Positions 1-40,991 of a stretch of 40,991 bases of DNA are shown here, one piece after another. A program made the position numbers and the translations under genes. Location: positions 1-40,991 of the IMG/VR virus record IMGVR_UViG_3300034062_002239; one strand, 5' to 3'. The DNA is from a virus. Positions within the stretch are counted from its first letter, which is position 1, and every line of letters begins with the position of its first letter. The notes under the pieces were generated by a model, which saw only the letters and a program-made list of their open reading frames with translations, made no database searches and had not been told where the DNA came from.

Positions 1-24
1 GCACAATTCAACAGACAGACAAAG

Positions 25-1446
25 ATGTCTGATAGCGACCCGAGCGCATATAAGTCGGCACCTGGTGATAACAAAAAGACAAAGACTAGCGTGCATACTC
101 TGAAGTATCGCAAGCAATTTGGTGACAATTACAATGCAAATGATGTGCAGTTCAATCCACCTGAGCTGCCTGTCAGATATTCATATCTGTCTGCATCTTA
201 CAATAAGAAGTTCGAAGAATTCTCAGAGGCCGCAGGCTATAGAAATCTATTCAAGAATGTAGTACCATTTCAGTTGGACCCAACTGTGCAGCCATTAGGT
301 CACGCAGTACCAACATCACGCTATGATCTTGAATCAGCAGACATGCCATCAAAGCTAGTGGCGGATAAACAACGTAGAGAAAAAGAGACTCTAGATAGAA
401 AGCACGATAGGGAGCGCGAAGCAATGAAGGTTCAAGACCTGCGTCGCAAGATGCAAAAGAAGTCTGTTGATGAGGCAGCAGCCGAAGGTCTCGCTAAGAA
501 GGCCGAGAAGTCTGGTATCCCGGTTGGCATTCTTCGTCAGGTTTATAATCGTGGTATGGCTGCATGGAAGACGGGTCATCGCCCTGGTGCAAATCAGCAA
601 CAGTGGGCATATGCGCGCGTCAATTCGTTTATCACGAAGGGTAAGGGTACCTGGGGTGGTGCCGACAAGGATCTAGCTTCTAGAGTTCGCAAGGAGTCTG
701 TCAATGAAGCATTTGGTCAGATTGTTCGCTCGGCTGACTTTGAGTATAAGAAAGAGAAGCTACCAGACGGTCGCATAGTCTATCGCAAGGTTCACAAGCG
801 AGTTCGCGTAGAGGGTGACCCAAACCCGCGTCATCGTGAGACTGGGACAGACTCAGTTGTAAGCATCTATAAGAAAGATACGCCTGGTCAAAATGAATCT
901 AAACAAGATATGCGCTATCTTGCGCCTGTACCGTGGGAGACTCAGGAAGCTAAGGACCCAGGTAAATCACCACAGACGTACAAGGATGTTCGCAAGGCAC
1001 TAGCTGGTATTCGTGAGCAGAAAGAGCTATCCGAAGATTTCACTCCTGGGATCATGGATGCACCGACAGCTCAGCAGCTAGGCATTCGCGCACAATTTGG
1101 TTACGCTGATCATCCTTCAGTCGAAGAGGAAGATGACGCAGGCTGTGGTTGCGGCGGCAACTGCCAGTGCGATGATGTCGAAGAGGAGCTGGAGATCACC
1201 GAAGCTGAATATCAAGGACGCAAGGTGACTCTGAATAAGCCATTCCGCACACCTGGTGGTCCGAAGAAGTCTGCTGTCTATACGACAAACGGCTCTGGTA
1301 ATGTAGTTCTGGTGCGCTTCGGTGATCCCAACATGACGATCAAAAAGAACATTCCAGGTCGTCGTCGTAATTTCCGCGCACGTCATAACTGCGATAATCC
1401 AGGCCCGCGCTGGAAAGCACGCTACTGGTCTTGCAAGGCTTGGTAA
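25..1446 (+). CDS. Phage structural-region protein, DUF5824-like and basic C-terminal domains
   Basis: 473 residues from the first ATG. The frame is open back to the window edge and the ATG has no clear ribosome site, so the true start may lie upstream and the gene may be 5'-partial. A charged coiled-coil-like stretch (about 118-150) precedes a segment at about 163-225 with the pattern GIPVGILRQVYNRG...AWKTGHRPG...WAYARVNSFI, which I recognise as a domain of unknown function (DUF5824-like) common in T4-like marine phages. A cysteine-rich patch CGCGGNCQC lies near residue 375. The last 75 residues are very basic and end in RARHNCDNPGPRWKARYWSC, another conserved phage module of unknown function. 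It abuts the next structural gene with no gap. Enzymatic role unknown; a virion or virion-assembly role is inferred from position only. Confidence 0.8.
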   Translation: MSDSDPSAYKSAPGDNKKTKTSVHTLKYRKQFGDNYNANDVQFNPPELPVRYSYLSASYNKKFEEFSEAAGYRNLFKNVVPFQLDPTVQPLGHAVPTSRYDLESADMPSKLVADKQRREKETLDRKHDREREAMKVQDLRRKMQKKSVDEAAAEGLAKKAEKSGIPVGILRQVYNRGMAAWKTGHRPGANQQQWAYARVNSFITKGKGTWGGADKDLASRVRKESVNEAFGQIVRSADFEYKKEKLPDGRIVYRKVHKRVRVEGDPNPRHRETGTDSVVSIYKKDTPGQNESKQDMRYLAPVPWETQEAKDPGKSPQTYKDVRKALAGIREQKELSEDFTPGIMDAPTAQQLGIRAQFGYADHPSVEEEDDAGCGCGGNCQCDDVEEELEITEAEYQGRKVTLNKPFRTPGGPKKSAVYTTNGSGNVVLVRFGDPNMTIKKNIPGRRRNFRARHNCDNPGPRWKARYWSCKAW

Positions 1447-2814
1447 ATGGCACAGTTTAGGACAGATGAAGGTAGATATCTGAATAATTGCAACACGATC
1501 TTTGAGGTCGTGATGGGTGCATCTACTGATGGTCATTTGTATTCAAATACAAATCCTGTTCCTGTACCCACCATTAACCCTGTTACGATAACTGGTGTTG
1601 TTGCTGCAAATCCAAGCGGTATGGCAGTCGATGCATTTGGTCGTTCTAGAATAGCATTACCCTTTACCTTGTTTGATTCCTCTCATCGCTATAAAGACAA
1701 CGGGCTATGGCACACATCTAATACAGCAGGCACTACATACACATTCAATCCCAACGCTGGTCTGATCGAGTTGAATCTACCTACCACATCTAATGCAGAG
1801 ATTGTTCGTGAGACTAACAAGGTGTTCTCATATCAGCCAGGTAAGTCTCTACAGATTCTGAACACTTTTGTCTTTAATGCACCCAAGACTAACCTAAGAC
1901 AGAGAGTGGGATATTTTGGTGCTCAGAACGGCATCTATCTGGAGATGGACGGTACAACAGTCTACTTCGTTGAGAGATCACTTGTAAGTGGGGTCGTTAC
2001 CGATACACGAGTCGCCCAACAAAACTGGAATGTCGACACACTTCTCGGTAACGTAGCTTCAAGTCCATCGAAGATCACTCTTGACGTGTCTAAGGCTCAG
2101 ATTTCATTCTTTGACATCGAGTGGTTAGGTGTAGGGACTGTAAGGTGTGGATTTGTCATTGACGGCAAGCTAATCCACTGTCACTCATTCCATCACGCTA
2201 ATCTTATTGACTCTACGTACATGACTACAGCTAGCCTTCCACTGAGGTACGAGATCAAGAACAACGGTGGTGCAACAGCCACGTCTAGCAAAATGAAGCA
2301 GGTCTGTTCCACCGTTATTTCGGAGGGTGGCTATGAGCTTAGAGGGCTTCAGCAGGCAGTAGGTACAGCTATCACAGCACCAAAGACATTAACGACAGCT
2401 GGTACTTACTACCCCGTCGTATCCATAAGACTCAAATCTACAGCCCTTGATGCTATCGTCATCCCCACCGCCATATCACTAATGGGTACTGGCACAGGTG
2501 TCTACGCATGGAGAGTGACATCAGGCGCTACTGTAACAACTGGGTCATGGGCTGATGCAGGTACAGAATCTGCGATTGAGTACACGCTCGCCGGCACAGC
2601 CGTTTCAGGTGGAAGAATTCTAGCCAGTGGATTCTTCACCTCTACAACACAGAGCAGTACATCCATCGACATCCTAAGAGAAGCACTCTTTAAGTTTCAA
2701 TTAGAGCGCAACGGACTAACAGGTACACCCAGCCCACTTACTCTAGAGGTATCAGCTTCCACAAACACCGAATTGGTCTATGGATCCATGGACTGGGAAG
2801 AAATCACTCGTTAA
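1447..2814 (+). CDS. Putative virion structural protein
   Basis: 455 residues starting directly at the codon after the previous stop (TAAATG). The sequence is rich in Thr, Ser, Asn, Gly and Val with little charge, typical of beta-rich tail or baseplate appendage proteins. It has no membrane segment or catalytic motif I can identify. A middle region (about 60-280) reads like a beta-sandwich with stretches such as AFGRSRIALPFTLFDSSHRY and VRCGFVIDGKLIHCHSFHHAN. Similar proteins of unknown precise role occur in large marine myophages, as far as I recall. The gene lies in a run of co-directional structural-type genes, supporting a virion role, but attachment to a specific structure (fibre, baseplate, decoration) is not resolvable here. 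Confidence 0.75.
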   Translation: MAQFRTDEGRYLNNCNTIFEVVMGASTDGHLYSNTNPVPVPTINPVTITGVVAANPSGMAVDAFGRSRIALPFTLFDSSHRYKDNGLWHTSNTAGTTYTFNPNAGLIELNLPTTSNAEIVRETNKVFSYQPGKSLQILNTFVFNAPKTNLRQRVGYFGAQNGIYLEMDGTTVYFVERSLVSGVVTDTRVAQQNWNVDTLLGNVASSPSKITLDVSKAQISFFDIEWLGVGTVRCGFVIDGKLIHCHSFHHANLIDSTYMTTASLPLRYEIKNNGGATATSSKMKQVCSTVISEGGYELRGLQQAVGTAITAPKTLTTAGTYYPVVSIRLKSTALDAIVIPTAISLMGTGTGVYAWRVTSGATVTTGSWADAGTESAIEYTLAGTAVSGGRILASGFFTSTTQSSTSIDILREALFKFQLERNGLTGTPSPLTLEVSASTNTELVYGSMDWEEITR

Positions 2815-2830
2815 CAAGAAGGAGAGTAAA

Positions 2831-4279
2831 ATGTTTAATAATCGTAAGATGGGATCTTCGGATTCTCTACTTGATACTATCAAGGGTATTATGGAAAAGA
2901 ATCACACAACCCCTGAGACACCAAAGGAGAAGGCGCTTGCAAAGCTTGCACACCCTAAGGACAAGATTACGCACAAGGACGTGCTGGTCGGCCGCGGTGT
3001 TCTGAAGAAGGAAAACAGCGGTGACCGCATGGGTGTGATCGTCGGCACTCGCAAGGAGAAGGTCGAGATTGAGCCGAAGCTAAAGGAAGGCAAACAGGTT
3101 GCTGAATTAAAGCAGTCAACGGTAAAGTCTTATACTGACAAAGCCAATAAACAGCTGAAAAAAATTGGCAAAAAGATGATGGATGACCCCGATGATCATG
3201 ATGGTCTAGATGATAAAGAACAGAATACACTCCGTAAGCGCATGGCTGGGTTTGATATGACTTTTCGAAAAGGTGTTCGTGCCTCTCAAAAAACTACAAA
3301 GGAAGAGGTCGAGCAGGTTGGTGAAGCTGCTAAGTGGCGCAAGGGTCCAGAAGGTAAATCCTGGAAGTCAAACCCAATGAGAGACCCCGATGATGATGAA
3401 GGCGCAAAAGCTGTATATGGTTCATCAAAACTGCCAAATGTTCCTGCACATAAAGCTACAGGCAAAATTACTAAAGACACTTATGCCAAACTTGGTTCTA
3501 GAAAATCTGTAAGTAAATTGAAATATAGAGGCGGCATAGGTTTTGGTCCTAAAGGTAAGTTGCCCGAAGAAGTTGAGAATGTCGATGAGCGCAAGCTAAC
3601 TGGCGCTGAAGCTGAGAAGAAAGAAAAGTATGTTCTATCAATGAAGAAGAAGATGGGTGGCTTCAAGCAGCGTTATGGTGAGCGTGCTAAGGAAGTGATG
3701 TATGCTACTGCGACGAAGATGGCCAAGGAAGAAATTGAGCAGATGGACGAAATTTCGCTCAAGACAGCTAAATCTGCTTTAACACAGTTAAGAGACCCTG
3801 AAGCTGACTATAACCGCGGTAATAAAGAAAATCCTAAGAATGCTGATAAGCAAGCTGATAATGTCAGCCGCATGATAAAGAAGAAGCACGGCGCTAAGGC
3901 TGCTAGTGATGCTGAGCGTTCTGCTCGCAGAACCCATTGGGGTGAGGGTGTTCATCTCGATGAGCTAGAAAAGAAGAAGTATGTTGATCTAATGCGCAAG
4001 GCATCTGATCCTAGCTATGGTTCCGGTAATACAGATAGAATTGCCAAGAGAGCCGAGAAGGAGCATGGTGCTAAGTTTGCAAAGCAACTCCAGGGTGTTC
4101 CCGATAGCCATTTCCCAAGACGTGGTCATTCTTTAGGCAGCGACGCATTGAAGCGTGCCAGCTCACCTCGCATAACAAAGGCTGGCAAGATAAACAAGCA
4201 GGATGTGGAGCCCAAGAAGGCAGAGATTAAGATGCGCCTTGGTAGACACAAGAAGCCAAATCTACCTGAGGGTAAGTAA
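2831..4279 (+). CDS. Lys/Glu-rich repeat protein of the structural cluster
   Basis: 482 residues from ATG at 2831, preceded by the good ribosome site AAGGAGAG; an upstream in-frame ATG at 2780 lies inside the preceding gene and has no such site. The protein is extremely rich in Lys, Glu and Asp. It carries several acidic linkers of the type EEVEQVGEA, EEVENVDER and EEIEQMDEI separating basic modules. One module (about 257-305), KLTGAEAEKKEKYVLSMKKK followed by YGERAKEVMYATATKMAKE, is a recurrent phage module that I recognise from T4-like marine phages. The modular charged architecture suggests a scaffold-like or DNA/capsid-associated protein with processing-type linkers, but this is inference. 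No enzyme motif is seen. Confidence 0.75.
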   Translation: MFNNRKMGSSDSLLDTIKGIMEKNHTTPETPKEKALAKLAHPKDKITHKDVLVGRGVLKKENSGDRMGVIVGTRKEKVEIEPKLKEGKQVAELKQSTVKSYTDKANKQLKKIGKKMMDDPDDHDGLDDKEQNTLRKRMAGFDMTFRKGVRASQKTTKEEVEQVGEAAKWRKGPEGKSWKSNPMRDPDDDEGAKAVYGSSKLPNVPAHKATGKITKDTYAKLGSRKSVSKLKYRGGIGFGPKGKLPEEVENVDERKLTGAEAEKKEKYVLSMKKKMGGFKQRYGERAKEVMYATATKMAKEEIEQMDEISLKTAKSALTQLRDPEADYNRGNKENPKNADKQADNVSRMIKKKHGAKAASDAERSARRTHWGEGVHLDELEKKKYVDLMRKASDPSYGSGNTDRIAKRAEKEHGAKFAKQLQGVPDSHFPRRGHSLGSDALKRASSPRITKAGKINKQDVEPKKAEIKMRLGRHKKPNLPEGK

Positions 4280-4280
4280 T

Positions 4281-4706
4281 ATGGCTAAGGATCCACGCGA
4301 ATATGGTTATGAAGGTGACATGGCCATTAGTCAGCTAAAGTCAATTGTGGCTAATGCTGAGAAGCTAATGAGCATGTTGAAGCCTGAGTCGGACCTACCC
4401 GAGTGGGTCCAACTCAAAATCACGCTTGCTCAGGACTATGTTCTAACTGCGCGCGATTATATGGAGTCAGAGCTAAAGGAAGCTTGCTGGTCTGGGTATA
4501 CGGCAATCGGTATGAAGATGAAGAATGGTAAGGAGGTACCTAATTGTGTGCCCTCCTCAGAAGCTGTAACAACTGATAAACCACCCTTTGCTGGTCCTTT
4601 TAAGAAAATTGATCCGGCAAAGCAACCTGCTAGATCGCGTCTAAAGGCACTAACCAAGAAAGCGCGCGAAACTATTGCAAAGTCATCAACAAAAAAGTCT
4701 AAATAG
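4281..4706 (+). CDS. Conserved phage protein with CWxGY...NGKEVPNCVP motif
   Basis: 141 residues from ATG 4281, one base after the preceding stop. An N-terminal helical segment (about 9-60) contains YEGDMAISQLKSIVANAEKL and LPEWVQLKITLAQDYVLTARDYMES. It is followed by CWSGYTAIGMKMKNGKEVPNCVP. Both segments are hallmark modules of T4-like marine phage proteins, where they recur singly or fused in prohead or neck-region genes. Function is not known to me. The C-terminus is a basic Lys/Arg/Ser tail. A TCTAAATA late-promoter-like sequence overlaps its stop codon and probably serves the next gene. Confidence 0.75.
   Translation: MAKDPREYGYEGDMAISQLKSIVANAEKLMSMLKPESDLPEWVQLKITLAQDYVLTARDYMESELKEACWSGYTAIGMKMKNGKEVPNCVPSSEAVTTDKPPFAGPFKKIDPAKQPARSRLKALTKKARETIAKSSTKKSK
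4698..4705 (+). promoter_or_regulatory. Possible T4-like late promoter (TCTAAATA)
   Basis: One mismatch from the T4 late consensus TATAAATA, 57 bases ahead of the ATG at 4762 and directly before the longest untranslated gap in the structural cluster (4707-4761). A weak call made from motif and position. Confidence 0.3.
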
Positions 4707-4761
4707 CCAGTAATTTATATTATGCCGAGTAGTAACAACGAAAAGCGGAAGGAAAACGCAA

Positions 4762-5478
4762 ATGCCATTATGGGGTTTTGGTAAGGAGCCTACGGGCGCT
4801 CAGTCTGGTGCAAATACACAGGCTGGTATTAAATACGGTCAGCAACCATTCGGTGGTGCTACCGACGGTAGAGAAGCATGGAAGCGCAATGTCATCGCAA
4901 CCCGCGAGGGTTGGGTTCGTCGCACTAATGTCACAAAGGATGGTGCAAACAGCCAGCGTGATGAGATTCTGGTTTCGGCCAATCCAGGTATTCTAGGCGA
5001 CGGTTATGCAAACGTCGCGCATCTTGGATTTGCTGAGATTTCGCAGATTTATATCTCATCAAATTCAACTGGTGGTCGCGCGCTTCAGCGTAATGCTACG
5101 GCCAATCTATATGTCGTATTCAATGAACCGGTTCGTCACCGCGGCGGCTCAGGCTTCATTCGTCTGCGTCTCGCAAATACCGTTGGTGGTAATACACTAA
5201 TTGCGACTGCGAATGCAAGATCAACAACATCACGCACGGACATTATCAATGCGAATAATACGCTGGTATTCCGTTTCGTCCCTGCTGTTGCTGGTACATA
5301 TAAGGTCAATGCTAATACACTAGCATTTTCTAGCGCATCTGGTGGTGCATTTACTGCAAACCTGATTAGCTCGGTTCTTGGTACGAGTGGCGCTGACCTG
5401 GCCAATACAGTTCTTACAGGTTCTGTGTCAAATAACTTCGGCACATTCACTGTTCGTTCCGCCACAACTGGCGGCTAA
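4762..5478 (+). CDS. Putative virion structural protein
   Basis: 238 residues, with ribosome site GGAAGGAAAACGCAA before the ATG. The N-terminus MPLWGFGKEPTG is followed by low-charge Asn/Thr/Ala/Gly-rich sequence typical of an extended beta protein. There is no signal peptide, transmembrane segment or catalytic motif. A short arginine-rich segment (about 48-60, REGWVRRTNVTKDG) resembles N-terminal regions of small structural proteins in marine T4-like phages. It is followed after 17 bases by another beta-rich protein, suggesting the two belong to one late transcription unit and perhaps one structure. Identity as capsid decoration, neck or fibre protein cannot be decided. Confidence 0.7.
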   Translation: MPLWGFGKEPTGAQSGANTQAGIKYGQQPFGGATDGREAWKRNVIATREGWVRRTNVTKDGANSQRDEILVSANPGILGDGYANVAHLGFAEISQIYISSNSTGGRALQRNATANLYVVFNEPVRHRGGSGFIRLRLANTVGGNTLIATANARSTTSRTDIINANNTLVFRFVPAVAGTYKVNANTLAFSSASGGAFTANLISSVLGTSGADLANTVLTGSVSNNFGTFTVRSATTGG

Positions 5479-5495
5479 TAGGTAGGAGTAATAGA

Positions 5496-5900
5496 ATGGC
5501 CGATAAAAAGGTAAGTCAGCTATCATCCTTGGGGGCTACGGCCTCCGAGGACCTGCTGCTTGTGATAGATGACCCGAATGGTGTACCGACATCGAAGAAT
5601 ATGACTGTAAAGAATTTCTTCGGTGCGGTACCCTCTAATACTGTATTCAATTCTCGCGTTACTATCAAGGGTAATGCGACAGTCACTTGCTCTAATACGG
5701 TTGTCACATCGAATGTGAATATCACATCGAATGGTCTACTTAGAGTTAATAACTTTATCACTACACTTCGTTCGACGCCCGCTTCAAATAATGCTACGAC
5801 TGCTGGGTATAGAACAGGTCAAGCCTTCTTTACTAACACGCATCTTTATATCGCCGTGAATGCGACTACATTGAAAAGGGTAGCTCTATCGACCTTCTAA
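5496..5900 (+). CDS. Small fibre-like structural protein
   Basis: 134 residues with ribosome site GGTAGGAG. The opening MADKKVSQLSSLGATASEDLLLVIDDP...TSKNMTVKNFFG matches the short N-terminal module (K-V-S-x-L...D-x-L-x-V-I-D) seen at the start of many phage tail-fibre and appendage proteins. The middle is a beta-helix-like run of alternating Thr/Val/Asn (about 50-90). The end, GQAFFTNTHLYIAVNATTLKRVALSTF, is a typical fibre-tip ending in T4-like marine phages. The small size suggests a minimal fibre or whisker-like component. Function is inferred from composition and context. Confidence 0.7.
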   Translation: MADKKVSQLSSLGATASEDLLLVIDDPNGVPTSKNMTVKNFFGAVPSNTVFNSRVTIKGNATVTCSNTVVTSNVNITSNGLLRVNNFITTLRSTPASNNATTAGYRTGQAFFTNTHLYIAVNATTLKRVALSTF

Positions 5901-5904
5901 TAAC

Positions 5905-6294
5905 ATGAATATTATAGATGATAGCAATTTCGTATTGTATGCGGCCAAGCACTATGAGAATCCTGCCTGTATAGATGAGGCTGAATTCTACGAAGACCTT
6001 GGCCGCATACGAAATTTACAGAGACTAATGAGTCGGTATGTAAAGACTGGTGAGCTTAAAGATAGGTACATACTAAATCATCTCATAGCTCTCTATAATG
6101 TATTCGAGCGCGATGCTATGACAAAAATGCTGGTATTCAAAATGCGAGACCAGCTTCAATATCTAAAACCGTTTCTAGTTCTCATGGGCTACTGGCCTGA
6201 GCGAATAGAAGGTATAGGTAAGAAAAACGAGACTATCATAGGGTCTGATATAGCTATGGACCCTCTTATAGTCATGGTGCTGAGGAGAATCTAA
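5905..6294 (+). CDS. Conserved phage protein (DUF7207-like)
   Basis: 129 residues, starting four bases after the previous stop and overlapping the next ATG by one base (TAATG). It is mainly helical, with the pattern NFVLYAAKHYENPAC...FYEDLGRIRNLQRLMSRY...GELKDRYILNHLIALYNVF. I recognise this as a small family present once in most T4-like marine phages near structural genes (DUF7207-like). No catalytic motif is visible and its role is unknown. The length is as expected, so the gene looks intact. Confidence 0.75.
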   Translation: MNIIDDSNFVLYAAKHYENPACIDEAEFYEDLGRIRNLQRLMSRYVKTGELKDRYILNHLIALYNVFERDAMTKMLVFKMRDQLQYLKPFLVLMGYWPERIEGIGKKNETIIGSDIAMDPLIVMVLRRI

Positions 6295-6530
6295 TGGAAG
6301 AGGATGCACCAGTTAATGCAGTCGGCGGTGGTAATATAGCTGGCGTCGGTGTGGGCCCTAAGGGCGAACCTGGTCGACCTCCGATGGCTATGCTTCGTCG
6401 TAAGCGAGTCGGGTTCAAGAAATTTATTAAAGATGGTGATAGAGTTTATTACAAGGCTCTTGGTAAGTATGTGCCCGCCGGCAAAAGCAGCTCATCAAAA
6501 GGTGGTGACGGTAACGGCAACGGGGAATAG
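6294..6530 (+). CDS. Small Gly-rich phage protein (EDAPVN...GVGPKGEPG)
   Basis: 78 residues, translationally coupled to the upstream gene (TAATG). It contains APVNAVGGGNIAGVGVGPKG followed by EPGRPP, a module repeatedly found in T4-like marine phages next to the preceding family, then a basic patch (MLRRKRVGFKKFIKDGDRVYY) and a Gly/Ser/Lys-rich tail. The composition suggests an unstructured, possibly collagen-like or nucleic-acid-contacting peptide. Function unknown. Confidence 0.65.
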   Translation: MEEDAPVNAVGGGNIAGVGVGPKGEPGRPPMAMLRRKRVGFKKFIKDGDRVYYKALGKYVPAGKSSSSKGGDGNGNGE

Positions 6531-6533
6531 ATT

Positions 6534-7226
6534 GTGTATAGTCATAATGATATAGTGATAGTTGGTGATAGTTGGTGTGCCGAACGTTCAAATTATGATC
6601 ATTGGCCGAAGCTATTATACTCAGAATTAACAAATGATGATAAAAGTATGCCTCGAGGTAAGGGCTATTCTGGTTGTGCGTGGTGGACGGTAAGAAAAAG
6701 ACTATTTGCGGAATTAAAATTATCAATCCCAAAATTGATAATAATATGTCACACAGATTATAGTAGAATACCAAATGATAATGATACGCCAATAACTGTA
6801 AATGGCGCATTTACTGCTGCAAAGAGGGCTCAATATACTATTGACAATACAATCTATAAAGCAGCCACTTCATATTATACGCATCTATATTCAAAGAATT
6901 TTCATCTATGGGCACAACAGCAATGGTATCATGAGCTTGATTATACTCTAGCATATCATAATATAGAAAAAGTTGTTCATTTGTTTGGGTTCCCTCCCGA
7001 AGGTAAAATGCATTTATTCAAAGCGGGTCTTACAGTTAAAGACCCATTGACCAGATATATTACGCCGAATGATAATAGAAATAAATGGGACAATCACTTA
7101 ACCCCTGAAGATAATAATAGATTAGCTTTAGCTTTATCGGAAATAATAAAAAATTATCCTGAAGGTGGTGGGTTATATGATAAACAAATAATGGGTGGTG
7201 GTAATGATAATTATAAGATTTATTAA
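6534..7226 (+). CDS. SGNH/GDSL-like hydrolase
   Basis: 230 residues from GTG 6534, with GGGGA upstream; TTG at 6532 is out of frame. The N-terminal VIVGDSWCAERS carries the GDS(W/Y) nucleophile block of SGNH hydrolases. The C-terminal KWDNHLTPEDNNRLA gives the Asp-x-x-His-like pair (D-N-H). A Gly in GKGYSGCAWW and the Asn/Asp-rich middle could supply oxyanion residues, though the canonical blocks are loose. Family members remove acyl groups from carbohydrates or lipids. The base composition is much more AT-rich than the genes around it, suggesting recent acquisition. The next large gene is a carbamoyltransferase, so a joint role in modifying a surface glycan or small molecule is possible but unproven. 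Confidence 0.6.
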   Translation: MYSHNDIVIVGDSWCAERSNYDHWPKLLYSELTNDDKSMPRGKGYSGCAWWTVRKRLFAELKLSIPKLIIICHTDYSRIPNDNDTPITVNGAFTAAKRAQYTIDNTIYKAATSYYTHLYSKNFHLWAQQQWYHELDYTLAYHNIEKVVHLFGFPPEGKMHLFKAGLTVKDPLTRYITPNDNRNKWDNHLTPEDNNRLALALSEIIKNYPEGGGLYDKQIMGGGNDNYKIY

Positions 7227-7299
7227 ATTACTAATCTATCAGTGGAAAGTCAAGAGACGCATTAAGCAGTTAAAAAAGCAAGACCCGTTTATCTACTAA
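7204..7299 (+). CDS. 31-residue conserved-type mini-ORF ending in KKQDPFIY
   Basis: A short frame from ATG 7204, after GGTGGTGG, overlapping the end of the hydrolase gene and stopping one base before the carbamoyltransferase ATG. It encodes a hydrophobic start (MIIIRFIKLLIYQW) followed by a basic stretch and a (K/R)-x-x-DPFIY ending. I recall peptides with this DPFIY ending in T4-like marine phages. The start resembles a short amphipathic or membrane-associated helix. Function unknown. Confidence 0.5.
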   Translation: MIIIRFIKLLIYQWKVKRRIKQLKKQDPFIY

Positions 7300-7300
7300 C

Positions 7301-8746
7301 ATGCTTCTTGGTATAAATGCAGATAATCACGATGCCAGCATGGCCTTGATTGATCGGGGTAAAATACTCTGGGCTGCACACTCCGAACGATATTCTAGAA
7401 TAAAGAATGACAGCACTATCAATCGTCAAATGGTTGATGAGATGCTTTCATATGGCACACCAAAAACAATAGTCTTTTCTGACAGACCGTTTCTTAAATC
7501 TACAAGAAAGATATTTTCAGGTGAGCGCCCGATACTTTCAAATTACAAAGACATTCTCGCATCTGTTGGCTTAAGCCACATTAAGCATGAGTATGTCGGT
7601 CATCATAAAAGTCATGCAGCCGCAGGATATTTTACTTCTAAGTTTGATGATGCATCCATACTTGTAGTAGATTCAATAGGTGAATGGTCAACAGTATCGA
7701 TATGGGAAGCAAGCGGCAACAAACTAAAGAAAATTATGGGTTGCTCGTACCCAAACAGTATCGGTCTTTTCTATTCAGCAATGACACAATATGTTGGTCT
7801 GAAACCTAATGAGGAAGAATACATTCTCATGGGTATGGCTGCATACGGTCGACCAATTCTTGTTGATAAGATGTTGAAAACATTTTTTGATGGTGTGCGA
7901 CCGCCGTTTGTCAAACTAAAGCACAATTTACATAAAGGGTGTCTTTGGTGGGAAGAAGGTAAGACTGCTAATAATTTTGACATTGCATCATCCGCACAAT
8001 TCATAGTCGAACATTATCTTACATGCACGGCTAGATGGATGAAATACAAACTTAAATCAGATAATTTGGTGTTTATGGGTGGGGTCGCACTAAACTGTGT
8101 AGCCAATAGTTTACTTGCAAAGATATACCCAAACATTCACATAATACCAAACCCAGGCGATGCTGGTAATTCAATAGGTGCTTGTGCAGCATTACTTGAA
8201 CAAAAGCTAGAGTGGGACGGACCATATCTCGGTACAGACATAGACAGAGAATTAGATATTGATGCGATAGTTAAATGTTTGCATCGCGGTGAAGTTGTTG
8301 GTGTAGCAAATGGTCGAGCAGAATTCGGACCTAGAGCTTTAGGTAACAGAAGTCTGTTATGCGACCCACGCGGCGTAGACTCAAAACATAGAATGAATAC
8401 AGTAAAAATGCGACAAGGCTTTAGACCGTTTGCGCCAGCAATACTAGCTGAACACGCAAGCAAATATTTTGATATGAATAAACAAAGCCCTTACATGCAA
8501 TTTGTATTCAAATGCAAAGATCAAAAAGCATTCCCTGGTATATGTCACGCAGATGGCACAAGTAGAGTGCAGACTGTTACTAATCGCAATAATATGAAAT
8601 TTAGAGAATTGCTAGAAGCTTGGTATTCTGCAACTGGTTGCCCGATGCTACTAAACACAAGTCTGAACATTAGAGGTCAACCTCTTGTAAATTCTTGGAA
8701 TGATGCTGTCAAATTTCAAGAGACATATTCGATAAAGGTTTTCTAA
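7301..8746 (+). CDS. NodU/TobZ-type O-carbamoyltransferase
   Basis: 481 residues. The two-domain carbamoyltransferase pattern is clear. The Kae1-like N-domain has GINADNHDASMALI near the start and HHKSHAAAGYF and LVVDSIGEW around 100-130. GGVALNCVANS and NPGDAGNSIGAC follow near 258-292. The C-terminal YrdC-like part has AEFGPRALGNRSLLCDPR, RPFAPAIL and LLNTSLNIRGQPLV. The family moves a carbamoyl group from carbamoyl phosphate through an adenylate intermediate to a hydroxyl on sugars or natural products. The protein stops soon after LVNSWNDAVKF and is somewhat shorter than many family members, but all motif blocks are present. Moderately AT-rich like its upstream neighbour. The acceptor (glycan, nucleotide or virion glycan) is unknown. 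Confidence 0.88.
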   Translation: MLLGINADNHDASMALIDRGKILWAAHSERYSRIKNDSTINRQMVDEMLSYGTPKTIVFSDRPFLKSTRKIFSGERPILSNYKDILASVGLSHIKHEYVGHHKSHAAAGYFTSKFDDASILVVDSIGEWSTVSIWEASGNKLKKIMGCSYPNSIGLFYSAMTQYVGLKPNEEEYILMGMAAYGRPILVDKMLKTFFDGVRPPFVKLKHNLHKGCLWWEEGKTANNFDIASSAQFIVEHYLTCTARWMKYKLKSDNLVFMGGVALNCVANSLLAKIYPNIHIIPNPGDAGNSIGACAALLEQKLEWDGPYLGTDIDRELDIDAIVKCLHRGEVVGVANGRAEFGPRALGNRSLLCDPRGVDSKHRMNTVKMRQGFRPFAPAILAEHASKYFDMNKQSPYMQFVFKCKDQKAFPGICHADGTSRVQTVTNRNNMKFRELLEAWYSATGCPMLLNTSLNIRGQPLVNSWNDAVKFQETYSIKVF

Positions 8747-8754
8747 TCTAGCCT

Positions 8755-8783
8755 TTGACAAGTCGTGTAGTTTTGTATAATAT
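8755..8783 (+). promoter_or_regulatory. Sigma70-type phage promoter before primase
   Basis: TAGCC directly precedes TTGACA (8755-8760), followed by TATAATAT at 8776-8783. The spacing is 15 to TATAAT or 17 to TAATAT. It shares the TAGCC(A/T)TTGACA block with promoters near 27206, 30297, 33978 and 35983. Confidence 0.65.
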
Positions 8784-8789
8784 AGGCTT

Positions 8790-9806
8790 ATGCAACTACA
8801 CATTGACCACAAATATCTCAGCATGTTGTCGCTGAAGCTCGGCCTCTTCAAGAGGAAGAGTGATCGGCTGTACAATTTTCGCTGTCCCTTCTGTGGCGAC
8901 TCTGAGCATAGTCGAACCAAGGCCCGCGGCTATGTCTATCAGAACAAGGGTATTCTCGTATTCAAGTGTCACAATTGCAGTCATAGCACCAACATGTCAA
9001 AGCTTATTGAACATGTTGACCCTGCGCTGGCGCGCGAATATCGACTTGAAGTGTTCAAAGAAAATAATGGTGGTAACACTGGTCCAAAGTTTCTGATACC
9101 CAAGCCACAATTCAATGCAAAGCCAGAAGCTGAGCCGCGCCTTACTGATCTTGGTCTGGTACAGATATCCAGTCTACCAAATACCCATCGGGCTGTGCAA
9201 TATCTTGTGGGTAGAAAGATTCCTCATGCTAGGTTTGAGGATCTGTATTATGCAAAGGATATGAAGGTATGTGAGGCGCTGAATAGTGGTTACAAGGATC
9301 GCCTAACATCTGATGAGCGCATCGTCATTCCGTTTAGAAATCTAAAAGGTGAGCTTACTGGCGTGACTGGTCGTGCTATGGGTAACAGCAAGATACGATA
9401 TGTCACGGTTCGCATCAACAATGAGCCTCTGGTATATGGGCTAGATCGTGTTGATGTGAGTAAGACTGTTTACGTGCTTGAGGGTCAATTTGACTCGATG
9501 CTGGTGCCTAATTCAATTGCGCCTGGTGGTACTGACATGGTTCGCGCTTTGTCGTATCTCCCAGGCGACAAGGCCGTTCTGGTGTTTGACAATCAGCCTC
9601 GCAACAAGCAGTTGGTTGATCAGATGCAAAAAATGATTACCAAAAATATTTCTATGGTAATTTGGCCATCGACTTGGAAATATAAGGATATCAATGAGTC
9701 AGTGGTAGATGGGGTAGACCCCTCAGAGGTGGTGGCTCTGCTAAATACCTTCACCCACCAAGGGCTAGCTCTCAATCTAGCCCTTCGTGATTGGAAGAAA
9801 TGTTAA
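8790..9806 (+). CDS. DNA primase, T4 gp61-like
   Basis: 338 residues. The N-terminal zinc finger is C-P-F-C (near 29-32) with the second pair C-H-N-C (near 57-60), and KARGYVY between them as in T4 gp61. A Toprim-like domain follows, with VYVLEGQFDSMLVPNSIAPGG near 227-248 and VLVFDNQPRN near 264, giving the Glu and Asp of the metal site. The protein makes RNA primers for lagging-strand synthesis together with the hexameric helicase, which is not in this window. It is preceded by a strong promoter and followed at once by thyX, forming a replication and nucleotide-metabolism block. Start and length agree with the family. Confidence 0.88.
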   Translation: MQLHIDHKYLSMLSLKLGLFKRKSDRLYNFRCPFCGDSEHSRTKARGYVYQNKGILVFKCHNCSHSTNMSKLIEHVDPALAREYRLEVFKENNGGNTGPKFLIPKPQFNAKPEAEPRLTDLGLVQISSLPNTHRAVQYLVGRKIPHARFEDLYYAKDMKVCEALNSGYKDRLTSDERIVIPFRNLKGELTGVTGRAMGNSKIRYVTVRINNEPLVYGLDRVDVSKTVYVLEGQFDSMLVPNSIAPGGTDMVRALSYLPGDKAVLVFDNQPRNKQLVDQMQKMITKNISMVIWPSTWKYKDINESVVDGVDPSEVVALLNTFTHQGLALNLALRDWKKC

Positions 9807-9817
9807 TGGAGGATATT

Positions 9818-10486
9818 ATGGGTGGGCCGAAGATCAGACTAATTTCTTATACTCAACCTGTGGATGAGATTAAGAACCAGGGTATCTCAGATGCTCTGGA
9901 GCTAGTAGCATTTTGCGCTCGGGTATCCAACCCGAGCAATCAGTATAATAGCGAGACTGCGGAGAAGCTGGTGAGATATCTTGTCAAGCACAAGCACTGG
10001 TCGCCTCTAGAAATGGTCGATGCTACGCTTGAAATTGAAACTACGCGAGACATTACGCACCAAATTATTCGGCATCGTTCATTCTCATTTCAAGAGTTTA
10101 GTCAGCGGTATGCTGACCCGACTAAGGACATGCAGTTTGTAACACGTGAGGCTCGTCTGCAAGATAACAAGAATCGACAGAATAGTGTTGATGTCGATGA
10201 TGTTCATTTGCAAAATGAATGGTATCGTGCGCAGCAGCGCGCTCTATTTGCTGCCGAGCGCGAATACAAGTGGGCCATTGATAATGGTATCGCTAAGGAG
10301 CAGGCTCGCGCTGTCCTGCCCGAAGGGCTAACTACTTCGCGCATCTATATGAAGGGATCTATTCGCTCTTGGCTCCATTATATTGAAGTTAGAACTGATC
10401 CTTCGACTCAGAAGGAACATCGTGAAGTTGCATTAGAATGTGCCAAGGAAATCGCTAAGATTTTCCCTAATATCGTCAACATCTAA
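9818..10486 (+). CDS. thyX: Flavin-dependent thymidylate synthase
   Basis: 222 residues from ATG 9818, chosen because GGAGG (9808-9812) sits five bases upstream; earlier in-frame TTG and ATG codons overlap the primase end. The ThyX signature RHRxxSxxExSxRY appears as RHRSFSFQEFSQRY at about residues 84-97. C-terminal RAVLPEGLTTSRIYMKGSIRSWLHYI supplies the substrate-binding Arg and His region. It converts dUMP to dTMP with methylene-tetrahydrofolate, FAD and NADPH. It stands directly upstream of ribonucleotide reductase, so the cluster makes dTTP precursors during infection. Full-length and all key residues are present. Confidence 0.95.
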   Translation: MGGPKIRLISYTQPVDEIKNQGISDALELVAFCARVSNPSNQYNSETAEKLVRYLVKHKHWSPLEMVDATLEIETTRDITHQIIRHRSFSFQEFSQRYADPTKDMQFVTREARLQDNKNRQNSVDVDDVHLQNEWYRAQQRALFAAEREYKWAIDNGIAKEQARAVLPEGLTTSRIYMKGSIRSWLHYIEVRTDPSTQKEHREVALECAKEIAKIFPNIVNI

Positions 10487-10503
10487 CATTACCGGAGGCA
10501 CAT

Positions 10504-12282
10504 ATGCTGCTTGACCACCTTGGTGTGTCGATTGACACCTCACGCGACTCTTTACTTTCAGAATTCTCTCTTACTCTTTTGCGTGACTACTATTGTCGCA
10601 AGGATGAAGATACGCCGCAGAAGTCATTTGCTCGCGCGGCTGTAGCTTTCTCTGGTGGCGATCTTGGCCTCGCGCAGAGGATCTATAACGCGGCCTCCAA
10701 GGGTTGGTTCATGTTTGCGTCACCTGTGCTGTCTAATGCTGCTCTGCCGGGTGAGAAGGTCAAGGCTCTACCGATTTCTTGCTTTCTGACATACGTGCCA
10801 GATACACTAAAGGGTCTAATCGATCACACGGCTGAGCTGCGCTGGCTTTCTGTCAAGGGTGGTGGCGTTGGTGGTCACTGGTCATCTGTGCGATCTGTGT
10901 CTGACGTTGCGCCTGGCCCGATCCCATTTCTGCATACTGTCGATTCAGACATGACTGCATATCGCCAGGGTAGAACTCGTAAGGGTTCTTATGCTGCATA
11001 CCTTGACGTGTCACACCCAGACATCATGGAATTCCTGACGATTCGCGTGCCTACTGGCGACGTGAACCGCAAGTGTCTCAATCTGCACCACGCTGTCAAC
11101 ATTACCGATGACTTCATGCGGGCCGTTGAAGCTGACGCAGAGTGGCACCTACGTGACCCGAATGATGATACTGTGCGCGAGACAATGCGTGCAAGAAAGC
11201 TTTGGGAGACTATTCTTGAGGTGCGCTATCGCACGGGTGAACCTTATCTAAACTTTATTGATACTGCGAATGCTGCTATGCCGCAATCGCTCAAGGACCT
11301 TGGTCTAAAGATTCACGGTTCTAACCTCTGCAATGAAATTCATCTACCGACAAGCGAGGAGAGAACCGCAGTATGTTGCCTATCTTCGTTAAACCTAGAG
11401 AAGTACGACGAGTGGAAGAACTCCAATATCGTTCGGGACCTGATTCGAATGCTGGACAACGTGCTTCAGGTATTCATCGAGAATGCTGGAGACGAAATTT
11501 CGCGCGCACGATTCTCCGCGCAGCGCGAGCGGTCGCTCGGTCTTGGCGCAATGGGTCTGCACTCATATTACCAACAGCGGGACGTTTCGTTTGGAAGCCC
11601 ACAAGCCCGGGAAATCAATCGACTCATATTCGCAGATATCCAGGAGAAGGCTATCACTGAGTCCCGCTCACTCGCAGCCGAGCGTGGTGAAGCGCCAGAC
11701 ATGGTCGGCACGGGTATGCGAAATGCACACCTGATTGCTATTGCACCGAATGCAAATAGCTCTATCGTGCATGGTTGCTCGCCATCTATCGAGCCGTGGA
11801 AGGCAAATGCATTTACGCATCGTACCCGTGCTGGCTCGCATCTTGTTAAGAATGTGTATCTAAAGCAACTTCTGACTGTCATCGGTAAGGATACGGATGA
11901 GGTATGGTCCAGCATTATCACGAATGGTGGTTCGGTGCAGCATCTTGACTTCCTGAGCGCGCATCAGAAGCGAGTGTTTGCTACGGCCATCGAGATTGAT
12001 CAGATGGAGATTGTTGAGCAGGCTGCTGATCGTCAGAAGTTTATCTGCCAGGGTCAGTCACTCAATCTATTCTTCCCGGCTGGTGAGTCAAGAGGTCTAC
12101 TGCATAAGGTTCACTTTGCAGCATGGAAGCTTGGTTGCAAGGGTCTATATTATCTTCGCACAGAATCTTCAAATCGTGCAGAGAACGTATCTAAGAAGGT
12201 TGAGCGCAATAAGCTGATTGATATCAGCGAAGTGCAGGTTCAAGAACAGTCGCAGGAGGAATGCGTAGCATGTCAGGGCTAA
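10504..12282 (+). CDS. nrdA: Class Ia ribonucleotide reductase, large (alpha) subunit
   Basis: 592 residues after ribosome site CCGGAGGCACAT. It carries the first redox Cys in LPISCFL (near 98), the active-site loop NLCNEIHLP...CCLSSLNL (about 277-297) with the Asn, Cys and Glu radical residues, Tyr-Tyr in GLYYLRTESS (about 555) and the C-terminal swinging-arm pair C-V-A-C near the end (EECVACQG). It reduces ribonucleoside diphosphates to deoxy forms together with NrdB. At 592 residues it is shorter than host-type NrdA (about 760) and lacks an obvious N-terminal ATP-cone, as in many phage enzymes, so overall-activity feedback by dATP is probably absent. It overlaps the start of the beta-subunit gene. 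Confidence 0.95.
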   Translation: MLLDHLGVSIDTSRDSLLSEFSLTLLRDYYCRKDEDTPQKSFARAAVAFSGGDLGLAQRIYNAASKGWFMFASPVLSNAALPGEKVKALPISCFLTYVPDTLKGLIDHTAELRWLSVKGGGVGGHWSSVRSVSDVAPGPIPFLHTVDSDMTAYRQGRTRKGSYAAYLDVSHPDIMEFLTIRVPTGDVNRKCLNLHHAVNITDDFMRAVEADAEWHLRDPNDDTVRETMRARKLWETILEVRYRTGEPYLNFIDTANAAMPQSLKDLGLKIHGSNLCNEIHLPTSEERTAVCCLSSLNLEKYDEWKNSNIVRDLIRMLDNVLQVFIENAGDEISRARFSAQRERSLGLGAMGLHSYYQQRDVSFGSPQAREINRLIFADIQEKAITESRSLAAERGEAPDMVGTGMRNAHLIAIAPNANSSIVHGCSPSIEPWKANAFTHRTRAGSHLVKNVYLKQLLTVIGKDTDEVWSSIITNGGSVQHLDFLSAHQKRVFATAIEIDQMEIVEQAADRQKFICQGQSLNLFFPAGESRGLLHKVHFAAWKLGCKGLYYLRTESSNRAENVSKKVERNKLIDISEVQVQEQSQEECVACQG

Positions 12283-13514
12283 AGACTATGGATATTCGTA
12301 TTGTATCAAAGACTGGCTGCCCTTTTTGTGAGAAGGCAAAGGAGTGGCTGACGGCTCGCGGTTTGTCATATACAGAAGATAGAATGGACAATGAAGAAAT
12401 TCGTTATGCATTCTATCAGCAGCACAAGGTAAATACTGTGCCGCAGGTATTCATCGATGGTAAGCGCATCGGTGGGTACACTGAACTTGTGGCGCAGGGC
12501 GACAAGCTGCTTGTCAAGGAGCGCGGTGGGCTCTTGGAATTCTCTAAGGTCTATAAGCCGTTTCAGTACCCTTGGGCCGTAGAAATCACACAGCGTCATG
12601 AAAAGGCGCACTGGATCGAGGATGAAGTAGACCTTGGAGAAGATGTCACCGATTGGAAGTCTGGGAAGATGGCTGGGTCGGATAAGGAATTCGTCACCCA
12701 AATCCTCAGACTCTTCACCCAGTCCGACGTTGCCGTCGGGAAGAACTATTATGACTTGTTCGTGCCCAACTTTAAGAATAATGAAGTGCGAAACATGCTT
12801 GGCTCTTTCGCCGCACGTGAAGGCGTACACCAGCGTGCTTATGCACTTCTGAATGATACTCTTGGTCTGCCTGATGATGTGTATCTTGCATTTCTTGAAT
12901 ACAAGGAGATGGCCGACAAGATTGACTTCATGACTGAGGCTGATACAAGCACAAAGAGTGGGCTTGGTCTTGCGCTTGCTAAGTCTGTGTTCAATGAAGG
13001 TGTCGCGCTATTCGCATCTTTCGTCATGCTACTGAATTTTCAGCGATTCGGTAAGATGAAGGGTATGGGTAAGGTTGTTGAATGGTCGATCCGCGATGAA
13101 AGTATTCACGTAGAAGGTAACGCATTTCTCTTCCGTACCTTCTGTGCTGAACACCCTCGCATCGTCAATGACGACTTCAAGCAGCAAATCTATGAAATGG
13201 CTCGACAGGCAGTAAAGCTTGAAGACAAGTTTGTTGATCTAGCCTATGCGATGGGTGATGTTAATGGTCTGACGGCTGATGAGGTAAAGTCATACATCCG
13301 CTATATAACGGATAGGCGCCTCCTACAGCTGGGTCTGAAGCCTAACTTCAAGGTGAAGGACAACCCTCTGCCCTGGCTCGAATGGGTGCTTAATGGTGCT
13401 GATCACACCAACTTCTTTGAGAACCGCGTCACCGAATATGAAGTCGCGGGTCTTACTGGCACCTGGGAGGAGGCATACTCGCATGGAGAAAAAACTAAAG
13501 TCGGCGCAGCTTGA
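12270..13514 (+). CDS. nrdB: Glutaredoxin-NrdB fusion (ribonucleotide reductase beta subunit)
   Basis: 414 residues from ATG 12270, ten bases after GGAGG; an in-frame ATG at 12261 is too close to that site. Residues about 6-80 form a glutaredoxin: C-P-F-C at 17-20, TVPQVFIDGKRIGG as the cis-Pro and GG block. A linker leads to a full class Ia beta subunit: an Asp ligand region in EDVTDW, then E184-x-x-H187 with Tyr191 (EGVHQRAY) in register with the E. coli E115, H118 and radical Y122, and further ligands in NEGVALF and RDESIH. The fusion places the electron donor on the enzyme that needs re-reduction, coupled to nrdA just upstream. Catalytic residues appear intact. Confidence 0.93.
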   Translation: MSGLKTMDIRIVSKTGCPFCEKAKEWLTARGLSYTEDRMDNEEIRYAFYQQHKVNTVPQVFIDGKRIGGYTELVAQGDKLLVKERGGLLEFSKVYKPFQYPWAVEITQRHEKAHWIEDEVDLGEDVTDWKSGKMAGSDKEFVTQILRLFTQSDVAVGKNYYDLFVPNFKNNEVRNMLGSFAAREGVHQRAYALLNDTLGLPDDVYLAFLEYKEMADKIDFMTEADTSTKSGLGLALAKSVFNEGVALFASFVMLLNFQRFGKMKGMGKVVEWSIRDESIHVEGNAFLFRTFCAEHPRIVNDDFKQQIYEMARQAVKLEDKFVDLAYAMGDVNGLTADEVKSYIRYITDRRLLQLGLKPNFKVKDNPLPWLEWVLNGADHTNFFENRVTEYEVAGLTGTWEEAYSHGEKTKVGAA

Positions 13515-13695
13515 TTTTGAAGAGGAAGATGAAATCACATGCGGGTCGTGTGATGCAGAATTTACGCTAGTTTATAAGACTGATCAAGACGGCATCTTTT
13601 ATGCCCCAGAGTTTTGCCCATTCTGCGGTGACCCTCTGGACATAGAAGATGACGACGATGATGACGACGATGAGGAATACATAGACGAGGACTAG
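13483..13695 (+). CDS. Small acidic zinc-ribbon protein
   Basis: 70 residues from ATG 13483, preceded by GGGAGGAGG and overlapping the nrdB end by 32 bases. Two Cys pairs, C-G-S-C and C-P-F-C, separated by about 25 residues form a zinc ribbon. The last 20 residues are almost all Asp and Glu. Such small Zn-ribbon proteins are common beside nucleotide-metabolism genes of large phages; their function is unknown. The acidic tail could mimic nucleic acid or contact a basic protein surface, which is speculation. Confidence 0.7.
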   Translation: MEKKLKSAQLDFEEEDEITCGSCDAEFTLVYKTDQDGIFYAPEFCPFCGDPLDIEDDDDDDDDEEYIDED

Positions 13696-13706
13696 GAGCT
13701 TCGTCT

Positions 13707-14159
13707 ATGACATTAGATTATGATAACCCGTGGGAATTTGACGGTGCCCCGTTTACAAGCGAGGATATCGGCAAATCCTACGGGTTTGTCTATCTTATCA
13801 CTGATCGAGTGACGGGTAAGATGTATGTTGGTCGCAAATATTTTTGGTCGATGCGTAAGAAAAAGGGCGCAGCAAAGCGCAAGCGCGAAGAAAGCGACTG
13901 GAAGACATATTATGGGTCAGGCGACGAAATTAAAGCCCTGGTAAAAGAATTTGGGCAAGATAGGTATCACCGCCAAATTTTGTCTTTACATTCGACCAAA
14001 GGTGATGTAAATTACTCTGAGGTCCGAGAACAATTTCGACGTGACGTGCTAGAAAAGGATGAATACATCAATGCAAACATCAACGGCAAGTGGTTCAGAA
14101 AACCACAACACATCATCGCCGGCAGGAGAACTTCCTGCGCATCTGGGCGGGCACCTTAA
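13707..14159 (+). CDS. SegE-like GIY-YIG endonuclease
   Basis: 150 residues, ribosome site AGGAG before the ATG. The GIY-YIG fold is shown by YGFVYLITDRVTGKMYVGRKYF (about 25-46), giving the two Tyr and the catalytic Arg, then YYGSGDEIKALVKEFGQDRY and REQFRRDVLEKDEYIN with a candidate metal-binding Glu. This matches phage SegE-type endonucleases rather than repair enzymes. These nick DNA and can spread their own genes into related phages. It sits between nucleotide-metabolism genes and the glycosyltransferase block, a usual sort of location for such mobile genes. The C-terminus overlaps the next gene. Confidence 0.78.
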   Translation: MTLDYDNPWEFDGAPFTSEDIGKSYGFVYLITDRVTGKMYVGRKYFWSMRKKKGAAKRKREESDWKTYYGSGDEIKALVKEFGQDRYHRQILSLHSTKGDVNYSEVREQFRRDVLEKDEYINANINGKWFRKPQHIIAGRRTSCASGRAP

Positions 14160-14679
14160 CCGAACTCATCTTGACCCCGGCGCGCTGTTGGTGATCCGTG
14201 ATACATTTGATATCAAGACGATGCTTGATATCGGGTGTGGCCCCGGCGGCATGATTGAGCTGGCTGAAAGCATTGGTATTCGATCTTGGGGTATTGATGG
14301 TGACCCGTATGTTGAGCGCCGAAACCCCGTCGTAATTCACGATTATACGCTCGGCCCAGTTGATGCATCGCGTCTACCCATGACGCAATTTGATCTAGCA
14401 TGGTCTGTCGAATTCCTTGAGCATGTCGAGGAAAAGTTTATTGATAATTACATGCATAGTTTTCGTATGTGCAATTATGTCGTATGCACGGCCGCACCTC
14501 CTGGTTGGCCTGGGCACCATCATGTCAATTGTCGATCTATTGACTATTGGGTTGGCGCATTTGCAGCTAACGGTTTCGAATATGATGGTAAGATGAGTGG
14601 TAATGTTCGCGCTTATTCCACGATGCCTAAGGGCTTCATGGGGCGCACTGGTATGTTCTTCCGCAAGAGAGGTATGTGA
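14071..14679 (+). CDS. Class I SAM-dependent methyltransferase
   Basis: 202 residues from ATG 14071; an in-frame ATG at 14059 has its AAAAGG too close to act. The gene overlaps the GIY-YIG gene in another frame. Motif I is LDIGCGPGG (about 53-61), followed by an acidic residue in GIDGD. FDLAWSVEFLEHVEEKFID resembles motif IV and its helix in small-molecule or glycan methyltransferases. The C-terminal part has an aromatic-rich GHHHVNCRSIDYWVGAF stretch common to phage-encoded members beside glycosyltransferases. No DNA target-recognition domain or N6-adenine/C5-cytosine motif is evident, so a glycan or small-molecule substrate is more likely than DNA. Confidence 0.8.
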   Translation: MQTSTASGSENHNTSSPAGELPAHLGGHLNRTHLDPGALLVIRDTFDIKTMLDIGCGPGGMIELAESIGIRSWGIDGDPYVERRNPVVIHDYTLGPVDASRLPMTQFDLAWSVEFLEHVEEKFIDNYMHSFRMCNYVVCTAAPPGWPGHHHVNCRSIDYWVGAFAANGFEYDGKMSGNVRAYSTMPKGFMGRTGMFFRKRGM

Positions 14680-14680
14680 T

Positions 14681-15412
14681 ATGACTGAACCAGTTAGACT
14701 TTTCATCGGCACCTCAGCTAACGGCGAAGATGCTGAGGCTGAGATGGTGTATGAGTATTCGCTGAGAAGTCACACCTCTCGCAATCTCGACATCACGTGG
14801 ATGCGACAAACTCTTGACGCAGATAGTCCGTGGGGTGGCTGGGAGACGCAGGAGTGGTCAACACCATTCAGTGGGTTTCGTTGGGCGATTCCTGAGGTCT
14901 GTGGGTTCAAGGGTCGTGCGATCTATACTGACGTTGACATGATTAACATGCGCGATATTGGCGAGCTATTTGATATCGATCTTGAAGGCAAGCCTATGGC
15001 TGCGCGCAAGGGTACTCGCTTTGGTGGGCATGAATTTTGCGTCATTGTATTTGATTGTGCGAAGATGGAAGAATATCTCATGCCCATTCAACGTCTAAAG
15101 GTAAACCCATCATCACATCATCGTTATGTACGTTTCTTTAGCGGTAATGACAAGCTGGTGCATGAGCTTGATAGACGATGGAATTGCCATGACGGTGAGG
15201 GTCTTAACCCGAATGAAATTTGGCATCTTCACTTCACAAAGATGTCAACGCAGCCGTGGAAGCCCAAGTGGTTTACGGGAACACCTGAGGCGCACCCGCG
15301 CCCCGATCTTGTAAATGTGTGGCATGGTCTTAGAGACTCCGCAAAGGCTAACGGTTATTCGATCAAGATTCCGAATACGCCGTATGTACCATATAGGATT
15401 ATAGGTCGATGA
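14681..15412 (+). CDS. GT-A glycosyltransferase (GT8-like)
   Basis: 243 residues from ATG 14681, just after the methyltransferase stop. A GT-A nucleotide-sugar domain is indicated by the N-terminal RLFIGTSANGEDAEAEMVYEY and a DxD motif in AIYTDVDMINMRD (about 85-97). HEFCVIVFDC and a late HLHFTKMSTQPWKP resemble the C-terminal H-x-x-G-x-x-K-P-W block of family GT8. It probably transfers a sugar from a UDP- or GDP-donor. The neighbouring second GT-A gene, capsule-type transferase and methyltransferase suggest a joint glycan pathway. It overlaps the next gene by four bases (ATGA). Confidence 0.75.
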   Translation: MTEPVRLFIGTSANGEDAEAEMVYEYSLRSHTSRNLDITWMRQTLDADSPWGGWETQEWSTPFSGFRWAIPEVCGFKGRAIYTDVDMINMRDIGELFDIDLEGKPMAARKGTRFGGHEFCVIVFDCAKMEEYLMPIQRLKVNPSSHHRYVRFFSGNDKLVHELDRRWNCHDGEGLNPNEIWHLHFTKMSTQPWKPKWFTGTPEAHPRPDLVNVWHGLRDSAKANGYSIKIPNTPYVPYRIIGR

Positions 15413-16188
15413 AAGACTTCTTTGAGCAGCCAGATGCTTTATGCATCATGGCCTCATGCGATGAACTGTATCTAGATGCGCACGGTCCTGCATTCGTCGC
15501 ATCCAATGCGGTTGCTGATAACTCTATTCATATTCACGTTATGGTCAATCACACTACTCCTAAGAGTCTGGTGATGACAAAGCTGAATCAGTTTCGTATT
15601 CGATATAATGCGATTGCTCGCAAGGGTAAGATGACATTCTCTATCGAAACACTAAAGATTCCGCATGGGACCAGCAGCGAAGTGATGCGAACATATTATG
15701 CAAGCAATCGCTTTCTAGTTGCACCGCAGCTACTAGAGGGTGGTGGTGCAATGTATCTGTCTGACATTGACTCGCTATTCAATGCGAAGCTTGAGCGAAT
15801 TGATGCAGATGTTGGTCTATTTCTGCGCGACTCTCTGCCTGATACTGTTGGGTGGGAGGCACTTGGTACCAAGGTTGCTGCAGGTCTTGTCTATTACTCT
15901 GGGTCGCAAGGTTCGCGCGCATTTGCAGCCAAGGTACACAAGGGTATTACTGACAACGGGCTGATGTGGTTTGTCGATCAGGTGTCTCTGTATCAGACTT
16001 ATCAGTATTTTGAAAAGTCTCTGACGTTTCATAAGTTTGATAATTCTGTTATGGATTGGGAGTTTATCGAGGGTACGCCAATCTGGACTGGCAAGGGTAA
16101 TCGCAAAGATAAGAATGATAAGTATGTCACGCGCAAGCGTCAATACGAAATGCGACTGCCGCCTCTAAAGGGAGCTTTTTGGTCATGA
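15409..16188 (+). CDS. Second GT-A-like glycosyltransferase
   Basis: 259 residues, coupled by ATGA to the gene before. A DxD motif occurs in AMYLSDIDSLFNA (about 111-123), preceded by SNRFLVAPQLLE, and FVDQVSLYQTY near 188-198 resembles the aspartate-Gln acceptor-side motif of GT8-type and related phage enzymes. The extreme N-terminus has a short Rossmann-type strand. It has no membrane segment. Sugar donor and acceptor cannot be predicted. Its direct coupling to the other transferases argues for sequential action on one glycan. Confidence 0.68.
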   Translation: MKDFFEQPDALCIMASCDELYLDAHGPAFVASNAVADNSIHIHVMVNHTTPKSLVMTKLNQFRIRYNAIARKGKMTFSIETLKIPHGTSSEVMRTYYASNRFLVAPQLLEGGGAMYLSDIDSLFNAKLERIDADVGLFLRDSLPDTVGWEALGTKVAAGLVYYSGSQGSRAFAAKVHKGITDNGLMWFVDQVSLYQTYQYFEKSLTFHKFDNSVMDWEFIEGTPIWTGKGNRKDKNDKYVTRKRQYEMRLPPLKGAFWS

Positions 16189-17141
16189 AGAAGGTTTTGT
16201 TTCTAGCACCTCGTCTTGATGTTATGTTCAAGGAAGGTCCTGTGCCAGTAGAGCGCGGGCCTATTCCTGCTGTTCGTATGCCATGGCACAATATTCGCAC
16301 CATGGTCACGGCTGAACACAGAAAGCGTGGCGATGATGTGAAGGTGCTGGAGCTGCCTCTGTGGCAGTTTACTCCGCAGCTTATTCAAAGCCTTGCGCCT
16401 GATGTTTGCTATGTGCCGCACAAGATGACTGAAAATTTCACAGTCGGTGGTGTAAACGTCATGTATTATATGCAGACGGTTATCCCTTATCTGTTTACTA
16501 TCGATCCACGTGGTTGGGCTGCGAGTGCATCTGGGTACCCATTTACCTCGATGACAGAAAAGAATGCTGAAGGTGGCTTTGATATTCTGTCAAAGCGTAT
16601 TCATCAGAATTATAGCAAGTTTAAGCAGCCAGATCACAAGGAAATCGTGCTGCCCTCAGAATATGTTCTGTATCTCTGTCAGATTCCGCATGATGAAACG
16701 ATTCGTTATCATTCGTCGGTGACAGTTGAAGATGCTATCACTCGCACATGTGAGGCCACGCAGAAGCTTGGTCTACCTCTTGTTATCAAGGGTCACCCGG
16801 TAAATCCTGCATCGATGGAAACATTGAAGCAAATTGCGAATAAATACCGGCACGTAATTTGGATGGATGACGTTTCTATTCATCAGCTTATACCGACTGC
16901 ACGGGCTGTTGTTGTAGTAAACTCTGGCACTGGGCTAGAGTCTCTGCTTCACCAAAAGCCTGTGATCACATTCGGCCGGGCCGACTATGACGTGGTAACA
17001 AACCGCGTTGAAGGCGACAACCTGGAGAAGTTGCTGGCAGATCCGAAGTTTGACCAAGTTGCCGTGAGAAACTTTGTTGACAATTGGTATGATGCGTGTT
17101 ACAATACTCTTGATGAACTGAGCTTTGGCAAATTGCCTTAG
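16185..17141 (+). CDS. Capsule-polysaccharide-synthesis-like glycosyltransferase
   Basis: 318 residues from ATG 16185, overlapping the previous gene by four bases. The second half carries the Caps_synth/KpsC-KpsS type signature: LPLVIKGHPVNPAS (about 199-212), then VVVVNSGTGLESLLHQKPVITFGRADYD (about 243-270). Those proteins include Kdo transferases that build the lipid anchor of capsules. The N-terminal half is a Rossmann-like domain beginning KKVLFLAPRLD. In a phage it could decorate host surface glycan or virion glycan. Membership of the family is well supported; the sugar used is unknown. Confidence 0.72.
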   Translation: MKKVLFLAPRLDVMFKEGPVPVERGPIPAVRMPWHNIRTMVTAEHRKRGDDVKVLELPLWQFTPQLIQSLAPDVCYVPHKMTENFTVGGVNVMYYMQTVIPYLFTIDPRGWAASASGYPFTSMTEKNAEGGFDILSKRIHQNYSKFKQPDHKEIVLPSEYVLYLCQIPHDETIRYHSSVTVEDAITRTCEATQKLGLPLVIKGHPVNPASMETLKQIANKYRHVIWMDDVSIHQLIPTARAVVVVNSGTGLESLLHQKPVITFGRADYDVVTNRVEGDNLEKLLADPKFDQVAVRNFVDNWYDACYNTLDELSFGKLP

Positions 17142-17155
17142 GGAGAAAGACTAGC

Positions 17156-17515
17156 ATGGAAGACACCTACTGGGGTTATCACCTCATTCTCGACTGCTCT
17201 GGCTGTAGCCATGAGGCTATCACTGATGCACATACCATCTATGACTTTACGAAGCGACTCGTAAAGGATATCGATATGGTCGCATATGGCGAACCGCAGA
17301 TTGTTAATTTCGGTAGCGGTAACAAGGCTGGGTATACGCTTGTTCAGCTTATCGAAACCAGCAATATCTGCGCGCATTTCGTGAACGAAAATAACACGAT
17401 GTATCTCGATGTGTTTTCGTGCAAGCAGTTTGATAATGATGTTGTGGTAAATCTGGTGCGTGAATTCTTTGGTGCGAACAAGATTCGTCGCACCTATCTT
17501 GTTCGTCAGGCCTGA
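17156..17515 (+). CDS. Divergent SpeD-family (AdoMet decarboxylase-like) protein
   Basis: 119 residues, ribosome site GGGAGA. The family fold is shown by WGYHLILDCSGC, FTKRLVKDIDMVAYGEP and YLDVFSCKQFD. Aligned without gaps to the canonical SpeD encoded immediately downstream, the pyruvoyl-forming Ser is kept (S69), as are the following His (H74) and the later Cys, but the usual E-S-H is T-S-N: the residue before the cleavage Ser is Thr and the next His is Asn. It may be a self-processing decarboxylase with changed substrate, or a non-processing partner for the downstream protein. Similar short SpeD-like proteins occur in marine T4-like phages, as I recall. Confidence 0.75.
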   Translation: MEDTYWGYHLILDCSGCSHEAITDAHTIYDFTKRLVKDIDMVAYGEPQIVNFGSGNKAGYTLVQLIETSNICAHFVNENNTMYLDVFSCKQFDNDVVVNLVREFFGANKIRRTYLVRQA

Positions 17516-17522
17516 CGAAGAA

Positions 17523-17921
17523 ATGCTGCAGGTTCCGGTCGTAAGGCGTCTTGGGCGTCATGTGATCGCAGAGCTGTGGGACATCGAACCCCACGTTCTT
17601 TGCAATGTTTCTTTGTTGGAACAGATTTTTGTGGAGTCATGCAAGGCATCTGGCGCCACGGTCCTGCACAGTAACTTTCATGGGTTCGGAGATGGATGCG
17701 GCGTTACAGGCGTCGTTATTCTCTCCGAAAGCCACGCCTCGGTTCACACCTGGCCAGAATACGGTTATGCGGCCGTTGATGTGTTTATGTGTGGCACCTG
17801 TGACCCTAACGTAGCTGTAAAAGCCATCGAAAATCGACTGGCTGATGCTAGCCACAAGTACATGATTGGTATTGATAGCCACACTTTTCATCGTGGTATT
17901 CTAGAAACTCCAAATACATAA
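17523..17921 (+). CDS. speD: S-adenosylmethionine decarboxylase proenzyme
   Basis: 132 residues from ATG 17523, seven bases after the previous gene. It has the classic bacterial class 1B signature LSESHASVHTWPEYGYAAVD, with predicted autocleavage between E69 and S70 to create the pyruvoyl group, His71, and the catalytic Cys in VDVFMCG. It makes decarboxylated AdoMet, the aminopropyl donor for spermidine. The usual length is 115-135 residues, so it is complete. No spermidine synthase lies in the window, so the phage would rely on the host enzyme or on a gene elsewhere. Confidence 0.93.
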   Translation: MLQVPVVRRLGRHVIAELWDIEPHVLCNVSLLEQIFVESCKASGATVLHSNFHGFGDGCGVTGVVILSESHASVHTWPEYGYAAVDVFMCGTCDPNVAVKAIENRLADASHKYMIGIDSHTFHRGILETPNT

Positions 17922-17940
17922 CCCTATCAACATTGTAGGG
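17922..17940 (+). promoter_or_regulatory. Small hairpin overlapping the recombinase ribosome site
   Basis: CCCTA (17922-17926) pairs with TAGGG (17936-17940) around a nine-base loop. The 3' arm holds the GGG of the likely ribosome site GGGTGA for the ATG at 17949, so folding could dampen recombinase translation. There is no T-run, so it does not look like a terminator. Confidence 0.35.
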
Positions 17941-17948
17941 TGATCAGT

Positions 17949-18575
17949 ATGAGAGTTGTAATCTATGCAAGAGTTTCAACACTGGGACAAACTGTAGAAA
18001 ATCAACTAATTGATTTACGGCGATTTGCCACAAATAGCAATTATGAAATTGTTGAAGAAGTGCTTGATGAGGGTATTTCGGGTTCAATGGGTCGTGATGA
18101 TCGACCCGGGCTTAACAGATTATATCGCTTAATTGAAGAAAAATCAGTAGACATGATTTTGTCTTGGTCTGTGGATAGAATTGGTAGATCGATGCCACAT
18201 CTAGTTCAGTTTCTAACACATCTTCAAGAAAATAATGTCGATTTGTATTGTCATAAGGAGCAGCTTAATACTGCTACACCAGCTGGTAGAATGCTCTTTA
18301 ATATATTTTCTGCTACAGCAGAATATGAGCGAGAAATGATCAGAGACAGAATAAAGTCTGGTATTTCTAGAGCCAAATCTCAAGGTTCAAAATTTGGTAG
18401 ACCGAGAATCATTGATAATGATACAAGAGAAATTATTGTAGAACTTTATTCGCAGCCAGGTGCAACAGTTAGATCGGTGGCCGAAACTCTTAATATAGGC
18501 CCTAGCTCCGTCTGGCGTATAGCTCGCCAATCTAATTTAAAGAAAGCCATTGACAATAGCGTTACTACCGTATAA
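17949..18575 (+). CDS. Serine recombinase (resolvase/invertase family)
   Basis: 208 residues from ATG 17949 after GGGTGA; GTG 17940 is an alternative. The catalytic domain has YARVST near residue 6-11 with the nucleophilic Ser, SGSMGRDDRPGL, SWSVDRIGRSM and the helix AEYEREMIRDRIKSG. A C-terminal Hin-like helix-turn-helix (about 165-195) is GATVRSVAETLNIGPSSVWRIARQ. The size fits small resolvases and invertases (Hin, Gin, Tn3), not large integrases. Such enzymes invert or resolve short DNA segments. The gene is more AT-rich than speD and such recombinases are not standard in T4-like phages, so acquisition is likely. No crossover sites were recognised in the window. Confidence 0.88.
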   Translation: MRVVIYARVSTLGQTVENQLIDLRRFATNSNYEIVEEVLDEGISGSMGRDDRPGLNRLYRLIEEKSVDMILSWSVDRIGRSMPHLVQFLTHLQENNVDLYCHKEQLNTATPAGRMLFNIFSATAEYEREMIRDRIKSGISRAKSQGSKFGRPRIIDNDTREIIVELYSQPGATVRSVAETLNIGPSSVWRIARQSNLKKAIDNSVTTV

Positions 18576-18578
18576 TAT
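18550..18578 (+). promoter_or_regulatory. Promoter at the end of the recombinase gene
   Basis: AGCCATTGACA with TTGACA at 18550-18555, then TATAATAT at 18571-18578 (spacing 15 or 17), the same layout as the primase promoter. Predicted transcription start is around 18583-18585, practically at the ATG of the SWIM mini-protein. It may also drive the following tRNA-Asn and PD-(D/E)XK-like gene. Confidence 0.6.
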
Positions 18579-18587
18579 GACTACATG

Positions 18588-18749
18588 ATGCAGCAAAAGA
18601 CGACCGTTCGAAAGTTCCGAGTCCGCACCGCAGAGGGCAAGGTGTACATAGTTGAGAAGCAAGGCAACTATGTTTCCTGCCCATGCAAGGGTTTTAGCTT
18701 TCGATGGAAGTGCAAGCATTCTGATGCTATCAAGTGTTTACCAGGCTAA
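18588..18749 (+). CDS. SWIM-type zinc-finger mini-protein
   Basis: 53 residues from ATG 18588 (54 from ATG 18585). The frame is MQQKTTVRKFRV...EGKVYIVEKQGNYVSC, followed by CPCKGFSFRWKCKHSDAIK, the C-x-C...C-x-H pattern of a SWIM zinc finger, at residues 31-44. SWIM domains bind DNA or protein and usually occur in larger proteins; stand-alone short versions are known in phages. No ribosome site precedes the start and the promoter -10 lies about ten bases upstream, so translation could be leaderless. The stop codon directly abuts the tRNA-Asn gene. Confidence 0.6.
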   Translation: MQQKTTVRKFRVRTAEGKVYIVEKQGNYVSCPCKGFSFRWKCKHSDAIKCLPG

Positions 18750-18825
18750 TGGTCTGTAGCTCAGTCGGTAGAGCAGGTGACTGTTAATCACCGGGTCGCA
18801 GGTTCGAGCCCTGCCAGGCCAGCCA
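18750..18825 (+). tRNA. tRNA-Asn (GTT)
   Basis: Acceptor TGGTCTG pairs with CAGGCCA. The anticodon stem GGTGA/TCACC encloses CTGTTAA with anticodon GTT. The T arm is GCAGG TTCGAGC CCTGC. Discriminator G and CCA are encoded. It begins at the base after the SWIM gene stop. Confidence 0.95.
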
Positions 18826-18848
18826 CTTTTTTGAAATGGGGATGTGAC

Positions 18849-19331
18849 ATGAACGCTTTTGATAAGGCTACAAAGCGACTCGCAATCGCCCTTGGTTCAG
18901 CAGGTGAAAACCTTGTCAAGGAATGTTTTGAGCATGATGGTTGGACTGTAGAAAAGTCCGCTGATCCATTTGATGCGGCTAAGGATTTGGTGGCCAAGCA
19001 CCCTGTTCATGGTGTTGCCACTATTGAGGTCAAGACGCAGGTGCCTTGGGTAACCAAGAATGCGCTTACCATCAAGCCCGATCAGCTTAAGAAGTGCAGC
19101 GGTGTTGATTATCTTGTCTTTGTGACAGTTCCACCGCAAAAGCACTCGTATCACTACGGCGGTTGGGTTATGAAGGTCGACCCCAAGCAGATGAAGTTTG
19201 ATATTCATCAGGCTAATGGTGGTCGAGAAATGGTGGCTATTCCGATTGATCAGCCTGCTGTTGAACTCTGGCGTAAAATCCCGAATAATGACATTGTTAA
19301 TTTGCAAAAGCTTACTATCTCTAACTGGTAA
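18849..19331 (+). CDS. PD-(D/E)XK nuclease-like protein
   Basis: 160 residues from ATG 18849; the frame runs open back into the tRNA-Asn gene, but this ATG is the first one outside it. The layout is GENLVKECFEHDGWTVEKSADPFDAAKDLVA followed by VATIEVKTQV, matching the core helix-strand-Asp and E-V-K of PD-(D/E)XK folds such as Holliday-junction resolvases and restriction-type nucleases, with Asp in DAAKD and Glu-x-Lys about 20 residues later. Only this core is recognisable. Substrate and cleavage activity are unknown. It is coupled to the next small gene by TAATG and lies in the tRNA cluster. Confidence 0.55.
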   Translation: MNAFDKATKRLAIALGSAGENLVKECFEHDGWTVEKSADPFDAAKDLVAKHPVHGVATIEVKTQVPWVTKNALTIKPDQLKKCSGVDYLVFVTVPPQKHSYHYGGWVMKVDPKQMKFDIHQANGGREMVAIPIDQPAVELWRKIPNNDIVNLQKLTISNW

Positions 19332-19522
19332 TGTATTTTAGGCATCAGCATCCAAGACGTGGCGAAGTAGTTGAGGTTACATTCCCAGATGGGCCTCAAC
19401 GAGCCAAAATTATTTGGATATATGGTGATAATCAATATCTTTTGCAGTTTTACGACCCTCTTTATTATAAATGTGCTAGATATGACATCATAGATAGCTC
19501 CATGATTAAAACGCTGGGTTAG
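19331..19522 (+). CDS. Small basic protein, possibly SH3/KOW-like
   Basis: 63 residues, starting within the stop of the preceding gene (TAATG). The sequence RRGEVVEVTFPDGPQRAKIIWIYGD has the alternating strand-turn pattern of a small SH3-like or KOW-like barrel. No known family is recognised. Its stop codon TAG lies inside tRNA-Thr, at tRNA positions 8-10, so mRNA and tRNA overlap by ten bases. Confidence 0.5.
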   Translation: MYFRHQHPRRGEVVEVTFPDGPQRAKIIWIYGDNQYLLQFYDPLYYKCARYDIIDSSMIKTLG

Positions 19523-19587
19523 CACAACGGTAGTGCAACGGTTTTGTAAACCGTAGGTTGGGGGTTCGAATCCCTCACCCAGCACCA
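19513..19587 (+). tRNA. tRNA-Thr (TGT)
   Basis: Acceptor GCTGGGT/ACCCAGC. Anticodon stem ACGGT/ACCGT with loop TTTGTAA, anticodon TGT. T arm GGGG TTCGAAT CCCT. CCA is encoded. The first ten bases overlap the upstream CDS. Confidence 0.93.
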
Positions 19588-19591
19588 GTTT

Positions 19592-19663
19592 GCGGGGTTC
19601 GTATAAGGGCTATTACCTCAGTCTTCCAAACTGATGATAGGAGTTCGATTCTCCTACCCCGCT
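19592..19663 (+). tRNA. tRNA-Gly (TCC)
   Basis: Acceptor GCGGGGT/ACCCCGC. Anticodon stem TCAGT/ACTGA around CTTCCAA, anticodon TCC. T stem GGAG/CTCC around TTCGATT. No CCA is encoded, so it needs CCA addition. Confidence 0.92.
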
Positions 19664-19682
19664 TTAATTTGAGAGGGCTAAA

Positions 19683-20249
19683 ATGCTTACATCCGCCAGA
19701 AATAAATTTCAAATAGCATTTCATGCTGAGAAGGCGGATAAGCATATTCACGGGTATCACAAATATTATAATCAAGTTATTGGAAACTCAACAATAACTT
19801 CGGCTCTGGAGATAGGTGTCTTTGAAGGCGCATCTCTAAAGGCTTGGAAAAGAATCTGGCCGAATGCAGTAATCGAAGGTATGGACAATGTTGCAAGATA
19901 TGATGCATCATTAAAAGATGAATTTAAAATTCATGAAATGAGTTCGACTGATACTGTTATAGACAAAGAATATGACATCATTATTGACGATGGTGATCAT
20001 CACTGGTTGACGCAATTAGCAACATTCAAAAACTATTACGATAAGGCAAAAAAGTTTTATGTGATAGAAGATGTCATGGGTCTTCATGCATATGATAGAT
20101 TGATAAAATATCTACCAAAAGATGCACTTGAAATATCACAAACATTCACCTCCAGAGGGAGAAAGGTGAAGTTTTCAGTGGGTGATATTACCGAAGGTAC
20201 GATAGATTATATCGACAATTATCGATATATCATTTTCGACAAAAGATAG
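19683..20249 (+). CDS. SAM-dependent methyltransferase (macrocin-O-methyltransferase/CmcI-like)
   Basis: 188 residues after GAGAGGG. Motif I is ALEIGVFEGASLKAWKRIWP (about 40-60), the E-x-G-x-F/x-G-G/A-S variant found in CmcI and macrocin-type O-methyltransferases. It is followed by an acidic residue in EGMDN and the metal/substrate-type IIIDDGDHHWLTQL (about 99-112). FYVIEDVMG follows. These enzymes methylate hydroxyls on sugars or antibiotics. The AT-rich composition and position between tRNAs and a reverse-strand gene suggest an inserted accessory gene. Substrate unknown. Confidence 0.75.
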   Translation: MLTSARNKFQIAFHAEKADKHIHGYHKYYNQVIGNSTITSALEIGVFEGASLKAWKRIWPNAVIEGMDNVARYDASLKDEFKIHEMSSTDTVIDKEYDIIIDDGDHHWLTQLATFKNYYDKAKKFYVIEDVMGLHAYDRLIKYLPKDALEISQTFTSRGRKVKFSVGDITEGTIDYIDNYRYIIFDKR

Positions 20250-20250
20250 A

Positions 20251-20907
20251 TTAGTTAACCCACTCCACAGGGATCGGTTGCTTCGGCTTTGTCGGGAACA
20301 TAAAGTCCTCGATGTGATGAATTCTGCGATTTCTTGTCGCATCTGGGTGACCGATACCCATCAGTAGAAGCGGGCGATTCTTGATACCCATTTCTTTCTG
20401 TACTTCATCAGTTAGAAAGCAGGTGCAGCAACCTGTTGCATAGCCCATCATTGATGCTGTCAGATTTAGATAACCTGCAGCAACACCAATGGCCATCATT
20501 CTATCTTTTTCAATTAGCTTTATGTCAGACGGCTTTGCATTACCAGAAACCATATCGATGACCTGCTCATTTCGACCAGCATCTTCAGCCTTGGACAGAT
20601 CCAGATGTTCCTCAAATACGATTAGCAGATTTGCAAGAACCTGTGCATTTGTTGTGTATTCTGTCTGATCGCGCGTATTGCCGTGCTTGACAACAAATCC
20701 CTTAGTGTGAGAGTGAATGCGCTCAATCAGATCGCGGTTTGTCACAAAATGCAGCTTGTAGAATGCAATATTTTGCTTGCTAGGGCATTGAGTAGCCGCA
20801 ATCATTAGTGTGTCCAAATCGTCCTGAGATATAACTTTTTCCAAATCCCAGTTGCGTTGACAATGTTGGCTCTTGAAAATCGACTTTTTTATGGCTACAT
20901 TGTCCAT
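20251..20907 (-). CDS. Nitroreductase-family flavoprotein
   Basis: 218 residues, leftward, ending one base from the rightward methyltransferase end (tail to tail). The N-terminal RNWDLEKVISQDDLDTLMIAATQCPSKQN gives the FMN phosphate-binding Arg/Ser region. IGVAAGYLNLTASMMGYATGCCTCF (about 145-169) is the conserved helix and glycine turn. LLLMGIGHPD matches the C-terminal G-x-G-x-P block. Family members are NAD(P)H-dependent, FMN-binding oxidoreductases acting on quinones, nitroaromatics or flavins. A TATAAATA motif 34 bases upstream on this strand suggests late expression. Phage role unknown. Confidence 0.85.
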   Translation of the reverse strand: MDNVAIKKSIFKSQHCQRNWDLEKVISQDDLDTLMIAATQCPSKQNIAFYKLHFVTNRDLIERIHSHTKGFVVKHGNTRDQTEYTTNAQVLANLLIVFEEHLDLSKAEDAGRNEQVIDMVSGNAKPSDIKLIEKDRMMAIGVAAGYLNLTASMMGYATGCCTCFLTDEVQKEMGIKNRPLLLMGIGHPDATRNRRIHHIEDFMFPTKPKQPIPVEWVN

Positions 20908-20934
20908 TATATGCCCCTATAAGCTAATTTGCCC

Positions 20935-20963
20935 TTGACATATTTATATAGAAGTGATACATA
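20935..20963 (+). promoter_or_regulatory. Promoter for tRNA Ser-Ala-Leu cluster
   Basis: TTGACA at 20935-20940 preceded by TTGCCC, with a weak -10 (TACATA at 20958-20963, spacing 17). It lies just upstream of three tandem tRNAs and the structured RNA. The -10 is poor, so the call rests mainly on the -35 and position. Confidence 0.45.
20941..20948 (-). promoter_or_regulatory. T4-like late promoter TATAAATA for nitroreductase
   Basis: An exact TATAAATA on the minus strand, 34 bases upstream of the nitroreductase ATG, immediately beside the plus-strand TTGACA of the divergent tRNA promoter. Confidence 0.6.
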
Positions 20964-20973
20964 TACGTGTATT

Positions 20974-21063
20974 GGAAGGGTGGCCGAGTGGTTTAAGGCT
21001 CTAGTCTTGAAAACTAGCGTGGGTTGATCCCCACCGTGAGTTCGAATCTCACCCCTTCCGCCA
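20974..21063 (+). tRNA. tRNA-Ser (TGA)
   Basis: Acceptor GGAAGGG/CCCTTCC. Anticodon stem CTAGT/ACTAG with CTTGAAA, anticodon TGA. A long class II variable arm (GTGGG...CCCAC) and encoded GCCA 3' end are present. Confidence 0.95.
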
Positions 21064-21071
21064 AGTTTTGT

Positions 21072-21144
21072 GGGGAATTAGCTCAGCTGGTAGAGCGACG
21101 GCATTGCAAGCCGTAGGTCAGCGGTTCGAACCCGCTATTCTCCA
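21072..21144 (+). tRNA. tRNA-Ala (TGC)
   Basis: Acceptor GGGGAAT/ATTCTCC contains the G3-U70 wobble that defines tRNA-Ala. Anticodon stem ACGGC/GCCGT with ATTGCAA, anticodon TGC. T arm GCGG TTCGAAC CCGC. Discriminator A; CCA is not encoded. Confidence 0.95.
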
Positions 21145-21147
21145 TTT

Positions 21148-21224
21148 GCCTGTGTAGCCCAACCGGTAGAGGCGGCAGATTTAGGTTCTGTTCAGTGTAG
21201 GTTCGAATCCTATCACAGGTACCA
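21148..21224 (+). tRNA. tRNA-Leu (TAG) with short variable region
   Basis: Acceptor GCCTGTG/CACAGGT with a G1-U72 wobble. The anticodon arm GCAGA TTTAGGT TCTGT closely resembles bacterial tRNA-Leu(UAG). T arm GTAGG TTCGAAT CCTAT. CCA is encoded. The variable region is only about five bases, unlike class II leucine tRNAs. Confidence 0.85.
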
Positions 21225-21225
21225 G

Positions 21226-21377
21226 TAATATCGGCGAGCGAAAGTGGACTAACCATCCGCCCTACTCACCGGGGAGAACACCACCCAATTCTTTACGCTG
21301 TGGTAGCGTATGACTGGGAATTGGGGAGCTAGTCTATATGGCTTGGCTCTTAAACGTGGGTGAGCGATATTAATTTT
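21226..21377 (+). ncRNA. Unrecognised structured RNA downstream of tRNA-Leu
   Basis: A closing helix TAATATCG (21226-21233) pairs perfectly with CGATATTA (21365-21372), followed by TTTTT, so it can end like an intrinsic terminator. Inside are: a hairpin GTGGA/TCCGC (21244-21260); helix CTCACC (21265-21270) with GGTGAG (21359-21364), stacked directly on the closing helix; helix CCCAATTC (21284-21291) with GAATTGGG (21318-21325), enclosing TACGCT/AGCGTA (21294-21310) with a GTGGT loop; and an arm GAGC...GCTC (21326-21349). No start codon plus ribosome site or long frame is apparent. It is not a tRNA or tmRNA and I cannot match it to a known riboswitch or ribozyme core. Confidence 0.6.
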
Positions 21378-21389
21378 TGGAGAGAGAAT

Positions 21390-21500
21390 GTGGCGCAGAT
21401 TAAGAATCTAATTAGCAATTTCTTTTTCAAAAAGCATGATGCGATTGATCTAAGTCGGCATCGACTTCATACCACAAAGTATGAAGATATGTGTATGTAA
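21390..21500 (+). CDS. Possible 36-residue mini-protein
   Basis: A GTG-started frame seven bases after GGAG and just downstream of the structured RNA. It encodes a basic, aromatic N-terminus (AQIKNLISNFFFKKHD) and a polar C-terminus. It has no relatives I recognise. The call relies on ribosome-site placement and on filling the gap before the next gene. Confidence 0.35.
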   Translation: MAQIKNLISNFFFKKHDAIDLSRHRLHTTKYEDMCM

Positions 21501-21511
21501 CAAAGGTGAGA

Positions 21512-21673
21512 ATGATGAGCTATTCTATTGATATGATGAAGAAATCTGCTTTTCAAGATGAATTGACAAATCTGTTAGATATCACCCCAACCGAATGCCG
21601 CGATGAAGAATGGTGTATTGTACATGCCTATTTTCAGAAGCGCATCAAGGAAATTGAGCGAGCCTATAAATAG
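21512..21673 (+). CDS. Small unknown phage protein
   Basis: 53 residues from ATG 21512 with GGTGAG upstream; ATG 21515 is an alternative. A helical, charged sequence with two or three Cys (MMSYSIDMMKKSAFQDELTN...RDEEWCIVHAYFQKRIKEIERAYK). No family recognised. Its last codons contain the TATAAATA late promoter of the curli-like operon, so coding and promoter functions overlap. Confidence 0.5.
   Translation: MMSYSIDMMKKSAFQDELTNLLDITPTECRDEEWCIVHAYFQKRIKEIERAYK
21665..21672 (+). promoter_or_regulatory. T4-like late promoter TATAAATA for the curli-like operon
   Basis: An exact match to the T4 late -10 consensus, 24 bases upstream of the csgF ATG and overlapping the stop of the preceding small gene (TATAAATAG). 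It implies late expression dependent on a T4 gp55-like sigma factor encoded elsewhere. Confidence 0.65.
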
Positions 21674-21695
21674 GTCGACCAACCTGGAGACTTGA

Positions 21696-22139
21696 ATGCG
21701 TGGCATTCTAGCTGTCATTATGGTCGTGACTGCAAGTTTTGCTCATGCTAGTGAATTAATTCATTCATTCCATTCACCATCGTTTAGTGGCGTGGGTTAT
21801 AGTTCCCACGCCCTAACGATATATCAGCTTGAGCAATCGGCTCGGCAACGTCAAGAAGATCGTAGGCGTCAAGAGGCTGCGGCTGCACTTAGAGCCGAGC
21901 AGAATAGCCCTGGTAATCAGTTTACACAGGCCTTTCAGTCTCTTGTTTATGCACAGCTGGCTAAGAATCTATCCGACCAGCTATTCGGTGAGAATCCACA
22001 AAACAACGGCACTATGACTTTCAGCAACGTAACCATTGGGTGGGTGCGTAGTGGGAGCGAAGTTGCTATGACTATAACAGATAGAGCAACCAATTCAGTC
22101 ACAACCATAACGGTACCGATAGGAGCATTCGCATTCTAA
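21696..22139 (+). CDS. csgF: CsgF-like curli assembly protein
   Basis: 147 residues, ribosome site GGAG. A signal peptide (MRGILAVIMVVTASFAHA) is followed by a mature N-terminus HSFHSPSFSG that parallels the FRNPNFGG segment of E. coli CsgF, the part that inserts into the CsgG pore. Then NQFTQAFQSLVYAQL parallels NFTQAIQSQILGGL, and MTITDRATNSVTTITV parallels LNVTDRKTGQTSTIQV. An additional Arg/Glu/Gln-rich helix (about 48-68) lies between. CsgF forms a second constriction in the CsgG channel and couples secretion to nucleation of amyloid at the cell surface. It is first in a five-gene operon and directly upstream of csgG. Confidence 0.9.
   Translation: MRGILAVIMVVTASFAHASELIHSFHSPSFSGVGYSSHALTIYQLEQSARQRQEDRRRQEAAAALRAEQNSPGNQFTQAFQSLVYAQLAKNLSDQLFGENPQNNGTMTFSNVTIGWVRSGSEVAMTITDRATNSVTTITVPIGAFAF
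22121..22135 (+). promoter_or_regulatory. Ribosome site and likely ATT start of csgG
   Basis: AGGAG (22121-22125) lies seven bases before ATT at 22133, which overlaps the csgF stop. Starting here gives a full lipoprotein signal (M-L-R-A-W-L-F-V-M-L-I-F-L-L-P-G-C). No ATG, GTG or TTG exists in this frame between the in-frame stop at 22082 and ATG 22157, and starting at 22157 leaves only eight residues before the lipobox Cys. Confidence 0.55.
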
Positions 22140-22156
22140 GAGCATGGCTCTTTGTC

Positions 22157-22912
22157 ATGTTGATATTTCTTCTTCCGGGATGTTCATTGATAAACCAAAC
22201 AACTGATTTACTTCAAACAGAGCCTGAGCAAATCAGGCCTGCACCTGATGAATTGCGTCCACCAAAGAATGGTGTGATTACTGTTGCAGTCTATCGCTTC
22301 GCTGATCAGACAGGTCAGCGCAGATATTCAGATCGTATCGCATCACTTAGCTCGGCTGTGACGCAAGGTGCAGACACATATCTAATACAAGCATTACAAT
22401 CAGTCGGCAATGGACGTTGGTTCCGTGTGGTAGAGCGCGGTGGTATTGAAAATCTATTGCGCGAGAGACAGATCATAAGACAGATGCGCGAGCTACACGA
22501 AGGCCCAAATGCTCGACCTCTTGCGCCACTTCTATTTGCAGGTATTATAATTGACGGTGGTATCATTGGATATGATACAAATATATCAACTGGTGGTGCA
22601 GGTGCTCGCGCATTTGGTATTGGTGGATCAACTGAATACAGAACCGACCTAGTAACTGTCACTATGAGAGCTATATCAGTGAATACTGGTGAGATACTGG
22701 TATCTATAACTACGACAAAACGAATACATAGTTACGTTGACAGACTTGGTGTGCTGCGCTTTGTAAGCGGCGGCACCGTTGGGTTAGAGGGTGAGGTCGG
22801 CACCTCTACCAACGATAGCGTAAATCTTGCCATACAATTGGCTATACAATCTTCTGTGCGTGAGATGATAGAGGAAGGGGTTCGCAAGGGACTCTGGGAG
22901 TATCAACCTTAA
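22157..22912 (+). CDS. csgG: CsgG-like outer-membrane curli secretion channel (lipoprotein)
   Basis: 251 residues from ATG 22157; a start at ATT 22133 is likely because it restores a normal lipoprotein signal before L-P-G-C. Close parallels to E. coli CsgG run throughout: VITVAVYRFADQTGQ (KIFVSVYNIQDETGQ), GRWFRVVERGGIENLLRERQIIR, IDGGIIGYDTNISTGGAGAR followed by AFGIG, VNTGEILVSITTTKRI, and LEGEVGTSTNDSVN, ending EEGVRKGLWEYQP. CsgG is a nonameric lipoprotein pore that exports curlin subunits without energy input. The constriction loop region NISTGGAG and the beta-barrel hairpins appear intact. It pairs with the adjacent csgF. CsgE, the usual specificity factor, is not seen. Confidence 0.93.
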   Translation: MLIFLLPGCSLINQTTDLLQTEPEQIRPAPDELRPPKNGVITVAVYRFADQTGQRRYSDRIASLSSAVTQGADTYLIQALQSVGNGRWFRVVERGGIENLLRERQIIRQMRELHEGPNARPLAPLLFAGIIIDGGIIGYDTNISTGGAGARAFGIGGSTEYRTDLVTVTMRAISVNTGEILVSITTTKRIHSYVDRLGVLRFVSGGTVGLEGEVGTSTNDSVNLAIQLAIQSSVREMIEEGVRKGLWEYQP

Positions 22913-22927
22913 TAACAGAGGGAAGAC

Positions 22928-23584
22928 ATGCGTAGGTTTCTAACGTTCGCCATGATGCTGCTTCTGGCCGCACCGGTGGGCGCCCAGACCAACAGCATAC
23001 ACATAGATCAAATCGGGTCATCTAACGTGATTGATATCACGCAAGCTGGTTCTGGTAATCGCATAGGTAGCTCATTGACACCCAGCACGATAACTGGTTC
23101 TGGCAATGCTGTCACGATAGTTCAGACAGGTGCTACCAATCAGCTCGATTATAATATCAATGGCGGTACAAATACTGTATCGCTGACATACACAGGTGAC
23201 GGGAATATCGCAACTCTCAATTGCGGTGGTAATAACGTAACATGCTCGGATGCATCTGTCACACATACAATCACGGGTGATGACAATACGATTACCAACA
23301 CAATTACTGGGTCCGATATCACAAACACACTAACTGTGACTGGTAATAATAACACGGTAACAACCACACAGTCAAGCAATAATGCAACTCAGACAATGAC
23401 ACTAACAGGCAATAGCAATACTGTCACGGCCTCACAAGCTGGTGCTGGTGTACATACTCTAACAATGAATGTCACAGGCGACTCTAACACATACAACATA
23501 GCACAATCTGGTGCAGTATCAAACTCACTAACAATCAATACAACTGGATCTAGCAATACTGTAAGTGTGACACAAGGAAACTAA
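22928..23584 (+). CDS. Curlin-like repeat protein (amyloid subunit candidate)
   Basis: 218 residues, ribosome site AGAGGGAAG. A signal peptide (MRRFLTFAMMLLLAAPVGAQ) precedes an array of imperfect repeats of about 20 residues, consensus G-x-x-N-x-(I/V/L)-x-(I/V/L)-x-Q/T, for example QIGSSNVIDITQAGSGN and TGNSNTVTASQAG. The spacing N-x5-Q with flanking Gly matches curlin repeats of CsgA and CsgB, though many repeats replace Gln with Thr. One repeat pair contains two Cys (CGGNNVTC), which could form a disulfide. This is the likely secreted cargo of the CsgG/CsgF channel just upstream. It could form a fibre or cap on the infected cell, but that is inference. The stop overlaps the FecR start. Confidence 0.82.
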   Translation: MRRFLTFAMMLLLAAPVGAQTNSIHIDQIGSSNVIDITQAGSGNRIGSSLTPSTITGSGNAVTIVQTGATNQLDYNINGGTNTVSLTYTGDGNIATLNCGGNNVTCSDASVTHTITGDDNTITNTITGSDITNTLTVTGNNNTVTTTQSSNNATQTMTLTGNSNTVTASQAGAGVHTLTMNVTGDSNTYNIAQSGAVSNSLTINTTGSSNTVSVTQGN

Positions 23585-24519
23585 TGTTTATATTTCTGCT
23601 AGTCTTGCTGCTACCTTCTATCGCACTTGCAAATGTGGGTGCGATAGTTCAGCAGCAAGGTTCAGCAGTTCAAATACGTCGTGGCCAAGACAATTTACCT
23701 GGTGGTGTGAATGCGACAGTAAACATGAATGATGCGATTGTTACAGGTCTATCATCATTACAATTACGCTTTCAAGATAATACAACAGCGGCCGTAACAG
23801 AGAATAGTCGCTTTGTTATCGATGACTTTGTGTATGACCCAAACCGAGGTGCTGGTCGTTTGAATGTGCGAGTATCGATGGGTACCGTGCGATATGTGTC
23901 TGGGCAGATAGCACGAAACAATCAGCAAAGTGTGCAAGTAAATACGCCGACAGCCGTTATAGGTGTGCGCGGCACAGATTTCTTCATGACAGTTGACGAA
24001 TCAGGTCAGAGCCTTGTTGTGCTAGTGCCTAGCTGCAATCAGCAAGGCAACTGTTATACTGGTAAGATAAGCGTGACGAATGATGGTGGTACTGTCGAGA
24101 TGGATCAGCCGTTTCATGCGACATATGTACCAAGCGCAACCGTTGCACCAACGCAGCCTGTGCAATTAAGCATATCAATATCAGATATCAATAACAATCT
24201 TATCATCGTTCGCCCACCACAGATTATGCTGCTTATGCAAGAGTCGCAGCAGCAACAGCAAACAGAAGCGCCACCACCAGCACCTATACCAATTCAGATA
24301 CAACAGACCGAACCTCGGCGCGCAGCAAGAAAGGTTGGTGAGCTTGTTGTAGTTGAAGATGGGCAAAATACTATAGCCAGTAGAGACTCTGCAGGTCATA
24401 CGGCAGTTGTCAGAATGGTTGGTGGTAATTCTCGTGTGACTGTCAATCACGATGGCAATATAGCATCAGAGACAATTGGTCCGGGATCTAATATAGTTAA
24501 TATAACACAGAGAAGGTGA
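23584..24519 (+). CDS. FecR-domain secreted protein with curlin-like tail
   Basis: 311 residues, coupled by TAATG. A signal peptide (MFIFLLVLLLPSIALA) is followed by a FecR domain: GAIVQQQGSAVQIRRG, MNDAIVTGLSSLQLRFQDNT, VSMGTVRYVSGQ and NTPTAVIGVRGTDFFM (about 18-140). A Gln/Pro-rich linker (about 215-245) leads to a C-terminal piece with GGNSRVTVNHDGN and GPGSNIVNITQ, which fits the curlin repeat G-x-x-N-x5-Q. FecR domains act in the periplasm as structural or signalling modules and often neighbour CHASE2 receptors. The tail suggests physical contact with the repeat protein encoded upstream. Confidence 0.82.
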   Translation: MFIFLLVLLLPSIALANVGAIVQQQGSAVQIRRGQDNLPGGVNATVNMNDAIVTGLSSLQLRFQDNTTAAVTENSRFVIDDFVYDPNRGAGRLNVRVSMGTVRYVSGQIARNNQQSVQVNTPTAVIGVRGTDFFMTVDESGQSLVVLVPSCNQQGNCYTGKISVTNDGGTVEMDQPFHATYVPSATVAPTQPVQLSISISDINNNLIIVRPPQIMLLMQESQQQQQTEAPPPAPIPIQIQQTEPRRAARKVGELVVVEDGQNTIASRDSAGHTAVVRMVGGNSRVTVNHDGNIASETIGPGSNIVNITQRR

Positions 24520-24521
24520 CC

Positions 24522-26567
24522 ATGAAAAAGTATATTCTGTCCATTCTGATTCTGGTCGCACTAGTTGCCCTTAGAGCATATGACCCCTGGCCAGTGCAGG
24601 TAGCACGTCTAAAATACTTTGACTTTCTTGAGCGTCAGCAACAGGTTGTCAATGATGAGGGTATTGCTCTTGTCAATATCGATGAAGAGGCACTAAGAAA
24701 GCATGGGCAGTGGCCATGGCCGCGCGATGTGATGGCTCGATATATTAATGACATTATGGATCGAGGTGCATCCGTTGTAGTCGCACCCATACTATTTTCT
24801 GAGCAAGATAGATCGGGTAAGGATGCTGATCTAGAGCAGGCGCTACGCAATCACCCAGTTGTGCTAGCACAGGTCCCGACTACGCAGGTGCGCGAACCAT
24901 ATGCACGACCCAGAGGCTCCGCGCTCATTGGTCCACCGATACATGATGTGCTACCGTCATGGCCTGGTGCAATTCCACCTCTACCACAGTTTGCCGAAGC
25001 CGCTGCAGGTGTGGGTATGATCGCAACTGTACCCGAGCCAGACGGTGTGGTACGTCGCAGCCCAATGCTTGTCGCGGTGGGTGATAGGTTCTACCCATCG
25101 CTTGTGCTTGAGACATTGCGTGTCATATCAGGCGAGACTAGCTTTCAAGTAAGATCAAATGAGCTAGGTGTAGAGATTGTACGCATACCAGGCCAGCCTC
25201 TAATGTACACAGATCAGAATAGCCGTCTGTGGCCTGTGCGCTCATTTAACTATCAGTCTCACAAGATTACTGATCTACCAGACGATCTTGATGGTATGAT
25301 CGTGATACTATCACTCACGGCTGAAGGCTTTAGCAACCCTATCGCAACAAGTCATGGTGAGATGCTGCCGAATACAGTTATCGCAACAGAATTATCATCT
25401 GTGTTAAATCAGATGTTCGTTGTGAGAGAAGCTGAGGCTGACGTTTACGAATTAGCATTCACATTGCTATTTGGTATTGTGATGGTGTTTCTTGCTCTCA
25501 AAGCGAGACTTTCTATTGGCGGTGTGCTAGCTCTGGTCCCGATTGTGGGTATCGCGTATGCATCAATGCACATGCGCGCAGAATACATGCTGCTATATGA
25601 TGCAGTCTTCCCAATTGCTGCATTGCTGCTTGTATTTGGGTCGGCTGCATTCTCGCGCGCTCTAGAAGAGTTTCGCCTGAAGCAACAGATCAAGAAACAA
25701 TTCGGTACGTATCTGTCACCAGCAATGGTTGAGAAGCTACAACAGAACCCCGATCTATTGAAGCTTGGTGGTGAGGAGCGCGAATTGTCGATCATGTTTA
25801 CCGACGTGCGTGGCTTCACAGCTATCTCCGAACACTACGGTAAAGATGTGCAAGGCCTGACTAAGATCATGAATCGTTACATGACTGCAATGACAGCATC
25901 AATACTTCGCAATGAAGGTACACTTGACAAGTACATCGGCGATGCACAGATGGCATTCTGGAATGCACCACTTGATGACAAAGATCATGCGAAGAATGCA
26001 GTTAAGACTATGCTAGAAATGTTAGACAACCTAAAGGAGTTCAATGATGAAATCGCAAAAGAAGGTGTCCCGGCGTTTGGTATGGGTCTCGGTATTAATA
26101 CTGGCACTGTTGTCGTTGGGAACATGGGCAGCGATCAACGCTTCGACTATACGTGCTTGGGTGATTCTGTCAACCTTGCCTCAAGACTTGAGGGACAATC
26201 TAAACCATATGGAGTCAGCAACGTCATCGGCCCAATCACTTATCGACAAATTAGAGACGAATACCTCTGCCTTGCCCTCGATACCATTGCGGTAAAGGGT
26301 AAGAAAGAAGGTGTTGACATCTATACGGTAATCGGTAAGCATGATGCTGCTTATCTAAAGGTCGATCTAGACTCGCACACGAACATGATGCTGGCCTATA
26401 GAAAGCGCAGATTTGATGATGCAATCTTTTATGCAAAGCGGCTGAGGGGTTGCTTTGGTGGTAAGATGGATGGCTATTATGAAATGTGGGTTGAGCGATG
26501 CCAAGAGCTAAAGGCAGCAAATCTACCTGACGGTTGGGACGGTGTTTTTAGGGCAAGTAGCAAATAA
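24522..26567 (+). CDS. CHASE2-domain transmembrane class III adenylate cyclase
   Basis: 681 residues from ATG 24522 after AAGGTGACC. One N-terminal membrane helix (about 4-20) is followed by a periplasmic CHASE2 sensor (about 25-305; GIALVNIDEEALRKHGQWPWPRDVMA), three further helices (about 310-385), then a cyclase domain. Metal Asp residues are in IMFTDVRGFTAISE (about 428) and YIGDAQMAFW. The adenine-selecting Lys (DKYIGD) and Asp (FDYTCLGD) are present, as are the transition-state Asn and Arg in DSVNLASRLEG. All catalytic residues for cAMP synthesis are intact. CHASE2 with FecR is a known bacterial pairing. As the last gene of the curli-like operon it may report envelope state to the cell as cAMP. 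Confidence 0.92.
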   Translation: MKKYILSILILVALVALRAYDPWPVQVARLKYFDFLERQQQVVNDEGIALVNIDEEALRKHGQWPWPRDVMARYINDIMDRGASVVVAPILFSEQDRSGKDADLEQALRNHPVVLAQVPTTQVREPYARPRGSALIGPPIHDVLPSWPGAIPPLPQFAEAAAGVGMIATVPEPDGVVRRSPMLVAVGDRFYPSLVLETLRVISGETSFQVRSNELGVEIVRIPGQPLMYTDQNSRLWPVRSFNYQSHKITDLPDDLDGMIVILSLTAEGFSNPIATSHGEMLPNTVIATELSSVLNQMFVVREAEADVYELAFTLLFGIVMVFLALKARLSIGGVLALVPIVGIAYASMHMRAEYMLLYDAVFPIAALLLVFGSAAFSRALEEFRLKQQIKKQFGTYLSPAMVEKLQQNPDLLKLGGEERELSIMFTDVRGFTAISEHYGKDVQGLTKIMNRYMTAMTASILRNEGTLDKYIGDAQMAFWNAPLDDKDHAKNAVKTMLEMLDNLKEFNDEIAKEGVPAFGMGLGINTGTVVVGNMGSDQRFDYTCLGDSVNLASRLEGQSKPYGVSNVIGPITYRQIRDEYLCLALDTIAVKGKKEGVDIYTVIGKHDAAYLKVDLDSHTNMMLAYRKRRFDDAIFYAKRLRGCFGGKMDGYYEMWVERCQELKAANLPDGWDGVFRASSK

Positions 26568-26888
26568 TTAGCCTTCGCCCGATGCTGCCGCCTTGCTATC
26601 CTCGTCATGTACCTGATTAATCTTTATCTCAGCAGCCACGCGCTCACGTTCGATTGTCTTACCGCGTAGATGTAATACGACATTGACCTTTTGCGTTAGA
26701 CGTATGAGGTCATTGTCAAGCATTCGTATGCGGTCAATTAGCCCGATAAGAATCGTATTTGTCTCAGATAGCACGGGCTTGATTTCTGTCGTGGCCCAGA
26801 TCCACACATAATAGACAAAATAACCCATGCCGCCAGCAGCGACAATTGGGAAGCCATACTTGGCAATTAGTTCAGCAAATTCTTCCAT
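26568..26888 (-). CDS. Holin-like small membrane protein (downstream copy)
   Basis: 106 residues, leftward, coupled by TAATG to the gene at 26888-27169 and meeting the cyclase gene tail to tail with no gap. It has one N-terminal membrane segment, YGFPIVAAGGMGYFVYYVWIW (about 11-31), then a charged helical cytoplasmic tail (about 40-106). The G-F-P-I-x-A-A-G...G-Y-F block is shared with the upstream neighbour, so the two are paralogues. Size, single membrane helix and tail resemble small phage holins or YvrJ/BhlA-like proteins; lysis function is inferred. Confidence 0.6.
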   Translation of the reverse strand: MEEFAELIAKYGFPIVAAGGMGYFVYYVWIWATTEIKPVLSETNTILIGLIDRIRMLDNDLIRLTQKVNVVLHLRGKTIERERVAAEIKINQVHDEDSKAAASGEG

Positions 26889-27169
26889 TAGTCGCGTCTC
26901 GCATCGTTCTTGCCATCAGCACGCGCGATGCGCTCAACGTCTGGCTTTAACCCTAGGGCGTTTGATACAATCATATCGATGCGTACTACATCATGGTTCA
27001 TGGTGCGAACGCGATTATCTAATGCAGTAATGATGCCAGCCATGCCTTTGACTGAGCCAGTCACGCCAGCCAGAATGAATTTAAGCGTCAGAAAGACGAA
27101 ATAGCCAGCGGCACCCGCGGCTGCAATCGGAAAGCCAACATCGGCAACCAACTTAAAGAACATATCCAT
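26888..27169 (-). CDS. Holin-like small membrane protein (upstream copy)
   Basis: 93 residues, leftward, with TAGGG upstream of the ATG. A single membrane segment, VGFPIAAAGAAGYFVFLTLKFILAG (about 11-35), is followed by a helical tail with LDNRVRTMNHDVVRIDMIVSNAL, which parallels LIDRIRMLDNDLIRLTQKVNVVL in the adjacent paralogue. A GCTAAATA sequence resembling a T4 late promoter lies about 25 bases upstream on the same strand (near 27195). A holin or antiholin pair is a reasonable reading but no endolysin lies beside it. Confidence 0.6.
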   Translation of the reverse strand: MDMFFKLVADVGFPIAAAGAAGYFVFLTLKFILAGVTGSVKGMAGIITALDNRVRTMNHDVVRIDMIVSNALGLKPDVERIARADGKNDARRD

Positions 27170-27205
27170 GGCATTAACCCTACCATATTTCCAGATATTT
27201 AGCCA

Positions 27206-27234
27206 TTGACATTTTCAGGCACTTGGTGTATAAT
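27206..27234 (+). promoter_or_regulatory. Consensus sigma70 promoter
   Basis: TAGCCATTGACA with TTGACA at 27206-27211, spacing 17, and TATAAT at 27229-27234. A perfect match in both hexamers, 28 bases ahead of the ATG at 27263. The best example of the shared TAGCC(A/T)TTGACA set. Confidence 0.85.
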
Positions 27235-27262
27235 CATACTTGTCAAATTGAGGTATACATAT

Positions 27263-27685
27263 ATGGCCCTCCTACCCAGCTACTTCACAACCACTCGCAC
27301 ATCTAAGCGCAAGCCTAAGACTAAGACAAAGGCTCAGCTTGCTGCTGCGGCAGAAACTGCGAAGCTACTGGCTAAGGTTGGCTATCGGGGTGTGGCCAAG
27401 CCCGGTAAGGCGCCTGCTTTGGGTGCAGGAGATCGGAGGTTCGAATCCTCTCGCCCCGACCATTCTCTTCCTACATCAGATGTGATCCCTGGTGGTGCAT
27501 TTGCAAAGCGTGACATTCTGAATGACTGGCGGTGGCAAGAAGGTGCTGCCGAGTCCGAAGATGTTGTCCGTGCTATGCGCGAGAAGGCGTCACGTGTTCA
27601 GCCATTATATAACAAGGGTGGTCTGCAGGTTGCATTGCCTAGCGATGATCCTGCCACTCTCGGTTCGCGCTCTCGGAGGCTCTAA
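27263..27685 (+). CDS. Phage protein with a tRNA-Pro gene inside its reading frame
   Basis: 140 residues from ATG 27263 with GAGG upstream. Residues 1-40 (MALLPSYFTTTRTSKRKPKT...AETAKLLAKVG) and 68-140 (PTSDVIPGGAFAKRD...DWRWQEG...PLYNKGG...LGSRS) look like the two halves of a conserved phage protein of unknown role. Residues about 41-67 are the translation of a complete tRNA-Pro (27386-27462) on the same strand. The frame stays open through it. If the transcript is processed by RNase P, the message would be cut. It may be a real dual-use segment, or the two halves may be remnants split by a tRNA insertion. Coupled by TAATG to the next gene. Confidence 0.6.
   Translation: MALLPSYFTTTRTSKRKPKTKTKAQLAAAAETAKLLAKVGYRGVAKPGKAPALGAGDRRFESSRPDHSLPTSDVIPGGAFAKRDILNDWRWQEGAAESEDVVRAMREKASRVQPLYNKGGLQVALPSDDPATLGSRSRRL
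27386..27462 (+). tRNA. tRNA-Pro (TGG), embedded in a CDS
   Basis: Acceptor CGGGGTG/CGCCCCG with C1-G72 and A73 as in bacterial tRNA-Pro. Anticodon stem CCTGC/GCAGG with loop TTTGGGT, anticodon TGG. T arm GGAGG TTCGAAT CCTCT. CCA is encoded. 77 bases, entirely within the open frame 27263-27685. Confidence 0.93.
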
Positions 27686-27960
27686 TGTTCTTTCTGCAAA
27701 ACCCGCGACTGGCCTGTATGTGGGCTCTGTCATGCGTTGGCGCTATCTCCATTCTTGAGAAGCTACCATTTGAAATTGGGTTTCTTACAGAGATTGTCAT
27801 GGGCTTTGTTGTTGGTTGGGCTATCCTGACAACATACACTGCGGCTGTTCAGGATATTTCCCTAAATTCGATTGACAAAACCCTTGCATGGCTTGACGAT
27901 AAGGGTTATATTGATCGTGAGACCATTCTTAATAAGCATGGAGTTGAAGAAGATGAGTGA
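27685..27960 (+). CDS. Small membrane protein
   Basis: 91 residues, overlapping the previous stop (TAATG). There are probably two membrane helices: CMWALSCVGAISIL (about 11-24) and IGFLTEIVMGFVVGWAILTTYTA (about 31-53). A soluble charged C-terminus follows (SIDKTLAWLDDKGYIDRETI). No family recognised. It overlaps the DUF2693-like gene by eight bases and belongs to the transcription unit from the 27206 promoter. Role unknown. Confidence 0.65.
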   Translation: MFFLQNPRLACMWALSCVGAISILEKLPFEIGFLTEIVMGFVVGWAILTTYTAAVQDISLNSIDKTLAWLDDKGYIDRETILNKHGVEEDE

Positions 27961-28216
27961 GAATCTGTATACCAAGGAATATCTGCGCGAGCGCCTTCAA
28001 ACAGGCATTGTGCGTATCACCTTCGACAAGGTGAATGGTGATCGCCGCATTATGACATGCACTCTTCAGGAGCAGTATTTGCCGCCACCCTCACCGGAAG
28101 AGAAGCGTCCGGAACCTAAGGATAGCTTGGCCGTTTGGGATTTGACTGCTAATGGGTGGCGAAGCTTTCGTCTAGATAAGATCATCGCAATTGAGGAGGG
28201 CGTGACGTATCCATGA
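27953..28216 (+). CDS. DUF2693-like small phage protein
   Basis: 87 residues from ATG 27953. The pattern is VRITFDKVNGDRRIMTCTL (about 17-35), an insert with LPPPSPEEKRPEPKD, then LAVWDLTANGWRSFRLDKIIAI. This V-x-F-x-K-x-x-G-x-x-R-x-M-x-C-T-L...V-W-D-x-x-x-x-G-W-R-S-F-R arrangement is typical of a small SH3-like family widespread in T4-like phages (DUF2693). Function unknown. It overlaps both neighbours. Confidence 0.78.
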   Translation: MSENLYTKEYLRERLQTGIVRITFDKVNGDRRIMTCTLQEQYLPPPSPEEKRPEPKDSLAVWDLTANGWRSFRLDKIIAIEEGVTYP

Positions 28217-29199
28217 CTGTATTGAATGTATCTGGGCTTAAGAACTCTGCTACGAGCCTTGGCCCTGGAGCCGATGGTACCTATGCACATATTGGTGCGC
28301 GTGGTGGTACCGAAATGATGATGGACGGGCTTCGGCGTTATGTGACGCCTGAGCTTCTTGGTGAATATAACATCATCTGTTCGCGTGTGCGTGAACTGCA
28401 TCCGACAAAGAAGAATATTCTGTGGCTGCATGACACGTGGGATGACCCTGAGTCTGAGCATCTTGCAGACGAGAAGGCACGCAAGCGTTTTGCAAAGCTG
28501 GTGTTCGTATCAAACTATCAGCAAGCAACCTACAATGTCGGGCTTGGTGTCCCGCATTCTGAGGGTGTGGTGCTACAGAATGCTATCGACCCGATCCCGC
28601 AGCATGAGAAGTCCAAGGAAGGTCCGCTGCGTCTGATCTATCACACTACGCCGCATCGTGGGCTTGAGCTTCTGGTGCCTGTGTGCGAGCATCTGGCTGA
28701 GGCTGGGTTTGACTTTCATCTGGACGTTTATAGCTCATTCAGCATCTATGGTTGGTCGCAACGTGACGAGCCGTATCAGCCAATCTTTGATCGCATTCGC
28801 CAGCATCCGAAGATGACGTATCATGGCTATCAGCCGAACGATGTGGTGCGTGATGCGCTGCAACGAGCGCACATCTATGCATACCCGAACATCTGGCCTG
28901 AGACGAGCGCGATTAGTGTCATCGAGGCCATGAGTGCTGGGTGTACTATTGTGTGCCCGAATCATGCTGCGCTGCCTGAGACGACTGCTGGCTTTGCTGC
29001 CATGTACCCGTTCACCGAAGATGTGAATGCACATGCCAATCGTCATGCATCTGTTCTGGCTGAGGTTCTTAATGGGTATTGGAGTGAGGGTAATCAGGCC
29101 AAGCTGAGATTTCAGAAGCTCTATACGGACAACTTCTATTCATGGCAGCTTCGCGCGCGCCAGTGGGAATCTTTCCTGGCCAATCTGGATCAAGCATGA
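28213..29199 (+). CDS. GT-B glycosyltransferase, GT4-like
   Basis: 328 residues, overlapping the DUF2693-like gene by four bases. The C-terminal domain has LRLIYHTTPHRGLELLVPVCE (about 137-157), IYAYPNIWPETSAISVIEAMSAGC (about 218-241) with the E-x7-E donor-binding motif of retaining GT4 enzymes, and CPNHAALPET. The N-terminal GGTEMM-containing acceptor domain is short, giving a total below the usual 350-400, but both Rossmann halves are recognisable. A nucleotide sugar is the likely donor; the acceptor is unknown. It heads a run of glycan-type genes continuing to 33974. Confidence 0.85.
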   Translation: MTVLNVSGLKNSATSLGPGADGTYAHIGARGGTEMMMDGLRRYVTPELLGEYNIICSRVRELHPTKKNILWLHDTWDDPESEHLADEKARKRFAKLVFVSNYQQATYNVGLGVPHSEGVVLQNAIDPIPQHEKSKEGPLRLIYHTTPHRGLELLVPVCEHLAEAGFDFHLDVYSSFSIYGWSQRDEPYQPIFDRIRQHPKMTYHGYQPNDVVRDALQRAHIYAYPNIWPETSAISVIEAMSAGCTIVCPNHAALPETTAGFAAMYPFTEDVNAHANRHASVLAEVLNGYWSEGNQAKLRFQKLYTDNFYSWQLRARQWESFLANLDQA

Positions 29200-30293
29200 G
29201 AAAGCTTAAGCTGCCGCTCTCCGAGACAAAGTATCTCGGAGACGAGCCTATTTGGGTGTCTGACCAGACGAGCGAAACAAGTCTGGTGTATGCATATAAC
29301 TGGTATCGCGCGGCCCTAGAACCTAAGGTCGCGCGACTGGTGCTTGCTGATTACATGCAACATGCAAAACAATATACGCAAGATGATATTGAGTTGCTGG
29401 ATTATATCGAGGACTGGCGATTTGATGTGACAAATCTGCCTGCACTTGGTCGCATGATCATGCGTGGATTAACCCCAACTGCACGGCAGCAAGAGCGGCT
29501 TGACACAGAGATTCCTTTGCTTCTGCAACGTGCGCGTGAAAAGCGCGATGCTGCGCGGGAATCAGCGCGCCGACTTAAGGTAAAGATTGTGCCTGCAGCA
29601 CCTAAAGACCCTGCGGGTGATGCAATGAATATGATTGAATGTGCGCTTGATACCGGCGCGCCAGTTGATGTGACTGGTATTCTTAAGATGCATCAACCAC
29701 GCCCTGCTGATCTTAAGAATGATACAGAACGCATGGCGCGACTTGTTGAAGAGGTGCAACATGCATTTGATCGCACCGATGAACAATGCGTAGAGGCTTA
29801 TCGTAGCTACTCCAAGAAGCAATTGCGCGACATGCTTGCACGCTATGCTGGCGTGCTGCAAGCTATCAATCTTTACTGTTCGGCTAATATCAAGCCACCA
29901 AAGGTTCGTAAGGCGCGACCCAAGTCGCCTGAGAAGCTTGTAGCCAAGCTGCGATATCTTGATCGATTTGATGAGCTTGGGCTTGTCAGCATCGACCCGA
30001 AGGATATCATTGGCGCAACTGAGGTGCTGATCTATCACCCAGCGCGGCGATATGTCTATAGGTATGTTGCACCTCTTGGGTCAAAGCTATCTGTTCGCCG
30101 TAGTATGATTGACGGTTATGACCCGAAGCTATCATTCAGAAAGAAGCTGCGTTTGCCAGACGATACGCTAAAGCGTCTGCTATCTGGTGGCATCAAGTCT
30201 GTGGCAAAGACGTTTGAAGCCATCAAGACTAAGCCAGCAGAAGCCAACGGCACAGTCAATGCGCAGATGTTAATCCTGCGCGTCGGCAAGTAG
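29196..30293 (+). CDS. Unknown phage protein
   Basis: 365 residues from ATG 29196, coupled by ATGA. Largely helical and very basic, with a long Arg/Lys/Ala/Glu stretch (RAREKRDAARESARRLKVK, about 115-135) that may form a coiled coil, and a helical domain with YSKKQLRDMLARYAGVLQAI. The C-terminal 120 residues (LRYLDRFDELGLVSIDPKDIIGA...RRYVYRYVAPLGSKLSVRR) look globular. I recognise no family or active site. Its stop codon TAG is the first three bases of the TAGCCATTGACA promoter block for the RNase H gene. Confidence 0.7.
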   Translation: MRKLKLPLSETKYLGDEPIWVSDQTSETSLVYAYNWYRAALEPKVARLVLADYMQHAKQYTQDDIELLDYIEDWRFDVTNLPALGRMIMRGLTPTARQQERLDTEIPLLLQRAREKRDAARESARRLKVKIVPAAPKDPAGDAMNMIECALDTGAPVDVTGILKMHQPRPADLKNDTERMARLVEEVQHAFDRTDEQCVEAYRSYSKKQLRDMLARYAGVLQAINLYCSANIKPPKVRKARPKSPEKLVAKLRYLDRFDELGLVSIDPKDIIGATEVLIYHPARRYVYRYVAPLGSKLSVRRSMIDGYDPKLSFRKKLRLPDDTLKRLLSGGIKSVAKTFEAIKTKPAEANGTVNAQMLILRVGK

Positions 30294-30296
30294 CCA

Positions 30297-30325
30297 TTGA
30301 CATCATGCCATCAATCTGGTACTAT
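30297..30325 (+). promoter_or_regulatory. Promoter for RNase H gene cluster
   Basis: TAGCCATTGACA with TTGACA at 30297-30302, and TACTAT at 30320-30325 as the 17-spaced -10. TATAAT nearby at 30329-30334 is too far (26). The TAG is the stop of the upstream gene. Confidence 0.6.
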
Positions 30326-30354
30326 ACATATAATATGGAGAAGGATTGATAAAC

Positions 30355-31218
30355 ATGATTCTGGTTGATCTAAACCAGGTGATGATCAGTAATTTGATGG
30401 TGCACCTGGTACACAATAAGCAAGTGGTAGATGAAAACCTCATCCGCCACATGGTTCTCAATAGCCTGCGCAGCTATCGGCAGAAGTTTTCGCATCAGTT
30501 TGGTGATCTTGTCATCTGTTGCGATGACAAGCGGTATTGGCGTCGTGAAGTGTTTCCACACTACAAGGCCAATCGCAAGAAGGACCGCGATGCATCTAAC
30601 ATTGACTGGCCGACGCTGTTCGAGGCGATGGCTAAGATCAAGGACGAACTGCGCGAGCATATGCCTTACAAGGTTATTCAGGTAAATCGCGCAGAGGCCG
30701 ACGATGTTATCGCTGCGCTCTGTCACTATCATGGGCGCTTTATCAATAGCGATGCCAACGAAAAGATTCTGATTCTTTCTGGCGACAAAGACTTCGCACA
30801 ACTCCAGAAGTATGCGAATGTGCACCAGTATGCGCCGGTGCAGAAGAAGATGATCCCGATTGACAACCCTGAGCGATTCCGACGCGAGCATATCATGTCT
30901 GGCGACCGTAGTGACGGCGTGCCTAACTTTCTGACAGAAGATGATGCGCTTGTCTCTGGTCGTCGTCAGCGCCCTCTGCCGCGCGCTAAGATTGATGAGT
31001 GGTGCAAGATGGAGCCTGATCAGTTTTGCGATGATGCGATGATGCGTGGTTATCGTCGCAATCAGATGCTTGTCGATCTTGACATGGTGCCTGAAGATAT
31101 TCAGAAGGATGTCATCAATACCTTTGAGACTGCAACACCTGCGTCCAGAACCGCGATGATGCCGTATTTTATGGCGAAGCGTCTGCGCCAGCTTACAGAC
31201 AGTATCAGTGACTTCTAA
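30355..31218 (+). CDS. T4 RNase H-like 5'-3' nuclease
   Basis: 287 residues from ATG 30355 with GGAGAAGG upstream. It has the FEN/RNase H acid residues in order: ILVDLNQ (Asp near 5), VICCDDKRYWRREVFPHYKANRKK (about 55-80, the Y-K-x-x-R-K primer-junction loop), NRAEADDVIAAL (about 113-124), ILSGDKDFAQLQKY (about 139-152) and SGDRSDGVPNF (about 181-191) for the helix-hairpin motif. It removes RNA primers and flaps during lagging-strand synthesis. The length is close to T4 Rnh (305). Grouped with a small gene behind it and transcribed from its own promoter. Confidence 0.88.
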   Translation: MILVDLNQVMISNLMVHLVHNKQVVDENLIRHMVLNSLRSYRQKFSHQFGDLVICCDDKRYWRREVFPHYKANRKKDRDASNIDWPTLFEAMAKIKDELREHMPYKVIQVNRAEADDVIAALCHYHGRFINSDANEKILILSGDKDFAQLQKYANVHQYAPVQKKMIPIDNPERFRREHIMSGDRSDGVPNFLTEDDALVSGRRQRPLPRAKIDEWCKMEPDQFCDDAMMRGYRRNQMLVDLDMVPEDIQKDVINTFETATPASRTAMMPYFMAKRLRQLTDSISDF

Positions 31219-31232
31219 AGGAGGAAAGATTA

Positions 31233-31655
31233 ATGCCGACTAAGAGCCTCGCTCAAATCGTGAGTGAGATTGAGAAACAAAAGACCAAGGCCGGGCAGGT
31301 CAAGGTCATTCTTGAAAATGACAGCGAGGCGCTGCGTATGGTATTTGAATTCACGCATGACCCATTTCTGCAATGGCTTGTGCCTGACACTGACCCGCCG
31401 TATAAGCCTCTCGATGATAGCCTTGATCAGGAAGGACGCTTTCATAAGGAAATCAAGAGGCTTGTGTATTTTACCAATACACCTGATGGTCTAGCCACAA
31501 ACCGCATGAGGCGCGAGCAGCTATTTGTTCAGCTACTTGAGATGATTGATCCTGCCGATGCAAAGCTGCTGCTGCGTATGCGTCGCAAGGATATCAAGGT
31601 GATGGTGGGTGCGATCAAGGAAGCTTATCCGAAGATGACGGGGCACTGGAAGTGA
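31233..31655 (+). CDS. Small helical phage protein (DUF6433-like)
   Basis: 140 residues after the strong ribosome site AAGGAGGAAAGATTA. It is helical, beginning SLAQIVSEIEKQKTKAGQVKVILEN, with FTHDPFLQWLVPD in the middle and LLEMIDPADAKLLLRMRRKDI and VMVGAIKEAYPKM at the end. This pattern is shared with a small family found beside replication genes in T4-like marine phages (DUF6433-like). Function unknown. It overlaps the next gene by GTGA. Confidence 0.72.
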   Translation: MPTKSLAQIVSEIEKQKTKAGQVKVILENDSEALRMVFEFTHDPFLQWLVPDTDPPYKPLDDSLDQEGRFHKEIKRLVYFTNTPDGLATNRMRREQLFVQLLEMIDPADAKLLLRMRRKDIKVMVGAIKEAYPKMTGHWK

Positions 31656-32269
31656 ACTATAATGACGTTGCCATCATTGTCGGCAATGGTACGTCGCGTA
31701 AGGTCATGGACCTTGCCGCGATGGTTCGCACTATGGGTGATAAGCGCCCGCGTATCTACGGCTGCAATGCGCTTTACCGTGAATACGAATCGGCTGGGTA
31801 TATCGTACCTGACTATCTTGTGGCCATCGATGATGGCATCATCACGGAGATTGAGTCCAGCAGCTTTCCAGCAAAGCGCGTGGTGGTACCACCTGACGAT
31901 GAGCGATGGGAGCCACAAGAGCTTCACATGACATCTGGTAGGCCGCGCGGCAATGCTGGTATGGCTGCTATGCTTGCAGCAATTCGCGCTGGCGCAAAGA
32001 CTCTACTGTGCGTCGGGTTCGATTCATTCTTGCAGGATGCGAAGCAGTCGGTGAGCAATCTGTATGACGGCACAGCAAACTATGGTCCAGAGACGCGCGC
32101 CAACGTAGCAGACAACTTCGGTCGTGTGCGATATATGGCTTGGGTTGCTAGAACGAACCCAGACATTGACTTCGTGTTTGTTTACCCAGAAGGTATGAGT
32201 GCAGTGCCGATGGGTGAGACTAATATATTTCAATCAACATTTAATAATCTGATGGAGAGCGGTGCATAA
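31652..32269 (+). CDS. DUF115/sialyltransferase-like Rossmann protein
   Basis: 205 residues from GTG 31652, coupled to the gene before (GTGA). VAIIVGNGTSRKVMDLAAM (about 6-24) matches the I-x-G-N-G-P-S nucleotide-sugar loop of GT42/CST-I sialyltransferases and DUF115 (MptE-like) proteins. RIYGCNALYREY and VPDYLVAIDD continue that pattern. GNAGMAAMLAAIRAGAKTLLCVGFD (about 99-123) resembles the late S/T-G-x-x...A-x-x-x-G-x-x-x-I-x-x-x-G-x-D block. A glycosyl- or phosphotransferase role is therefore likely. Coupled to the fucosyltransferase-like gene by TAATG. Confidence 0.65.
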   Translation: MNYNDVAIIVGNGTSRKVMDLAAMVRTMGDKRPRIYGCNALYREYESAGYIVPDYLVAIDDGIITEIESSSFPAKRVVVPPDDERWEPQELHMTSGRPRGNAGMAAMLAAIRAGAKTLLCVGFDSFLQDAKQSVSNLYDGTANYGPETRANVADNFGRVRYMAWVARTNPDIDFVFVYPEGMSAVPMGETNIFQSTFNNLMESGA

Positions 32270-32961
32270 TGCGTGTTCATGTTAGAGGTCGAATGGGTGT
32301 TCAGCTTCTGCAGGCATTCGTTGGTATCGGTCGTCTAGGTGAAGATGAGCGCCCTGTTGTCGTTGTCAATAGCGGCGGTGACGTTCCTGGTGCAAAGACA
32401 TCTCAGCTTCATTGGGTAACTGACCCTCAGTGTGAGGTGCGCGAAGATCATGAAGGTATGCGAAAGACTCCATACTGGCATGGAGGCGCAGCAGCTACAG
32501 CGTTTCGTGGGCGTGAGAATACGATGCGTTGGCTTCCGCTGCTTGAACACGCAGAGAACAAGCCAAACAATCTGATCATTGTGCATATGCGCGGTGGTGA
32601 CAAGCCTGTAGCCACAATTGAAGCCTACAAACGATTCGTAGCTCATGTGCGCGAGCAGCATCCGAATGGTAGCATCGCGCTAATGAGTGATGATGTCGCA
32701 ATGCTAGATGAAATTGATTCGAATAGGACTATACATCTTGTGGGTGAGCCTGATGAAGATTGGTTTGCCATTCTGAATGCGAAGCATGTGTATTGTGCAA
32801 CGTCATCCTTTGTGACAAGCACGCTGCTTTATAACCCGCAGAAGAAGGTGACAGTCATGCCGCGCGCATGGTGCGATGGTACATATGGTGCTATCGATGA
32901 TGATTATCGTTTTCTAGAGGAGGCACAAATGTTCTGCCCTAACCTGGAGATCATGTCATGA
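32269..32961 (+). CDS. Fucosyltransferase-like (GT11/GT23-type) protein
   Basis: 230 residues, coupled by TAATG. LIIVHMRGGDKPVATIEAYKRF (about 102-123) corresponds to the H-x-R-R/G-G-D donor-binding motif of fucosyltransferases. IALMSDD (about 138-144) and FAILNAKHVYCATSSFVTSTL (about 166-186) match the later D and S-x-F-S/T blocks. An N-terminal VRGRMGVQLLQAFVG parallels the G-G-L-G-N-Q-L/M-F-Q start of GT11. It is shorter than the usual 280-300. GDP-fucose is a plausible donor, but not proven. Next to a sialyltransferase-like and a PhyH-type gene. Confidence 0.62.
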   Translation: MRVHVRGRMGVQLLQAFVGIGRLGEDERPVVVVNSGGDVPGAKTSQLHWVTDPQCEVREDHEGMRKTPYWHGGAAATAFRGRENTMRWLPLLEHAENKPNNLIIVHMRGGDKPVATIEAYKRFVAHVREQHPNGSIALMSDDVAMLDEIDSNRTIHLVGEPDEDWFAILNAKHVYCATSSFVTSTLLYNPQKKVTVMPRAWCDGTYGAIDDDYRFLEEAQMFCPNLEIMS

Positions 32962-33974
32962 GAATCGGGCATTTCGATTCTTGGAATGAGCGCGACAATA
33001 TCATGTCGGTTGGTGCGTTTGAAAGGCGCACCAAGGTTGTCGATCTAGCGCATACTGTTGCAATTCCAAATGAGCCGAGTGATATGTGGCGCTTCGCACG
33101 CGATGCGCTTCTGGAGTTTGGTTGCACTGTGCATGAGGTCGCACAGCTTATGAGCAATATAAAGGACATTCGACAGCTTCAACGCTGTGAGGACCTAGAT
33201 CCGGATGTGCATGTGCTGCGCGCATTCTTGGGTCGCTGCGCGCATCGTGGGCGACTGCATCTGCATGGTGATCCTGCATATCGTCCTGCAGTTGAGGAAT
33301 GCATCAAGACTGGGATTGTCTGTCTCGGACCAGATGAGATTGGTCTGACACAGACACAGATTGATGCGTTAGAGCGAGAGCTTGCATCGCCGCGTGGTGG
33401 TCTGTCAAAGAATCATGCCAATCTGATTAGCGCGAACCAGAATGAGTTTCGCGTGAGCGCAGACCTTCTAGCCATGCTACGGCCTATGCTCTCACAGATC
33501 ACAGGATATAGCGCACAGACAATTGCGGATGAGCTGGATCGCACAGCTTTCTCGCAGCGCGTCATCAATGGTCCAGAAGATAATGATGTACAGAAGGTGA
33601 TGCACCAAGACACTTGGCACGATGCGTGGAAGCTGTGGTACTTCCCTCGCGCTGTGCGTCTCGGTGAAGGTCCCTTCCGCTTTGCGCGAAACAGTCATGG
33701 GCTATCGGCTGCACGTCTGCGCCTGACGCGAGAGTTTGCGACACAAGGCAAGACATGGGAGCCGTGGCGTTCTTATGGACACGATGAAGGCTCTTGGCGC
33801 GCGAGCGATGCTGAGCTAGCAACAATGGGCTGCGAAGCTGCCGATGTTGTCTGCGCGCCTGGCACTCTGGTGATTGCAAATGTCTATGGCTTCCATGCTC
33901 GCGGTGAAGCTAATGAGACGCGCGAGCGTATCGCGCTACATGCCAGCATTCGCCTGAACCCCTGGACCATCTAG
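32958..33974 (+). CDS. PhyH-like 2-oxoglutarate/Fe(II) oxygenase
   Basis: 338 residues, overlapping the previous gene by four bases. The N-terminal 100 residues are a helical domain. From about 130 a PhyH-type jelly roll follows with H-Q-D (MHQDTWHDAWKLWYFPRAV, about 213) as the facial-triad H-x-D, then GPFRFARNSHG, and a distal His in YGFHARGEANETRERIALHA (about 310-330) with Arg for 2-oxoglutarate. Such enzymes hydroxylate small molecules and, in some phages, act in nucleotide or glycan tailoring. Its place in the glycosyltransferase run favours glycan or lipid substrates. Its stop TAG is part of the promoter block for the next unit. Confidence 0.78.
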   Translation: MRIGHFDSWNERDNIMSVGAFERRTKVVDLAHTVAIPNEPSDMWRFARDALLEFGCTVHEVAQLMSNIKDIRQLQRCEDLDPDVHVLRAFLGRCAHRGRLHLHGDPAYRPAVEECIKTGIVCLGPDEIGLTQTQIDALERELASPRGGLSKNHANLISANQNEFRVSADLLAMLRPMLSQITGYSAQTIADELDRTAFSQRVINGPEDNDVQKVMHQDTWHDAWKLWYFPRAVRLGEGPFRFARNSHGLSAARLRLTREFATQGKTWEPWRSYGHDEGSWRASDAELATMGCEAADVVCAPGTLVIANVYGFHARGEANETRERIALHASIRLNPWTI

Positions 33975-33977
33975 CCT

Positions 33978-34006
33978 TTGACATAGAGCCTTCTATCTGA
34001 TATTAT
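33978..34006 (+). promoter_or_regulatory. Promoter for the small-paralogue array
   Basis: TAGCCTTTGACA with TTGACA at 33978-33983, spacing 17, and TATTAT at 34001-34006, then GGTAGGAGG before the ATG at 34026. The TAG is the stop of the oxygenase gene. Confidence 0.8.
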
Positions 34007-34025
34007 ACTCAGGTAGGAGGCTTTC

Positions 34026-34463
34026 ATGTCAAACGACGCAAACACCACAATTATTTCTATCTCTAACCCGCCAGGCACTGGCTGGGAAGATATCTTCGTG
34101 AGCAGCACTAGCTCAATTGGCCCTTACGTTGCAAATCCAATTCAGACATCATCGATGGTGCTCTTGATTGAGACATTCAAGTATGATGCTGCCTCAGCAA
34201 CGATGTTTGGATATATTCCAGACTATCGGCCTTTTGAGGGTCAGCCTGTGTCATACCCAACCAATGTGGAATTGATGCGCGCGGGCGACAATCATGTTCG
34301 CTTGATTGGTAATTCTATTGTTCATTCGTCTGTTGATGTTCAATTGGGCGAAGAGTTTGCGATGTATTATGATGGCAAGCAGTCTGTGTACATTCGTCTG
34401 TACCCGACACAAAAGCTGCGTGACTTCTGGTTTGCAATCTATAGAACCAAGAAGCAATTCTAA
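34026..34463 (+). CDS. Small-paralogue family member 1 (YD...TMF)
   Basis: 145 residues after GTAGGAGG. It contains FKYDAASATMFGY (about 51-63), the divergent form of the LYD-x-x-(S/T)-(R/K/Q)-T-F-Y signature seen in six further genes up to 38554. Its C-terminus is YIRLYPTQKLRDFWFAIYR, matching the family's terminal Y-x-x-x-Y...W-x-x-x-R block. No signal peptide, membrane helix or catalytic motif. First gene of the promoter at 33978. The family is unknown to me. Confidence 0.7.
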   Translation: MSNDANTTIISISNPPGTGWEDIFVSSTSSIGPYVANPIQTSSMVLLIETFKYDAASATMFGYIPDYRPFEGQPVSYPTNVELMRAGDNHVRLIGNSIVHSSVDVQLGEEFAMYYDGKQSVYIRLYPTQKLRDFWFAIYRTKKQF

Positions 34464-34819
34464 TGATTACGATTGAGGGCCAGATCGTGGATGACCCAGA
34501 ACCTCTTACCGTCGCATCGATACCAACAATCGACACCAGAGATTGTCTGTATGATGCTGTTACGAAATCGATGTATGGATATTATCACATCTTAACGTGT
34601 CAGCATCTTGCGATACAGAGCCACGTCACTGGTGCGCGCCTTCTTGTCGAGAAGAGTATGAGTATTGATGCCACACTTCATGAGCAAAAGGTGCGAACCT
34701 ATGTGCCTCTCAATCTAGGCAAAGACAATCCGTTTGATAGGTTGTTTCTCTTTCTGGACAGGGAGAGTATGTTGCGCGCATTCTCTCGCTACAATCGTTG
34801 GTCGAGAGTGAAAGAATGA
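34463..34819 (+). CDS. Small-paralogue family member 2
   Basis: 118 residues, coupled by TAATG. Family signature DCLYDAVTKSMYGYYHI begins near residue 27. The end, RLFLFLDRESMLRAFSRYNR, fits the terminal block with Phe in place of Trp. The middle is a distinct variable part with an HEQKVRTYVPLNL strand. Same size class and order of elements as its neighbours. Function unknown. Confidence 0.68.
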   Translation: MITIEGQIVDDPEPLTVASIPTIDTRDCLYDAVTKSMYGYYHILTCQHLAIQSHVTGARLLVEKSMSIDATLHEQKVRTYVPLNLGKDNPFDRLFLFLDRESMLRAFSRYNRWSRVKE

Positions 34820-35172
34820 GCGACGATTATCAAGGCACGATGTTGTGTGATCGCGGGTGCTTTCTGTATGATGAGGCCTCGCGCACGTTCTATGCTGCGC
34901 TTGCTGATAATGAGGGCCCACCAAAGGCAATTGGTATACCTAGCGCATCACCGCAGCTACCACCAAAGTTTTTCTATATCAATGAAGCGGCAGCCTGGGC
35001 AACTGATCGTTGGCAGACAACACCAAATGCGACTGTCTATACCACGCATGAAATACATCCGTATTATATTCTACTCTATAATGATATGGAAGTTATGCGT
35101 CAGCACTGGAAGATTTGTCGTATGCTAGCCGGCAAACACGTTGGTGCTACCACTAATTATAGTATTATCTGA
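34816..35172 (+). CDS. Small-paralogue family member 3
   Basis: 118 residues from ATG 34816, coupled by ATGA. Signature CFLYDEASRTFYAAL (about 15-29) and terminal block YYILLYNDMEVMRQHWKICR (about 91-110) are both clear, separated by a Pro-rich variable segment (GIPSASPQLPPKFF). The last 48 bases overlap the end of the opposing PAAR gene, so the two transcripts are antisense there. Function unknown. Confidence 0.7.
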   Translation: MSDDYQGTMLCDRGCFLYDEASRTFYAALADNEGPPKAIGIPSASPQLPPKFFYINEAAAWATDRWQTTPNATVYTTHEIHPYYILLYNDMEVMRQHWKICRMLAGKHVGATTNYSII

Positions 35173-35439
35173 CGTATATTCATCACCAATACGCCCCATA
35201 CCTTTGCCGTTGACAAACACTGTCGCGGAAAATGTAGAAAGCGCAGACTCATCTGGGCCACACCCACTTGCATTGTGTGGCCCAACCTTGTCGCCCTGAC
35301 GAACTACAGCTATACCATTAATGAATACGTTTGGGCTACCCTCACCAGTAACAACCTCTACAGGGTTCGCGCAATTACGCCCAACACCTGTGCGAGACAA
35401 TACACGATCCGACCCACTAGCTCTAGCTGCTGCTGGCAT
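35125..35439 (-). CDS. PAAR-domain tail-spike tip protein
   Basis: 104 residues, leftward. The sequence has the PAAR pattern: an N-terminal AAARASGSDR, VEVVTGEGSPNVFINGIAVVRQGDKVGPH, CGPDES, then the second half TVFVNGKGMGRIGDEYTSDN and ISGSTNVFAG. His and Cys residues near 54-60 are placed for the metal that stabilises the pointed tip. PAAR proteins cap the central spike of contractile tails (T4 gp5.4) and type VI systems. It is a late structural function, lying antisense among small accessory genes, and is coupled to the upstream leftward gene. Confidence 0.85.
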   Translation of the reverse strand: MPAAARASGSDRVLSRTGVGRNCANPVEVVTGEGSPNVFINGIAVVRQGDKVGPHNASGCGPDESALSTFSATVFVNGKGMGRIGDEYTSDNTIISGSTNVFAG

Positions 35440-35963
35440 CAGATACCTCCACTAACTATTGACTTGAATGCAGTCAGGGCCACTGGTAGATTCCAATAGA
35501 CGTATTGCACAGGCTGCACGGTGACAGTACCGTTCAACACAAATCGATACGTGATAGGAAAATCAGATTTGGTTGTTGGTAGATTCCACGCGGTGATTGC
35601 TCTGTATGCTGGGACAGACGATACAGCTACAGTTGTGAGACTACCATCTTCCAGCAATAGCTGATAGGACTCTCCCGGTAATGCATTGGTTATCGTACCA
35701 GAGACGCGCAACACATATGCGCTTGGGTTCGTGCTTATCACAGTAAATGATGCAGTTGCATACCCACCAAGCAACGATGGTGTCAATGTTGTGATTGGTA
35801 CAATCGCTGGCGTCGGTGCAGCATCATCGTCCAAAACAAATGTTAGGTCCATAGAGAATGCTTGCCCTTGATATACAGAAGGCAAAGCTAATGGCCCTGA
35901 TGCATACAGGTCATTTGGTATCGTCGGCACTGTGAGATTGGATAGAGATATGGTAACTGCCAT
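35439..35963 (-). CDS. Beta-rich structural protein paired with PAAR
   Basis: 174 residues from ATG 35963; GTG 35993 is possible but would overlap the divergent promoter. Low-charge, Thr/Val/Leu/Pro-rich sequence with strands such as YVLRVSGTITNALPG and YQLLLEDGSLTTVAVS, resembling an immunoglobulin-like or fibre-type beta protein. It is coupled to the PAAR gene (overlap TGATG), which suggests a baseplate or tail-tip part. No known family is recognised. Divergent from the small gene at 36017. Confidence 0.6.
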   Translation of the reverse strand: MAVTISLSNLTVPTIPNDLYASGPLALPSVYQGQAFSMDLTFVLDDDAAPTPAIVPITTLTPSLLGGYATASFTVISTNPSAYVLRVSGTITNALPGESYQLLLEDGSLTTVAVSSVPAYRAITAWNLPTTKSDFPITYRFVLNGTVTVQPVQYVYWNLPVALTAFKSIVSGGI

Positions 35964-35982
35964 GCAAGTATATAGATAGCCT

Positions 35983-36011
35983 TTGCCATTCACATCAAAC
36001 TATGATAGGAT
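35983..36011 (+). promoter_or_regulatory. Weak promoter of the TAGCC(A/T)TTGACA set
   Basis: TAGCCTTTGCCA with the -35 TTGCCA at 35983-35988 and TAGGAT at 36006-36011 (spacing 17). It would restart rightward transcription after the antisense PAAR pair. One mismatch in the -35 and a weak -10. Confidence 0.5.
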
Positions 36012-36016
36012 ATAGC

Positions 36017-36193
36017 ATGACAAGAAAAGTTGAACCACTCGTGATTCGCCACATTGCAGATGCAATCGCTGATCTACACAAGGCGCGCGACAAGACGACT
36101 TGTGGCTCCGTCGAAGATCATATCACAAATGCAATCGAACAACTTGTGCTGGCCATTGAGTGTTCAATGATCGGAGAGACTGATGATACCTGA
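36017..36193 (+). CDS. Small helical protein
   Basis: 58 residues from ATG 36017; an in-frame ATG at 36002 lies in the promoter. Helical, with VIRHIADAIADLHKARDKTT and ITNAIEQLVLAIECSM, fitting a two-helix hairpin. No family recognised. It overlaps the next small gene by 11 bases. Confidence 0.55.
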   Translation: MTRKVEPLVIRHIADAIADLHKARDKTTCGSVEDHITNAIEQLVLAIECSMIGETDDT

Positions 36194-36377
36194 CAACACG
36201 CCGTGGTCCGACGATCTGGTTCGCGCATTGAATGAGCGGCAGAAGGACTATCGATATCACCCATACACTTGCCCAGGTGATCACAAGGCTTGCGCCAATC
36301 AGCGCGAGCTAATCGCAACGACAAATGGTTGGGTATGCGCCTGCGGTAGGTATACGCAGAAATGGGCTCACGTATAA
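36183..36377 (+). CDS. Small Cys/His-rich putative zinc-binding protein
   Basis: 64 residues. The C-terminal half has CPGDHKAC, then WVCACGRYTQKWAH: four Cys and two His able to form a zinc site. The N-terminal part, WSDDLVRALNERQKDYRYHPYT, is helical. The layout is common among short phage proteins of unknown role. Coupled to the next gene by TAATG. Confidence 0.6.
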   Translation: MIPDNTPWSDDLVRALNERQKDYRYHPYTCPGDHKACANQRELIATTNGWVCACGRYTQKWAHV

Positions 36378-36667
36378 TGGCAAATCCACATTACTATTCT
36401 GCTGTCAAAGATACTCTGTACGATAGCCCATCAAGGACGTTCTATCTGTATATTGATACAGCAAAGCGGCCATGGGGTGTTCCGAATGAAATCTATCTGA
36501 ATAATTCAGAGACACTACGAGTGTGGATATTTGAATTGCAGAAAGATGTGATCGACGAACAGTATGTGTATTCACATATCCGCCCAGGTGATGGTACGTA
36601 TTATCTAAAAGTATATGATGACAAGGATCATTATATGAAAGCGTGGAACGAATGTCGCTCGGGCTAG
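36377..36667 (+). CDS. Small-paralogue family member 4
   Basis: 96 residues from ATG 36377. Signature DTLYDSPSRTFYLYID (about 12-27) and terminal block YYLKVYDDKDHYMKAWNECR (about 75-94) make this the shortest and clearest member. The variable middle is EIYLNNSETLRVWIFELQKD. Overlaps the next family member by 16 bases in another frame. Confidence 0.72.
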   Translation: MANPHYYSAVKDTLYDSPSRTFYLYIDTAKRPWGVPNEIYLNNSETLRVWIFELQKDVIDEQYVYSHIRPGDGTYYLKVYDDKDHYMKAWNECRSG

Positions 36668-37011
36668 ACAAGTTGGGATTGATCCAAGTGGATCAAATAA
36701 CCGATACGGTAAGCGTATCTAATGGGTCAACTCATACGTATCTTGGTGTCAGTTCAAAAGATGTGCTGTATGATAAGGCCTCGCAGACGTTCTATATGCT
36801 GCTTAATAAGACCAAGCCAGACATTGCTCCTCGCTGCATTGTAATTAGCGCACCTACCGAGAGTTGGTTGTTTCAATTTTATCATCGCGCTATCGCATGT
36901 ACTGTTTATCTAAGAAAGCTTGAGAAGCGCGCACCATATTGGTTGCGAGTATATGATGACGAAAACATCTATAAGCAAGGATGGATCCATTGTCGCAAAC
37001 ATTCAAACTGA
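36652..37011 (+). CDS. Small-paralogue family member 5
   Basis: 119 residues from ATG 36652; GTG 36643 is an alternative. Signature VLYDKASQTFYMLLNK (about 38-53) and terminal block YWLRVYDDENIYKQGWIHCR closely match member 4, showing recent duplication. A longer N-terminal segment (LGLIQVDQITDTVSV) precedes the signature. Overlaps the next gene by 31 bases. Confidence 0.7.
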   Translation: MSLGLDKLGLIQVDQITDTVSVSNGSTHTYLGVSSKDVLYDKASQTFYMLLNKTKPDIAPRCIVISAPTESWLFQFYHRAIACTVYLRKLEKRAPYWLRVYDDENIYKQGWIHCRKHSN

Positions 37012-37247
37012 TCTGGCATGATACTCCCGACGATATCATCGCGCAACATGAACAGACTGTGCGCGATGATCTGACGACTTGGGTTGAGGGTGATGGTGTT
37101 AAGCCAAGCCAGCTCATCTTTCATCTTGTATTCCTGACGAAGGATTACAATGGCCCAAACATTATCGTATGGGGTGAGAAAGATGACGATGAATCACTTC
37201 ATTGCCAGTATGAGGCTACAATGAAATGGGAGCGCGATAATGAATGA
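36981..37247 (+). CDS. Small unknown acidic protein
   Basis: 88 residues, ATG 36981 just after AAGCAAGG. It contains TFKLIWHDTPDDIIAQHEQTVRDDL, LIFHLVFLTKDYNGPNIIVWGEKDDDE and a charged end. It lacks the LYD/TFY signature, so it is not clearly part of the paralogue family although it lies inside the array. Overlaps the deaminase gene by eight bases. Confidence 0.55.
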   Translation: MDPLSQTFKLIWHDTPDDIIAQHEQTVRDDLTTWVEGDGVKPSQLIFHLVFLTKDYNGPNIIVWGEKDDDESLHCQYEATMKWERDNE

Positions 37248-37713
37248 TATGAAGTTTACCACAGCTGGCCAGATGATGCGTCCAGCAATCTGGGATGAAC
37301 GATTCCTAGAACTCGCAAAGCACATCGCGCAATGGAGCAAGGATCCATCAACTAAGGTCGGCGCTGTCATCGTGCGCCCAAACCGCACCATTGCAAGCGT
37401 TGGGTACAATGGCTTCCCGCGCGGAGTCACAGACGATGACACGCGATTGAATGATCGCCCATACAAGTACGCGATGACTGTTCATGCTGAGGCTAACGCG
37501 ATACTGTCAGCGAATGAAAGGATTGATGGATGCACACTATACGTCACACCACTGACGCCATGTTCGTCGTGCGCTTCTATGATCATTCAATCTGGGATCA
37601 CGCGCGTCGTTGCGTATATGCCACATCAGCCAGAGCATTGGGCTGATAGCTTTGCGATTGCGCGAATGATGTTTGAAGAAGCTGGTGTGGACGTTGTGAT
37701 TAAGACAGTATGA
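37240..37713 (+). CDS. Deoxycytidylate (dCMP) deaminase
   Basis: 157 residues from ATG 37240 with GGGAG seven bases upstream. The zinc-dependent deaminase motifs are H-A-E-A-N-A-I-L (about 84-91) and P-C-S-S-C-A (about 107-112), supplying His, catalytic Glu and two Cys. The N-terminal WDERFLELAKHIAQWSKDPSTKVGAVIV and RPNRTIASVGYNGFPRG fit phage and bacterial dCMP deaminases. It converts dCMP to dUMP, the substrate of ThyX encoded at 9818. It is embedded in the small-paralogue array and coupled to the next gene by ATGA. Confidence 0.92.
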   Translation: MNDMKFTTAGQMMRPAIWDERFLELAKHIAQWSKDPSTKVGAVIVRPNRTIASVGYNGFPRGVTDDDTRLNDRPYKYAMTVHAEANAILSANERIDGCTLYVTPLTPCSSCASMIIQSGITRVVAYMPHQPEHWADSFAIARMMFEEAGVDVVIKTV

Positions 37714-38048
37714 CCATATCAACCTATGTAAACCCAAATACGACGCAGGTAATAATGCCAGTAACACGTGATCATGTCGTTGTTAAAGTTGACGACACTT
37801 TGTATGATGCGGAGTCAAAAACATTCTATGTGGCTTTGTCACGAGTGACAAATGATCTTAGCGCGCCGGAGTTGATCAATCTTATCAATGATAGGACTGG
37901 CAATGTGCGTGTTTTTAATAAGCGATCATCCGGCCTAGAAGGTTATTTTGTGTATAGCCATACTGGCGACGGTTATCATGGATATACAATGAAAGCTTTC
38001 ACGTTTGACGAAGAAATGAAAGCCGCTTGGAAAAAGATTAGATCATGA
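37710..38048 (+). CDS. Small-paralogue family member 6
   Basis: 112 residues, coupled by ATGA to the deaminase. Signature TLYDAESKTFYVALSRV (about 30-46) and terminal block YTMKAFTFDEEMKAAWKKIR (about 92-111) are clear. The middle contains a variable segment LINDRTGNVRVFNKRSSG. Coupled by ATGA to the next member. Confidence 0.7.
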   Translation: MTISTYVNPNTTQVIMPVTRDHVVVKVDDTLYDAESKTFYVALSRVTNDLSAPELINLINDRTGNVRVFNKRSSGLEGYFVYSHTGDGYHGYTMKAFTFDEEMKAAWKKIRS

Positions 38049-38554
38049 TATTAACTGGCAGACCTGATCATATCATGGTAAAGTTTCATTATAATACACC
38101 AAAGGATGAGGCAAATGATGATTTGATTCTGTATGATCAGACCACGCGCACGTTTTTCATTCACACTTCGCAATTAGAACCTGCTAAATTTTCGGGTAAT
38201 GTGGGTAATATCTTTCATCTGAAGATAGAAAATCTCAAAACAAAAGCTGAATGGCAGTTTGTATATGAAATCACACGAGAATATAAGTCAAAATGTGGTG
38301 GTGTGATACGATATAGAGAATACACCCATACTCATCTAGATCATGGCGAGCAGCGTTATTATGCACATCTGTATGCTACACGCCTTATGCTTGAAACAGC
38401 ATGGTCGGATGTTAGAAAAGATCAAGCTGAAAATGCTTTGATTCAGATTCTATCTGATTCCTTGAAAAATGATATTGATAAGCATATCATATCTGCAATG
38501 AAAAGCCATGTGGTGTTGAATGAAAGAGACATGGTATTCCTATCTCAGGAATGA
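38045..38554 (+). CDS. Small-paralogue family member 7 (long)
   Basis: 169 residues. Signature ILYDQTTRTFFIHTS (about 28-42). A longer middle with EWQFVYEITREY and a His-rich YTHTHLDHGEQRYY leads to YYAHLYATRLMLETAWSDVR, matching the terminal block. A C-terminal helical extension of about 45 residues (AENALIQILSDSLKNDIDKH) is unique to this copy. Overlaps the small charged ORF at 38520. Confidence 0.68.
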   Translation: MILTGRPDHIMVKFHYNTPKDEANDDLILYDQTTRTFFIHTSQLEPAKFSGNVGNIFHLKIENLKTKAEWQFVYEITREYKSKCGGVIRYREYTHTHLDHGEQRYYAHLYATRLMLETAWSDVRKDQAENALIQILSDSLKNDIDKHIISAMKSHVVLNERDMVFLSQE

Positions 38555-38678
38555 GGCTGAGAAGGATAGGGAGCAGCGCGAGAGAAGAAAGAAGAAGAAG
38601 GAACGCATTAATACGAAAGCGTTCTGGGGTAAGCAGACCTTTGGGCCTGCGGATAAGAGGCGCGACGAGAAAGAATAA
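38520..38678 (+). CDS. Small highly basic protein
   Basis: 52 residues from ATG 38520, in a different frame overlapping the end of the previous gene. The sequence KDREQRERRKKKKERINTKA followed by FWGKQTFGPADKRRDEKE is almost all charged and could bind nucleic acid. The frame is uninterrupted up to the terminator region. No family recognised. Confidence 0.5.
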   Translation: MKETWYSYLRNEAEKDREQRERRKKKKERINTKAFWGKQTFGPADKRRDEKE

Positions 38679-38712
38679 CTATATGTTGTGCCTTGGTGGG
38701 CTATATTTTGTG

Positions 38713-38730
38713 CCGGCTTAAAAAAGCCGG
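38713..38730 (+). terminator. Hairpin terminator after the rightward array
   Basis: CCGGCTT pairs with AAGCCGG around an AAAA loop (7 bp). Read leftward the stem is followed by CACAAAATATAG; read rightward by ATTAAAG. There is no strong T-run, so the call rests on position between convergent units. Confidence 0.5.
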
Positions 38731-38753
38731 ATTAAAGCCGGGTATGTTGTGTT

Positions 38754-38779
38754 AACGCCTGAATACCTATTCAGGCGTT
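38754..38779. terminator. 10-bp hairpin, probable bidirectional terminator
   Basis: AACGCCTGAA (38754-38763) pairs perfectly with TTCAGGCGTT (38770-38779) around a six-base loop. An alternative stem AATACCT (38762-38768) with AGGTATT (38781-38787) excludes it. It lies between rightward genes ending at 38678 and leftward genes ending at 38835. Confidence 0.6.
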
Positions 38780-38834
38780 CAGGTATTAGGCCGCACGGAA
38801 AAACACGGCGAACACTGAGGCTCGCCGCGCTCCA

Positions 38835-39071
38835 TTACGCTTCCGGATCGAAGTCGTGCCACTCTTGCGCCTCGTCTGGCTGCCCGTCGCCAAACTCCCA
38901 CGGCACACGGCCAGCAGCCATTTCTTTCTCCAGCGCATCGGCCAGGTCGCGCATCACCTTCACCGCGTCGGGCCATGTAATCTCACCTTCGGAAGCAAGG
39001 ACCCACTCGTAACACGTGCGGTCCAATGCTGCATCGAGGTCCTCGAGGTATTCTTGCTTACGATTCATCAT
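38835..39071 (-). CDS. Small acidic unknown protein
   Basis: 78 residues, leftward, from ATG 39071 (or 39068), with GAGGAG upstream. Acidic and Trp-containing (EYLEDLDAALDRTCYEWVLASEGEITWPDAVKVMRDLADALEKE). Helical in the N-terminal half, with a disordered acidic C-terminus. No family recognised. It overlaps the next leftward gene by 14 bases. More GC-rich than the rightward genes before it. Confidence 0.6.
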   Translation of the reverse strand: MMNRKQEYLEDLDAALDRTCYEWVLASEGEITWPDAVKVMRDLADALEKEMAAGRVPWEFGDGQPDEAQEWHDFDPEA

Positions 39072-39240
39072 GGAACTCCTCTTCCTCTTCCGGAACATAC
39101 AGATCATTGTCAAGGCACATCATCTTGACATCATGCTCGGACAACCACTGCAGGCACATATCAGCGACGGTGCGCGGATCAAGTGTGCCGTTGTCCATGT
39201 CGTCCATAAGCTTGTTGGTATACTCGCGGGCGATCCACAT
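39058..39240 (-). CDS. Small acidic unknown protein
   Basis: 60 residues with GGAGAA ahead of the ATG. The sequence IAREYTNKLMDDMDNGTLDPRTVADMCLQWLSEHDVKMM and an acidic Glu-rich end suggest a small helical fold. No known relatives. It stands between the AAA+ ATPase and the previous small gene in one leftward unit. Confidence 0.55.
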   Translation of the reverse strand: MWIAREYTNKLMDDMDNGTLDPRTVADMCLQWLSEHDVKMMCLDNDLYVPEEEEEFHDES

Positions 39241-39253
39241 GGTTCGGTTCTCC

Positions 39254-40156
39254 TTACTGAGCCATCACGTAAAGCGCGAGGCGCTGCCAGTCTCGGCGGT
39301 CGGTGCTGCGAACCTTTGCGACCTGCAGCAACGTGCGGAGCGAAAGGTTGCGGACCTTGCTGAGGTTCGTCTTAATGCAGGCCAGTGCATCGCGCTTGTA
39401 ATCTTCGGGCATGTCCTCGAGGAAGTCACCGGACTCGACAATCTGAGCCATGCGCTCCAGCTTCTGGTCAGCCGTCATGCTCAGGTCAACGCAAAGCGCG
39501 CGGGTGCGGACAGCATGGTCAAGCGTACCGAGCGTATGGTTGCTGATAAAGATGACACCACCGTGGAACTGAAAGGAGGACGGCAGGTCGTTGCCGCGCT
39601 GCTCGGAGTTCCAGGAGACGATACGCTTGCCGTAGCTATCAAGCGCAGCCTTCAGCAGGTTGATAGCGGTGGGGTCCTTCAGGATGCTATCGCAATCGTC
39701 GAACACCACAACCTTGTCGCTGTTTTCGTAAAGGGTGCGATACAAAGCCATCGGCGTGCTAAAGCCCTTCACAACGGTGAAGACCTTGGACGGAGCGGTG
39801 TCTTCGGCCTCATCATCGGTGGACGCGACAAGCCCGAGGGACCGCAGGGTCTTCATCACGGTGAATGTCTTACCGATGCCACCCTCGCCCGTGATGATAG
39901 CGGACGGGGACTTGCCAGTCGCGACCATGGACGCGAGGGCTTCAACGAATTCGAAACGGTCAGCGACGGAGAAGGAAACGCCGCTGGCCTTCTCTTCACG
40001 TTCAATCTGGACCAGACCAGCGAGGTGGGCCTTCAGGAGGCGCTTCGCACGGTTCAGGTTCTTGGATTGCGTGACAATCTTCCCGTCGGCCATCGCGACA
40101 TACTTGCCGCTCTGACGGTCGAAACGGATGGAGCTGTTAACGGTCGTGTCGGTCAT
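39254..40156 (-). CDS. AAA+ family ATPase
   Basis: 300 residues from ATG 40156 with GGGAAGC upstream; an ATG at 40177 has no ribosome site. Walker A is GEGGIGKT (about 90-97), Walker B is KVVVFDDCDS (about 145-154), sensor 1 Asn is in GVIFISNHTLGTLD (about 192-205) and Arg-finger candidates are in AVRTRA. An N-terminal basic domain of about 70 residues precedes the core. Such stand-alone phage ATPases may remodel DNA or protein complexes; the substrate is unknown. It is transcribed from the repeat-linked promoter at about 40185-40213. Confidence 0.85.
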   Translation of the reverse strand: MTDTTVNSSIRFDRQSGKYVAMADGKIVTQSKNLNRAKRLLKAHLAGLVQIEREEKASGVSFSVADRFEFVEALASMVATGKSPSAIITGEGGIGKTFTVMKTLRSLGLVASTDDEAEDTAPSKVFTVVKGFSTPMALYRTLYENSDKVVVFDDCDSILKDPTAINLLKAALDSYGKRIVSWNSEQRGNDLPSSFQFHGGVIFISNHTLGTLDHAVRTRALCVDLSMTADQKLERMAQIVESGDFLEDMPEDYKRDALACIKTNLSKVRNLSLRTLLQVAKVRSTDRRDWQRLALYVMAQ

Positions 40157-40184
40157 GTTCTGCTTCCCTTTGTTCATGAGGTGG

Positions 40185-40250
40185 AGTATAACATGGTTGG
40201 TGGTAACTGGCTAGTGCTAATTCCGCATGGCTGGCATGCGGTCAGCGCAT
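40185..40250 (-). promoter_or_regulatory. Repeat-linked leftward promoter/operator, copy 1
   Basis: On the minus strand TATACT (40185-40190) lies 17 bases after TAGCCA, the inner edge of a 43-bp repeat (40208-40250). The repeat contains AATTAGCACTAGCCA and the hairpin CCGCATG...CATGCGG. It has 40 of 43 identities with copy 2 at 40758-40800. It drives the AAA+ gene. Confidence 0.6.
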
Positions 40251-40253
40251 AGC

Positions 40254-40496
40254 TCAGTCGGTGGCCACCACGTCATCGGTGAAACGAATCGAAGCCGATT
40301 CGAACGCGGCCACGGACTTACGCTCCAGGATACGCATTGCGTGGCGCGCCGTGATAAGGTCTTCCTCGACCTTGTTGGCAACCGTGGTCAGCGCGAGCCA
40401 CACCCGGTCATCGTTGGTAGCCAGGCGCTCGCGGTCATAGATGGCCAGCTGAGCGGCCAGGTGGTCGATACGGTTGCGGAGCTGTTCAAGGGTCAT
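40254..40496 (-). CDS. Small helical unknown protein
   Basis: 80 residues from ATG 40496, seven bases after GGAG; an upstream in-frame ATG at 40508 overlaps that site. A coiled-coil-like start, MTLEQLRNRIDHLAAQLAIYDRERLA, is followed by VWLALTTVANKVEEDLITARHAMRILERKSV. No family recognised. The leader ATGGAGAAC before the start is repeated before the next leftward gene. Confidence 0.6.
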   Translation of the reverse strand: MTLEQLRNRIDHLAAQLAIYDRERLATNDDRVWLALTTVANKVEEDLITARHAMRILERKSVAAFESASIRFTDDVVATD

Positions 40497-40534
40497 GTCG
40501 TTCTCCATCTAAGGTTGTATGGTCGGAAGGTTGC

Positions 40535-40711
40535 TTAGCGGTCCTTAAGCGGACCAACAACCGCGCAGGCGATAAAGAACCGATCGGCATCGAACCGCGG
40601 GCTCATTGCGACAGCGGCATTGGCCACCGCAACGGCTGCGGACAACCGATGCGCGGGGTCCATGATATCGCGGATGTGGCGGGCGAGGGATTCGAAGTGG
40701 CGCTTGGTCAT
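40535..40711 (-). CDS. Small unknown protein
   Basis: 58 residues from ATG 40711 with GGAG seven bases upstream (leader ATGGAGAACACC). Ala-rich and helical (LSAAVAVANAAVAMSPRFDADRFFIACAVVGPLKDR). No family recognised. It is directly downstream of the copy 2 promoter. Confidence 0.55.
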   Translation of the reverse strand: MTKRHFESLARHIRDIMDPAHRLSAAVAVANAAVAMSPRFDADRFFIACAVVGPLKDR

Positions 40712-40734
40712 GGTGTTCTCCATCTGATGCGGCC

Positions 40735-40800
40735 ATTATACCAGGGTGACGGCTATGTGGCTAGTGCTAATTACGCATGGCTGACATGCGCTCAGCGCAT
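40735..40800 (-). promoter_or_regulatory. Repeat-linked leftward promoter/operator, copy 2
   Basis: On the minus strand TATAAT (40735-40740) lies 17 bases after TAGCCA at the edge of the second 43-bp repeat (40758-40800). The repeat holds the palindrome ATGCGC-TGA-GCGCAT and the hairpin CGCATG...CATGCG. The stop codon of the upstream gene (40792) falls inside the palindrome. Confidence 0.6.
40758..40800. repeat. 43-bp intergenic repeat (partner at 40208-40250)
   Basis: The two copies differ at three positions only and each sits between a stop codon and a -10 on the leftward strand. Conservation outside any coding frame suggests an operator or phage RNA polymerase/activator site. Confidence 0.75.
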
Positions 40801-40991
40801 GAGCGCATCGTAACGATCATCGATTTCGTTGTTAATGCGAAAGCATTCGTCAACTTTTGCTTCGAAGTAAGCAATTCGACGCTTATGAAACGCAACTTGA
40901 TTATTGTTATTCTTAATCAATTGCGATTTCTGAATATGATACTCACGCTTGACACAATAAAGCGTAAGTAAATCAAAGTTATAACTATGAA
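40792..40991 (-). CDS. Partial leftward CDS running off the window
   Basis: 65 codons are open from the right edge to TGA at 40794-40792; the start lies outside. The visible part is AT-rich and strongly charged, helical, with KSQLIKNNNNQVAFHKRRIAYFEAKVDECF and EIDDRYDALMR. It resembles a coiled coil. No family recognised. This contrasts with the GC-rich genes just to its left. Confidence 0.55.
   Translation of the reverse strand, partial: HSYNFDLLTLYCVKREYHIQKSQLIKNNNNQVAFHKRRIAYFEAKVDECFRINNEIDDRYDALMR

Follow-up and report, generated by a model that had tools for sequence, protein, structure and literature searches.

Seven small paralogous genes at a variable locus of a T4-like phage: a possible exchangeable set of binding proteins

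Closest described systems

Regions of variable small genes are a known type of locus in T4-like phages. The closest place to that of the array described here is found in Methylophilales phage Melnitz, Ochrobactrum phage OC and Rhizobium phage RHph_I1_18, where a gene pair encoding a 5'-3' exonuclease/flap endonuclease and a 140-aa protein is kept and is followed by small unrelated genes. The stretch of Melnitz between the flap endonuclease and PhoH lies in the same syntenic place, downstream of this pair, but its small genes have no match to the family, whereas in our virus a single family fills the place. A different kind of precedent comes from Bacillus phage G, which carries a lineage-specific expansion of a zinc-ribbon family (PMC7824862). 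Both are cases of a large phage in which a single small domain has many paralogous copies; however, the domain is another one, and the passage on that expansion does not describe a compact exchangeable array (PMC7824862). A limited literature search found no prior description of the fold reported below or of its tandem exchangeable array.

The window (the whole 40,991-nt IMG/VR virus contig IMGVR_UViG_3300034062_002239, in which the array spans 34026–38554) encodes a primase, a ribonucleotide reductase, a 5'-3' exonuclease and a head-and-packaging virion protein, which place the virus among the T4-like phages. The relatives of its primase at 41–44% identity include cyanophages and Melnitz, and the virus lies near Melnitz and the pelagimyophage group. 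In the window and its relatives, the flap endonuclease and its 140-aa partner are followed by three more conserved genes and then by the array. Like the hypervariable accessory loci of T4-like phages, this locus sets changeable small genes between flanking genes that are conserved.

Elsewhere, the window carries seven tRNA genes (Asn, Thr, Gly, Ser, Ala, Leu and Pro; 18750–21224 and 27386–27462), a resolvase-like gene recognized by eye that adjoins the first of them (17940–18575), and a GIY-YIG homing-endonuclease-like ORF (13707–14159) whose best PHROG, phrog_447, is labelled NAD synthetase and is probably a mislabelled family. A curli-type block (21696–26567), also present in relatives, encodes CsgF (Pfam E 1.5e-22), CsgG (6.6e-51), a curlin-repeat protein (7e-8), a FecR-domain protein and a CHASE2-cyclase, i.e. 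a predicted nucleotide cyclase. CsgF and CsgG have been published for pelagimyophages and Melnitz, in which CsgA and CsgB are reported missing (PMC7029224, PMC9004378); the window does carry a curlin-repeat protein, as well as the predicted nucleotide cyclase.

Organization of the array

A preliminary description of this DNA proposed a tandem array of seven small genes, here g1 to g7 (Table 1). All seven reading frames are open and encode proteins of the sizes announced (96–169 aa). The genes are co-directional but not contiguous: they are interrupted by two minus-strand genes that encode a PAAR-motif protein and a 184-aa protein (35125–35993), by three small ORFs and by a dCMP/cytidine-deaminase-like gene. 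The latter is a stable neighbour of the array, with 98% identity in the relative G003.

Table 1. Features of the array and of its upstream anchor (window coordinates)
Feature	Position	Strand	Remarks
5'-3' exonuclease/flap endonuclease gene, syntenic anchor	30355–31218	+	PHROG 107, E 4e-50; upstream of array
Conserved 140-aa gene	31233–31655	+	pairs with flap endonuclease in Melnitz, OC and RHph_I1_18
Candidate promoter, sigma-70-like	33978–34006	+	TTGACA-17-TATTAT, TG before -10; immediately 5' of g1
g1, 145 aa, N-terminal extension	34026–34463	+	leave-one-out profile E 0.008; ortholog-only fold
g2, 118 aa, most divergent family member	34463–34819	+	LYDAVTKSMY; LFLFLDRESMLRAFSRYNRW; leave-one-out E 0.034
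g3, 118 aa	34816–35172	+	LYDEASRTFY ... YYILLYNDMEVMRQHWKICR; leave-one-out E 1.3e-8
PAAR-motif protein gene	35125–35439	-	PHROG 281, E 3.5e-22; antisense to g3 3' end
184-aa protein gene, uncharacterized	35439–35993	-	adjoins PAAR gene; same pairing in G001
63-aa ORF within array	36002–36193	+	conserved: 98% identity in three relatives
64-aa ORF	36183–36377	+	TAATG coupling to g4 at its end
g4, 96 aa, shortest family member	36377–36667	+	leave-one-out E 2.7e-15; modelled pLDDT 86.6
g5, 119 aa	36652–37011	+	leave-one-out E 2.6e-11; 16-nt overlap with g4
88-aa ORF, without family match	36981–37247	+	
dCMP/cytidine-deaminase-like gene	37240–37713	+	TVHAEANAI ... PCSSC motif, read by eye
g6, 112 aa	37710–38048	+	leave-one-out E 7e-11; internal ATG at 37755
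g6-g7 cassette	37754–38507	+	about 95% nucleotide identity with G001; surrounding genes 61–80%
g7, 169 aa, C-terminal extension	38045–38554	+	leave-one-out E 8e-6

The ATGA couplings previously noted occur at g2/g3, between the deaminase-like gene and g6, and at g6/g7. Couplings of the TAATG type are found at g1/g2 and before g4, and g4 and g5 overlap by 16 nt. By contrast, the several TTGACA-type promoters claimed at the same time reduce to one strong site, that upstream of g1. Since the promoter-like sites (13 in total) are not in excess over shuffled sequence (11.3 ± 3.7), this site is a candidate only.

The neighbourhood bears on what the proteins might do. One possibility is that they are minor proteins of the virion, or accessory ones of the baseplate or tail, whose diversification follows changes in the receptor or the tail tip: the PAAR and 184-aa genes lie within this array and also adjoin that of the relative G001. 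We consider this unlikely, because the PAAR genes run in the opposite direction, the array genes follow replication genes and are translationally coupled to the deaminase-like gene, and no structural PHROG matches the array proteins. The flap endonuclease and deaminase-like neighbours, together with the translational coupling, would suit regulators or adaptors of the replication, transcription or nucleotide machinery of the phage or its host, unrelated to defence, whose copies subfunctionalise. This second alternative is doubtful, as the core neighbours are near-invariant (dN/dS 0.01–0.05 for the exonuclease and the deaminase) whereas the array genes come and go, unlike what a core role would entail.

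Homology within the family and searches for relatives

The common ancestry of the seven copies was examined by leave-one-out profiles, each built from six copies and run against all ORFs of the window of at least 35 codons, the seventh copy being sought. In all seven cases, the left-out copy outranks every unrelated ORF, with E values from 2.7e-15 to 8e-6 for g3 to g7 and weaker ones (0.008 and 0.034) for g1 and g2. This recovery, well beyond chance, establishes the array family, of which g1 and g2 are the weakest members, and rules out a chance resemblance of motifs. These genes are seven diverged paralogs from a single family of small soluble proteins, and a common fold is predicted for two of the copies.

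In the signature first noted, LYD followed by TFY near the N-terminus, the TFY part is degenerate in g1 (KYDAASATMF) and g2 (LYDAVTKSMY). The middles, first described as varying freely, do vary in length and sequence but retain alternate hydrophobic or aromatic positions, a strand pattern. The copies share only about 20–30% identity, yet the core aromatic positions are kept. The conserved positions are hydrophobic or aromatic, along with D16 and R94 (g4 numbering), and include a near-invariant Trp; no catalytic-looking constellation is found among them. The members have no common charge (pI 5.0–9.3) and a negative average hydropathy, and reading their sequences by eye shows neither a membrane segment nor a signal peptide. 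As they are not strongly acidic, a DNA-mimic anti-restriction protein was ruled out.

The view that the family was an unrecognized one was borne out: no library model, PDB fold or INPHARED relative matches, and the profile searches returned no known characterized family. Pfam, PHROGs and NCBIfam contain no model for it (best E 0.008, for single members only and to unrelated families). PADLOC, which covers defence systems and not anti-defence proteins, gave no match either (best, g7 against a HEAT model, E 0.011). No relative was found by tblastn of g5, g6, a divergent member and the family consensus against the 50,697 phage records of INPHARED. In IMG/VR, scans with single members, the anchor gene and the alignment recovered family members from no viruses other than close relatives of ours.

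Predicted fold and structural relatives

The model of g4, built from an alignment with 26 family members (pLDDT 86.6, pTM 0.77), has seven strands and a C-terminal helix, and the signature residues form its LYD/TFY hairpin and its helix Trp/Arg. The model of g1, whose alignment was limited to its own orthologs, is weak (pLDDT 52), but its element order is that of g4. A Foldseek search of BFVD with g4 gave five matches at E ≤ 0.001, all uncharacterized phage proteins, and the top six neighbours of the g1 model include all five. That both models retrieve the same neighbours provides independent support for the shared fold; the two copies that were folded thus agree in element order and in structural neighbours.

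Among these neighbours, A0A6J5MAY0, A0A6J5MC06, A0A6J5MEH0 and A0A6J5MCT5 from uncultured Caudovirales phage have a predicted fold like that of g4 (E 1.5e-7 to 3.5e-4; TM up to 0.74). The g1 model retrieved these four together with A0A6J5M8I3, another uncharacterized protein of uncultured Caudovirales phage. Sequence identity to these five is only 9–23%, and, at a guess from their accession numbers, they might belong to one genome. Similar predicted folds are found in A0A7S5QY57 of Rhizobium phage RHph_Y68 (E 2e-4; 12–14% identity) and, more weakly, in A0A2L0V0N2 of Agrobacterium phage Atu_ph07 (E 7e-3; 9% identity). These matches suggest that the family reaches beyond what sequence detects, to a phage of Rhizobium and, less clearly, to a jumbo phage of Agrobacterium; alternatively, the likeness to these two proteins could be due to fold convergence. 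The family profile gave only noise against bases 1–450,000 of the 490,380-base genome of Atu_ph07, and the 87-aa structural match from this phage was not identified in the 490,000 bases of that genome that were read.

In the PDB, no match to g4 was found by Foldseek at E ≤ 0.001 (best E 0.7), and the best E by sequence profile was 0.03. The PH-like fold consists of seven strands and a C-terminal helix with a Trp, and the g4 model has both this element order and the near-invariant helix Trp. However, among the 50 PDB matches listed, the PH-like entries (Snx27 FERM and a talin chimera) have E > 1 and TM < 0.3. Membership in the PH/PTB/FERM-F3 group was therefore rejected for want of a structural match among those listed, despite the matching order of elements.

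Copy sets and evolution of the array

The window and its relatives contain eleven paralogous types (g1–g7 and x1–x4), each set counting 4 to 7 copies. The window has g1 to g7, G003 has g1, g2, g3 and g4, and L031 has g1, g2, g3 and g5. In the 155-kb genome G001, the set is g1', x4, x1, g6, g7, x2 and x3, and all members found fall in a single 5-kb stretch. The divergent x4 (profile E 0.03–0.8) was accepted on its matching motif order.

Other genes also differ between relatives at this locus. A calcineurin-like phosphoesterase gene (Pfam Metallophos 3.6e-11 in L031), absent from the window, lies with a 63-aa ORF in the array region of relatives (L031:11783–12520 and L010:15962–16723), the two being another exchangeable unit. 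G004 has an extra 238-aa gene (L021:8979–9695), resembling by eye a 2OG-Fe oxygenase, exactly between the conserved gene at 32958 and g1.

Between the window and G001, dS is 0.17 for g6 and 0.09 for g7 but 1.1–2.8 for their neighbours, and the edges of the low-divergence block are sharp (37754 and about 38507). These data point to a recent exchange of a g6-g7 cassette between lineages. The first 15 codons of g6 in the window, which precede the ATG at 37755, are similar to the beginning of x4 (at least 22 of 27 bases match; alignment score 38, against at most 26 for shuffles). The gene therefore has the look of a fusion made by a deletion, and its translation may really begin at the internal ATG.

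The array genes are under purifying selection. Their dN/dS between relatives is mostly 0.1–0.5 (one short comparison gives 0.74 and another 0.09), and no pairwise value exceeds 1; no positive selection was detected. The upstream neighbours mostly have values of 0.01–0.15, and the exonuclease and the deaminase 0.01–0.05; the PAAR gene and the gene at 36183, which lie beside array members, evolve fast too. The rapid diversification proposed from the seven copies thus takes the form of a fast but constrained divergence, combined with gene gain, gene loss and cassette exchange.

The variable copy number and the g6 deletion fusion might also be expected of near-dispensable duplicates that multiply as similar sequences recombine and that have little function under selection. 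This is very improbable, since frames are intact in all complete copies, dN/dS is well below 1 and the core aromatic positions persist across such divergent copies. Cassette exchange among close relatives would also fit superinfection exclusion, the copies acting against competing phages as allelic sets tuned to those that co-occur; this is improbable, the proteins having a negative average hydropathy and, as read by eye, neither membrane segment nor signal peptide.

A model for the array

We favour, with a probability of about 40%, the reading that the array is an exchangeable, host-directed inventory of non-enzymatic binding scaffolds. We infer binding scaffolds from the hydrophobic and aromatic nature of the conserved positions, the lack of a catalytic-looking set and the lack of a common charge, and a host-directed inventory fits the type of locus, the pattern of exchange and the purifying but fast evolution. 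The swapped and differing gene sets of the relatives suggest a putative toolkit aimed at the host, and the context makes a role in host takeover or anti-defence plausible, although the analysis revealed no target and no link to toxicity or defence.

The following model can be drawn. About seven beta strands capped by the C-terminal helix, with the LYD/TFY hairpin and the helix Trp/Arg, would form the scaffold, whereas the differences between copies, which sit in loops and terminal extensions, would determine specificity. Judging from the neighbouring genes, the proteins would be produced early to midway in infection. Acting as non-enzymatic binders, each would bind a different host protein, of defence or regulation, so that the set would make up an exchangeable inventory of host interactions. 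A broader version, in which this is a new phage binding-scaffold fold distributed among Melnitz/pelagimyophage-like phages and large Rhizobium and Agrobacterium phages, used as an exchangeable tandem library with each copy neutralizing a different host factor, is doubtful.

The locus type is known, but neither the fold nor its use in a tandem exchangeable array was found described in a limited search. Should the copies prove to be binders with targets of their own, built on a shared scaffold, the array would amount to a list of host targets for one group of T4-like phages. The scaffold, which has no solved homolog, would then become a new anchor for finding unknown host-takeover or anti-defence proteins beyond the reach of sequence searches. 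The exchanged cassettes supply natural gene combinations with which this could be tested.
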